This document shows positions 1 through 64,000 of a DNA stretch of 64,000 bases, piece after piece. A program made the position numbers and the translations under genes. The DNA comes from Panicum virgatum (Eukaryota > Streptophyta > Magnoliopsida > Poales > Poaceae), in NCBI RefSeq assembly GCF_016808335.1, contig NC_053153.1, positions 30,759,590-30,823,589 of the forward strand, read 5' to 3'. Position 1 is the stretch's first letter. Every line of letters begins with the position of its first letter. A model generated the notes under the pieces. It was not told where the DNA came from. It was given only the letters and a program-made list of their open reading frames with translations, and ran no database searches.

Positions 1-3000
1 GCCTAGAAGTCCTCGTAGTGCTGGTAGCGCTGAGCGAACTCCCTCGCGTCGGCAGGAACTGAGCAGTAGTAGAGTGTCCCAAGAGGAAAAAGAGTAGAGT
101 AGGCAAGAGTGAGTACACAACTTGTACTCAACAAGTATAACACAAACTATGAGGCTCTAGGTTGGCTGACTGACTGCATTAGCTTTTAAGTCTTGGCAAA
201 ATTTTTATTAAAGCTATTTACTACAAGTTGATGAATTAACATAAAGCCAGTTACATAGTAATTAATCAAAATTAATCATGTTACTACTGAGAACCAAACC
301 ACAACCATACCAAAACCCCGAGAGGCACCCCCTCGTCGGAAGGAGATAACCCCACTAATCAAAAGGAGGATCTGGGCCGCTCATGACCGTGAGCACGGCT
401 AGTATACCAGTTTTACACTCTGCAGATGTTGCACATCTTTACCCACAAATCGTGAGCTAGGCTTGTTGTTCATCACACTTCCTTAGGTGAGATGACTAGC
501 AAACTCACTATGAGGCCGTTACAAAGGATCACATTGGTAAGGTGTAGCCGCTAAGGAATCAGGCTCCGCAGTGATGGTACCCACCTCGAGGGGTACGCAG
601 ACCAAGCCTCGTAGCCTGGGCACCATTGAAGCTCACCACCCCTTCTGCCCCGTCGGTAAGTTACTCCTGAACCAAAATGACCTAATTAGTAAGCCAAGAC
701 CGTCCCATTCCTGTCTTGTGGTAGCGCTGTTGTCCCAGGTTGTCGCTCTATGAACCGGTCCTTATGGAGAGTGGCCAACCAGGCAGTAAGCACCGTGCTG
801 GCCCCCTAAACCATGTTTCTAACAAAACCAATTTTAACGAGACGTGAGCCCCTCAAACGGGCCACTCTCAGAATTAAGTTGCAAATACCATTAATCAAAT
901 TAATTAAAAAGGACCAAGTGTGTTATAGCGCGGCACCTAGCACAACTAACTAAAATGCAACCCAAAGGATATATATAAAGGATATAAAGTGGCTAGGAAA
1001 TCCTTATAGGCATACAGTATTAAAATGCAGTATGAAATTGTATTTAAAGTGATAGGTGTTGTTCATGTTATACTTGCCTTCCTCGAACTTCTCTTGCTGC
1101 TGATCAAACTGATCTGAAGGTGGATGCTGCTCCGGGTACTGGTACTGGGGCTCCTCAGATGGATCAACGTCTACTCACGAACACATGGCCAAAAACAATA
1201 CACAACAATAAGCATACAAGCAAACACTAACAAAAGCTAAGAAATAGTACATCAATACATAAAAACAGCACACTAAACTAGTCTAAAACTATTCTACGTG
1301 TTACAACGATCGCGTGGGCATAAAGAACGCCTAAAACGGAGCTAAAACGCAAAATCTAGGCCTAAAACAAGTTCTAGGGGCTTATTTGCGAGAAAAACTA
1401 GGTTCCAGGGGGTTTTCTGCAAAAACCGAGGGTCTAAACATAATTAAAGGGTAGATCTAGGGTCAAACGTGCAAAACTGCGATGACTGGACTGCGGGTCC
1501 TATTTCTAGGAAGCTCAGGGGGGTCCTTGCAAAGTTTTGGGCCCAGCTGTAATTACTTTTGAACACAGCTGGACCGCGGGTTGATTTTAGGAAAGATGGG
1601 GGGGGGGGGGTCTTTAGCAAAAGAACCAGGGCGAAAGGGTATGGGTGGATCTCAGCCGTTGGATCACAATCTGGTGGCTCAGATCTGATCAGTACGCGGC
1701 TTCTAATCCTACGCGTTCACTCGGGATCGGGCGGCAGAGAGCCATCCTGCGCGTGGGGGCAGCGGCGATTTGTCGCCGGCGAGCTATTCCGCGGCGGTGT
1801 GCGGTGGGGAGTCGCCGGAGTATGCCGTTTCCGGCCCTCCGGGGGTCGTTTCGACCCGTGTTTGGTTCAGGCATGGTCAGCGCGTTACGCATGACACACC
1901 TGGGGTATGGGTTGGGCTCGGGAAGGTCCGTGGCGGCGCTGGGTTCCGCGGCGGCGGGTCGGCGCGGCGAAACATGCCGGCGAGCGGGTGCTCCGGGGGT
2001 TCCAGGGGCTACGGCCCGTCTACGCTAGTGCCAAAACGACATAGGGGAGTTGGGGGACGCTTACAGAGGCTCGAATCGAGCGGGGACGCGGCGCAGCAGG
2101 GTTGGCGACGAGAACGCGCGGCGGCGCACGGCGGAGCTCGAAGTCCGGGCGCTGCTGGGCTCCTCCGGGCGCCTGGATCCCTCGGGCTGGCTCGTGGTGC
2201 TCCTGTGGAGATGCTACGGAGGTTAGGGCAGACCAAGGACCATCGGAGGCGAGGGAGAACGACGGCGCAGCGAGTTCACCTGAGATGGTGTCCGGCGGAA
2301 ATTCTGGCGCTGCAGGAGCCTAGGCCGGGGAAGGAGGGCTCGAGGAGTCTCCTGGGGCTCAGGCGGAGCTATTGCGGGGGTCGTGGAGGCTCGGGGTGTG
2401 GCGGAGCGCCGTGGTCGCAGCGGCACAGAGGAGCGGCGCGGGGCGGAGCTGTGCGGTGGTGTTGTTGCGATGCAGTGGTGGTGGCGGCGTGGCTCGATGG
2501 GTGCTCAGGGGCCGCGAGGGTGCCAAAATAAAGGAGGCCGGGCAGGGGTTTGGGCGTGCGTGCCACGAACGGAAGGCCGGCGAGATTTGCGGGCGTGACG
2601 GGCGCAGCGTGGAGGAAACGGATCGCGGAGCGGCTCGACGTGATCTCCTAGCTCGGTTGGGGAAGATTCTGGAAGGGGGAGACACTCGGGTGAGGCTGAC
2701 CGTAGGCCCTGCGGAGCTGGGGTGGTCCACGGGGCAGCGGGGCACAGCGCGGGCGGAGCAGAGAGTCCGGCGAGGATCGCAGAGAGAGGAAGGGGAAGGA
2801 TCTGACAGCGGGCCGGGCTGGTCAGAGAGACGGGGAGGGCAACGCGCGCGGGTTGAGAGGGGAGAGGAGCTGGGCCCAGGAGAGAAGGAGCGCGGGGTGA
2901 GGCTGGGTCGCGGGAGAGAGCGAACTGGGCCGGCGTCGGGGAGAGCTGCCTGGGCCGCGGGAGGGGGAGAGAGTGAGAGGGAGAAGGGTTGGGCCGGTTT

Positions 3001-3328
3001 GGGTTGTGTGCTGGGTTGGGTTTCTAGTTTTGGGTTGTGTTGCTTTGGGTCTTCTTTCCTTTTTCCTTCTATTTCTCTCTTTCTAATTCTAATTCAAACT
3101 CAAGCTAAAAGAATTCAAATAAATTTGAATTCAAACTCTAACCAAACAACAAAAGAAAAGATGCTCCAGCATGAATGCAACAACAAAGTTTAACCTATGA
3201 TAAAATTTTAATTACTTGAGGAACAAAAATTAGATTAAATGCAAGACTAATCATAATAAACCTTAGAAATTTAAATAAAGCCAATTAAATTTATTATAAA
3301 AAGCTGGAATTTAATTTAGGGTGTTACA
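1..3328 (-). repeat. 3' LTR of element A (partial)
   Basis: Matches the LTR at 5401-8093 nearly base for base, but keeps about 869 bp (622-1490) that the other LTR lacks. GC-rich in the middle (about 1700-3000), AT-rich at the TGTAACACCC end (3100-3328). Long open frames on both strands here, for example 1770-2531 and 2372-3193, come from high GC content and are not called genes. About 240 bp of the LTR lie outside the window. Confidence 0.85.
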
Positions 3329-3344
3329 AATCCTACCCCCTTAC
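3329..3344 (-). other. Polypurine tract of element A
   Basis: On the minus strand the sequence GTAAGGGGGTAGGATT abuts the 3' LTR start TGTAACACCC. A purine-rich plus-strand primer is expected here in an LTR retrotransposon. The same tract precedes the LTR at 61225. Confidence 0.8.
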
Positions 3345-3405
3345 AGGAATCTCGTCCCGAGATTCTGGGATGGCTAGCAAAGAGAAACAAGGATGGGATT
3401 AAGTT

Positions 3406-4569
3406 CTACTCACTCCTGAGTCGGATTCTCATACCCACATGTCTTGAGTTGGAAGTATGTTGAACTTCATGCTCAATTTGCTCTCCTGACGAGGTCAGGA
3501 CCTTTACCACTCTTTTGGTAGGCTGCATCACAAGTTTGTTTCGAGCTGACCAGTCTTGACCAAGAATGATGTCGATTCCTGTTGACTCCATTACAATAAG
3601 GTTCTCAGGGAAGGTTGCCTCGCATATCCTTATGCTGACTCGAGGACATATGTAACTGGAGATCTGTTCTTTTCCTGATGATTTGACGACCATTCTCTTC
3701 TTCATGGGAAGCTTCAATATCTCATGCTTAGCAGCAAACTGCGTGCGGATGAATGAATGTGTAGCACGAGGGTCTATCAACACTGAGGCTGGGAAAGAGT
3801 TGACCAGAAGCATACCAAGAATGACTGGACTATTATCCCGAATGGTTTCTGCTGACACATGGTGAACTCTACCCTGGAGGTACTCTTTTGGTCCCTTCTT
3901 GGATTGCTCAATCTTTGTACGATCACTGCACACCGGTATCACCTGCTGCTGAGCCTGATCATTCTGGGCATCTTGCTTGGAGCAGTTCCCGAAAATAAGG
4001 TGGGCCTCGTCACCACTGGTACGCGGGGTTGTTGAAAGGTCCTGGACTGGTGCTACCGGTGACAGGCGTTTCTGTGGACAACTTTTGGCATAATGACCTT
4101 TTTGTCCGCACTTGTAGCACTTGCAGTGGAGGTGAATGACGCTACTTGGTTGACCTCCCTTTGAACTTAACATCTCATCTTGCATTATTTCTGCTGCTTG
4201 CTTTTTGGACTCCTTGTGGCCACGTGGTTGAATCACCTTCATAGTGATAGTCAACCCATCAACATAATCATAGAGAGCTTGGTTCTTGACCTGTGTATCT
4301 CTAGAGCACTCAGAATCCTTTCTCTTCTGGATGGTCTGTAGCTCGTCGACCGATGGACAGTCAAGGAAAAGGGAATCCTCTGCTAGCTGCTCTTGATGAG
4401 ACCTCTTCCTCTTTGTACTGGAGAACAACCTCTGGTTCCTCCTAGTTGTGGCTTCATCTTCAGTCGCACGAACTTGACGACAAGGAACGCCATAGAATTG
4501 GCAACACGGGCAAGTTTTCTCACCATCACCCATTGCACTGTCTCCAAGGTCTTTTTGTTCCGCCGACAT
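3406..4569 (-). CDS. gag with retropepsin-like domain (387 aa)
   Basis: One open frame. An N-terminal cysteine cluster CPCCQFYGVPC lies near residues 20-30. A CCHC zinc knuckle CYKCGQKGHYAKSC (about residues 150-163) is the nucleic-acid binding motif of gag. The C-terminal third resembles the Ty3 retropepsin (RVP_2-type) domain, with the flap-side motif IDIILGQDW near 335-343. The active-site loop reads DPRATHSF instead of the usual D-S/T-G-A, so the aspartate is present but the Ser/Gly are lost and protease activity is doubtful. ATG 4569 directly follows a CTCAG that could be a splice acceptor. No pol follows. The frame is open end to end, so it may still make a capsid-like protein. Confidence 0.75.
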   Translation of the reverse strand: MSAEQKDLGDSAMGDGEKTCPCCQFYGVPCRQVRATEDEATTRRNQRLFSSTKRKRSHQEQLAEDSLFLDCPSVDELQTIQKRKDSECSRDTQVKNQALYDYVDGLTITMKVIQPRGHKESKKQAAEIMQDEMLSSKGGQPSSVIHLHCKCYKCGQKGHYAKSCPQKRLSPVAPVQDLSTTPRTSGDEAHLIFGNCSKQDAQNDQAQQQVIPVCSDRTKIEQSKKGPKEYLQGRVHHVSAETIRDNSPVILGMLLVNSFPASVLIDPRATHSFIRTQFAAKHEILKLPMKKRMVVKSSGKEQISSYICPRVSIRICEATFPENLIVMESTGIDIILGQDWSARNKLVMQPTKRVVKVLTSSGEQIEHEVQHTSNSRHVGMRIRLRSE

Positions 4570-5384
4570 CTGAGCTGGGGCAAAGAGGAAACACAGATTG
4601 GTAAGGTCAAGGAAGAGAGAAAAACTCCATTATTTAAGGTTCTATCCTATTTAGACAACACTGCACAGGCATTACTACTGATAACTCCAGATAGGTGTTA
4701 CATAAATCCGGGAACAAGGAACTAGAGCATAACTCTTCTGTTTCGTCTGAGAGATTCTCAACTTCTCTTGTACTATCTGTAGGCTGGGGTGTCACATCCC
4801 TACCCCCTTACAGAAACCGACGTCCTCGTCGGCGACGTCCTTGTCAGTGAATCCCTGGATATCATATCCTCTTCGTACCATCCTTCTTCTCACAAACAAG
4901 ACCGGGGAAACCCAAGGCATGATAAGGTAGAGAAAATAGAGCAGATGGTTTTACCCCCAACGATCTAACTCATTTTTATTAATTAATTAACTTTAACTTA
5001 AAACTGATTTTCATTAAACAAATTTAACTACTAAACTAGGCAATCATTCAAAAATCCAAATCAAACATGTAGCATAATAACAAGCATGCAATTTCACAAC
5101 TTAGCCGAGTTTAACATCCGACTCGACTAACCACAACGCGTCGCAGAATGTGCTATCGTATTATTATAAAGGGGTCATCTAGCTTACACCTATGATGGTC
5201 AGACGACTTACTCCAGGCCAGAATCTACGGAAACTATTCTATAGAGAGAAATCAAGGCAAAACGAGTAAGAATCATGGAATTCAAGGGGTATATTAGCAA
5301 AATAGTTTCAGCAGACAAGGCTGAGAGAGAAAAGGACTTAAAACTCGACCAGTTCTATCTAGGCTTTCATCCTACAGTCGATAC
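4570..5384 (-). other. Leader of element A with an embedded PPT/LTR-start junction
   Basis: Non-coding on the minus strand between the PBS and gag. At 4797-4813 it contains CTGTAAGGGGGTAGGGA followed at 4796-4786 by TGTGACACCCC, which looks like the polypurine tract and first bases of a second LTR type. From this point to gag it is homologous to 60240-60463, where the homology also begins at TGTGACACCC. This suggests the gag-bearing segment was joined to another element's end. Confidence 0.6.
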
Positions 5385-5397
5385 GGCTTTGATACCA
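5385..5397 (-). other. Primer binding site of element A
   Basis: Minus strand TGGTATCAAAGCC lies three bases after the 5' LTR end. It matches the complement of the plant initiator methionine tRNA 3' end (TGGTATCAGAGC) with one mismatch. Confidence 0.75.
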
Positions 5398-5400
5398 CTC

Positions 5401-8093
5401 TGTAACACCCGGTTTATAAAAGGACAAACCGAGCAATCATATACGTGCCAGGATCAAGTCACACGTATATACAACAGAATGAACAGTATATCACAGCACA
5501 TATCACATAAGAAGACATAATAAAGCGAGTACAAAAGTTATTTACTATATTAATGACAAAATGTCTGAGACAGCGGAAGCGTAAAGTACAAGTACGAAAC
5601 TCAGAAGCTGGGCGCCACAGGGACGTCGACTGGGAGACGAACACCTAGAAGTCCTCGTAGTCCTGGTAGTGCTGAGCGAACTCCCTCGCGTCGGCAGGAA
5701 CTGAGCAGCAGTAGAGTGTCCCAAGAGGAAAAAGAGTAGAGTAGGCAAGAGTGAGTATACAACTTGTACTCAACAAGTATAACACAAACTATGAGGCTCT
5801 AGGTTGGCTGACTGACTGCATTAGCTTTTAAGTCTTGGCAAAACTTTTATTAAAGCTATTTACTACAAGTTGATGAATTACCATAAACCCAGTTACATAG
5901 TAATTAATCAAAATTAATCATGTTACTACTGAGAACCAAACCACAACCATACCAAAACCCCGAGAGGCACCCCCCTCGTCGGAAGGAGATAACCCCACTA
6001 ATCAAAAGGAGGATCTGGGCCGCTCATGACCGTGAGCACGGCTAGTATACCAGTTTTACACTCTGCAGATGTTGCACATCTTTACCCACAAATCGTGAGC
6101 TACGCTTGTTGTTCATCACACTTCCTTAGGTGAGATGACTAGCAAACTCACTATGAGGCCGTTACAAAGGATCACATTGGTAAGGTGTAGCCGCTAAGGA
6201 ATCAGGCTCCGCAGTGATGGTACCCACCTCGAGGGGTACGCAGACCAAGCCTCGTAGCCTGGGCTGCAGGTCCTATTTCTAGGAAGCTCAGGGGGGTCCT
6301 TGCAAAGTTTTGGGCGCAGCTGTAATTACTTTTGAACACAGCTGGACCGCGGGTTGATTCTAGGAAAGATGGGGGGTCATTAGCAAAAGAACCAAGGCGA
6401 AAGGGTACGGGTGGATCTCAACCGTTGGATGACAATCCGGTGGCTCAGATCTGATCAGTACGCGGCTTCTAATCCTACGCGTTCACTCGGGATCGGGCGG
6501 CAGAGAGCCATCCTGCGCGTGGGGGCGGCGGCGATTTGTCGCCGGTGAGCTATTCCGCGGCGGCGTGTGGTGGGGAGTCGCCGGAGTACGCCGTTTCCGG
6601 CCCTCCGGGGGTCGTTTCGACCGTGTTTGGTTCGGGCGTGGTCAGCGCGTTACGCGTGACACACCGGGGGTATGGGTTGGGCTCGGGAAGGTCCGTGGCG
6701 ACGCTGGGTTCCGCGGCGGCGGGTCGGCGCGGCGAAACGCGTCGGCGAGCGGGTGCTCCGGGGGTTCCAGGGGCTACGGCCCGTCTACGCTAGCGCCAAA
6801 ACGACATAGGGGAGTTGGGGGACGCTTACAGAGGCTCGAATCGAGCGGGGACGCGGCACAGCAGGGTTGGCGACGAGAACGCGCGGCGGCGCACGGCGGA
6901 GCTCGAGGTCCGGGCGCTGCTGTGCTCCTCCGGGTGCCTGGATCCCTCGGGCTGGCTCGTGGTGCTCCTGCGGAGATGCTACGGAGGTTAGGGCAGACCA
7001 AGGACCACCGGCGGCGAGGGAGAACGGCGGTGCAGCGAGTTCACCTGAGATGGTGTCCGGTGGAAATTCTGGCGCTGCAGGAGCCTAGGTCGGGGAAGGA
7101 GGGCTCGAGGAGTCTCCTGGGGCTCAGGCGGAGCTATTGCGGGGGTCGTGGAGGCTCGGGGTGCGGTGGAGCGGCCTGGCCGTGGTGGCGCAGAGGAGCG
7201 GTGCGGGGCGGAGCTGTGCGGTGGTGTTGTTGCGATGCAGTGGTGGCGGCGGCGTGGCTCGAAGGGTGCTCAGGGGCCGCGAGGGTGCTAAAATAAAGGA
7301 GGCTGGATAGGGGTTTGGGCGTGCGTGCTATGAACGGAAGGCCGGCGTGATTTGCGGGCGTGACGGGCGCAGCGCGGAGGAAACGGATCGCGGAGCGGCT
7401 CGACGTGATCTCCTAGCTCGGTTGGGGAAGATTCTGGATGGGGGAGACGCTCGGGTGAGGCTGACCGTAGGCCCTGCGGAGCTGGGGTGGTCCACGGGGC
7501 AGCGGGGCGTAGCGCGGGCGGAGCACAGAGTCCGGCGAGGATCGCGGAGAGAGGAAGGGGAAGGATCTGACAGCGGGCCCGGCTGGTCAGAGAGACAGGG
7601 AGGGCGACGCGCACGGGCTGAGAGGGGAGAGGAGCTGGGCCCAGGAGAGAAGGAGCGCGGGGTGAGGCTGGGCCGCGGGAGAGAGCGAACTGGGCCGGCA
7701 TCGGGGAGAGCTGCCTGGGCCGCGGGAGGGGGAGAGAGTGAGAGGGAGAAGGGTTGGGCCGGTTTGGGTTGTGTGCTGGGTTGGGTTTCTAGTTTTGGGT
7801 TGTGTTGCTTTGGGTCTTCTTTCCTTTTTCCTTCTATTTCTCTCTTTCTAATTCTAATTCAAACTCAAGCTAAAAGAATTCAAATAAATTTGAATTCAAA
7901 CTCTAACCAAACAACAAAAGAAAAGATGCTCCAGCATGAATGCAACAACAAAGTTTAACCTATGATAAAATTTTAATTACTTGAGGAACAAAAATTAGAT
8001 TAAATGCAAGACTAATCATAATAAACCTTAGAAATTTAAATAAAGCCAATTAAATTTATTATAAAAAGCTGGAATTTAATTTAGGGTGTTACA
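5401..8093 (-). repeat. 5' LTR of element A, internally deleted
   Basis: 2,693 bp bounded by TGTAACACCC and GGGTGTTACA. Compared with the partner LTR it has a deletion of about 869 bp at 6264/6265. The rest aligns with scattered substitutions. The GC-rich section 6500-7750 gives long spurious open frames on both strands. Confidence 0.85.
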
Positions 8094-8712
8094 TGCATGG
8101 AGACTCACAGCACTGCATCGCTGCCGCTCGGTCGATCGTGCCTAGATGCCGTCTTCCCCACTACACGCCACAGACCTTCGCTGTAGAATGACAGTTCCGT
8201 CGTCCTCGTCCGAGAGACTGCTTTGAATGTGAGCTGGTGTGGTTGCCATGTTGTCACATCTTTTTGAAATGGTGAAAAGGCACTACTATTGGGCTGTCGA
8301 CTTTTGTCACGTTTGTCTGGGCAAACAATGCGACATATGCGAAACCCGTGATCGCCGTGCTGAGCAGTGGCAACCTGTGATCTCGTACTCGCAGATAGAT
8401 ACACTATGGTCCCTATTTTGAGCTATACGAGCGTGTCACGAAGTTTACTCTGTATGCGGTAGTCGTCATCATCGTTGGCGGGATCTCGGCCGCTAACTCC
8501 TCCCGCAACTAACTTGTCCTTCATTAAATCACGGAAAAAATTCGCAAGAGATTCCCTTATTTCACAAGCATTATGGAACCCACAAACATAACAAGTTCAC
8601 ATCAATAATATCTATAGAAAAAAATGACAAGTAAACTACCACAATCATAAACAATCATAATCCGAACAGTCGAAACAGTCCATAATGCCGCCGGAGAAAC
8701 AAGTGCAAACAA
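8094..8712. other. Gene-free stretch 3' of the PMD gene
   Basis: Between the outer edge of element A and the stop codon of the PMD gene. The longest frame (99 codons, 8105-8404 minus) has no motif I recognise. It probably contains the 3' UTR and flank of the PMD gene. Confidence 0.5.
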
Positions 8713-11466
8713 CTAACGACCCCTACCATTCCGACCTCTATTACGTTGTGCGTGTACGTGATCTTTAGGGTATCTATGACGTTCCGGTGGCCCCACGTTT
8801 CTGGCAGGACGGCATAACTGAGCCAGAGGTGTATGCAAGCTGGGATCATTGTCCTGGGCAGGCATAGCAAACAACCGTGTAAACTCGTCCAAGGAGGACG
8901 CGGCGTTGTCTCCAGACCACCCTACAGATCACAAAAAAAATATTTAAGTAACATTCAAAAGGTGAATGCAATTCCGTACAAATTATTGTACGTATCCTGT
9001 GTTGGAGGAGGTGGTGGTGGTGGATAGGAAGAAGCTCCTTCATATCCTCCTGGTGACGGCATAGGGTGATACGAAGACGGCCCCGCTCCAGTGAACTGTT
9101 GTGATCCTGAGTATAAATAATAACGTATGAGCCTTCGACCATAAAACATAAGCAAATAAAATTATGCACCACATATTTACCTAAAGTCCCTCCAGCATGT
9201 TGCATAGAGGTAAACTGGGTTCCATGAAATGGAGCCCCTTGCGAGGCACCTGGCCCTCCATAGGGCTGAGAACCGGGGTACCCGTACCCTGTGTGGAGTC
9301 GTATTTAAATAATGCATATAAACATACGGATCGGTAAATATCACACCATACCTTCTGCCTGTCGGTGGTATAAGGGAGGCTGCTGCCATGCAAAACCACA
9401 AGGAACCGACGTCGAAGCTTGCGACGATCCGTAGGAATCCTCGTACTCCGTCCGCGTACCAAAGGCCTGAAGCATACCTCGGGCTCTATCATGTTGAGTG
9501 GTCCAGGCCTCGAGTTGTGCCGGCACGCTCATCGTAGACCCGCCATGAATCCTCATTACATTCAGTGAGCAATCTAATTCAAGCAGCCTGCATGCCTCGA
9601 ACTGCAACGAAAAAAACTTAGTATACAAATATTAAAAGATCGAAAATGCCGTCAACATTTACTCACCGCCCCAGCTAATGCCTCATCCCTGTGTCGTGCA
9701 TAGCGATCCTGCGAAGTCGCAACATGCGGCTGTGGATGCATGTCAACATATGTCAAACGGCAACGAGTCTTCGGTTCCTACCAGGTCAGGTACGCCCGAA
9801 ACGAAGGCTCAGTGTGTGGACCGGTATCTTCAGCCAACTACTCGTCTGCATCATCCCACGCAGCCACCCATGGTTGTAATCTAGTGACCCACATTGTCAA
9901 GAAAGGATGCCCAGCCCTTGATAAACTGCACGTTAAATAGAAATTAGTTCCACATTATTAGTACATGGGTGCTCATACATTTTTGTTACCTATGATCGTG
10001 GCGCTGAACACGATCCAACGCTGAAGACACAGGGAAAGACTGGTGTCGACCAAACTGCCTCATGACTCTATCCGGGCAGTGGGCCTCAACTGCAACATCG
10101 TACACCAAAGCTGCAGTAGTCATCCATAGGACCTGGTCCTGTGTACACACCGAAGATATCCCAAGCGGTGCACGTGCGGCTATAGCCGAAGGACTGTATG
10201 GCTCCCACACAATGTCTTCTGGGGGTCAATCGATCAAATTCGGCAACAAACTCAGGATAAGACCGCCGGGTCTGTACATGTGCCCATGTTTTCTGCAAAA
10301 ATAAAAATTATGTGTCCATAAGAAAGGTATTGAGGGAACAATGTATGACCATAGTACACATAGAATATAAATTTTTATCGGGTCCCATACCTGTCGAGAG
10401 TACCAGAGAGTCCCCATGGTGGGTCTGTCGTCCTCCATGTCACCGTACAAATCCGGCGTGTACGGTGACTGGTCAATCATGGGACGACCGATCGCAATCC
10501 TCTCGTAAGACCAAAGCTGTAGCAGAATTGGGCACCCCGTTAGGACAGCATTCCTATCATTCTGCCGTGATACCTTGCAGAGTCCACGATATGTGCATGC
10601 AAGAGCCGCTGAACCCCAACTATATAAGGGTATGGCATCCTCATCTGCATCGGCGATCTCCTGTGCGTATGGCAGAAGCACCCTATCCACACAGTGCCCG
10701 TGTGAGTTGTTGAACAGGATGTACCCAAATAACCACAGCAGGTATGCCTCGAGTGATCTAGTCACGCTGTAGTCATCAGCATCGGCTGCCAACAAATCCG
10801 GCTGCAATGAAGTACGAACATTGAGAATAAGAAACACATGAGTTATTTCAAAGCCATCAAATACATCAACACATCGTTTTGTACAAAATTGTACCTGAAA
10901 CTGTAGGAGCCATGACTTGGAAGGGCCTTTCGACTGTGGGTGCTCATTGAAATCTTCAGGGTCAATCGTGGTGGCAACACCTGCAAAACGTTCCTCAAGA
11001 TCCTCCAGCCACGTAGAAGGTACCACACGGGGCCCGACAGCGTCTCCGGTGATAGGAAGACCAAGCAGCATCGCAACGTCCTGCAGAGTCGGTGCCATCT
11101 CCCCATAAGGGAGGTGGAACGTGTGTGTCTCAGGTCTCCATCTGTCAATGAGAGCTGAAAGTAGAGACCTGTCTAGCTTCACCAAAGCACTCTCAGCAAG
11201 ACGAGCCACTGTGAGAAGACCTGCCTCGCTCAGCCTGCATCATACAGTGCTCAACTGTTAATACATTGTATAACAAAATGTATAACGGATAAAAACAGAA
11301 AATATACGACATATCACCTGGGCACCCATCGTGGGTCTACAACAACCAACTCTGCAGGTGGACGTGGACGCAGCGCGTTTAGTTCTTGGTGCTGAACCTT
11401 CGCAAGGAAGGACCGGTGACCCGAGTCTATTGTTGGGTCCAGCAACGCAGGAGTAACCCCGGCCAT
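8713..11466 (-). pseudogene. Plant mobile domain (PMD) protein gene, nine coding exons, decayed
   Basis: Resembles the grass PMD / 'serine/threonine-protein phosphatase 7 long form' family, often found in or near transposons. Coding exons by GT-AG borders: 11466-11318, 11234-10895, 10801-10391, 10292-9990, 9925-9667, 9601-9352, 9288-9181, 9106 to about 9020, 8921-8713. PMD hallmarks: PRWVPR at the exon 1-2 join, RWRPETHTFHLPYGEMAPTL, LLGLPITGDAVGP, SWLLQFQ, WLFGYILF, RRSYPEFVAEFDRL, VMRQFGRHQSFP. The tail is Gly/Pro/Gln-rich and ends GRNGRGR before the stop. Breaks: a run of five G at 10221-10225 shifts the frame in exon 4, and in-frame TAG codons lie at 9840-9838 and 9780-9778 in exon 5. The exon 8-9 join is also not cleanly in phase. 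The nuclear silencing role is family knowledge only. Confidence 0.85.
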
Positions 11467-11469
11467 ACC

Positions 11470-12080
11470 TACCACGTAAGATCAAAACAATACAATACAA
11501 TCACACACATCTAAATATTTCTAATATTTCCTAAATAATTTATAAGATTTTCTAACCATTAATAATAATTTCTAATATTTTGTAACATTTTAGAAATTTT
11601 CTAATATTATCTTGCAATTTTTAAGATTAATTAATTAGATTGCTAATGTACTATATCAACGCTAATCACTACAATTAACTACACCTAAATGTACCACTAA
11701 TCAGTCCTAATAATAATTAAAATGATTGCTAATCTACTGTTTCAACAAAATAGTTTCTATAATTTTTTATAATTTTCTAACATTCTCTACAATTTTCTAA
11801 CATTCTCTACAATTCTCTATAATTTTCTACAATTTTCTAACATTTTCTACAATTTCTAATATTATCTTGCATTTTCTAATACTTCTCTAACAATTTTCTA
11901 GTATTTTCTAATACTAAATCTAAAACTTAATGTACTATATCAACGCTAATCACTATAAGTAAATGTACCTAAATGTACCACTAATCACTCCTAACAATAA
12001 TTGAACTGATTGGTAATCTACTGTTTCAAAAAAATAATTACAACATAATCTATTTATAAAATGTGGAAAATTTTAGTTAC
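11470..12080 (-). other. 5' UTR intron of the PMD gene, AT-rich simple repeats
   Basis: On the minus strand, donor GACTTTAG/GTAAC at 12081/12080 and an acceptor GTGGTAG just before ATG 11466 define an intron of about 0.6 kb. It is filled with a degenerate repeat of the type TTTTCTAACATTTTCTACAA (read on the plus strand, about 11510-11930) and contains no open frame. Confidence 0.55.
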
Positions 12081-12218
12081 CTAAAGTCGCCGGCTTGAAA
12101 ATCCGACAGGCCTTCTCCGCTTTGCCTCTCCCTCACCCCTCCTCTCCCTCCCTCCCTCTTTTTTCTTTTTTTCTGGATTTTTAGCAAGGCAAATGAGGGG
12201 GGAGGGGCAGCCAACACC

Positions 12219-12226
12219 CTTATATA
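12219..12226 (-). promoter_or_regulatory. TATA box of the PMD gene
   Basis: Minus strand TATATAAG, about 140 bp upstream of the proposed 5' UTR donor and downstream of a GC-rich motif cluster. It would place the transcription start near 12190. Confidence 0.6.
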
Positions 12227-12238
12227 AGACCGCCCTCA

Positions 12239-12360
12239 GCCGGGCGGCCGGTTCCAGGGACCTGTCCGTAATTTTGTTTCCTCTTTTTTTTACAGATTAG
12301 CCCCTGCCGCCCGACAGCCGGGCGGCCAGGTCCCGGCCGCCCGGCAGCGGGGCGGCCGGG
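12239..12360. promoter_or_regulatory. Cluster of GCCGGGCGGCC motifs upstream of the PMD TATA box
   Basis: Related GC-rich motifs occur at 12239-12251, 12317-12327, 12335-12345 (inverted) and 12347-12360, with nearly no other GC-rich DNA nearby. Their place just upstream of the TATA box suggests a promoter element. The binding factor is unknown. Confidence 0.4.
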
Positions 12361-13052
12361 GTATATTTCTATAAATTTTCAACTCGAAAATATATTTTTT
12401 GTAAAAAAAAAAGAAATAAAAAATAAAAAAATAAAAAAACCGCTCTGAAGCATCTCTTGTTTGTTGGCCTTCGGCCCATAGGCTAGCCTTCAGTCTAGCT
12501 ACTTTGCTCGCTCTTGTTTATAGTCTTCGGAGCGGGCCATTTTTGTGGGTCTCGGCCCACTAACCAAAGTTCGTTAATCAAAGCAAAATTATACCTTCGG
12601 CAACAACATTCAGTTGAGTAGCTTCACCCTAAGAATAAAATTTATTATGCCTTCAGTCAGACAGATATTTCGGTTAGTCGTTTCTTTTGCATAGCACTTT
12701 TGTTTAACCTGTTCACGCAAAATTTTCTCCTATCTGTGAAGGGTCCAGTAACTGTAGCAATGCAAAATGGCTTCGGTCTTTGCTAGATGGGGAAAAAGCC
12801 GCCATCGAAGCTAACCAGTCTAAACATCTCTGATTTTGCTATTGCTCAACATATATTTCTTTATTATACACACAAGCTGCACGGACTAACCATGCAGAGG
12901 AGAATTTTTGGCTTTGCCTTCGCTGATCATTGGCTTCGGCATTGCATACTCACCAGGCTGATCATTGGCACCGTTTTCTTTGTTGAATTCTTTCAAAGCA
13001 AGAGTTATCTTTAACTCCCTTCGATTTTCAACAAAAAGCAGTTGTCACTAAT
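12361..13052. other. Unassigned AT-rich stretch
   Basis: No gene found. Words such as CTTCGGC, GGCCCA and TTCGGAGC recur, as at 22987-23355, and suggest old transposon DNA. The last five bases (13048-13052, CTAAT) are the left target duplication of the solo LTR that follows. Confidence 0.4.
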
Positions 13053-13357
13053 TGTCGTTGCGGAGAATGGGCGACTACTCAATTACTCGATTGCTCGTTT
13101 GTCGTACGCTTGATCGGATATGGTCTAGCACGCAAAGATGTGGCGGAACCACCCAAAAGACTGGGTCCGGGTGCACTAATCTTCGTTGTTAAGCAACTCT
13201 GACCCAATTCGGCACGCACCGGTAGTTCCTCGAGTGATGCCTCGATAAAAACCATGCTATTCCAGGATGGCACAGACAACACTCACACGAAGGTGAGCTC
13301 AGAGATTACAACACATAACATCTCATACATCATCAGAGTTTGCAGCAGAAAAGGAAA

Positions 13358-13363
13358 TTTATT
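13358..13363 (-). terminator. Polyadenylation signal of the solo LTR
   Basis: Minus strand AATAAA in GGTTTGTAATAAATTTCC, about 140 bp after the LTR ORF stop. The same word at the same distance occurs in the full element (46534-46539). Confidence 0.55.
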
Positions 13364-13500
13364 ACAAACCATGTTCAGAGTAGCAAAGTACTATGGAAGT
13401 CCAAACTGCACCAATTATTCATGTCTCATTATTGCAGCGGAAGAAGTAAATGATGACTAACAAAACGTGTGACGCATCGATAAAGCCTGTACGAAATGCG

Positions 13501-13927
13501 TCACTCAGTGGGAGGGTGGTCAGCACCAGCTGAAGGGCCATCCCACTCAACAGACCAGCCCGGAGGCAAAGTACACTGCCAAGTCAGACCCGCAATCATA
13601 ACTTCGAAGTTAATACCTGAAAACAGTGCATCCGGATATCAAACATAGGAACCTAGGGATCATGCATCTAAGATTTTCGATCAATGCCTAGGAAACATAA
13701 ATGCGCAAATAAATTATTACAACATATACGAATAGTTAGATGAATATAATACGGAAAATAATGGATTATGCACCGGGGCTTGCCTTCTTGGGCACTGTCA
13801 AACTGAGAGTCCTCTGGGGCTTGGCCCAGGTCTTGGTTCAAGTTAGCACAGTTAAGATTAACTTCCGATGCAGCAAGAGGGTCCGATGGAATCAACTCGT
13901 AATAACCATCGGCGAGATTAACCATTT
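13501..13927 (-). CDS. LTR-borne spliced ORF, exons 2 and 3 (solo LTR copy)
   Basis: Exon 2 is 13927-13784, exon 3 13616-13501. The frame opens with ATG 13925 in good context (GAAATGG) right after an ATAG acceptor and runs 85 codons to TGA at 13503-13501. The intron begins GCAAGC after CAAGAAG and ends TTTTCAG, a GC-AG intron in phase 1. The protein has VNLADG near the N terminus, EVNLNC, QDLGQAPE and LPPGWSVEWDGPS near the C terminus. By hand alignment with the Tekay LTR copy about 62 of 85 residues agree and there are no indels in either exon. I recognise no domain. Function unknown. Confidence 0.55.
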
Positions 13928-15444
13928 CTATATGCAATGCAAGATTTCATGGTTATAACATGATAAATGATTTCTTTCCTTCACGATAAAGTTGTAGTCC
14001 AATAAAAAGTTAACTTAGTGATAATCTTTGTGATTTCATTTCCTGGGCAGTCATTTATGGAGTAGTACTTATAGTTAATTTACTTCATGAATGAGTGTGT
14101 GGGGTGTGTTCCATTTTCTAGGATTAAAATATAAGCATGTGTTCACAATTTCATAACAGAAAATATACTGATGATCTGGTGATGAAATTTTTATGTAGAT
14201 CAGATTAGATGGACTAGAATCTACTGTAAAAATTTCAGCATATAACAACAAGGCATTTAAACATGAAAAATCATGCAAACAGATTAACATAGGGACTTCA
14301 CAAATTTGCGCAGAATGATAGGCATGGTTTCTGGTGCTAAAAAATTTACAGCAACATTTTGATATTATCTACTCAGTACTGCAATTTTTCATGATTTATA
14401 AAATTAACAAAACTAACAAGCTAGCAACAAAAATAAATTCCACAGAGAGTTAAGCAAAGGTTATGGATCTCAAAATTTTTCCAGAACCTAGAAGTGGTCA
14501 AAACATGATCGAGAAAAAGTATGAAGCATTATTTCTACCAGATCAATTACTTATGCATTTAACTTTATATGAACTTGCATATTCATTCGAGATTCAAGAT
14601 TATCAGTGCTGCATGTGAAATGTTTACCACAGGAAGTATTCATTCTAACTAAGAACATGTCCAAATATCATGACCAGATATGGACTATCTCCTCCAGAAC
14701 AAAAATAACAACTCTAGACATGATATACCAAGAATGATTTATAACTGTAGTAATACTTAGTAAATGGTGTTCAAACTTTGCAGGCATGATTGCACCACAA
14801 AATAAAAGATCAAGAATTAAATCTAGATTTTTCTAAGCATAGTAATTATATACCATGAATTAAGTTCATCAAATAAGCATTAAACATAATATATAGCAAA
14901 CATGCTCTAAAATTAATCAAACTTATAGATCTACAAGACTTCGGTAACATGTTCATCCAGGAATAATTTCAGAGCTAGAGAATGTTCAAGTTTTCCAGCA
15001 TTAATATATCAAGTTCACTAGTAGATCTAAGAATCTTTGTCATTTAGGCAAGTTAACAGATTCAAACAGATCTCATCTTTTTACCAAAAGCTTATAACTC
15101 TACCAGGATTAACATATCCAAAAATCAAGTCCATCCAGTGAACAAAACTACCAGAACATTTATGAGGTGTTTATTCTATTCTCTTTCATAGATTAAAATG
15201 TGGATAGATTCTGAAGATTTTCATATAACAAAACTTGTAGATTTCATTGCAAGGTTTCCATATCATTTGAGTTTGCATTTTTATGATTTTTTGTGATTTG
15301 TTATGCATTTTTAAAGTTCACTACAGTACTCAGAAAAACTTGCATTTGGCCCCTTAAACGAAAAAGAAAAATTACAACCGGGTCCTTCGCCGGCCTTCTC
15401 CACAGCCGCACCTTGCCGGTGGTGTTCTGCTAGGCAGGGCTTAC

Positions 15445-15630
15445 CGGTGCTGCGACTGGGAGGCACGTGCGGTAGAGGAGTTCGAGAGCTACCTTCCAGT
15501 ACCGGTGTTCGAGGCTGGGGTGACTGGAATCGAGTTCGCCGCCGTGAATGGCGGCGGTGGCGTTCGGGTCGCCAGCGTTGTGGGCGAAGGAAGGCTCGGG
15601 GTGGTCGAACGTCGAGCGCACAAGCACCAT
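15445..15630 (-). CDS. LTR-borne ORF, conserved exon 1 segment (solo LTR copy)
   Basis: 62 codons from the first ATG after the TATA box to a strong splice donor CACCG/GTAAGC. The segment LVR..F.HPEPSFA..AG.PN aligns with 43455-43640 in the Tekay element, many differences being in third codon positions, and the LPVAAP just before the donor is shared. The donor leaves phase 0, whereas exon 2 needs phase 1, so either an exon is missing from my model or exon 1 is a separate upstream ORF. No known domain recognised. Confidence 0.4.
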
Positions 15631-15933
15631 GAGGGCTTGAGGAAGCTGTTGGGGGTAGATCTCGTGCTCGATTGTCACCGGAATCGGTCGGTCCACGGCG
15701 AGCCGGGGGACTCACCGGCGGCGGCGCGATTGGGCAGCGGCGCGTGGGTGGCTTTGGGTGGATTTTTGGGAGTGCGTGAGCTTTACTGGAGCTAGGAGAG
15801 GCTGCTGTGAGGTTGGGTGGGGGAATGTGGGTCGGGAGTGGCCTGTCCGTGCGAGCTCGAGCTCGCCGGCGATGGCGGACGGCAGAGAAAGGGGGAAAAG
15901 AAGGGGGTCGCGCGACTGCAGGGGCTCTGGTCC

Positions 15934-15941
15934 TATTTATA
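15934..15941 (-). promoter_or_regulatory. TATA box of the solo Tekay-type LTR
   Basis: Minus strand TATAAATA in the context GCCTATAAATAGGACC, the best core promoter match in this LTR. Transcription would start near 15905. The first ATG downstream is 15630-15628, which opens the conserved exon 1 frame. Confidence 0.65.
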
Positions 15942-17096
15942 GGCTAGAGGGCTTGGAGGCGAAGCAAATGAGCTCTGGGGGAGGTCGGACTGGGCTAGAG
16001 GCGCTCGGCGGTGAGGTGGCGGCCGGAGGAGCGGCGCTGCGCATGGCGGGGTGGCGTGTCAAGCGCCCAAGTGTCCAGGGACACGTGTGTGCGGGAGGAG
16101 AGGCCAAGGGGCAGTCCAGGTGTCCCTGGCGGGCTCTCCTGGGTCCAGTTGGCCGTGGACGCGCCATGGACGAGGTCCACCGGCGGCGTACGGGCGGGCG
16201 GCGGCGAAACAGAGAAGGAGATGGAGGTAGGGACCGTTCTGTAAACTAAATTATCTCTACCTTCCTGGGCTCAAATGAAAAAAGTGTTGAATACTAAACT
16301 TGTGTAACTTTTCAAGATCTAGAACTTTTGTTTTAGGCAAAATTTTATTTGAAATCCACATTTTGAACTAATTCGTAATTCCAAACTTGCAATAAAGGGC
16401 TTTGATTTTTATTTGATTTTTAATTAGATTTGGCTGAAACTTGAATTAAGCACATGTCATTTAAGGTACTAGCTGCATCCCAAACTTATTTTTGTGCATA
16501 TTTTTAAACAGGATTTGAGTATGTTCTAAACATCTTTGCTCTCACATTCAATGTTCCAAATGTGTAGTTTGAATTGTATTTGACCTTTTCTTTCTGAATT
16601 AAATTTCCAAAACCCCTTCTATGATTTATTTGAGTTAAATGGATTGGCTTTTAGTGCACAGACACCGGAGGTGTCACAAAAGACTCGAGGATTTAGACTG
16701 GTTCAGGCCAAAAATGCCCTACGTCCAGTTTGGGGGGTGGTGTTCTTGCTCTATTCCTCTCGAGCCCGGGTGCTCAAAGTTCAGAGGGGAGCTTACAAGC
16801 CTTTCAAGAAGTGTGCTATCTGGGTGTCGAATCTCTAGGAGTCCAACCCTTTCCTATGTGAGGGGTTTTTCCTTTTATATTCCAAGGTGGGGCCCCGTAT
16901 TTACATATATCTATCACGATGTCTTGGTTCTGCCTGGGAGTTCTTTATCTTCATCGGTCGTCGGGGCCCACTCGGTCGGTCGGGAGTGGAGAGACTTGAG
17001 CCTGGCTGGTTTTCTTGGGCGACGGGTTGTCTAGGTGCTGTCCCGTCCTTGGTCAGTCGGGATGACCTCGCCGCTCGGGAGGTCACTTGGGGGTCG

Positions 17097-17677
17097 TGAT
17101 GTAGACGCGGCCTGATCCTCCGAGAGGTAGGGTAAATTCGATTGATGAAGAACGTGACATTGGTGATCCGACTTCTAATCAGACACGAATTCGAATCCTG
17201 CAACCGTTACACCACTACTCCGTTGGTTATCAACAAAGCACAACTTGATTGACCTCGCCAAAAAGGCTTTTCCTGCAAGCGAATCGAAGAACACAAGCAA
17301 GAAGAAGTAAACACACAATCTGATAATTGCAGATATGAATTAAGCGAATCACAGGAGGGGTTCAAGCACTCGAATTGAAAGGACTAATCGACACAGTCGA
17401 GGAGAGCAAGAACAGGGGCCTTGGATCAATGTATAAGGACTTGTCGCCACAGATACAACGATGCAATCTCTGTTTCTCGAAGGAAAACACAAGAACTAAA
17501 CAAAACCCAAGTCTAAGCAGCAGCGGCTACAGAGTTTATGGAAGAACCAGGGCGACCTAGGGTTGGGGGCAACCAGGGGGGCTCCCACAACATGGGCTTA
17601 AGGCCCGACATGATACACGGCCCATTGGCCCAAAACAGGTGGCGCAGCACCTTTCCAGATTCTGGACGTCGACTTGC
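17097..17677 (-). repeat. 3' LTR fragment of the gag-only element
   Basis: Matches 20073-20635 closely (starts TGATGTAGACGCGG, contains GAGGTAGGGTAAATTCGATTG). It ends at 17677, where the sequence switches to gag in reverse. Confidence 0.8.
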
Positions 17678-18781
17678 TTGTCCCATTCATGACATGTCCC
17701 ATTCCCTTGCAGCAGTGGCACACGATGTTTGCAGATCTACTTGAAGAACCCTTTTCCAAAGTAGTATGCTTCTTGTGTTGTTGGGTCTGCACAGTAGACA
17801 CATTGCTTACCTCAGAAGCGGGCACAAGAGCTGGTGGTGTTGCTGGTGGCTTAGCAACAGGCACCTTGGGCTTCTCAATGTCGGAACGCTGCTGAAACGA
17901 TCTCCCAGTGTTGGACCTGAAAGAAAGTTGGTTTTGGTGGCATCCCTGTACTTCTCGTTCTGCCTTAAGAGCAAGAAGATACAATTAGAAAAAACAAGTC
18001 CATTCTTTGTAATCGTGAATGTTCTGTATATCACGGTTTAAACCACCAAAGAATCTAGCACATTTTCATCATCATCCGCACGAATACCACAACATGCTAG
18101 ACAAATAAGCAATTCCTGATAATATTCTTCCACTCCCTTATCACCTTGTTTTAAAGTTTGCAATTTTAAACGTAAATCACATTGGTAATAAGGAGGAACA
18201 AAACGAGACTTGATGCGCTGTTTTAAAACAGGCCAAGTTTGAGGCACGGCAGCAGCATTACTAGCATTGCAAAGATCATTCCACCAAAATAGAGAAAAGC
18301 TAGTAAATTCACTAGTAGCAAGTCTAACTCTATGCTCAGTAGGAACTAAATGAGAATTAAATTTTTTTTCAACACCAAGTTCCCAATCTAAATAAGCCTC
18401 AGGATCAGCAGTGCCGGCAAAAGGAATCATGGTAAATTTGGCTTTAGCAAAAGGATCATTATTACCACGATTTTGATTACCTCCCATACCTTGACGACTG
18501 CGCCGAAGACGGTCCGCAGCACGAGCATCAGCATCAAGGTCGGCATCCTCATCATCGTTGTCGTCATCCCCATAAGGTTGGCGTCGGTGTCGCAGTGGAG
18601 GGGGACGTTGTTCAACATGTTCAACTCGGGTGACCAGGCCGTTGATAGTGCGCATTAGCTCATCAAACTTTCCGTCGATGTAGGTGCACTGGTCATCAAC
18701 AAATCCGTAGGTGGCTCTCCTCCTGTCCCTGACATGGTTAACAGATAGCAAAAGACAACACCAAGGTATTATCCCTATCAA
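17678..18781 (-). pseudogene. Truncated Ty3/Gypsy gag
   Basis: The main frame 18781-18038 holds a typical retrotrans_gag region (KFTMIPFAGTADPEAYLDWE, FWWNDLCN, LKQRIKSRFVPPYY, LQTLKQGDKGVEEYYQELL). Near 18045 the frame shifts, a TAA follows, and the reading continues through an AEREVQG segment to an incomplete knuckle CHCCKGMGHV, where the deletion joins the LTR. An aspartate-rich stretch DDDNDDEDADLDADARAADR follows the N-terminal part. Not functional. Confidence 0.8.
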
Positions 18782-20060
18782 CTAAAAGGTACTGGGTGGT
18801 GGTGACAGTGGAGTGCAAAATCTCAAATGGCTTACCACAGTCTTGCAAGTGTTCTTACCAAAGCCAAACAGGATGGTACAATCTGTTGTCGAGCTGGGTG
18901 TAATAGGTGCAAGATGAACCTGTGCTGATCAGAAGAATATGTGTAGCTTGGACAGGCACAATATGGTAGCAAGGGATTAGCAATAAACGCAATAGAGTAG
19001 CAAAGTTCAATAAGTATCCAAGGCACAAGTCACAATTGCTAGTTAAGATATGTTCCTAGGCATAGCACAACAAGTTAGAACAAAGAACGATGGATAAAGC
19101 TCAAAGAACAAGCAAAACAACACTTGCGCGATTGTTTTTAATCTTTTTGCCGATTTCCTCCCGGACTAGTAGGGAGCAAGAAATTTTATTTTCTCAACTA
19201 TTTTTTTATATTTTTCTCTGAACAAGGATCACATGAGATGGAACCACAAAAATTTTCACCTTAAACAGAGGTGGGATGTGGCCTACATAAAATCAGGAAC
19301 ATTTCTTGAAAATCGGAAAACAACTTCGGAGCCTCAAAACTCTATGTTTGTTAATTTTTTTGGAATTTCTGAGATCGGCCCCAAGTGGCTCCATTTTATC
19401 ATATGTGCAAAATTTTGTCACCTTTTTTCTGTAAAAAACTGAGCAAAAACGGAGCACCGAGCGAAAAGTTATGCCCGTTTTACCGAAGGTAACTCAAGTT
19501 ATGGTTTTGGGAGTGCACAACTTGGCAGATCAGGTGACGGCGGCTAGGGCAAAGCTTCCCTATTCTCCAACACAGAACCATGGCTGAGCAAAGCTTCTCA
19601 GCAAGTGAACAACCTAGGGCAAAGCGTCCCTGGTGTATGCGGCAAGGATATCGCCAGATGAAATCAAGAAGGGCTGCGATGCAAGGCGAAAACACAAGGC
19701 GGCTTGCAACCTATCTAGGACTTGCGCGGCGAGAGTTCACACAAGGCGGCTAGCGAGGGAAAGTCAAGTAACATGAGAGCTCCGACTTGTTGTTTGGGTA
19801 AAGGTGGATGGGACGGCGGCGAAAACAAAAACGGCGACGGGCGGTTGACTACGACTACGAACACACTAAACCAGCAACAAGACTCAACCACGGACACGAA
19901 CTCAACTAAGCAAAACTGAAACGAAAATTGCAAAGGCTAAAATAGGTTATAGTATAGCGGAAAGTGTAAATTTTTTTTGGGATTTTTGTGGACTGTAGGT
20001 AAAGGAACAAGATGAATCTAAAGGGGAAACACGAAATTATACCTCACAGTAAACCTGAAT
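18782..20060 (-). other. Leader of the gag-only element
   Basis: Non-coding sequence between the PBS and gag on the minus strand. No ORF with recognisable motifs. Confidence 0.5.
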
Positions 20061-20070
20061 CCTGATACCA
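20061..20070 (-). other. Primer binding site of the gag-only element
   Basis: Minus strand TGGTATCAGG follows the LTR end CTACATCA by two bases. It fits initiator methionine tRNA priming over ten bases or so. Confidence 0.65.
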
Positions 20071-20072
20071 CT

Positions 20073-20640
20073 TGATGTAGACGCGGCCCGATCTTCCGAG
20101 AGGTAGGGTAAATTCGATTGATGGAGTACGTGATGTTGGTGATCCGACTTCTAATCAGACACGAATTCGAAGCCTGCAACCGTTACACCACCGCTTCGTT
20201 GGTTATCAACCAAGCACAGCTTGATTGACCTCGCCAAGAAGGCTTTTCCTGCAAACGAATCGAAGAACACAAGCAAGAAGATGTAAACACGCAATCTGAT
20301 AAGAAAGAAGGCTTCAAGCACTTAAATCGAAAGGACTAATCGACACAATCGAGGAGAGCAAGAACAGGGGCCTTGGATCAATGTATAAGGACTTGTCGCC
20401 ACAGATACAACGATGCAATCTCTGTTTCTCGAAGGAAAACACAAGAACTAAACAAAACCCAAGTCTAAACGGCGGTGACTATAGAGTTTATGGAAGAACC
20501 AGAGCGACCTAGGGTTGGGAGCGACCGGGGGGGGGGGTGCCCACAACATGGGCTTAAGGCCCGACACGATACACGGGCCATTGGCCCAAAAGAGGTGGCG
20601 CATCACCTTTCCAGATTCTGGACGTCGACTTGTTTTGTGA
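20073..20640 (-). repeat. 5' LTR of the gag-only element (minimum extent)
   Basis: Begins TGATGTAGACGCGG on the plus strand beside the PBS and pairs with 17097-17677. Sequence to about 21023 is likely the rest of this LTR, with a TATATAAATA word near 20718, but I found no partner to set its end. Confidence 0.65.
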
Positions 20641-21028
20641 ATTGCTGTCGACTCCAAAATGCTATGGACCTGAATCTGGTGGCGTTGGAAAGTTTATGAA
20701 ATTATCTTTCCAACTATATAAATATCTCCTCAAACGGACTCCATATGTGGCCGTGGCGTCGGTTTTTGTGCAGACTCTTTCTGAAATCCGAGAAGGAAAC
20801 GAAGTTCAAGTTGAAGACGATTCGGACTTCAACGTGTACGTATCCGATGCAGCGATGTCCTCATCAGGTCACCTCCTATCCTATCCGCCTGTATCTATGC
20901 CTCTTATCCACAGTGTTAGCGCACATCCTCCCCTGCATAGCTTCTGCTTGAAGGACAGCACACCCGGTCGAGGGGTGCCCTGCCATAGTCAGGCGGTGCC
21001 GTCCGGTCACACCCTCTGGCATAATGGA

Positions 21029-22541
21029 TGTTGACAGTCGTTAATTGTGAAATATGACTGTCAACTATACTCATAGAAGAAGGAAAACCATACCTCTTCC
21101 TCGCATATTTGTATCACTAACCTAGCTCCACAGTTGTTTTCGAAGATTGATGTTTTCAAGAGCACAAGTCCGGAATAAGAAGAAAACACGAAGAATACAC
21201 AGACAAAGTCGCAGAAGATCGCGTCCTGCGTAACACATGCAAAAGAGGCCCACCTGATAGACCAAACCGACCAAGGAAGCCCCGACACCGACGTACCAAC
21301 CTTAGGGCCCACCAGTCAGTCACCCAGAGGAAGGCGGTGGCCAGAACTGCCAAAGGGGGGTCGGCCAAACCTAGGGTTCGGCCGAACCTGCCCTGGCGCC
21401 CGTCCAGGTGCATTTTGGCGGGAAGCTTCCTCTGATCCTCCTGAAGTCGGTGGCTGATGTTTCCATACAAAGAGTTGGCGGGAATCGACCTCTCAAGCTA
21501 TAAAAGGGGCCTCTCCTCTCTCACACTACACACACCACTTGAAGGCGTCTCTCTCACACTCTCTTGTGACTTGTACTCCTTAGGGTAGTGGAGCTAGGAT
21601 AGTACTTCATCTTCTTAGCGGATCCAGTCGTCCTCGGGGTCGGCGAGCAATCCTCGGCCTCTGGTATGGCTTTGTATTCCGACTTTCGTTATGCTATTCA
21701 TACTGAGTTCATTCTTGATTATCTTGCTATGTTCTTAGCATGCTTAGCCTTGATATGTGCTTTATCAAGTTATACTAGTTGCTTGATTAGACCAGATGAT
21801 TTGGGTAAGGATATTGGTTCGTTGTGCTTTCAGACTTGCCTTAGCATCTTACCCGGGGGTGCTGAGGTAGTGACCTCATATGCGAGCATGGTGCCTGGGT
21901 ATGCGGGATCCCTCGGATATGACGGTGCTCCTTGGTTTGACTAGGGTAGACCGCAGGTGGTGACAGCCATGTCGGTCCGCCGGGAAGCTGCTTCTCGGTT
22001 AGCGTACTCCCCGGTGTTCGGGTATCGTGTAGGAGTTCATGCAAAGATGAAACGGGACTGGATGTTCTCCAGTGCGGGTCATTCTCCCCTATGTCCCTAA
22101 TTTCCTGGCACCTGCAGCTCTAAGCATGTGGCTAACACAACTTATCTGCTAACATGCATAGTATACTAGGATCTGTGCCTATGCTCCCGCTAACCTTAGG
22201 TGTGCTTGTTTATTCTTTATTCATGAGAGTTGGCTATTCTGTGCGTGTCACATTACTCCTAATTATCCTTTATTTATCACTTACCCCTGCATAATCAGTA
22301 GTCTGCACCTTATTTCATAAATTCATGGTTATGGAACTAGTAAATATCTTTACACAACCTCGCCAACCCTTGGGAAAATATAAATAATGATACTCTGAAT
22401 ACTTCCGGGTGAAATGCTACAACGGTATATCCGTGCGCTTGCGGATCTTTCTGTAAACGTTAAGACATACCAACATGGCATTTCTGGTGTCGTTGCTAGG
22501 GACACCCCCATTCCTAGTGATTGCGCTAAGAAATGTCAACA
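21029..22541 (+). mobile_element. Solo LTR with TGTTGACA/TGTCAACA ends
   Basis: 1,513 bp. It starts TGTTGACA and ends TGTCAACA, has a TATA box TATAAAAG at 21499-21506 and the words CGGTATATCCGTGCGCTTGCGGATC near the 3' end, as in Athila-like grass LTRs. Flanks are ATGGA (21024-21028) and ATAGA (22542-22546), a target duplication with one mismatch. A perfect 10-bp inverted repeat GTTGACAGTC/GACTGTCAAC lies at its 5' end. No ORF of note. Confidence 0.65.
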
Positions 22542-22986
22542 ATAGAGTAGTGTGCAGGGGAAGCCATCATTACGGCGTGGGAGGCGGTGCTCGTTGACGC
22601 CTCTCCCATTGCGTCGTGGGGCCAGCACGGCCGGCACTGTTCCCTTGTCAGGGGGCCCTGTAGGCCACGTTCGCGCAGTGTGAGGAGAGGAGTGGGCGTC
22701 ATGGAGCTTGTACGGGAACTAGCTTGATCGGCACGCCCGTCGTACGGGGCGGCAGTCTTGGAGCACACGACCCGGGTCGCTCGGTATGGCGCTGACCCCG
22801 GGCGTTCGGTCGGGAGGCCTCCGTGTGTCCCCTGAGGCCGGCTATTGGCTGTGTTGGGTCCCGGAGGAAGGTGGTTGCCTGCACTAGTTAGTAGGTCGCG
22901 CTGCGTTCAGCCCAATGGGCTTGTCGGGCTGATACTGTATGAGTCGGGCCCGTTAGGGATCTTGGACTTACACCCCCATCACTAAT

Positions 22987-23355
22987 AGTGCTACTTCGTT
23001 GGAGCTGTACTTATGAACGTTGCATCCCCTTTAGATCATTGCATTGGGCTTTGAAATTATTGTCATCTTTATAATGGGGCTTCGGTTAAATTTATATATA
23101 TTTCTCTTGGAGAATAGGAATATTGAATAGATGTCTGCACCAGACTCTTCACCAAGGCCATTGGTTTTCACCCAAAAAAAATTATATATGGGGCTTCGGT
23201 TATCCGAGTTTGATGCAAGATTCTCCTTCGGGCTATTGGTTTTCACACCCGAAGCGAATAACACTCTATATGGAGCTTTGACAATTATGTTTTATGCAAG
23301 ATACTCCTTCGGGTTATTGGTCTTCACCCCGAAGCAAATACGGTTATATATGGAA
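22987..23355. repeat. Degenerate ~80-bp tandem repeat with CCGAAG words
   Basis: Three diverged units start near 23157, 23229 and 23313, each with an ATTGGTTTTCAC-type start and ending in a CTCCTTCGGG word. No gene. It is the older DNA into which the Tat element inserted; the target ATGAC is at 23356-23360. Confidence 0.5.
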
Positions 23356-23360
23356 ATGAC

Positions 23361-24686
23361 TGTTATCGCCATAAATTAACAAGGTTAATTAATGGGCCGA
23401 GAGCAAGTTGGGCTTAGTGGGAAATTAAAGAAGGCTTCTGAATCGGCTATGTTACCACCAGAATTTGGTCGAGAAGGATATGGGCCGAAGCTTCCGATGG
23501 GCCTATACAGATTGTCCAGGGAAGAGGCGATTGTGGTCCATACCAAGAGCCGATGGGCTCTTCTTATCTGTGTGCGTCAGGAGCCAATGGGCTCTCTTTA
23601 TCTGTAATCATTAGAGATAGATTAGTTTTCGTATTGGACTAGGTTTTGTTTAACTTGGTCGTCAAGTCTACAAGACTATAAATATGTACCCTATGACATT
23701 TGTAAAAAAAGAACGTCATCACGTTTTGCAAACAACAACTCTCGGCGCACCGCCACCCCTAATTCTAGGGTTTCGTCCAAGTAAGTGCCATGCTGCCCTG
23801 ATCGCTTCTTGCGATCAGGGCAGCGTTGTTCTTGCTTTTACCTTGGTATTACTCGTACTGAAGCATTTTTTATGGCGAGTAGTGCTAGTTATCCTGATTT
23901 TCGTAGCATGATTTTTAGTAGATTCACCGTGCTTTTGTTGCTTATCATCTATGAACATCATGTCATCTCTGCGCGATCATGTTTTAATCTTATACTAATT
24001 CTCGTTGCATGGAATTAGTCGGTAGAAATAACACTCTGCTTCTTTTTTATCTAGTAGATCTAATCTGTTATGGTTAGTTCTTATACTTAAGAATTGGCGT
24101 AATATCTGCTAGTTTAGGCCTTGCAAACGGGTTGGACGATCCGGCGACATATTAGATGCTTTGCCTTGATCTTAATAGGGATTGATCCGGGAATCGGCTT
24201 TCATTTGTTCTTAGGCCTCTTTTCTGGTCAAGGTTCGGTTATCTTTTACGCTCGTTAGGCCTAACTACGTGTAGGATGTTCCGATCTAGCAGTGAAGCTT
24301 TTACCGTCGTGGATTAGATTAGCTAGATTTAATTGAAGCAGTTTTTGCAGTTATTTGCTTTATCCATTACCATCTGGATATGCAGATCCAATCTGACACT
24401 GGGACTCGATCGGCTCTTTAAAGCCGATGCAAGAGTTGTCCCGGGGAGCCGACCACGGCTCGGACTAATGTTTACATGTGTCTGTGTTTGTAGGCAAATC
24501 GTCAAAGGCACGTTCGCACCCTCTTGATCGGGTATAGATCAGGTGGCACACCCTGCATCTCCTCAAGCGACGGCGTGCCAGGATCTGGGCCGTTGACCGA
24601 GGGACCGGTACCAGCCAGCGCCCCGGCAGCCTCCCGGCTCCTCGTGTTGCGTGTCACTACTTGCCGGTGGGTTTTGACTGACAACA
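23361..24686 (+). repeat. 5' LTR of the Tat-type element
   Basis: TATA box TATAAATA at 23677-23684. Soon after the expected start site is a GTAAGT donor (near 23781) and then a perfect hairpin. It differs visibly from the 3' LTR by substitutions and small indels that balance to equal length. Confidence 0.9.
23792..23824 (+). other. Perfect 14-bp hairpin in the 5' LTR transcript region
   Basis: GCTGCCCTGATCGC, loop TTCTT, GCGATCAGGGCAGC. The stem is perfect and is repeated unchanged in the 3' LTR although other positions differ. Confidence 0.7.
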
Positions 24687-24738
24687 CATTCTAGCACGCC
24701 CGGTGGGACACTCATCAGCAACAACGTCCACCGCCGGA

Positions 24739-27084
24739 ATGGCTGGACCTCAGAGCCAAGCGCCGATCACCAGTCGTGTCACGTATGAAGAGCTGACCCC
24801 CGAGCACAAGTAGAAATACGATGAGGTCAAAGCTCAGTTCGAAGCCGATCTCATCGGCTCTTTCGAGAGGACCCGCAACCACGACATCAGGTGGGAGGGG
24901 TTCTCACCCGAAGGCGCTCTCGACAACGTTGACTTGTCCGTACCATCAGAGGAGCGCACCAGAGCCCTACGCCAGGAGATGAACTACATGGTGGCTCACA
25001 TGCTTCATCGGCACTCAGAAAGCCTGGTGAATGAGCTCGAGCGTGTGGCACATCGTGTCATCCAGGAGGTGATCAAGAACCAGTACTCCCTATCAGGACC
25101 AATCCTGAGGAGTCACAGGGGAGATGACTCACTTCAGTCTAGGCCGCCAATATCGTATTCGCTCACAAATCCAGGTCCGCAGGCTTCGCCGATCTACGTC
25201 GTCCACAAGATCGGCGGTGATCCCGGGGAGGGCCAATTCCTGAACGAGCCGCTTAAGGAGATCCCACACGGCTACACGTGCGTGTACATACCTGACAACA
25301 TTAGTCCAACACGCGCAGGACATCTGGTGGGTACAGGAGCTTCAGGGTCAGATGCGGAGAAACAGGCATGGCTAGCGAAGTACGCTACCGGGCCGAGTGC
25401 TGAGCCCTCGGCCCCAGGAGTTCTTAGTGTGGATCAGATCAGCGCAATACTAAGGGATCAGTTCGGCATTCTGCCCAAGAGAAAGGTGATCGGCTATTCC
25501 AAACCATACCCAAGCGAATACGACTTGATCCCGTTGCCACCCAAGTATCGGCTCCCGGAGTTCACCAAGTTCAGCGTGTCAGAAGGGGCCAGCTCCATCG
25601 AGCATGTGAGCCGATACCTAACTCAGCTCGGGGTGATTTCGGTATCGGATCCTCTGAGGGTCCGGTTCTTCTGTCAGTCTCTCATGGGCTCAGCCTTTGG
25701 ATGGTGCACATCATTGGCCCTAGATTCGATCCGCAATTGGAGGCAGCTGGAAGATCAGTTCCACACCCTGTATCACTCAGAGGCTGCTGAAGCCGGGATT
25801 GCCGACCTCGCCCAAGTCAAGAAGAAGCGAGGGGAAAGTGTGTTGAAGTACGTGCAGCACTTCAGAGAGGTTAAGAATCGATGATACTCATCGCGCATCA
25901 CAGAAAAGGAGGCAGTCGATTTGGCAATTCTGGGGCTCGCTAAGCCGATCATGGATCTGGCTTTTCAGTTGGAATTCACCTCTCTGGCGCACATGGTACA
26001 GAAGCTCACGACGTATGAACACTATCACCCTGAGCTGTGCCAGGAAAAATTCAAGCGCCATGTGAATATGGCCCAAGCAGATGATTCTGGTGATTCTAGC
26101 GGGGAACAAGAAGTGGCTGTGGCAGAGTGGACCCGGGGGGCAAACCCCGTCCCGTGCAAGTGGGTCAAACAGAAGGGGTTTGTGAAGGGCTTTGATTTTG
26201 ACGTGGCCAAGGCAGAGCAGATATTCGACTTACTGCTCAAGGAAAAGCAGTTGAAGCTCCCAGAGAATCACAAGCTGCCAACGACGCAAGAGCTGCAGGG
26301 GAGACTGTACTGCAAGTGGCACCACTCGTTCACCCATGCCACGAATGACTGCAAGGAGTTGCGTCGGCAGATCCAATTGGCTATCGAGCAAGGCCGATTA
26401 ATTCTGGCCCAACACATGATGAAGGTGGACAGTCAACCATTCCCACAAGCTAACGTGGTGGAGCTGTCGGATTCTAGACCTGAGGGCCAGAACTTGGCGT
26501 TCCAGATTAACATGGCGGGACACATGCACCGCCGTGACGAGCAGAGGAAAGTGGCCGCTTCTGGCAAACAGCCCCAGGATGAAGACGAGCCGGAGTAGCA
26601 ACATGTTACTGAAGAACAAGTGCGTCACATCCACAATCAACTCCCAGCTTCCAATCGGCTTCTGGAAAAATACCAGTATCAGTACAAGTTGCGCCGCCGA
26701 TATGAATCAGAAGAGGAGGAGTATGAGCACCGCACAAGGAGGACGCTGGGGAGGCGCCAGGCTATACGCGACCACTGGCATTGCCCGTTCTTCAGGTACT
26801 GTTGGAATTCCGGCATGAGCCGATTGCCTACTATCGATGATTGCTTGGAGTGCAGGCCTCGGGGATGCCAGCCAGGCGAGACGTCGGTGTTCCAGCGCTT
26901 GGGGCCCAAAGCACGTCACGACGACCATATTGAGCGGCCATCCAGGGATGATCTTGAGCTAGAAGGGGAAGATAAGTATCATCGTCCACGATGGTGTCCT
27001 GACGGGCTCAGCCGCTCACAGAAGTGCAGAGTGCAGCGCTTACGCAATCTCGAGGAGGAGGAGCAAGGTACCTCGACGTGCTGA
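24739..27084 (+). pseudogene. gag of the Tat-type element
   Basis: One frame from ATG 24739 to 27084 interrupted by TAG 24811, TGA 25882 and TAG 26596. The middle has a retrotrans_gag fold region (FFCQSLMGSAFGWCTSLA, WRQLEDQFHTLYH) and a later segment LYCKWHHSFTHATNDCKELR typical of Tat gag, with a C-rich part near 26780-26880. A frameshift within a GAG repeat near 27060 separates it from the protease. Not translatable as one protein. Confidence 0.8.
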
Positions 27085-27677
27085 GGAAAGCACGTCCGGA
27101 TCTCGCGGAGCAAGTCAGGCACCCGCGAAGGGTGGAAAGGCGCCCTCCAAGGAGGGAGTGGCGCCCCAAGCAGCCAAGAGCCGATGAAAAGCCATCGGCT
27201 GATGTGAATATGGTGTTCGTGCTCCCGTCGGAGTTTCGGGCGCCCCAACTGGAGGAATTGGCCGTCGCGCGGCTGGATCTTGGCCCACAACCGATCATCT
27301 TGGAGAAGGCCAAGGAGAAAAGCTACAAGCACCTGAAGGGATTATATCTCAAGGGCCTCATCGATGGCAAGCCTGTGAATAAGATGTTGGTCAACACTGG
27401 CGCCGCGGTTAATCTAATGCCGTACTCAGTACTGCGCCGATTGGGTCATTCTACTGCTGATCTTATCAAGACCAATGTGATGCTCAATGATTTCAACGGC
27501 CAGCCGTCGGAGGCACAGGGCGTCCTCAATGTGGAGTTGACAGTTGGCCGCAAGACCGTCCCAACCTCGTTCTTCATCGTCAACAGTAAGAGTACGTACA
27601 CAGTGCTACTTGGGAGAGATTGGATCCACGCCAATTTTTGTGTTCCTTCCATGATGCACCAGTGTTCTCAGACATGA
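27066..27677 (+). pseudogene. Protease region of the Tat-type element
   Basis: Frame 27024-27677 contains the retropepsin loop as NTGAAVNLMPYSVL where D-T/G-G-A is expected; the catalytic aspartate is an asparagine. The downstream motif VLLGRDWIHAN is intact, then the frame is lost near 27640. Inactive. Confidence 0.75.
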
Positions 27678-28020
27678 ACGCCTGGGACACGGAAGGGCAA
27701 GAGCCGATCTCAGGGATCGCGCTGGAAGACTGTGATCGGATCGAAGCGACAAAAAACGGATTGAGGCTGGTCTTATCCACTAGCCTCACAGAATAAATAC
27801 ATCCTGTCACACTACGAAGCCTAGCAGGCTTAGAGAGGCCGGTCCCAGCGACCGGCCCCAAAAAATAGACAATTCTTGTTTAGAGTCGAAACTGTTACAT
27901 TGCGGACAGACTTTAGCCTGCTCTGGCAGTTGGTTAGTTAATGAGCATTTAGTTTCGAGGGGTAATATAGAGACGGCCGGCCCGTGCGGTCGGCCGAAAA
28001 TTTTCTTTTGTCATCTCCCC
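27678..28020 (+). other. Spacer between protease and RT regions
   Basis: A short out-of-frame coding remnant to about 27797, then non-coding sequence with two GGCCGG words. No complete gene. Confidence 0.4.
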
Positions 28021-29490
28021 GTGTTTGCTGTCGATGTGGCAGATGATGACGAGTCGTCTGCGTCCATAGTCGATTTTACAGGCGACGGCAAGTTGGGGTA
28101 CATGTTTACATCAGCTGACGATTTGGAGGAAGTTGATATCGGTCCCGGGGATAAGCCGCGACCAACATTTATCAGCAAGAAGCTAGACTCGAGCCTGCAT
28201 GAGCCGATGATAGCACTGTTGAAGGAATACCGGGATTGTTTCGCGTGGGATTATACTGAAATGCCTGGTCTGGATAGAAGCATCGTCGAACATCGGCTCC
28301 CGCTTAAGAAAGGATTTCGGCCATTTCAACAACGAGCAAGGCAGATGAAGGCTGAAGTCCTGGAGGAGGTCAAGAAAGAGGTGCAAAAGATGTTGGACGC
28401 AGGGTTCATCAGGCCATGTAGGTATGTAGAATGGATCTACAGTATGGTCCCTGTATAGAAGAAGGATGGCCGATGGAGAATCTGCGTGGATTTCAGAGAC
28501 CTCAACAGAGCGACGCCAAAGGACGAATATTCGATGCCCGTGGCAGAAACATTAATCAACGCTGCTGCTGGTCACAAAATGCTGAGCTTTATGGATGGTA
28601 ACGCCGGCTACAACCAGATCTTCATGGCCCTAGAGGATGTAAGCAAGACCGCGTTCAACGTACCAGGCGCGGTCGGCTTGTTCGAGTACTTGGTTATGAC
28701 CTTTGGATTGAAAAATGCCGATGCAACGTATCAACGCGCCATGAATTACATTTTTCATGATCTCATCGGCAAGCTGGTAGAAATCTACTTTGATGATGTC
28801 GTGGTCAAGTCCATATCAGCTGGGGGGCATTTGGAAGATTTGCGTAAGGTTTTGGAGCGGACTCGGAAGTTTGGGCTCAAAATGAACCTGAAGAAATGTG
28901 CCTTTGGCGTATCGGCCGGTCAGTTCTTAGGATTCCTGGTACATGAGCGAGGAATCGAGATCGGCTTGAAGAGTTAAGAAGCGGTAAAGACAATGAAGCT
29001 GCCTACTACGAAGAGGGAGTTACAGAAGCTCATCGGCAAAATCAACTTTGTCAGATGATTTATCTCCAATCTGTCTGGGCGTATCGAGCCGTTCATGGGT
29101 CTGGTGAAGATCAAGTCCAAGGATGAGTTTCACTGGGGGGCAGAACAACAGCAAGCTCTTGATGAAATCAAGGAATATTTGTCGAAGCCTCCAGTATTGG
29201 TTCCGCCTCAACAGGACAGGCCTTTCTACGTGTACTTGTCCGTGGGTGACACTTCCATCGCCTCGGTTCTGATTCAGAAACATAACGATCAGGAGAGGGT
29301 TGTCTTGTACCTCAGCAGGCGCATGTTGGACGCCGAGACCAGGTATCCTGAAATTGAAAATCTTTGCCTTTGTTTATTCTTTACATGTACAAAGCTTTGA
29401 CATATTTTTCTCTCAGCGGAAACGATCTTCATATGTAAATCGGATGTCATCAAGCATATGCTGTCGGCTCCTATTCTAAAAGGCTGACTA
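28021..29490 (+). pseudogene. Reverse transcriptase and first RNase H of the Tat-type element
   Basis: RT motifs in order: CVDFRDLNRATPKDEYSMP, FMDGNAGYNQIFMA, FEYLVMTFGLKNADATYQRAMN and catalytic YFDD, with NLKKCAFGV after it. The first RNase H follows (FYVYLSVGDTSIASVL, RYPEIE). No indel is needed from 28021 to 31314, but stops occur at 28456, 28975, 29056, 29398 and 29485. The usual core aspartate of the first RNase H is replaced (YLSVGD). Confidence 0.85.
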
Positions 29491-29499
29491 GGAAAATGG

Positions 29500-31314
29500 A
29501 TGTTTGCGTTGTCAGAATTCGATATCCGATATCAACCTGCAAAGGCAGTCAAGGGGCAGGCACTGGCGGATCTCATTGCAGACAGGATCAACACTGACGT
29601 GTCTGCACTTTTTGTACGTGCCTGGGCCATGTTTTTCGACGGATCGGCTTGTGATGATGGGTGCGACGTAGGAATTCTTTTGGTATCGCCTCGTGGGGCG
29701 ACTTATTCTTTTTCCATCAGGATGGCTACTCCATGCACCAATAATTTAGTAGAGTATGAGGCCGTTCGCAAGGGGATGAAATTACTCCTGGAAGCTGGTG
29801 CAGAAGCAGTGGAAATATTTGGGGATTCGAAACTGGTGATTTCTCAGCTCATGGAAGAATATAAATGTGAGAGCGAGCTTCTTTTTTCGATATGGATGCA
29901 GAGCCGTGAGTTGATGTCACAATTCAGGTACATTAATTTCCACTGGATACGAAGGACTTTGAACAGTGAAGCCAATGACTTGGCACAGATGGCTTCCGGA
30001 TACAAGGAAACAACCGATGGGGTCGATGTAGAGGTTCAGTTTCTAGAACCTGGAGACTGGAGAGCCGATATCTTCAATTATTTGAAGGATTCGGCTCGGG
30101 GGGCATCCAGAAGGATAAGACTCAAAGCTATGAAGTATGTTCTGATAGGGGACGACATGTTCTACAGGACTTTGGAAGGACTGCTGCTTAAATGTTTGGG
30201 GCCTTCGGAGTTGAATCGGCTCTTGCATGAGGTTCATGAAGGAGCCTGCGGTACTCATCAATCGGCTTATAAGATGAAATGGCTGATTAGACGATCAAGA
30301 TATTACTGGCCTACCATGCTTGAGGATTGCTTTAAATATTACAAGGGATGTCAGGCATGTCAGAGATTTGACAAGATTCTGATGGTGCCGGCATCAGTAA
30401 TGAATCCTATCATTAAGCCATGGCCGTTCAGGGGTTATGCCATGGATATGATTGGCCAGATTAACCCGCCATCTTGCAAAGGTCACCAATGGGTCTTAGC
30501 TGTCACGGATTATTTCACAAAATGGGTGGAGGCGGTACCCATGAGGTCGGTGGCATCAAAAGATGTGATCAGTTTCGTTAAAGAGCACATCATTCATAGG
30601 TTTGGGATTCCTCAGACCATTACGACCGATGGAGGATTGGTCTTTATATCGGAGGAATTTAGAAAGTTTGCCGATGACACGGGGTTCAAGCTGATCAGAT
30701 CATCCCCGTATTATGCCCAGACTAATGGACAGGCTGAAGCATCCAACCAGAGCCTTATCAAGCTGATCAAAAGGAAGATCGATGAATATCCTAGGCGCTG
30801 GCATGAGGTGTTGTCAGAGGCTTTGTGGGCATATCGTATTTCATGTCACGGATCCATCAAGACATCACCATACCATCTGGTCTATGGTCAAGACGCTGTG
30901 TTGCCATGGCAGATCACGTCCGGATCAAGGCGTGTTGAGTTTCAGAATGATCTATCGGCTGAAGAGTATGCAACCTTGATGAGCGATAATGTGGAGGATC
31001 TTACAGAGCTAAGACTTTGGTCACTCGAGAAGATCAAAGAAAACAAGGCTAAAGTTGCTCATGCATACAACAAAAAGGTCAAGCCGAAAGAATTCTAGGT
31101 TGGAGACCTAGTTTGGGAGGCAGTGCTACCATTGGGAACTAAAGACAGGAAGTATGGTAAGTGGTCTCCTACTTGGCATGGGCCGTACAAGGTTGATCAG
31201 GTCCTGCCTGGAAATGCGTACATGCTTGAAGAATTAGATGGTGTCAAGTTTCTTGTAGCCGTCAATGGCCAACACCTCAAGAAATATTTTCCGAGCATGT
31301 GGGAAGGCGACTAA
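29500..31314 (+). pseudogene. Archaeal-type RNase H and integrase of the Tat-type element
   Basis: aRNase H: MFFDGSACDDG, NNLVEYEAV, IFGDSKLVISQL, then NSEANDLAQMA. Integrase: zinc finger H..H with GCQACQ, then AMDMIG, TTDGGLVF and NGQAEASNQ giving the D,D,E triad, and a C-terminal WSPTWHGPYKV segment. The frame is open for 532 codons and is stopped once, TAG at 31096, before the last 70 codons. Second RNase H plus integrase supports the Tat lineage call. Confidence 0.85.
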
Positions 31315-32520
31315 CAAGAGCCGATGAGATCCATTTGGCTGCATTATAAAAGGCCAACACGTTAGGTGGCCAGTAAAAAAAGCAAAAATGAGATAGGCCA
31401 ACACGTTGAGTTGGTCTGTAAAAAAAAGAGGCAAAAATGAGATAGGCCAACACATTGAGTTGGCCAGTAAAAAAATAATAATAAAAGTGAGAGAGGCCAA
31501 CACGTTGAGTTGGCCAGTAAAAAAAAGAGCACGATCTATTATATCGACCAATTGTTGAGAGCATCGGGAAGCTACAGGAGATCACCAACAAATTACCGAT
31601 GCCGCCAACACTACTGATACCGGTATGGCGAGCAAACTTTATTTCTTACTGCAAAATACTTGGGAATTTTGAATTTAAATACCTTAGCTCCTCAGTGATA
31701 TGCTAAATTCCTACCAGAGCCACATATACACATTAAAAACCTTTATACATATGATGCTTGTGTTTGCATTGAGCATTGTCAAATTCTTTGTGATCCTTGT
31801 GAGATTTGCTTCATATTTTTAAGATCAAGATCACGTACACTCCATGTACTCAATCACTCATATGCTGACTTCTACACTGGAAGTTACGCAAGTATATGCC
31901 TTCCATCCATAAAAATGCTCCATTCCTTTTTTGATAGAACTCTTTATATTCATCATGTAGAAAGAATTGGGCTATGTAAAAAGAAGAAGAAAAAAATATA
32001 AATGTCCGTGCCCCAAAAAGCATGAGAAGAAAAAAAAAGAAAGAAAAATGAAAGACAGCACATATCTCAGCAAAAGATAAAAGGGAGAGTTCTGCAAAAG
32101 GGGGATGTGAGTTCCAGCCACAAAAATTCCACACACATGCACATCTTGATCTGATTGTATGACTTTCTTTCTCTATTGGATCCGGTCTTTGACTTTGCAA
32201 CATGTGCGGCCCGAGTATGCTACCTCTTTATTCCCTACCCTGAACTCCACAAAAAGCCATACTAGAGATAGGGAGAAAGGAGGCAATATAATGCTTTGGT
32301 GAGGAATCATACACATTGAGCGATTTGAGAGAATCATTTGAGGAGTGAAGTTATTTTCTATTCAAAAGATCCAAGTTATTTAGCAGGGGGAGTAAAGTCG
32401 ATTCGTCTCTTTGCGTCAGCTATCAGTAACGCATCACCTATCAGAAGAGCCGAGGCGCTGAGTATATCATGCAGATTGAGGCGTCGACTATACAAAGTTT
32501 CAAAGCATTCATACTTTGAA
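31315..32520 (+). other. Non-coding 3' region of the Tat-type element
   Basis: No ORF on the plus strand. It starts with a four-unit tandem repeat (31349-31534) and is otherwise AT-rich with A-rich runs near 31975-32055. Confidence 0.6.
31349..31534 (+). repeat. Four-unit tandem repeat, about 55 bp each
   Basis: Each unit has AGGCCAACACGTTGAGTTGG followed by CCAGTAAAAAAA and a purine-rich tail. Units differ at a few bases. GGCCAAC and GTTGGCC make each unit self-complementary. Confidence 0.7.
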
Positions 32521-32531
32521 ACTTGGGGGGC
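32521..32531 (+). other. Polypurine tract of the Tat-type element
   Basis: ACTTGGGGGGC lies four bases before the 3' LTR start. Confidence 0.6.
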
Positions 32532-32534
32532 ATG

Positions 32535-33860
32535 TGTTATCGCCATAAATTAACAGGGTTAATTAATGGGCCGAGAGCAAGTTGGGCTTAGTGCGGAAAT
32601 TAAAGAAGCCTTGTGAATCGGCTGTGTTACCACCAGAATTTGGTCGAGAAGGATATGGGCCGAAGCTGCCGATGGTCCTATACAGATTGTCCAGGGAAGA
32701 GGCGATTGTGGTCCATGCCAAGAGCCGATGGACTCTTCTTATCTGTGTGCGTCGGTAGCCAATGAGTTCTCTTTATCTGTAATCATTAGAGATAGATTAG
32801 TTTTCATATTGGATTAGGTTTTGTTTAACATGGTCGTCAAGTCTACAAGACTATAAATATGTACCCTATGACATTTGTAAAAAAAGAACGTCATCACGTT
32901 TTGCTAACAACTCTCGGCGCACCGCCACCCCTAATTCTAGGGTTTCGTCCAAGTAAGTGCCATGCTGCCCTGATCGCTTCTTGCGATCAGGGCAGCGTTG
33001 TTCTTGCTTTTACCTTGCTATTACTCATACTGAAGCATTTTTTATGGCGAGTAGTGCTAGTTATCCTGATTTTCGTAGCATGTTTTTAGTAGATTCATCG
33101 TGCTTTTGTTGCTTATCTTCTACGAACATCATGTCATCTCTGCGCGATCATGTTTTAATCTTATACTAATTCTCGTTGCATGGAATTAGTCGCGTAGAGA
33201 TAACACTCTGCTCCTTTTTTATCTAGTAGATCTAATCTGTTATGGTTAGTTCTTATACTTAAGAATTGGCATAATATCTGCTAGTTTAGGCCTTGCAAAC
33301 GGGTTGGACGATCCGACGACGTATTAGATGCTTTGCCTTGATCTTAATAGGGATTGATCCGGGAATCGGCTCTCGCTTGTTCTTAGGCCTCTTTTCTGGT
33401 CAAGGTTCGGTTATCATTTACGCTCGTTAGGCCTAACTACGTGTAGGATGTTCCGATCTAGCAGTGAAGCTTTTACCGTCGTGGATTAGATTAGCTAGAA
33501 TTAATTGAAGCAGTTTTTGTAGTTATTTGCTTTATCCATTACCATCTGGATATGCAGATCCAATCTGACACCGGGACTCGATCGGCACTTTAAAGCCGAT
33601 GCAAGAGTCGTCCCGAGGAGCCGACCACGGCTCGGACTAATGTTTACATGTGCCTGTGTTTGTAGGCAAATCGTCAAAGGCACGTTTGCACCCTCCTGAT
33701 CGGGTATAGATCAGGTGGCATGCCCTGCATCTCCGGAAGCGACGGCGTGTGCCAGGATCTGGGCCGTTGACCGAGGGACCGGTGCCAGCCAGCACCCCAG
33801 CAACCTCCCGGCTCCTTGTGTTGCCTATCACTACTCGCCGGTGGGTTTTGACCGACAACA
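32535..33860 (+). repeat. 3' LTR of the Tat-type element
   Basis: Pairs with 23361-24686 at full length; TATA box at 32852-32859; hairpin at 32964-32996. Followed by the target duplicate ATGAC. Confidence 0.9.
32964..32996 (+). other. Perfect 14-bp hairpin in the 3' LTR
   Basis: Same stem and TTCTT loop as at 23792-23824. Confidence 0.7.
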
Positions 33861-33865
33861 ATGAC

Positions 33866-34044
33866 TATGCCTTGGTCTTACGAATGCTATTTGGCCTTTG
33901 GTACTGATTGGCCCCCGGAGAAAGAATAAGCGTCCAAATGGACAAGGGTGCACCAAAGCGTCTATCCCTCTTCGTCTTGGCGAAGAGGAGAGTCATCCGT
34001 GCATAGCAAGCAAGAATGCTTGAAAGAAGTAAGCACGGGCCGCA
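33866..34044. other. Unassigned flank of the Tat insertion
   Basis: Continues the pre-insertion sequence of 22987-23355. Nothing recognised. Confidence 0.3.
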
Positions 34045-37000
34045 GAAGCGGAATGGCCCTGCATCCCTCAATCGCGGCCTCCTTTCCCTGCGCCAGCTCC
34101 CACGCGCCCGGCCCGCCTTCCGCGTTCCCGCTCGGCCTGCCCCGCACGCCGCGCCAGCCCAAACTCCGCGCTCAGCCGAGCCGCTGCCGCTCTCAGCGCC
34201 GCACGCGTCGCGTCCGCCCGTCGCTGACAGCCCTAGCCCACCTGTCGGCCCTGTCTTCCTCCTCCCGCGTTCCCCGCTCGCGCAATGGAATCCGCTCGTG
34301 ATCCCCGCCGTGACCTTCCCAGGGCACACGCGCCGAGATCTTCGGCCATCCCCTTTTAACGCACCCACGGCCCCTCTGCACCTCCTCCCATCCCGAGCCG
34401 CCGCCAGCTTGAGATCCTCCACGCCCGCCTCGCTGCACCGTGACGAGATCCTGCGCCGCCGTGGAACCGGCCGCCCTGCTGCACCTCCACTCCTGAAATC
34501 CGCCGCTACGGCTTCGCCGTGAGTCCAGGGAACTCACCGAGGCCTCCACCCGCGACTCCAGGGCCTGCGCGCACGGGAATTTCCCTGAGATCTCGCCGTA
34601 GGTAAGCTCGGCTGCCACCGTGATTTCATGCTGCCGGCGCGTTTCAGCTCTCCCTGACCCTCTGTACGCCGTCGCAGCCTGACGCTGCACCCGCCCGTGG
34701 AGCCCAGACGCCGGACGCTGCACGCCTACGGCCCTTCCCCGAGCACCGCCCGCGACCATTGCCTGGAGTTCGCCGCCGTCCCTGCTGTGCTGCGTGTCCG
34801 GTCAATTCCGGCCTCTGTGAGCACCGCTTTCGCCCCTCTCCCTGTTAGGCCCGCTAGTGTAGCTGTATAGCGTCCCAGAGACCGGAACGCTGTTCCGGCG
34901 TGCCGCCGCCGCAGGCAGTGCCACTCCGCCGTGGGCAAATACCTCTGTGCACCGTAGGGCCACGCAGATGCCTCGCGTAGGATTGTTTCACCCCATGCAT
35001 ACTCCCTGTCCCGCCCACAACCAGTGCCGCTCTCGCGAATGCACGAATGTGCGCACGCCGGCGAGCCTCGCCACACTGAACCGCCTCCGCCGCCGCGCGT
35101 GCCATCCAGCTCACTACAGCCCCGTACAAACCACCTAGGTAGATCACCCGTGCCATGCTCTAGCTGCCTGACCCGATCCCAAGCCGAATCAGGGTCGGAA
35201 TCGCTCGATTTCGTCGCGCCGGCGAGTCCGCTGCCGCGCTCCACCGCGGGAACAGGTCGATGGCGACCTGCGCCGCTGCCCAGCGCCCCGTTGGTTCCTG
35301 ATCGTCGGATCTAGCGTGGACGCACGAGATTAGATCGGCGTACCCCTTCGTCCTTAGCCCTCATATCTCGATCCAACGGATCAGATCCGTAAATACCGGT
35401 TCGCCGTGGCTGTTTTGCTAAAGAGTCCCTGGACTTCTTTGAAATCAACCCACAGTTCTGGTAGTTCAAAAGCAATTAGAATTAGGTCCTGTTTTTATCA
35501 CTTAAACCCCTGCGCTTTTCCCTTTTTAGGTCTGCCGTCCAGCCCCTATCTTTTTGCGAGTTACACCCCAGATCTATAGTTTAATTATGGTTTAGTCCCT
35601 GGTTTTTGCAGAAAACCCCTAGAAACTTAGTTTTTCTTGCAGAAAAGCCCCTAGATCTAGTTTTAGGCCTAGTTTTTGCGTTCTAGCCCCGTTTTAGGTG
35701 TTCTTTATGTGCACGCGATCGTTGTAACGTGTAGAATAGTTTTAGCTTAGTTTTGTTTGCTATTTTTATGTATTGTTGTACTGTTTCTTAGTGTTTGCTC
35801 TTGTTTGCTTCTATGTTTATGTGTTGCCTGGTTTTTGGCCATGTGTTCGTGAGTAGACGTTGATCCTTCGGAGGAGTACCAGTACCCGGAGCGGCCAGCA
35901 TCTTCTGAGCAGTTTGAGCAGGAGGAACAGTGTGAGGAAGTCAAGTATAACGTGAACACCACCTATCACCTTTAAACACAATTTCATACTGCATTTTAAT
36001 ACTATATGCCTATAAGGACTTTCCTAGCCACTTTATATCCTTTATATATATCCCTTGGGTTGCATCTTGGTTAGTTGAGCTAGGTGCCGCGCTATAACAC
36101 ACTTGGTCCTTTTTAATTAATTTGATTAATGGTTTATGCAACTTAATTCTGAGAGTGGCCCTCTGTGTTGTGCTTGAGTGGCTCACGTCTCGTTAAAATT
36201 GGTTTTTATAGAAACATGGTTTAGGGGGCCAGCACGGTGCTTAGTGCTTGGTTGGCCACTCTCCATAAGGACCGGTTCAAAGAGAGACAACCTGGGACAA
36301 CAGCGCTACCACAAGACTGGAATGAGACGGTCTTGGGGTAATAATTAGGTCTTTTTGGTTTGGAGTAACTTACCTGCGGGGCAGGGGAGGTAAGCTTCAA
36401 TGGTCCCTGCTCCTCCGGCTTGGTCTGTGCTTGGTCTGTGCACCTGTGTCTTGTACCCCCGTGAGGTGGGCCCCATCGTCGCCGATCCACCCTCGCGGTT
36501 ACTCCTTACCAACGAGATTCTTTGTAAAGGCCTCGTAGTGTGCTTGCTAGCCATCTCACCTACGGAAGTGTGATGAACAACTAGCGTAGCTCACGATTTG
36601 TGGGTAAAGATGTGCAACCTCTGCAGAGTGTAAAACTAGTATACTAGCCGTGCTCACGGTCATGAGCAGCCCAGATCCTCCTTTTGATTAGTGGGGTTAT
36701 CTTCCTTTGGTTAGGAGGGTTTCCCCGGGTGGTTGGCTTGGTTTGGTTCTCAGTAGTATCATAATTAATTCTAATTAATTACTATGTAACTGGGGTATGG
36801 TAACTCATCAACTTGTAGTAAATAGCTGTAATAACTGGGGTGGTCTAGGCGTTCGTCTCTCAGTCGACGTCCCTGTGGTGCCCAGCTTCCGAGAGACTTC
36901 GTATATGTTTTACGCTTCCGCATACTCTATATCAGACATTTTGTCATTAATGTAATAAATAACATTCATATTCGCTTTATTATATCTTTTTATGTGATAT

Positions 37001-37101
37001 GTGCTGTGATATACTGTTCATTCTGTTGTATATACGTGTGACTTGATCCTAGCACGTATATGATTGCTCGGTTTATGTCCTTTTATAAACCGGGTGTTAC
37101 A
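34045..37101 (+). repeat. A-family LTR, 5'-truncated and diverged
   Basis: 35400-37101 is clearly the reverse complement of parts of the LTRs at 1-3328 and 61591-64000 and ends AAACCGGGTGTTACA. The GC-rich part 34045-35330 occupies the place of the LTR's GC-rich region but I could not align it base by base. The AT-rich TGTAACACCC start is missing, so this is a truncated copy or the LTR of a related subfamily. GC-rich open frames on both strands are not called genes. Confidence 0.65.
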
Positions 37102-37752
37102 AGTATGATGTTTGTCCATCCGAAGGGTGGGGGTTCCGCGCGGGATACTAGAGTATCGCTTACTAGTGTAGACATGGTGTCTGGGTTAGTTAAGTATTGT
37201 TGGATGTTGCCCTTTCCCACAGTTTGTAGAGGTAGCCTGCAGGTGGTGACAGCCCTGTTTAGTGCCATCGCAATCCTCCACGTTCGGATGGGGGGGAGGG
37301 GGTAGAAGGGTTATAAAATGCTGTGATGGCTTGACAATCATATCTATCAGCTATTTGCACAGTTCTTCCTTGTACAAGGAATAACTAGATAGAGACTAAT
37401 CACATTAAGTGCCTTGTGTAAAGTGCTAGTAAACGGTATAGATTTCTTGAAAACATTAGATACACCTTGACTAACATACTTCTAAATAGCTCCCTGTCTC
37501 TTTTTACTTTTGTTAGAGCTGAGATTTGCTTGTGTTTCACACTACCTTCATACATATTTATCTTACCCCCGCTTATGCATTTAAATATTCCATTGAGATT
37601 AGTTCATATTGCCTACCTACACAATTTAGTCACCGCCTTCCCTGCAGAATTATAAATAACACCACATAATACTCTCTGGGTAAAATGCTGCACCAGTGAT
37701 TTCGTCCGCTTGCGGAATGATTCATAGTTCATGATAGTTTGGTTTTCATTAA
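37102..37752 (+). repeat. Athila-like LTR fragment
   Basis: Shares GGTAGCCTGCAGGTGGTGACA and TCCTCCAC(G/A)TTCGG words with 59580-59760, and a TCCGCTTGCGGA word near 37705 with the solo LTR at 21029-22541. Its 5' part is missing, replaced by the end of the A-family LTR. No ORF. Confidence 0.55.
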
Positions 37753-38664
37753 TTGCTATATGAAATGTCGAGGCATTTATTAGCGCCGATGCCGGGCATT
37801 TTTGATGCCTTTACCGGAACCAGGCTGAATGATCCTGTTTCTGAAGTAGACATTACAAAATACCAACAGTTGATTAACACCACCCGGCGAACAAGTCTTG
37901 CTCGACACTCGCAAGCAGAAGCCCGAAGGCGTCGTTGGCTTCGCTAGGGTCAAGGCAGCGTCATTTTCTGCTTCCTCTAATTCGACTACACTACTTCCTC
38001 TGCTTCAAAATCGTATCTCTATGTAGAGTGATCTGAGGAGACGATGAGGTTCAACCCGTGCTAAGAGCGCGAGCGCCCAAGAACCAAGGATCCGAGGCCT
38101 ATGCAATGAAGTCAAGCGACGAAGATTCCACATTCATCATCACCGAAGACCTTCATCACCGCCAAAGATCTTCATCGTCATTAAGACCGAAGTCAATCAA
38201 CAGCTGGAATGTTATCATCTTGTATATGTAGGCCCACTAGGCGTGAGGGCTCTTTTCTCCATCTGTTTTGTCCCACTGGGTTTCGGTTGGAGTTTTTGGC
38301 GAGGTGTACGAGCGGGCGATCATGAGGATAATCCTCGTGGCCAAGGTCATAAACAGGACTAGGCCACGTCCTATGTATTCAGCTACTATGCTTTGTCGAA
38401 CCGACCAAAATAAAGTAGCTGAGGGGCTACTGTTGGGGGAATGACCTAGCCCATGTTGTAAATGGGCCTCATGTGACGGCCTAAATGTCTATCTGTAAAT
38501 CTTGTACTTACAAGGGGCTAGGAGCAAATTACCGCCTCCCCCCACCTATATATATAGATGACCCTAGGGGTTAAGTGGACTCTCTCTCCCCCTCTTGAGC
38601 ATTTCTTACTCCCTCTCTTATTTCCTGTTCTCTTGGCTGTCTTGGTGAATTCACCTCCCCAACA
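37753..38664 (+). mobile_element. 3' end of an LTR retrotransposon with a short 234-bp LTR
   Basis: A terminal piece of internal DNA includes a GTCCCACTGGGTTTCGG...TTTTTGGCGAGG stretch common in retrotransposon 3' UTRs, a polypurine tract GCTGAGGGGCTAC (38418-38430), then an LTR 38431-38664 that starts TGTTGGGG and ends CCCCAACA. A TATATATATAG word near 38551-38561 is the likely LTR promoter. The open frame 37753-37947 has no domain I recognise. The 5' part of the element is absent. Confidence 0.65.
38431..38664 (+). repeat. Short LTR, TGTTGGGG...CCCCAACA
   Basis: 234 bp, 8-bp terminal inverted repeat, preceded by a polypurine tract. No partner LTR in this window. Confidence 0.6.
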
Positions 38665-38672
38665 TCGCTCCC

Positions 38673-39032
38673 AAGGTCATAACTTAACAAAACATGTGAA
38701 ATTTACTGGTCCAAGTAAAAATATCTATAGACCATAGTATAAACTTCTCTCTATTCATGAGAAATTGCAGTCAAGGCTTGATTCAACGACCGCTAACAAC
38801 AACCAACCGTGTGCCAAGGGATGAGGGAACCCTTCCTTTGTGGAGAGACTTAGAAGTTCTTTGATTTCATCCCATTTTGCAGTCGTAACTTAACACAACC
38901 TATGGAACTTTATTACTTTTATTTAAATATGCACATACTATAGTATAAACTTTGTATTAGTCCTGTGAAATTGAAATCCAAATCAGGATTCAATGGCCGC
39001 TGACAAGGTCCGGCCATGTGCCAGGGGATAGA
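38673..39032. repeat. Diverged two-unit tandem duplication
   Basis: Units at about 38673-38828 and 38877-39032 share CATAACTTAACA(A/C)AAC, ATAGTATAAACTT, GATTCAA(C/T)G(A/G)CCGCT and CCATGTGCCA(A/G)GGG-type words. Non-coding. Confidence 0.5.
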
Positions 39033-40640
39033 AGCGGATCCAGCATGGGTGTAGGGGCATGACCCCCCCTCAAAAAAATAACAATTTTCAATAATGGATG
39101 ATAAAGAGGAAGAAGAATAGGACTCAGAAGAAGAAAAAGAGAGGAAGAAGAAACAGGGTGAAATGAGCTCCCCCTATTGAGGCCCTAGGTACGCCCCTGC
39201 CATCAGATGAGGTGAAAAAACTCCACGTGAATTTGACATTATGGTTAGAGAATAGAGGAAGTAGTGAGACCTGCCTTGACAACCAACAAGTCATTCAAAT
39301 TGGTTGAAGCTTTAGTAGCAAGCCCAAAAACTTGATCAGAATACTTGAAAACTGAAAGCATATCATTGATTGAGCTCCAATGTGGACTAGGCATCACATT
39401 TGCTTACCGACACCATGAAATAAATCATCAAGCCAAATGTTTCATCTCTTTGTTCATCCTTAAATGCCTACCACATTCGCTTACCTACAATCTTTCATAT
39501 CCACACCATTACCTCTCTTAGGCTAGCTATATGAGCAGCAATTCCATTCACACAACATATACTCACACTTGCTACTCCCATCCACATTTTTGTTCCGTAT
39601 ATATATTCTTGCCCTGTGGAGTATGGAGTCCTCGCTTTTAGAATGAGTTGTGTTCTTTTAACTCATTTTTGTCAATTGTAATGCTCTGTACATGATATTT
39701 TTATGGTTATATGGTAATGAACTCTCATGAAACTTGGTCCTACTATACATATTAGCACTTGCTGTCTACATTCCCATTCCATCAAAACTCCCCACCAAGC
39801 AGAACGTCAGCACAGAGGAACAAACTATTCACATAAACATCATAATTTCTATTTTTTTTTAAAAAAAGAGTACACCCCTAAAGAAAAGATTGTGGTATTT
39901 ATAGTACCTTAAGGAAATTCATCATTCCTAAAATGCCCATGCGCTCCATGAAATGCCGAGAATATTCCAAACCAACAGATCATTTTATAATAATAGCATA
40001 CAATTTGGACTTCTCTACCTAGCCCACACTTCCCTCGTGGTGTTGACGAAACCTTTGATGTAGCCTCATGCTACCCTCGTGATCTGCATCAAAACCTTTG
40101 ACCGCTTTGCAGAACCATCAACCCTTGTCCCTACCTAGACCGTGCTCAAACCTCATACATCGAAGGTATTCATCGCGATTCTCTTGATCATCCTTCATTT
40201 GCCAATATCTTTGACTACCTTCGCTCCGAAACTTCAGCATTTGCATTGCCAATGTTATTCCAAACATTGATTGGTTGTTATGATCTCTCCTTTAGGCTTC
40301 TCTGAACTTAGCTACAACCTTCAGTCCATGCTTATTGAAGTAGCGATCCCCAACAACCACTAAACAAAATAAGAGTTTCTAATATATATCGTCCTCTCAA
40401 TTCCTGTTGGTGCCCACTGATTACCACCAACCAAAGATACCGCTATTGTACCTAGGCATAATTTTGCTAGAGGTTTAAATATCATAAATGGTAAATCTTA
40501 AATAGCATATCCAAGCTCATATGGCTTCTTAGATAATAGAATGCATGGAATGGATTTGCATTAATGCAATTGATTCCTGCAAGATATTGAAAGCTTCATT
40601 TATGGTACTAGCCATATCCTAGTTGTTCACCCAACCTCCA
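39033..40640. other. Gene-free stretch upstream of the AP2-like gene
   Basis: AT-rich, no ORF with motifs and no clear element ends. It includes a poly-purine patch near 39095-39165 that reads like old transposon or UTR sequence. Confidence 0.4.
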
Positions 40641-40645
40641 TTGCA

Positions 40646-40651
40646 TATAAG
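40646..40651 (+). promoter_or_regulatory. Possible TATA box of the AP2-like gene
   Basis: TATAAG in TTGCATATAAGC, 57 bases before the end of the 5' leader. It would give a very short 5' UTR. Confidence 0.4.
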
Positions 40652-40707
40652 CAATTCACACTATATGCTAAACCTCCAACTGTGATCCCCTTGAAGCCAT
40701 TCACTCC

Positions 40708-41454
40708 ATGGCCACCACCGAACCTATTGCTGCTCTCAACCCAACCTCAGCCACCGTCGTCCAGTACCGCGGTGTTGTGATGCTGCCAGACGGCAAGTGG
40801 CGTGCCTATATTGTCAATCGAGATGGTGAGACATTCAACATCGGCAAGTTCGGGACGGCGACGGCCGCGGCGCTCGCACATGACCGTGTGATTCTCGCTA
40901 TCCTAGGTCCAGACACATCAGGGGCAGTGCTCAATTTCCGCGCCGCATTCAGCGACATAGAGCTGCGGTTCCTAAGCGGTCGCCATGCTCGGGCGCGCCC
41001 TTCAGGAGTGGTCGCCATGTTGCGACGGAGTGATGATGGCAGCTATGACACCGAGCTGTCCCGATTCGCAGCGAGTGCATTTGATGCGTACAGGGATCCA
41101 GATCTGGCATTCGATGTGGCAAACTTCCGGTTTGCGCATGGTGACATGCTCCATCGTCTCATGGAGAAGGCTGCCATTACTGCTGGCACCAACGCCAACC
41201 AGGAGACGCGTGACAAGGCCAAGCTGGAAGCCGAGAGGGAGGCATTTGTGCAGGCCGCCAAAAACAAGGCCACAGATGAGCTGTGGGTTGAGAGGTACCT
41301 CCATCGTCGGCAAGCGACTGACCATACGTTTGAGGATGAGAATAGGTGGCCTCCAGTGGTGCCTGTCAATGATGTCCATGTAGACTGGTCCACTGGGGAA
41401 GAGCTGATCTACCTGCCTCATGGTAGTAGCTATGTTGACGAGATGATTCTGTGA
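40708..41454 (+). CDS. AP2/ERF-domain-like protein (248 aa)
   Basis: Single-exon frame with ATG in good context (CTCCATGGCC). Residues 20-77 match one AP2/ERF DNA-binding domain: YRGV at the start, GKWRAYI, IGKFGTATAAALAHDR, and LGPD...VLNF at the end. AP2/ERF proteins are plant nuclear transcription factors that bind GCC or DRE boxes. Here the basic wing (VMLPDG in place of the usual RxRPWG) is altered, so DNA contacts may differ. The remaining 170 residues are unfamiliar, with a charged helical stretch near 165-190 and an acidic C terminus. No neighbour gene; a young Tekay element starts 0.9 kb downstream. Probably a host gene or recent retrogene; expression unknown. Confidence 0.75.
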   Translation: MATTEPIAALNPTSATVVQYRGVVMLPDGKWRAYIVNRDGETFNIGKFGTATAAALAHDRVILAILGPDTSGAVLNFRAAFSDIELRFLSGRHARARPSGVVAMLRRSDDGSYDTELSRFAASAFDAYRDPDLAFDVANFRFAHGDMLHRLMEKAAITAGTNANQETRDKAKLEAEREAFVQAAKNKATDELWVERYLHRRQATDHTFEDENRWPPVVPVNDVHVDWSTGEELIYLPHGSSYVDEMIL

Positions 41455-42360
41455 AGCAACCTAGTCAAGAACACAAAACAAGATGCTCACATGCATGATG
41501 ATTTTTGGATTTGATGCTTTCTACAGTGTAGATCTCGTGTTGAATTAAATGTGCCAATGCAATGTACCATTGTGGCTGTAGCAGGAGTATTGCACCTTTG
41601 TTTCATCGAATTGCATACCTCAAACTAAATTTTTTTGTGTATGTATTCCCTCCTTTAGCTCCTATTGGATTTCAATTGACCTAAAGTATGGAAGTTTTCA
41701 ATTGATAGTGTATTGTGTACATGATGATGCGTGGTATGGTTTCCACTGAGTTTGTCTTCTACCATATCTGACTTAGTGGGAGGATAAATAAAGTTGAATC
41801 TCAAGTATTAGCATTGTATTCAAATGCCATTACTAGTTGATGAATATTACAAATATGTATGGAGAAGTTCCTGCTGAAGCAAATATGTAAAAAAAACCCT
41901 TCAAAATGAGTTTATATACATGACAAGATAGGGGAAAATTGTAAAGTTAACATAAAAGATACAATGTGTATAAGATTCTCCTTTACAAGATAGAATAGGA
42001 ATGTGAAACTAACATAAAAGATACAATGTGTATAATGTTCATCTAGAAGAACCTATCTATGACATGTTTTAATTGCGGGCTGAAAAAGTCTTGTGCAATA
42101 TAGAAGAAACCTCCAGCTTGCATAGAAGGCAAATCATCCATTGTTGGCCGTCTTCGCTGGCAAATGTAGTCATGTGCAATTCAAGTCGCGACCATCCACC
42201 TCATCCATATCTAGCCCTCTATTTTTCATTATTATATTCCTCTTTTAGTGGCTTCACGATCCTTGGTGCCTTGTAGATCCCTTCTACTCCGCTTATTAGC
42301 CTAGCTCCAGATTGGGTGGCCTTAGGATAGGAGGAAAGATATGGATAAAGTACAAGGAAA
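41455..42360 (+). other. 3' flank of the AP2-like gene
   Basis: AT-rich; possible polyadenylation words near 41540 and 41786. No gene found. Two copies of AACATAAAAGATACAATGTGTATAA-type sequence lie near 41948 and 42008. Confidence 0.4.
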
Positions 42361-43144
42361 GTGATTGTGACACCTCAGGTGTCAGTACTTTTAAATACAA
42401 TCAATGTACCTTAGTTAAAGTTAAAATAAAAATTTGAGAAATTGATTCAAAGAGAAAGGACCAAATAGAATACCAATCATATAAAAGAAATTAAAGGAAA
42501 AAGAGAAAGGAGTGAAAAGCTACTCAAAATTTAATTCAAAAAAAAATGTGCACAAATTTTTTGTTGGCTCATGAGAGGTGTTTCAATTGACATGTGCTCA
42601 ATTGAACTTCAGCCAAAATCAAGTCAAAAACTGAATAAAACTAAAGTCCTTTTGTGCAAATATGCAAATGTACCAATAGTTCAAAATGTGAGTTTCAAAT
42701 GAAAATTTGCATAACACAAAAGTTGTAGATCTTGAAAAGTTATGCAAAAGTGGTATTCAACACTTTTCCATTTGAGCCCTCCAATTAGAAGATAATTTTA
42801 GTTTACCGAGAGGTCCCTGGAACTTCAGAAATCACAAATATGCCCTTATCTCCATCTCTCTCTTTCCCGGCCTGCTCTGTTCGCGCCGCCCGCCGTACGC
42901 CGCCGGTGGACTTCGTCCACCGCGCGCCCGCGGCCAAATGGACCCGGGGAAACCTCTCCACGCCACCTGGCCCGCCCCTTGGCGCCCTCCCACGCCCACA
43001 CGCGTCCCAGGCCGCTCCCCGAGCCGCCACGACACCCCCAGCCATGTGCCGCGCCGCTGCCGCTCCGCCCGCTCGCCGTCGACTCGCCCAGGCCAAATCG
43101 ACCGCCCCCAGTCACTCCATTCCTCACCCAGGAGCTCTTTGGCC

Positions 43145-43150
43145 TATAAA
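43145..43150 (+). promoter_or_regulatory. TATA box of the Tekay LTR
   Basis: TATAAA in GGCCTATAAAGACC, the only good core promoter match in the LTR; the start site would be near 43175. The same box is at 55029-55034 in the 3' LTR. The first ATG after it (43214) opens only an 11-codon upstream ORF. Confidence 0.7.
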
Positions 43151-43454
43151 GACCCCCAGAACCACCACAGTCGTGCCCCTTCTTCCCCTTCTTCCTCCTC
43201 CCGCCGCTCCGCCATGGCCGCCGAGATCCAGCTCTCGCGGACCGGCTAGCCCAGCCCCACATTGCCCCCTCCGACCACCGCAGCAGCTTCGCCACCTCCC
43301 AGTTAAGCTCCACGCGCGCGGAATCGAATCCAAACCCCCTCCCGAAGCCGTTCCCCTTTTGCGCCGCCGCCGGCGAGCTCAGGCTCACCGCGGACCGGCC
43401 AGCTCCGGGGAAGACCGAGCCCGACAGCTACCCCAGAAGCATCCACGAGCTCAC

Positions 43455-43640
43455 GCGGTGCTCGTGCGTGCCCTGTTCCACTACCCCGAGCCCTCCTTCG
43501 CCTCCAGCGCCGGCGAACCGAACAACCGACCCGCCATCAACGCCGACGAGCTTGAACCTGTGCTCCAAACGCTCGAACGTCGACCAGGGTAGGTGTTCCT
43601 CGATCCTTTCTCCCCCACGCGCCTCCCCGTGGCAGCCCCG
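43455..43640 (+). other. Conserved exon 1 segment of the LTR-borne ORF (Tekay copy)
   Basis: Aligns with 15630-15445 in the solo LTR without indels near its end: LVRALFHYPEPSFA and AGEPN up to LPVAAP and the shared donor CCCCG/GTAAGC. In this copy no ATG opens the frame and a TAG at 43590-43592 interrupts it, so it may be untranslated or decayed here. The same holds in the 3' LTR (TAG 55474-55476). Confidence 0.4.
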
Positions 43641-45169
43641 GTAAGCCCTGCACCGCAGAACACCACCGGCAAGATGCCACGGCGGAGAAGGCCGGCGAAG
43701 GACCCGGTTGTAATTTCTTTTTTTCGTTCAAGGGTGTCTCTGCAAGTTTTACAGTGTATACCAGTGAACTTCTAAAATGCGAAACAAATCACAAAAAAAT
43801 CAGAAAAATGCAAACTCAACTGATCTGGAATCCTTGTAAAAAAATCTACAAATTTTGTAACATTCACATTTGCAGAAACTCAACCGAATTTAATCTAGGG
43901 AAAAGAATAAGAAAACCACCTTATGCATGTTCATGAAGTTCTACCCATCAAATGACCTTGTTTTTGGATATGTTATCACTAATGGAATGCTAAGATCACA
44001 GTAAAAAGATGACACCAACCCAAAACAGTTATCATGTTAGAACAATCAAGATTCTCTAATCTGTTGTTAGTTTTTTTCGATTTAATTCAGGAAAATATGC
44101 ACATGACCTTGCTCTGAAAATTTTACTACAGACTTGTGCCACTGAATCCCTGCAAATCTCTAAATTTCAAATTTATTAGAGTTCGTGTGCTATATACCAT
44201 GATTTATGCTGGTTTAATCAACTTAATTCCTCATATATAGTTCTTATGCTCAGAAAAATCTATATTTATTTCTGGAGTCTCTTTTTAGCTCTATGTTCCT
44301 GTCTAAAAATTTTGAGCTGCAGTTACGGAGTTTTGCTTTGTTGAATAATCATGCTTAGCATCTTAGGGCTAGATTTACTATTTTTGTTCTGAGTAATCTA
44401 CAATGTTTCTGATCTTTATTTTTGGGCATGATCTTGTTTAGAGTATGTTCTACCCGTGATAAAAAGTTCAGATGCAATACTGGTCAAATGCATCTTGAGA
44501 AATTTATGCAAACTCATGTTAAGTTAACTGAATAACTAATTTATCATAGTGAGTTAAATCTTGAAAAATTTTGTGGAGTATGTTTAACTCAGGACTAGTA
44601 TCTGGTAAAAATTTGAGAACCAAATCCTTAGTAAAACTTTCTGTAGAATTAATCTTTGTTAATGGCTTGCTGTTTTTAATCTTTTTATCACCTCCGCTAT
44701 ATAAGTGTATAAAATCTGGAAAAATTTCAGTACTGAGTTTATGCTTTGAAGTTGCTTGCATAAAATTTGTAGCACCATAACCCATGTTGAACATTCTGTA
44801 CAAAAAGATGAAGCAACTAGAGTAATCCATTTGCATGAATAGTTATAGTTTTTGCTCTATGGTAGATGCTGAAATTTATACCATGAATGTTCAAGTTTGA
44901 ATCTGAGTTACTTTAGTGTTTCATCACTAGCTCTTTAGTAGTTGTGTTGTTAAGGAATAATGAAAGCATGCTATGTGTTGAAATTAAAAATGAAAACCCA
45001 AAACCCCACTCATTCATGAATAACCGTAGTTATGTTTGCTACTCTATAAACGATTGCCCATGCAATGAAATGTGAAATCATCACTAAATTAACTTTCGTG
45101 GACTACAACTTTATCGTGAAGGAAAGAAATTATATCCCTGGATAACTCAAAATCTTGCATTGCATATAG

Positions 45170-46400
45170 AAACGGTTAACCTCGCGGACGGAGACTACGA
45201 ACTGGTGCCCGCGGACTCTCGTGCGGAGCAGGAGGTTAATCTGAACTGTACTAACTTGTCTCAAGACCTGGGCCAAGCCCCAGAAGCCTTTCTGCCTGAC
45301 AGTGCCCAAGAAGGCAAGCCCCGGAGCATAATCCCACTATTTTTCCGAATTACCATTCTGCTATCTATTTATTAATGTATGGTAATAGTTGGTTTTCTGC
45401 ATTTAAGTTCTCTAGGCGTTGATCGAAAACCCTAGACGCATGATCCATAGGAACCTATGTTTGATACCGGATCTTTTTATCGACTAGTTGCCATGCTAAA
45501 TAGGCACGGTAGAAGTCGAGTGGTTCCCTGCCTCTCGCGAGCAAATAGGAATTGTACTGACTTTAATTCCTGTTGAAATGTAAGGACAACAGGCGGGGTT
45601 GTGTAGTTGTGATACCCCGCTGGTGTAGTCAAAAATGGCTAAGGTCGCGGTGTGTGGCTCATTTCGTTAAGCGTTTGAAAGTACTAGCCACATACCGAGA
45701 AATATGGTAATCGGTAAGCTTAAGTACCTGATTGGACCGGCGAGTGGAACGATCTCGCACCCTCCTGGTAGAAGTAGGGTTTATTTTATGTCGCGACGTA
45801 CGGGTGCAGAGTGGTCGGACTCTGTAGTCGGGGAGGGTGTTCCGGATCCACGGACTGGAAAGAAAGGGGAAAAGTAGCGTGGGCGGGAGCGAAGTCGATC
45901 CCCATGCGTGTGGTCTAGGTTCCCCTGGCCAGGTTGAAATTCGATTCGGAATCGTCCGCCTCTCACGGCATGAGATTGCTTAATGATTTCGGTCACATAG
46001 AGTAACAAGTGGAATACGATGATGGAAATACTGCTGGTTGATTAAATGGTTGCTCTACCATGTTTGAGTAGAGTTAGTTGCAAATTTAGAATGGTTAATT
46101 CCACTAGAATCTGGCTAAGTAAAACATGAAAGTAAGGATCAACACTTAGCGGCATTTTTGGCAAACAAACCCTACCAACCAAAAAGCCTTGCATGTCTAG
46201 TTATCGGACTATGTTATATCCGGAGACGGGTCAGTCTTGCTGAGTATTAGTATACTCAGCCTTGCTTGTGGCACTGTTTTTCAGGTACTAACTTTGAAGA
46301 TCTGTTTGCGAGTCTTACTTGGCCTTGCACTCTGCCTCCGGGTTGGTCTGTTGAGTGGGATGGCCCTTCAACTGGTGCTAATCACCCTCCCGCTGAGTGA
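45170..46400 (+). CDS. LTR-borne spliced ORF, exons 2 and 3 (5' LTR copy)
   Basis: Exon 2 is 45170-45313 and exon 3 46285-46400, with TGA at 46398-46400. The intron is GC-AG (CAAGAAG/GCAAGC ... TTTTTCAG) in phase 1, as in the solo LTR. The coding length from the position equivalent to the solo ATG is the same, 85 codons, with VNLADG, EVNLNC, QDLGQAPE and LPPGWSVEWDGPS conserved. The start codon position reads ACG here, so translation would need an upstream or non-AUG start. By hand, about 16 codons differ silently and 23 change the residue. Function unknown. Confidence 0.55.
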
Positions 46401-46533
46401 CGCATTCGTACGGGCTTTACCGATGCGTCACGTTATCTCGCTAGTTATCTTACTGCTTCCGCTGAACTTTGAGACTTGAATAATTTGAGGAGTTGGAACT
46501 CCGTAGTACTTCGCTAGTCTGAACATGGTTTGT

Positions 46534-46539
46534 AATAAA
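46534..46539 (+). terminator. Polyadenylation signal of the Tekay LTR
   Basis: AATAAA in GGTTTGTAATAAATTTTC, 134 bases after the exon 3 stop, conserved in the solo LTR and 3' LTR. Confidence 0.55.
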
Positions 46540-46760
46540 TTTTCTTTCCGCTGCAATCACTCTGAGATGTATGAAATGGTTTGTGTTGTAATCTCTGGAC
46601 TCACCTTCGTGTGAGTGTTGTCTGCTGATCCTGGAATAGCGTGGCTTTTATCGAGGCTTCACTCGAGGAACTACCGGTTGGTGCCAAATTGGGTCAGAGT
46701 TGCTTAGCAACGAAGATCAGTGCACCCGGGCCCAGTAGTTTTGGGTGGTTCCGCCACAGC

Positions 46761-46772
46761 TGGCATCAGAGC
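46761..46772 (+). other. Primer binding site of the Tekay element
   Basis: TGGCATCAGAGC, two bases after the LTR end. It matches the initiator methionine tRNA complement TGGTATCAGAGC with one mismatch. Confidence 0.8.
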
Positions 46773-48159
46773 TCGCAGACAGCCTACCAGAGATGGCAAC
46801 CTCGGTTTTCAAAACAACAATTTAAAACTTGACTTCAAAGCTACTAAAGTTTTTGAAAGAGTTTAGGATCTCCAAGGACAAGTCTAGGACGTAAAGCCCT
46901 AGGGAATCTTATGGGTATAATCAGGTGGCTTATTTTGTATGGCTAACTTCCAGCACCTTACTTTTCAGTATTTAAATCCTGTAAGTTAAATTCTGCAACT
47001 ACATCATCGCCACGAAGGTATGCTTACTCAGTCAGCTGAGGGAGTCTGACCTTCCCGTCGGTGATGCGAGCCGAACGCTGGAGCTCAAGCAGTGGCCTAC
47101 TTGAGCTGCTGCCCATATACCAACTTCGGTTGAGTATATGGGGAGTAATGGTTCGAAATTGGAATTCAATTCCCCGTCAAAGACGGTACTCAGTCAATAC
47201 GTTGTTTCGATAACGTATGCTTAACGTTGTCCATACGGCGGTAATGGTATGGATGCCGATTCTATAGTGATCGGTAATGTATGGGGACGCTTTCGTGAGT
47301 GCTGGCACGAAAGGTTCATTTTATATACTGTCAATCTTCTGCAGGTACGCTAACTCGAAATCGAATTATAGACTATCTAGCTATATCGAGTAGCTATATA
47401 GTGAGAGACGTAATATGTATGCCACCAAAGTCATTGCGTAAGACCAAGATTACTTGGAAATTTTTCCTTGGTGAGGATGTATAGGTTCTGCATTCATTCT
47501 CAAAAAGATTAGCAAATAAATCTCGGGGGAAATCGCAAGCAAATCAGTTAAAACACTATCCTAGGGAGTATCCAGAAAGTCTGCAACCTGGTTTCCACGA
47601 ATTTTAACCTTCTGTTAAGTTACTCAAATTGACTTGGGGTAGTAAGACTAAATGGTGTTTCCTAAGTTATCCAGCTGCTGTAAAAATTTGAAAATTTTTG
47701 AAGCCTTCTAGCATGGTATTTGTATTTTTGGATCAACCCTGTGTAAAACTGTTAACTCTGAACAGTCTATACAACTGAAATTTTTCGACCTTTATAAGTT
47801 GTTCAAACTAAAAATCGTTCAACATGAAAGTTGTAGACAACTAAGTGATGAGCTTACTATAAAAATTTGAAATTTTTTTTTTACATCTGGGTTGAGAGTT
47901 ATAGTCAAAATACACCCTCTCGGGACACTCAGTTTTCCTGGTTGACGTCACTCCGAATACCTGAGCATATCACCCCCATGGAGTCCGAATTGATCTTAGT
48001 GGTGACTAGATGAATTGTTCCTTAATATCAGAGGGATCTTGTGTAAATTTTTGAGAATTTTTGAAGCAAGTTCTCTACAGTTTTGGCCATTTCTTTCACT
48101 GTTCCAGAGTTAGTAGTCTTGTTACCATCAGCTGATCCATCGGTCTTTTGTTGGGACAG
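46773..48159 (+). other. Leader of the Tekay element
   Basis: About 1.4 kb without an ORF of note. It ends with TTTTGTTGGGACAG right before the ATG of the extra ORF, a possible splice acceptor. Confidence 0.5.
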
Positions 48160-49060
48160 ATGGAAGAGCTGCTGGTCGTTGACGCGCAGGGGCACGTGCA
48201 CTCCGCTTGCCTGCACTGGGATGGGTTTCCCCGCCATCTTTGGGAGCTTTTGAGTGCAGCCGGTTACCTCCAGCCACCGGTTTACGATGGCCACGAGTTT
48301 GTGGAGGACGGAGTTCGTCGCTGCAGTGTGACGATGGTGATCCCGCAGCACCCGCTCAACGGGTGGGAGCCGATCGTGACTCAGATGGTCGGTCACTACC
48401 TGCTGGACACCTGGGAGCTTACCGCCATGAGGGCGATGACCACCTTTTGCTCTTTGCGCCCTCTGGAGGTGGTTCTGACCGCGTTCGGGTTGTTCCCTGC
48501 ACCTGACCCGGCAGACCCGCTTTGGCTCGACCGGATGGCACACGTGGACGTGGTCGCTACCCTTGACCCGGTCGGGGCCCTTCGGACGACAGCGAGGTGC
48601 TTGGACGGTCCCTACAGACTTCACACTTACCAGGGTTACGCCGTCGCTCAGTTGGTGGACCACGCTCAGGCCTTGCACCTGGCGGTCCAGCTGAGAGATG
48701 GGCAGCTTCAGGAGGCTAGTACCGAGCTCGAGAGCAGGGCTACTCTTATCGCCCAGCTCCACGGCCAGGTTCACGAGCTTCAGGACACTGTGTCGGATTG
48801 TGACTGCTACGATCAACTTCCTGGAGGACCAGTTTCACGACCTGCAGCTTGAGATGGACGAGGCTCAGGGGCAGCTCCACGCGATACAGCACGCGCAGGA
48901 TGCCCTTCACGCACCTCCCGATGAGATGCAGGTGGACGAGGAGGACGAGCCCCAGGAGATAGAGTGCGTTTCAGAGATGGACTCCGAGGACCAGGCGCCG
49001 CAGCCCGCACCGGTTGAGGTTCACACTCCCGTGGCGAGTGAGGCATCGGTCAACATGTAG
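48160..49060 (+). CDS. Additional ORF between PBS and gag of the Tekay element
   Basis: ATG 48160 directly follows an AG. The frame runs to about 48804, then coding character continues one base on in the next frame to TAG-terminated 49060, so the copy has a one-base shift near 48805 or uses frameshifting. The first part has LHWDGFPRHLWELL, GVRRCSVTMVIPQHP and WEPIV motifs; the second part is a heptad-like coiled coil rich in Q, E, L and ends in an acidic tail (EEDEPQE). I recognise this only as a kind of uncharacterised protein common in grass retroelements; function unknown. A capsid-associated or RNA-binding role would be a guess. Confidence 0.6.
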
Positions 49061-49714
49061 ACCGAGTCACTGTTTCTTAGCTTTTGTAGACTCCTCTTAG
49101 TGTGGCCTACTTTTGGATCATGGCTACTAGGCTAACTTAGAGTTGAGTAACCCCCTTAGTACTGATGTTAGGAGTGACCAAGTAGAAATGAGAGAACGAT
49201 GGATGTAATGAACCCCTAATGCTACTAGTGTTAATTATCAGTGATCTGCAAAAAGCTGAAGGCAGCAGTTAGTTCGAATTTTTATCCTCTTTTCCTTTCG
49301 GATTTAGCTCCTGAGTTGAATACCAAAGTTGTTCCAAATTTCATTAGGAACCTGCTCGCAAAATTTCAGCCCAAACGGATTGGTATTGCAGGAGATAATC
49401 GCAAATTACAGAAGCTCTGTTTTCTGTGAAGCAGAAAAACCAGAGGAGGAGTAATTGAATTTTTCGACTAACCTACTCTGGAAATCTGACTTTGTGATGA
49501 CTACCAAAGTTGTAGATCATGAAATTTACTATCTCCTGTAAAAATTTCAAGTCCATATCATGTACCGAACTCTAGTTATGAGCGTTTTCGTATCGCTGGT
49601 CTTGCTGCACAACCTGATTAAGCAATTTCCAGTATTTCCATGTCATTTTGAGTTGTATATTCCATTTGAAATGATGATAATGATGAGCCTAATGCAAAAG
49701 TACTCACATTTCAG
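49061..49714 (+). other. Spacer between the additional ORF and gag-pol
   Basis: Non-coding, AT-rich. It ends ACTCACATTTCAG directly before the gag-pol ATG, a good splice-acceptor match. Confidence 0.5.
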
Positions 49715-52700
49715 ATGGTTGGATCAACTCGAGGCACCCCTAGTGGTTTTGGAGCCGGAGGGAATGGCGATCCACCTCCACCTCCTCCACCAGTGGGTAT
49801 TGCTGAGGTTCTTGCTGCCCAGACAGAGATTTTGCGGCAGCTGGTTCAAGCTCAGCAACAACCGCGGGGTGGGCATCATGCTCATCACGCACAAGAGGCG
49901 AGCTACCAAGATTTCCTCAGCACTCAGCCTCCGCTGTTCAATAAAGCGGATGAGCCTCTGGACGCGGACGCTTGGATTCGCACGATCGAGTCCAAGTTTT
50001 CTCTATTGACTACTCCTTGTTCCGAAGCGAACAAGACTCGCTATGCCGCGCAGCAGCTTCGCGGATCAGCTCGTATGTGGTGGGATCATTACCACGGGAT
50101 GCTACCGGCTGATCATGTGGTGAATTGGAATGAATTCAAATTGGCTTTTCGAGATCATCATATTCCAGCTGGACTTCTTGACCGTAAGCTCAACGAGTTT
50201 TTGGCCTTGACTCAGGGCACTCGTACTGTGGTGCAGTATGCCCAAGTATTCCATCAATTGTGTCAATATGCTGGACATCACGCGGATACCGACGCTAAGA
50301 AGCGTGAACGCTTCCGTCGAGGCCTTTGTACCAAGTTACAAGAAAGGCTAAATCTTGTTCGTGCGGACACTTTCAATGAGTTGGTGAATATGGCTATATC
50401 TCAGGAGGATCTGATTTCTGCACACCGCGCTGAAAAGAAGCGCAAGGCACCTGCTGGACCCTCGAGTGCCTCTGCACCAAGGTATCGTATTGTGCAAAAT
50501 AACCCACCCGCATCCTCTCAGAAGGCCCCTCAGCCAGGGCGTTGGATTATTCGGCCTCCTCAACAGCAGCAGCAGACTCGATTCGGGCTCCCCCAGCAAG
50601 CTCGATTTGCACCTCAGCAGCAGCAAAACGGCCCTAGGCCGAATGCTCAGCCAGCCGCTCGCCCGGATAATAATAACCGTTGTTTTAGATGCGGGAGTCC
50701 GGATCACTTTGCCAAGATGTGCCCCCAGGCGGGACAATCTCAAGGGCAGGCTTCTCGCAGAAATGATCAGAACAAGGGCAAGAGGCAAACCATTCAAGTC
50801 AGGCAGGGCCGACTTAACTTCACCAACCTTGCTGAACTACCCGAGGGAGCACCAATCATGTCGGGTACATTCTCTATAAACCAACACCCCACAGTTATCT
50901 TATTCGATTCTGGTGCCTCTCATAGCTTCATTAGTTCTAAATTCGGAGCAAGGGTTGGGTTAGATTTCTGTCACACGAAAGGTTCATTCATGATATCTAC
51001 TCCGGGTGGTAAAGTCGCATCAAACCAAATCGTCCATAATGCGCCACTTAGTTTGGGTAGTAAAACCATTCCTACCACCTTGATATTGTTGCCACTAGAA
51101 GGTATGGACATTATTCTAGGAATGGATTGGATGAAAAGACATGGGGTAATGTTAGATATCTCTTCCCGAGCCGTTGAATTAAATTCTCCAACTCATGGTC
51201 ATTCGGTTCTATATTTACCTCATCACCAATGCAACAACTCTTGTGCCTATGCCATGAAAGATATTCGTCTCGAAGATATTCCGGTAGTCCGTGAATATGC
51301 AGATGTGTTTCCGAATGATTTACCTGGTATGCCTCCAGACCGGGATATCGAATTTGTCATTGAACTTCAGCCTGGTACAGCCCCTATTTCAAAAAGGCCG
51401 TATCGAATGCCGCCTAAAGAATTAGCCGAACTAAAAATCCAGCTGCAAGAACTTCTGGACAAGGGTTTTATTCACCCAAGTGCTTCACCTTGGGGCTGTC
51501 CAGCATTGTTCGTAAAGAAGAAGGATGATAGTCTGAGGTTGTGTGTTGATTACCGGCCTCTCAATGCGGTGACCATCAAAAATAAATATCCACTTCCCCG
51601 CATTGATGTATTGTTTGATCAATTGGCTGGAGCAAAGATTTTCTCCAAGATTGATCTTCGTTCAGGTTATCATCAAATTAAAATCCGGCCTTGCGATATT
51701 CCCAAGACCGCCTTCTCAACCCGATATGGTCTCTATGAATATTTGGTTATGTCTTTCGGTCTCACTAATGCTCCGGCTTATTTTATGTATCTCATGAACT
51801 CGGTATTTATGCCAGAACTTGACAAGTTTGTTGTGGTCTTTATTGACGACATTCTGATCTATTCCAAAGATGAGGCAGAACATGAGCAACATCTGCGCAT
51901 TGTTCTTCAACGTCTCAGAGATCATAAGCTGTACGCAAAATTCTCCAAGTGTGAATTCTGGCTGGACACAGTCAAATTTCTGGGTCACACTATATCTAGT
52001 GAAGGCATTTCAGTTGATCCCAGCAAAGTACAAGAAGTAATGGACTGGAAACCTCCTACTTCAGTTCATCAGATCCGCAGTTTTCTCGGCTTGGCGGGGT
52101 ATTACCGCAGATTTATTCCGGACTTCTCCAGAATTGCTAAGCCCATGACAGAACTACTAAGAAAAGATGTCAAGTTTAAATGGAACACGAAGTGTGATGA
52201 AGCATTCCATACATTGAGAGCACATCTAACCACTGCACCAGTCTTGGCTCAACCTGACAACAATAAACCATACGACGTTTATTGTGATGCTTCAGGCACT
52301 GGTCTTGGTTGTGTTCTAATGCAAGACAATCGGGTGATAGCTTATGCTTCCCGAGCTCTTCGGCCCCACGAGCTAAATTATCCCACTCATGATCTGGAAC
52401 TAGCCGCCGTTATTCATGCTCTCAAGCTTTGGAGACATTATCTTATGGGCACTCATTGCAATATCTATACCGACCATAAGAGTCTCAAATACATTTTCAC
52501 TCAAAGTGAGCTGAATATGAGGCAACGAAGATGGCTGGAATTAATTAAAGATTATGATCTGGAGGTTCATTATCATCCGGGCAAGGCGAATGTGGTAGCC
52601 GACGCGCTCAGTCGCAAGGTTCACTGCAATTGCCTTTCAATGGAGTCGTATAATGACACATTGTGTGCTGAAATGCAAAGGCTGAAATTAGAAATTATTC

Positions 52701-54238
52701 CTCAGGGCTCTTTGAATCATATTTCGGTGGAACCGACACTCTATGACCAGGTCATCATGGCACAATTACACGACAAAAGTGTTGGTATCATCAAGCAGCA
52801 AGTAGTAGAAGGTAAAAATAAATATAAGTGTTTCCGAGTGGACCATAAAGGAATTTTGTGGTTCGAGGATCGCCTAGTCGTTCCCAAGAATCCTGACCTG
52901 CGGAAACAAATCCTGGACGAAGCACATCTCTCTAAATTCTCTATTCATCCGGGCAGCACCAAGATGTACCAAGATCTCAGGCAAAATTTTTGGTGGACTC
53001 GCATGAAGAGAGAGATTGCCAAATATGTCGCAGAATGTGACACCTGCCAGAGAGTGAAAGCTAGTCACTTGAAGGTTGCTGGAACTCTTCAACCTCTACC
53101 AATTCCATCTTGGAAATGGGAAGATATCAGCATGGATTTCATTGTGGGCTTACCAAATACTTCTCAGCACCATGATTCCATTTGGGTCATAGTTGATAGG
53201 CTCACAAAGACTGCTCATTTTATTCCAGTGCATACTGAATATCGAGCCAAGAAATATGCTGAGATCTATATTGATCGGATTGTCTGCCTACACGGTATAC
53301 CCAAAACAATTATATCGGATCGTGGTCCTCAGTTTGTGGCAAGGTTTTGGGAGCAACTCCAAGAGGCTCTCGGAACTAAATTAATTCGAAGCTCAGCTTA
53401 CCATCCACAGACTGACGGACAGACCGAAAGGGTTAATCAAATTCTTGAAGATATGCTTCGAGCATGTGTCATCCATTATGACAAGAACTGGGACAAATGT
53501 TTATCCTTGGCTGAGTTTTCTTATAACAACAGCTATCAGGCCAGTCTGAAGATGGCACCCTTCGAGGCCTTGTATGGTCGACGGTGTCGAACTCCTTTGA
53601 GTTGGTCCCAGACTGGAGAACGTCAAATCTTTGGACCTGAATTAGTGGTCGAGGCTGAAGAGAAAGTAAAAATAGTACAAGCAAATCTCCGAGCAGCCCA
53701 GTCTCGGCAAAAGAGTTATTTCGATAAAAGAAGGGATCCTTTGAAGTTCATGGTTGGTAATCACGTCTATTTACGAGTATCCCCAACTCGAGGCGTTCAA
53801 CGTTTCGGAGTCAGGGGTAAGCTCGCACCTCGCTATGTCGGGCCATATGAAATCATTGAAGAATGTGGACCCGTGGCTTATCGTTTGCGACTTCCTTCAC
53901 GACTTGCCGCCATCCATAATGTTTTCCACATATCCCAACTCAAGAAATGTGTTCGAGTTCCTACGGAAATCATTGATCAACAGGAAATTTTAGTGGAGCC
54001 CGATCTCTCATATACCGAATATCCACTCAAAATTCTAGATCAAAAAGAGAGGGGTACTCGTCGAAAGGTGGTAAAAATGTATAAAATTCAGTGGTCTCAT
54101 CACACTGAGGAAGAAGCCACCTGGGAGACGGAGGATTATCTTAATCGACATTATCCGGGTTTCATTAGCTCCACCTCAGGTATATCATTTTCCCCGCCTC
54201 AATTCAATCATCCAATCTCGGGACGAGATTCTTTTTAA
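49715..54238 (+). CDS. gag-pol polyprotein, Tekay-type chromovirus (1,507 codons incl. stop region)
   Basis: One uninterrupted frame. Gag: proline run near residues 21-27, retrotrans_gag about 85-235, zinc knuckle [14 protein letters not shown] at 323-336. Protease DSGASHSF at 398-405 and ILGMDW near 466. Reverse transcriptase about 565-740 with catalytic FIDD at 709-712. RNase H with YCDAS near 856-860. Integrase: HPGS...CDTC zinc finger about 1077-1110, then D1141, D1202 and E1238 (35 residues between the last two). The C-terminal chromodomain about 1434-1482 ([20 protein letters not shown]) would target integration to marked chromatin. All key residues are present, so the protein could be active. 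Confidence 0.95.
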
Positions 54239-54247
54239 GGGGAGTAG
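54237..54247 (+). other. Polypurine tract of the Tekay element
   Basis: AAGGGGAGTAG just before the 3' LTR; overlaps the gag-pol stop by two bases. Preceded by CGGGACGAGATTC, also seen before element A's LTR. Confidence 0.8.
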
Positions 54248-54249
54248 CT

Positions 54250-57200
54250 TGTGACACCTCAGGTGTCAGTACTTTTAAATACAATCAATGTACCTTAGTT
54301 AAAGTTAAAATAAAAATTTGAGAAATTGATTCAAAGAGAAAGGACCAAATAGAATACCAATCATACAAAAGAAATTATAGGAAAAAGAGAAAGGAGTGAA
54401 AAGCTACTCAAAATTTAATTCAAAAAAAAATGTGCACAAAATTTTTGTTGGCTCATGAGAGGTGTTTCAATTGACATGTGCTCAATTGAACTTCAGCCAA
54501 AATCAAGTCAAAAACTGAATAAAACTAAAGTCCTTTTGTGCAAATATGCAAATGTACCAATAGTTCAAAATGTGAGTTTCAAATGAAAATTTGCATAACA
54601 CAAAAGTTGTAGATCTTGAAAAGTTATGCAAAAGTGGTATTCAACACTTTTCCATTTGAGCCCTCCAATTAGAAGATAATTTTAGTTTACCGAGAGGTCC
54701 CTGGAATTTCAGAAATCACAAATATGCCCTTATCTCCATCTCTCTCTTTCCCGGCCTGCTCTGTTCGCGCCGCCCGCCGTACGCCGCCGGTGGACTTCGT
54801 CCACCGCGCGCCCGCTGCCAAATGGACCCGGGGAAACCTCTCCACGTCACCTGGCCCGCCCCTTGGCGCCCTCCCACACCCACACGCGTCCCAGGCCGCT
54901 CCCCGAGCCGCCACGACACCCCCAGCCATGCGCCGCGCCGCTGCCGCTCCGCCCGCTCGCCGTCGACTCGCCCAGGCCAAATCGACCGCCCCCAGTCACT
55001 CCATTCCTCACCCAGGAGCTCTTTGGCCTATAAAGACCCCCAGAACCCCCACAGTCGCGCCCCTTCTTCCCCTTCTTCCTCCTCCCGCCGCTCCGCCATG
55101 GCCGCCGAGATCCAGCTCTCGCGGACCGGCTAGCCCAGCCCCACATTGCCCCCTCCGACCACCGCAGCAGCTTCGCCACCTCCCAGTTAAGCTCCACGCG
55201 CGCGGAATCGAATCCAAACCCCCTCCCGAAGCCGTTCCCCTTTTGCGCCGCCGCCGGCGAGCTCAGTCTCACCGCGGACCGGCCAGCTCCGGGGAAGACC
55301 GAGCCCGACAGCTACCCCAGAAGCATCCACGAGCTCACGCGGTGCTCGTGCGTGCCCTGTTCCACTACCCCGAGCCCTCCTTCGCCTCCAGCGCCGGCGA
55401 ACCGAACAACCGACCCGCCATCAACGCCGACGAGCTTGAACCTGTGCTCCAAACGCTCGAACGTCGACCAGGGTAGGTGTTCCTCGATCCTTTCTCCCCC
55501 ACGCGCCTCCCCGTGGCAGCCCTGGTAAGCCCTGCACCGCAGAACACCACCGGCAAGATGCCACGGCGGAGAAGGCCGGCGAAGGACCCGGTTGTAATTT
55601 CTTTTTTTCGTTCAAGGGTGTCTCTGCAAGTTTTACAGTGTATACCAGTGAACTTCTAAAATGCGAAACAAATCACAGAAAAATCAGAAAAATGCAAACT
55701 CAACTGATCTGGAATTCTTGTAACAAAATCTACAAATTTTGTAACATTCACATTTGCAGAAACTCAACCGAATTTAATCTAGGGAAAAGAATAAGAAAAC
55801 CACCTTATGCATGTTCATGAAGTTCTACCCATCAAATGACCTTGATTTTTGGATATGTTATCACTAATGGAATGCTAAGATCACTGTAAAAAGATGACAC
55901 CAACCCAAAACAGTTATCATGTTAGAACAATCAATATTCTCTAATCTGTTGTTAGTTTTTTTCGATTTAATTCAGGAAAATATACACATGACCTTGATCT
56001 GAAAATTTTACTACAGACTTGTGCCACTGAATCCCTGCAAATCTCTAAATTTCAAATTTATTAGAGTTCGTGTGCTATATACCATGATTTATGCTGGTTT
56101 AATCAACTTAATTCCTCATATATAGTTCTTATGCTCAGAAAAATCTATATTTATTTCTGGAGTCTCTTTCTAGCTCTATGTTCCTGTCTAAAAATTTTGA
56201 GCTGCAGTTACGGAGTTTTGCTTTGTTGAATAATCATGCTTATCATCTTAGGGCTAGATTTACTATTTTTGTTCTGAGTAATCTACAATGTTTCTGATCT
56301 TTATTTTTGGGCATGATCTTGTTTAGAGTATTTTCTACCCGTGATAAAAAGTTCAGATGCAATACTGGTCAAATGCATCTTGAGAAATTTATGCAAACTC
56401 ATGTTAAGTTAACTGAATAACTAATTTATCATAGTGAGTTAAATCTTGAAAAATTTTGTGGAGTATGCTTAACTCAGGACTAGTCTCTGGTAAAAATTTG
56501 AGAACCAAATCCTTAGTAAAACTTTATGTAGAATTAATCTTTGTTAATGGCTTGCTGTTTTTAATCTTTTTATCACCTCTTCTATATAAGTGTATAAAAT
56601 CTGGAAAAATTTCAGTACTGAGTTTATGCTTTGAAGTTGCTTGCATAAAATTTGTAGCACCAGAACCCATGTTGAACATTCTGTACAAAAAGATGAAGCA
56701 ACTAGAGTAATCCATTTGCATGAATAGTTATAGTTTTTGCTCTATGGTAGATGCTGAAATTTATACCATGAATGTTCAAGTTTGAATCTGAGTTACTTTA
56801 GTGTTTCATCACTAGCTCTTTAGTAGTTGTGTTGTTAAGGAATAATGAAAGCATGCTATGTGTTGAAATTAAAAATGAAAACCCAAAACCCCACTCATTC
56901 ATGAATAACCGTAGTTATGTTTGCTACTCTATAAACGATTGCCCATGCAATGAAATGTGAAATCATCACTAAATTAACTTTCGTGGACTACAACTTTATC
57001 GTGAAGGAAAGAAATTATATCCCTGGATAACTCAAAATCTTGCATTGCATATAGAAACGGTTAACCTCGCGGACGGAGACTACGAACTGGTGCCCGCGGA
57101 CTCTCGTGCGGAGCAGGAGGTTAATCTGAACTGTACTAACTTGTCTCAAGACCTGGGCCAAGCCCCAGAAGCCTTTCTGCCTGACAGTGCCCAAGAAGGC

Positions 57201-58643
57201 AAGCCCCGGAGCATAATCCCACTATTTTTCCGAATTACCATTCTGCTATCTATTTATTAATGTATGGTAATAGTTGGTTTTCTGCATTTAAGTTCTCTAG
57301 GCGTTGATCGAAAACCCTAGACGCATGATCCATAGGAACCTATGTTTGATACCGGATCTTTTTATCGACTAGTTGCCATGCTAAATAGGCACGGTAGAAG
57401 TCGAGTGGTTCCCTGCCTCTCGCGAGCAAATAGGAATTGTACTGACTTTAATTCCTGTTGAAATGTAAGGACAACAGGCGGGGTTGTGTAGTTGTGATAC
57501 CCCGCTGGTGTAGTCAAAAATGGCTAAGGTCGCGGTGTGTGGCTCATTTCGTTAAGCGTTTGAAAGTACTAGCCACATACCGAGAAATATGGTAATCGGT
57601 AAGCTTAAGTACCTGATTGGACCGGCGAGTGGAACGATCTCGCACCCTCCTGGTAGAAGTAGGGTTTATTTTATGTCGCGACGTACGGGTGCAGAGTGGT
57701 CGGACTCTGTAGTCGGGGAGGGTGTTCCGGATCCACGGACTGGAAAGAAAGGGGAAAAGTAGCGTGGGCGGGAGCGAAGTCGATCCCCATGCGTGTGGTC
57801 TAGGTTCCCCTGGCCAGGTTGAAATTCGATTCGGAATCGTCCGCCTCTCACGGCATGAGATTGCTTAATGATTTCGGTCACATAGAGTAACAAGTGGAAT
57901 ACGATGATGGAAATACTGCTGGTTGATTAAATGGTTGCTCTACCATGTTTGAGTAGAGTTAGTTGCAAATTTAGAATGGTTAATTCCACTAGAATCTGGC
58001 TAAGTAAAACATGAAAGTAAGGATCAACACTTAGCGGCATTTTTGGCAAACAAACCCTACCAACCAAAAAGCCTTGCATGTCTAGTTATCGGACTATGTT
58101 ATAACCGGAGACGGGTCAGTCTTGCTGAGTATTAGTATACTCAGCCTTGCTTGTGGCACTGTTTTTCAGGTACTAACTTTGAAGATCTGTTTGCGAGTCT
58201 TACTTGGCCTTGCACTCTGCCTCCGGATTGGTCTGTTGAGTGGGATGGCCCTTCAGCTGGTGCTAATCACCCTCCCGCTGAGTGACGCATTCGTACGGGC
58301 TTTACCGATGCGTCACGTTATCTCGCTAGTTATCTTACTGCTTCCGCTGAACTTTGAGACTTGAATAATTTGAGGAGTTGGAACTCCGTAGTACTTCGCT
58401 AGTCTGAACATGGTTTGTAATAAATTTTCTTTCCGCTGCAATCACTCTGAGATGTATGAAATGGTTTGTGTTGTAATCTCTGGGCTCACCTTCGTGTGAG
58501 TGTTGTCTGCTGATCCTGGAATAGCGTGGCTTTTATCGAGGCTTCACTCGAGGAACTACCGGTGAGTGCTAAATTGGGTCAGAGTTGCTTAGCAATGAAG
58601 ATCAGTGCACCCGGGCCCAGTAGTTTTGGGTGGTTCCGCCACA
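54250..58643 (+). repeat. 3' LTR of the Tekay element
   Basis: 4,394 bp, aligned end to end with the 5' LTR. The TATA box is at 55029-55034. Confidence 0.95.
57055..58285 (+). CDS. LTR-borne spliced ORF, exons 2 and 3 (3' LTR copy)
   Basis: Exon 2 57055-57198, exon 3 58170-58285, same GC-AG intron and stop. Differs from the 5' LTR copy at two codons in exon 3 (GGT to GAT in LPPGW, ACT to GCT in DGPS(T/A)G); the second agrees with the solo LTR. Confidence 0.55.
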
Positions 58644-58648
58644 GTGAT

Positions 58649-58999
58649 GGCTACAACCAGCCGACAACAACTGTAGAGAAGGTGGATCCAGCCACCATGA
58701 TACTTGTTCACGCTCAATAACGACCATTTCTGAGCATCAATAATGTCAAAATAAATGGATGAACCTGCATTTTTTACACTCATACTAATAATAACCAAAT
58801 TCCACATGTCCTTGTAGAAATTTATGTGTGCATGTTTTTGGCTAAAATGAAGGTCAATCATACCCTTTAATCCAAGGAGCAATTTCCCATCCAATCTCGC
58901 ATCACCATGCAGCTAGCACATGGATTGGAGAGCCCATAACCCTAGCAAAACCGACGTATCTCAAGCCTAGTCACCAACCAGACGCACTAGAGCCCACGT
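58649..58999. other. Right flank of the Tekay insertion
   Basis: Continues the region downstream of the AP2-like gene before the insertion. No gene. Confidence 0.4.
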
Positions 59000-60239
59000 A
59001 CCTATGGCCCAGCCAAAGATCAAGTCAGTTGGAGCCAGGCCATGGTCGGCCGACCATGTTGGCCGGCCGAGCCGATATTGGCTCCTCTGCTCTCTTGCCA
59101 CCACATGGTGACTCCCCATTGGATCCCATTGTCAGTTTTGGGTGACTCCTTTCCATCCTTGGCCCAGAATCTGCTGGTTCCCCTCTACAAATATGAGGGG
59201 AGGGGCTCCAAAATGAGTACGCCTAGATGTAGACCTCTCCTCACTTGTAAAGGTTTAAGGGCAAGTAGAATTCAGGTATGGAGTTGTCATTCAAGGTCTT
59301 AGAATATAATCTTCATGGAGAGTTGGTATGGTTTTATATCTTCTCTTTATGTAATGTCTTAAGCTTGTACTAGAGTTTATTTTGTGCACCTTAGCATGTT
59401 TGGTTCATGTTCTTGTTCAATGTATATGATCCTTTCATGAATAACATTTCAGTTGTTTACCTTGCATGTTTAATTGAGTAGTAAGTTCTTGACATAATAT
59501 CGGTTTCCTCCCCTTCAACCGGGTGCTCTAGAACTAAGGCTCCTGATAAAGATGGATAACCTTGCGCAAGGCTAGAGTAGTAATCATTAATGCAGACAAG
59601 GTGTCTGGGTTAAAGGTTACATTCAAATGCTGCTTTTCCCCACGGTTTGTAAAGGTAGCCTGTAGGTGGTGACAACCCTATTTTATGCCATCATAATCCT
59701 CCACATTCGGGCTTAGTGGTAGGAGGTCCGTAAAGTACTGTGATGGCTTAGTAAGTTCTCTCTGACTGTCATGGATATAGAACTCAACTCAATCATTGTT
59801 GGTGTCTCTTATGCTCAATCTAAATAGGTATTCTGCAAGTGCATAGAATCACCGGTGTAGCACTTCACCACGGAGTATTCCGGGGTATCGTGAAATCCTT
59901 AGGGAAGCACTATGGTAAAGTGTATCGTAAATTTTAGTGGTAACCTTTACTGAGTTTATCGACCGACTAATTTAGCAAGGGTAAGCTAGATAACGGGTAA
60001 GGATAAATGGCCAGTCTATGACCGTTTGACACACAGGAGATTCTATACCTTAGAGAGGTAGCAGCTGGGAGGACAACGAGCGAGAAAGGATTCCTGAAAC
60101 ACTTCTGAACTACTGAGCTAGCCTCACTAGAACTAATCTAAGCTTCTATCTTGATGTCGGAACCAGGAGCTTACTTCGGCGGCCTAACAGAAGGGCTCAG
60201 ACAAGGATGAGAAGGGAGCCCGACGTCCTTCGGCACTAC
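59000..60239 (+). repeat. Athila-like LTR, boundaries unresolved
   Basis: Contains an 18-bp perfect palindrome (59041-59058), a likely promoter word CTACAAATATGAGG near 59185, and a long segment (59580-59760) homologous to 37120-37330. No ORF. I could not find terminal repeats or a target duplication. Confidence 0.5.
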
Positions 60240-60463
60240 TGTGACACCCTAGTCTATAGATAGTACAGGAGAATTTGAGAGTCTCTCGGACGAGGCAGAA
60301 GAGTTATGCTATAGCTCCCTTTTTCGGAGTTATGTAACACCTATCTGGAGTTAGCAGCAGTGATGCATGGGCAGTGCTGTCTAAATAAGATAGAACCTTA
60401 CATAATGGGGTATTCTCTCTTCTTTGACCTTACCAATCTATGCTTTCTTTTATCCCAACTCAG

Positions 60464-61132
60464 ATGTCGGCAGAACAAAAAGGCCTTGGAGACAGTGCAA
60501 TGGGTAATGGTGTTCATGCAACAGTTTCTGTGGAGCAACCGATAACAGTACAAGATCAGTCTTCGCAAACAGCATACCACCCGAAGAATGGTGAGAAAGC
60601 TTGCCCGTGTTGCCAATTCTATGGCGTTCCTTGTCGTCAAGTTCATGCGGCTGAAGATGAAGCCACAACTAGGAGGAACCAGAGGTTGTTCTCCAGTACA
60701 AAGAGAAAGATGTCTCATCAAGAGCAGCTAGCTGAGGATTCCCTTTTCCTTGACTCCCCATCGGTCGATGAGCTACAGACCATCCAGAAGAGAAAGGATC
60801 CTGAGTGCTCTAGAGATACGCAGGTCAAGAACCAAGCACTCTATGATTATGTTGATGGGTTAACTATCACTATGAATGTGATTCAACCAAGTAGCGCCAT
60901 TCACCACCACCGCATGTGCTACAAATGCGGGCAAAAAGGTCATTATGCCAAAAGTTGTCCACAGAAGCGCCTGTCACTGGTAGCACAGGATGCCCAGAAT
61001 GATCAGGATCAGCAGCAGGTGATACCAGTATGCAGTGATCGTACAAAGCGTAAGCGGACTAAGAAGGGACCTAAAGAGTACCAAGAGATTCGACATGCTT
61101 CCAACTCACATCATATGGGTATGAGATCCTGA
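60464..61132 (+). pseudogene. gag of family A, internally deleted
   Basis: The ATG equivalent to 4569 is at 60464, after TATCCCAACTCAG; an earlier in-frame ATG is at 60440. It keeps the CPCCQFYGVPC cluster and the knuckle CYKCGQKGHYAKSC, but has an extra 30 or so residues near the N terminus and has lost the whole protease-like domain; it then rejoins the same C-terminal end (SNS.H.GMR). The frame is open. Confidence 0.75.
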
Positions 61133-61209
61133 CTCAGGTGTGCGTAGAGCTTAATCCCATCCTTGTCTCTCTTTGCTAGCCAGCCCAGAATCTCGGGACG
61201 AGATTCCTG

Positions 61210-61224
61210 TAAGGGGGTAGGATT
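61210..61224 (+). other. Polypurine tract of family A, copy 2
   Basis: TAAGGGGGTAGGATT directly before TGTAACACCC. Confidence 0.75.
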
Positions 61225-61590
61225 TGTAACACCCTAATTTAAATTTCAGTAATTAATAATAAATTTAATTGGCTTTATTTAATTTTCTAAGGTTTATATG
61301 CTTAGTCTTGCATTTAAATTAATTTTCTTTCATAAGTAATTAAAATTTTCTAGGTTCGACATGTTTGTGCATTCATGCTGGTGCATGGTTTTATTTTGTT
61401 TGAATGCATAGGAGTTGAATTCAAATTTTAGTTTGAATTCAAATAGATTTGAGTGGTGTTTGAAATAGAAAAGAGAAAGGAAAATAGATAACCCAACCCA
61501 AAACCCCGGCCCAGTTCCCCCTCTCCCTCTCCCCGTAGCCCGTTCAAACCGTCCGGCCCAGTACTCCCTCCCACATCGCTAGTGCCACTC
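61225..61590 (+). repeat. LTR start of family A, truncated
   Basis: Begins TGTAACACCCTAATTTAAATTTC and aligns with 3328-2960 in reverse. Ends where the reversed LTR begins. Confidence 0.75.
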
Positions 61591-64000
61591 TGTAACACCC
61601 GGTTTATAAAAGGACATAAACCGGGCAATCATATACGTGCCAGGATCAAGTCATACGTATATACAACAGAATGAACAGTATATCACAGCACATATCATGT
61701 AAAAAGATATAATAAAGCGAATACGAATGTTATTTATTACATTAATGGCAAAATGTCTGATACAGCGGAAACGTAAAATACATATACGAAGTCTCTCGGA
61801 AGCTGGGCACCACAGGGACGTCGACTGGGAGACGAACGCCTAAAAGTCCTCGTACTCCTGGTAGCTCTGGGTGAACTCCCTCGCGTCGGCAGGAACTGAG
61901 CAGCAGTAGGGTGTCCCAAAAAGAACAAGAGGAAAAAGTAGAGGAGGCAAGTGTGAGTACACAACTTTTACTCAACAAGTATAACACAAACTATGAGGCT
62001 CTAAGGTTGGCTGACTCAACTGCATTAGCCTTTAGTCTTGGCAAAGTTTTATTAAAGCTATTTACTACAAGTTGATGAGTTACCATACCCCAGTTATAGA
62101 GTAATTAATCAGAATTAATTATGATACTAATGAGAACCAAACCAAACCACCCGGGGAACCCCCCTAATCAAAGGAAGATAACCCCACTAATCAAAAGGAG
62201 GATCTGGGCCACTCATGACCGTGAGCACGGCTAGTATACGAGTTTTACACTCTGCAGAGGTTGCACATCTTTACCCACAAGTCGTGGGTACACTAGTTGT
62301 TCATCACACTTCCTTAGGTGAGATGACTAGCAAACTCACTATGAGGCCGTTACAAAGGACCACGTTGGTAAGGTGTAACCGCTAAGGAATCAGGCTCCAC
62401 AACGATGGGGCCCACCTCGAGGGGGTACAAGATAACACAGACCAAGCCTCGTAGTGCAGGGAGCATTGAAGCTCACCCTTCCTCTTGCCCCGTCGGTAAG
62501 TTACTCCCGAACCAAAATGACCAAATTAGTAAGCCAAGACCGTCCCATTCCAGTCTTGTGGTAGCGCTGTTGTCCCAGGTTGTCGCTCTACGAACCGGTC
62601 CTTATGGAGAGTGGCCAACCCAGCACTAAGCACCGTGCTGGCCCCCTAAACCATGTTTCTAACAAAACATATTTTAACGAGACGTGAGCCACTCAAGCGG
62701 GCCACTCCCAGAATTAAGTTGCATATACCATTAATCAAATTAATTAAAAAGAACCAAGTGTGTTATAGCGCGGCACCTAGCACAACTAACCAAAATGCAA
62801 CCCAAGGGATATATATAAGGTAATAAAGTGGCTAGGAAAATCCTTATAGGCATACAGTATTAAAATACAGTATGAAAATGTATTTAAAAGTGATAGGTGT
62901 TGTTCGGGTTATACTTGCCATCCTCAAACAGTTCCTGCTGCTCAAACTGCTCAAAGGAAGGTGGCTGCTCCGGGTACTGGTACTGATGCTCCTCCGGTAG
63001 CTCAACGTCTACTCACGAACACATGGCCAAAAATAAGGCAACAACATAAACATACATGCAAACAAAGGCTAACACTAAGAAACAGTACAACAATACATGA
63101 AAACAGAAAACAAAACTAAGCTAGAACTATTCTACGCATTACAACGATCGCGTAGACATAAAGAACGCCTAAAACGGAGCTAGAACGCGAAAACTAGGCT
63201 TAAAACAAGGTCTAGGGGCTTTTCTGCAAGAAAAACTAAGTTTCTAGGGGTTTTCTGCAAAAACCAGGGACCTATACATAATTAAAGGATAAACATGGGG
63301 TCTAACTCACTAAACTATAGAAACTGGACGGTGGGTTCTAATCTTTAGAAGATTAGGGGCTGAAACACAAAAAGAAGGACCTGAACACAAATACTTTTGA
63401 ACTATAGAGAACTGCGGGTTGATTACTGATAAATCCAGGGTCTCTTTAGAAAAAAAAGCCAGGCCGAAGGGGTACGCGCGGATCTGGGCCGTCGGATCCA
63501 GATCTAGCGGCTTAGAACAAAGGGGTATGCTAATCTAATCATGGACGTCGGTCTCAGATCTAACGGCCGGGATCAAGCGGGCGCGCGGGGCGGTGGCGGG
63601 GTTCGCCGGCGACCTTGCTCCGCGGCGGAGCAGGGCCGGAGTTCTTCGAACTCGGCGTTTCCGGGGGTGAAATGAGCTGGAGTTCGGCCAGGGAGCATGC
63701 CCGTGGCATGCGTAACCCACCTGGGCACTTGACTGGGCACTGGGAAGCTCTGGGCGGCGCTAGCAGCTGCGGTGGCGTGTCTGCGGGGCGAAGCTCGCCG
63801 GCGCATGCGCGTTCAGACCGTTCGGGGCTCGGTTTTGGGCGTGAAGATGCCTGGGCATGTGCGGAAGGCTATCTAGAGGGGTAACGTGGCTCGTGTGAGG
63901 CTAAACAGGGATGCAGCAAAGTCCGCCATGGCGAGCTCATGGCGAGGGTCGCCGGTGACTGGTGTCCTAGCATCTAGGGCGCGTCACGGTCTATGCTAAC
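61591..64000 (-). repeat. A-family LTR, reverse orientation, cut by window end
   Basis: Starts TGTAACACCCGGTTTATAAA (the LTR's 3' end in reverse) and aligns with 5401-8093 and 1-3328, without the 869-bp deletion. The left flank GTGCCACTC keeps six bases also found beside the PBS at 5395-5400, so it could be a solo LTR or the broken edge of a full element. Confidence 0.8.

What the first reader, a model, noticed from the sequence alone, without database searches (positions are those of the whole stretch)
13501..13927. Tekay-type LTRs carry a conserved, spliced small gene
Seen: in two clearly diverged LTRs (13927-13501 minus; 45170-46400 plus, repeated at 57055-58285) exon 2 and exon 3 have identical lengths (142 nt from the start position, and 116 nt), the same phase-1 junction, the same TGA and no indels, while the intron between them differs by about 780 bp. 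By hand about 62 of 85 residues agree, and many of the base differences are silent third-position changes. That is the pattern of a protein kept by selection. LTRs are normally considered non-coding, so an LTR-encoded spliced protein would be unusual. Alternative: a host gene fragment captured once before the families split.
Basis: partly seen in the sequence, partly recalled or inferred. Interest (0 to 1): 0.88.

Follow-up and report, generated by a model that had tools for sequence, protein, structure and literature searches.

The report
Small spliced gene inside retrotransposon LTRs
The long terminal repeats of a common family of grass jumping genes, normally taken to be non-coding, carry a small split coding sequence whose protein has been kept by selection in three diverged lineages and is likely made from spliced RNA; its role as a helper of the element is only predicted.

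Summary
Both LTR types in the window, from Retrosat2-like (Tekay-type) elements, carry two coding blocks separated by a GC-AG intron (167 nt in copy A by deletion, about 970 nt elsewhere). Over 51 indel-free copies dN/dS is 0.26 between families (shifted frames 0.86-1.00); a codon model gives omega 0.34, 63 log units better than 1. A-like variants in one copy look neutral (N:S 87:32), those in four or more copies purified (23:30). Against a third LTR lineage, exon 3 differs at 79% of synonymous but 13% of replacement sites. Four JGI database proteins of unknown source join both exons at the predicted junction; genome searches with two of them and a junction pattern listed no joined copy, so they are likely spliced RNA. 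Corrections: the ATG of copy A is not the family's start; exon 2 likely begins at a conserved CATATAG acceptor. The start codon is not settled; the best candidate is an 8-codon upstream exon, which is not clearly conserved and not seen joined. The product is short, strongly acidic, predicted disordered, without a Pfam match. Its function is inferred.

The parts
13139..16678 (-). LTR copy A, a solo LTR (TG...CA; flanking 5-bp duplication TCTTT at 16679-16683 and 13134-13138)
   Evidence: ends and flanks printed; alignment to LTR B
13928..13942 (-). conserved 15-nt acceptor stretch TTGCATTGCATATAG before exon 2 (copy A)
   Evidence: 15 of 15 identical to B while intron 1 is 0.67-0.70 identical
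13784..13927 (-). exon 2 of copy A (likely opens with 2 nt of a split codon; the ATG at 13925-13923 is not shared by the other indel-free copies)
13617..13783 (-). intron 2 of copy A, GC-AG, 167 nt, shortened by deletion
13501..13616 (-). exon 3 of copy A, ends in TGA
15936..15941 (-). TATA box of copy A (predicted)
   Evidence: sequence only
42366..46758 (+). 5' LTR of element B (duplication GTGAT at 42361-42365 and after the 3' LTR)
43145..43150 (+). TATA box of LTR B (predicted)
   Evidence: sequence only
43641..43646 (+). candidate donor of a leader exon (CCCCG|GTAAGC); another is 43589 (CCAGG|GTAGGT). Neither is proven
44580..44604 (+). candidate first coding exon: ATG plus 7 codons plus 1 nt, donor GT at 44605, in phase with exon 2. 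Unproven
   Evidence: ATG, open frame and GT together in 40 of 56 copies with 900 nt upstream, but retention only near the 75th percentile of intron positions
45155..45169 (+). conserved acceptor of intron 1 (predicted)
45170..45313 (+). exon 2, 5' LTR of element B
45314..46284 (+). intron 2, GC-AG, 971 nt, non-coding but strongly conserved
46285..46400 (+). exon 3, 5' LTR of element B, ends in TGA
54250..58643 (+). 3' LTR of element B
57055..57198 (+). exon 2, 3' LTR of element B
58170..58285 (+). exon 3, 3' LTR of element B
48136..48852 (+). open frame of 238 aa between LTR and gag, at the place of ORF0 in Retrosat2/RIRE3/RIRE8
   Evidence: position compared with PMC3485330
49670..54238 (+). 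single open frame, 1522 aa, gag-pol of element B
   Evidence: Pfam matches (Retrotrans_gag, protease, zinc knuckle, RVT_1) in the part scanned, 49706-52000

Best explanation
The long LTRs of these Tekay-type retrotransposons contain a coding sequence split by a GC-AG intron, whose short, strongly acidic product has been kept by purifying selection in three diverged LTR lineages and is likely made from spliced RNA as an accessory protein of the element. Shown: the two exons, the conserved splice signals, selection in one reading frame only, near-neutral decay of variants private to one copy in the A-like family, and four database proteins with the exons joined exactly at the predicted junction. 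Inferred: transcription would start at the TATA box in the LTR, an upstream exon carrying the start codon would be joined at the conserved CATATAG acceptor, and intron 2 would be removed to give the protein message. RNA that keeps intron 2, which is itself conserved and non-coding, would serve as genome and as gag-pol message, so splicing would separate the two uses of one transcript. Predicted: the product is disordered and would act through short linear motifs in exon 3 (an acidic-aromatic FED[LM][FI]ASLTW stretch followed by PPGWSVEW) by binding a host protein to favour expression of the element. Of two candidate targets I put transcriptional co-activation first and Argonaute binding through the GW motif second.
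For: Frame-specific constraint: dN/dS 0.26 (A-like against B), 0.33 within A-like, 0.22 within B; shifted frames 0.84-1.37. Codon model omega 0.344, lnL -2949.4 against -3012.5 at omega 1. A-like variants seen in 1 copy N:S 87:32, in at least 4 copies 23:30, Fisher P = 0.0003; in shifted frames the at-least-4 class is 32:11 and 37:9; neutral expectation 2.4-3.0. Third lineage C: first 26 codons of exon 3, two A/B copies against four C copies, pS 0.79, pN 0.13. Splice sites: GC-AG in 42 and GT-AG in 2 of 51; AG at acceptor 1 in 48 of 51; the acceptor-1 stretch is 15 of 15 identical in 4 of 5 A-like/B comparisons (12 of 15 in the fifth) and 13 of 15 in both C comparisons, while intron 1 is 0.66-0.83 and 0.53-0.60. 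Joined proteins: P0001, P0142, P0178, P0199 among 314 listed hits (lists of 106 of 106, 120 of 488 and 120 of 720 hits). Junction pattern of the A/B type with up to 2 mismatches: 0 hits in the genome. Genome searches with P0178 (150 listed rows, all ending at residue 81-89 of 122) and P0001 (no listed row beyond residue 67 of 89) showed no joined copy. 14-17 acidic against 0-1 basic residues in three copies.
Against: Start codon unsettled: B copies have no in-frame ATG in exon 2 or 3. The best upstream candidate (ATG plus 7 codons, 44580-44604) has ATG, open frame and GT together in 40 of 56 copies, but its ATG and GT are retained in A-like copies only at about the 75th percentile of intron positions, its residues vary, and no counterpart with a donor was recognised in family C. 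Three of the four joined proteins still carry residues encoded just upstream of the CATATAG acceptor, so intron 1 was not removed there in those sequences; the fourth starts further in. None of the 314 listed proteins shows an exon 1-exon 2 junction. That the joined proteins come from RNA is inferred: their contigs could not be fetched, only P0001 and P0178 were searched in the genome, and neither is identical to a listed copy (best 96% and 95%), so they may come from other plants, where an intron-less genomic copy is not excluded. Genome searches score only the best of 10,598-14,905 loose candidates. 10 of 51 indel-free copies have an internal stop. B singleton variants are 14 N to 14 S, below the neutral expectation. 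The function rests on motif resemblance recalled from memory; the fold model (mean pLDDT 46) rests on 4 sequences.
Confidence: 0.6

Rival explanations
1. The two blocks are relics of a host gene captured once by an ancestral LTR; they are not coding now, and similarity is common descent only.
For: A capture as origin is possible; no relative with a name beyond 'hypothetical protein' and no Pfam domain was found.
Against: A relic would drift in all frames alike. Selection is confined to one frame and to variants shared by several copies, and protein is kept where synonymous sites are near saturation.
Confidence: 0.05
2. The conservation is at RNA or DNA level (splicing, packaging, dimerisation) and the open frame is incidental.
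For: Intron 2 and the region after the stop are also well conserved (A-like against B: intron 2 JC distance 0.138, last 980 nt of intron 1 0.455), and a hairpin follows the stop in A, B and two of four C copies.
Against: An RNA constraint does not spare synonymous sites in one frame only; within intron 2 no window has a ratio below 0.49 on either strand, while windows over exon 3 give 0.28-0.29 in the same scan.
Confidence: 0.05
3. The frame is a translated leader peptide: its translation or stop in the 5' leader of the full-length RNA regulates ORF0 or gag-pol translation, and the protein itself has little function.
For: In the full-length RNA the exons lie upstream of ORF0 and gag-pol. No start codon of its own is settled.
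Against: Amino-acid conservation over about 85 residues, strongest in the C-terminal exon, is more than a regulatory upstream frame usually needs.
Confidence: 0.15
4. The two exons are the tail of a longer protein: an exon in the internal region (ORF0 or gag) is spliced to exon 2 in the 3' LTR, as some retroviral accessory genes use a 3' LTR.
For: Would supply a start codon; acceptor 1 is strongly conserved.
Against: No such junction is seen in 314 listed proteins; P0178 and P0142 show LTR sequence upstream of exon 2.
Confidence: 0.15

Closest known systems
Retrosat2 / RIRE3 / RIRE8 / FRetro3 (grass elements, PMC3485330; Retrosat-2 filed under Tekay in PMC6317226)
   Same: LTRs of about 3 kb or more, TATA box and long R region in the LTR, an extra frame (ORF0) between LTR and gag-pol, abundance in grasses; the paper reports the U5 (3') part of the LTR as the conserved one within Oryza.
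   Different: The parts of PMC3485330 that I read (sections 3, 8, 10, 14 and found passages; [quoted passage not shown] 'intron' does not occur and 'splic' only in a reference. ORF0 is a different, internal frame.
MMTV sag (superantigen encoded in the LTR of a retrovirus; recalled)
   Same: A protein encoded wholly inside an LTR, made from spliced RNA.
   Different: Unrelated family; as far as I recall sag is not split by an intron inside the LTR; here the gene is in plant Ty3/gypsy elements.
Ogre introns of legumes (described in a passage of PMC6317226)
   Same: Splicing of a subset of transcripts of a plant Ty3/gypsy element governs which protein is made.
Small acidic activation domains and GW/WG Argonaute-hook proteins (recalled)
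   Same: Acid-rich disordered chain with an aromatic/leucine stretch; a GW motif in acidic context.
   Different: Resemblance of short motifs only; no Pfam match, binding untested.

Membership tests
Tekay (Del) chromovirus LTR retrotransposon, Retrosat2-like | paired LTRs with TG...CA ends and 5-bp target duplication | tested here: met
   42366-46758 and 54250-58643, GTGAT on both sides
Tekay (Del) chromovirus LTR retrotransposon, Retrosat2-like | gag, protease and RT in one frame | tested here: met
   1522 aa; Retrotrans_gag, RVP_2, RVT_1
Tekay (Del) chromovirus LTR retrotransposon, Retrosat2-like | C-terminal chromodomain and place in the RT tree of the Tekay clade | not tested
Tekay (Del) chromovirus LTR retrotransposon, Retrosat2-like | ORF0 upstream of gag-pol | tested here: inconclusive
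   a 238-aa frame lies at the right place but was not compared with a Retrosat2 ORF0 sequence
protein-coding gene | purifying selection in one frame | tested here: met
protein-coding gene | complete frame with start codon | tested here: inconclusive
   no ATG in exons 2-3 of B; an 8-codon upstream candidate exists in 40 of 56 copies but is not conserved above intron background
spliceosomal intron (intron 2) | conserved donor and acceptor, and joined product | tested here: met
   sites; joined proteins: (their RNA origin is inferred)
spliceosomal intron (intron 1) | conserved sites and joined product | tested here: inconclusive
   acceptor conserved; no joined product seen
GW/WG Argonaute-hook protein | binding to Argonaute through Trp | not testable with these tools
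   motif only

The most novel reading that the evidence does not exclude
Grass Tekay retrotransposons carry a retrovirus-like accessory gene wholly inside their LTR: a spliced, acidic, disordered regulator that activates the LTR or blunts small-RNA silencing, with a conserved intron that sorts transcripts into messages and genomes. Because it sits in the LTR, every solo LTR keeps a free-standing copy with its own promoter, so grass genomes would hold thousands of scattered viral-type regulator genes.
Probability: 0.25. Interest if true: 0.9.

Novelty: new variant of a known kind. Interest (0 to 1): 0.72.

Why it matters
[quoted passage not shown] A coding, spliced LTR would be a direct answer for this group, would make sense of the uneven conservation inside these LTRs, and predicts that repeat masking hides a repeated, expressed protein family. 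It also makes the question testable: exon-junction reads and a short peptide are easy to look for.

Tried and rejected
Rejected: the ATG of copy A as a family-wide start (18 of the 314 listed database proteins do begin MVN at this place, which fits repeated CpG decay of ACG). Not rejected but unproven: an 8-codon upstream exon ending TCTG|GTAAAA (44580-44604). On re-checking, ATG, open frame and GT occur together in 14 of 27 A-like, 20 of 21 B and 6 of 8 other copies; the frame is open in 24 of 27 A-like copies. Its ATG and GT are retained at about the 75th percentile of intron positions, residues vary, and in family C copy L071 the stretch that looks corresponding lacks a GT (by eye). Rejected: a long ATG frame reaching the donor at 43589 in 9 of 21 B copies; it begins upstream of the TATA box and its frame shows ratios 0.61-2.90. 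A second gene in intron 2: no constrained frame on either strand. One frame in the B leader had ratios 0.26-0.31 over three windows but rests on few changes, and no A-like frame there falls below 0.57. Coding upstream of exon 2: frames differ between copies. Junction pattern, exact, in viral contigs and genome contigs: 0 hits. Literature: searches listed no title or abstract start on a coding or intron-bearing plant LTR; PMC3485330 was read in sections 3, 8, 10, 14 plus passages, PMC6317226 in passages only, all others as listings. The original paper on RIRE3/RIRE8 was not seen. Fold: low confidence, so no fold search was run.

Full report
What was checked. The window lies in an unnamed plant genome of 1.13 Gb; the size and 18 large contigs suggest switchgrass, from recall. 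The exon coordinates, lengths, phase, stop and the count of 62 of 85 residues are right. The window holds one young element B (LTRs 42366-46758 and 54250-58643, 99.2% identical, duplication GTGAT) and one solo LTR A (13139-16678, minus, duplication TCTTT). So the window itself offers two independent copies; more were fetched from the genome.

Sampling. 70 loci were fetched for families A and B: 30 by protein score (biased to intact copies), 20 by non-coding 3' DNA of A and 20 by intron-1 DNA of B. With three window pieces, 65 of 73 records had both exons; 60 were non-redundant and 51 of those free of indels: 30 A-like and 21 B, the B set including both LTRs of the window element. The 9 copies with indels and the 8 records lacking an exon were dropped from codon counts. 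Of the 51, 10 have an internal stop and L004 lacks the final TGA. In the samples picked by non-coding DNA, 17 of 20 B copies are intact, 2 have a stop and 1 lacks exon 3. Of 20 A-like copies 5 are scored intact, 3 have a stop, 6 an indel, 3 lack exon 2, and 3 are duplicates of copies that one search lists as intact, so 8 of 20; two of these 8 (L036, L045) have foreign sequence in place of the first residues of exon 2. Four loci of a third family C came later.

Selection. NG86 dN/dS in the true frame is 0.26 between A-like and B, 0.33 within A-like, 0.22 within B; in the two shifted frames 0.84-1.37. On a tree from the exons, intron 2 and up to 1 kb upstream (built), a codon model on 50 distinct coding sequences gives omega 0.344 and beats omega 1 by 63 log units. 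Related copies are not independent in the pairwise means; the tree model handles this. Among A-like copies, variants in one copy have N:S 87:32 plus 7 stops, near the neutral 2.4-3.0; variants in 2-3 copies 37:22 plus 4 stops; variants in at least four copies 23:30 and no stop; in shifted frames the last class is 32:11 and 37:9. This is what an element gene gives: near neutral after insertion, purified in the lineages that multiply. The two LTRs of element B differ at two exon sites, both replacement. B singletons (14:14 plus 2 stops) are lower than neutral and are not explained.

Depth. Family C was reached through P0178. Its LTRs have the same plan: exon 2, an intron of about 0.9-1.0 kb, exon 3. 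Over the first 26 codons of exon 3, C and A/B differ at 79% of synonymous but 13% of replacement sites; within C the ratios pN/pS are 0.41 (exon 2) and 0.29 (exon 3). One of the four C copies has a stop in exon 3 and one lacks the CATATAG site.

Splicing. Intron 2 has GC-AG ends in 42 and GT-AG in 2 of 51 copies. Four JGI proteins join exons 2 and 3 at that junction, out of 314 listed; two of the three lists were capped at 120 of 488 and 120 of 720 hits. The genome search with P0178 listed 150 rows, none passing residue 89 of 122, and with P0001 no listed row passes residue 67 of 89; the A/B-type junction pattern had no hit with up to two mismatches. P0142 and P0199 were not searched in the genome. 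Neither P0001 nor P0178 is identical to a listed genomic copy (best 96% and 95%). The source of these proteins could not be checked, so spliced RNA is the likely but not proven reading.

Where it starts. This points to an upstream exon. The best candidate is an ATG plus seven codons at 44580-44604, in phase, with donor GT: ATG, open frame and GT occur together in 40 of 56 copies. I had first set it aside; the recount shows its frame open in 24 of 27 A-like copies. But it is retained no better than many intron positions (about the 75th percentile), its residues vary between families, and it was not recognised in C. Three joined proteins also retain the codons before the acceptor. The gene model is therefore incomplete at its 5' end.

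Intron 2. It is more conserved than intron 1 (JC 0.138 against 0.455 for its last 980 nt) and has no constrained frame. A role in the full-length RNA, such as packaging, is an inference.

The protein. About 86 residues from the acceptor on, 14-17 acidic and 0-1 basic in three copies, no Pfam match in P0001, P0178 or P0199 at E up to 0.1 (P0142 not scanned), and a fold model with mean pLDDT 46, which fits disorder but rests on four sequences. The most conserved part is exon 3. The suggested motifs are recalled resemblances.

Known context. Element B resembles Retrosat2-type Tekay elements: long LTRs, a frame at the ORF0 place and a single gag-pol frame (PMC3485330, PMC6317226). The chromodomain and the RT tree were not tested.

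Noticed in passing
45314-46284: Intron 2 is non-coding yet far more conserved than intron 1 between LTR families (JC 0.138 against 0.455), and about 0.65-0.75 identical to family C; candidate packaging or other signal of the full-length RNA.
   Followed up: partly
46398-46430; 13470-13503; reverse complement of L071, about 3948-3975: A hairpin directly follows the stop codon in A and B (TGACGCAT...ATGCGTCA); a different stem at the same place is the best fold in C copies L071 and L073 but not in L072 and L074.
   Followed up: partly
48136-48852: Open frame of 238 aa at the place of ORF0, overlapped at its end by a shifted 121-aa frame (48695-49060); two weak Pfam matches below cut-off only.
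   Followed up: no
23361-24686 and 32535-33860: Direct repeat of about 1.3 kb, 95% identical, 9.2 kb apart: probably the LTRs of another element.
   Followed up: no
1-8093 and 61585-63288: Several related repeat blocks (84-99% identical) near both ends of the window, some inverted.
   Followed up: no
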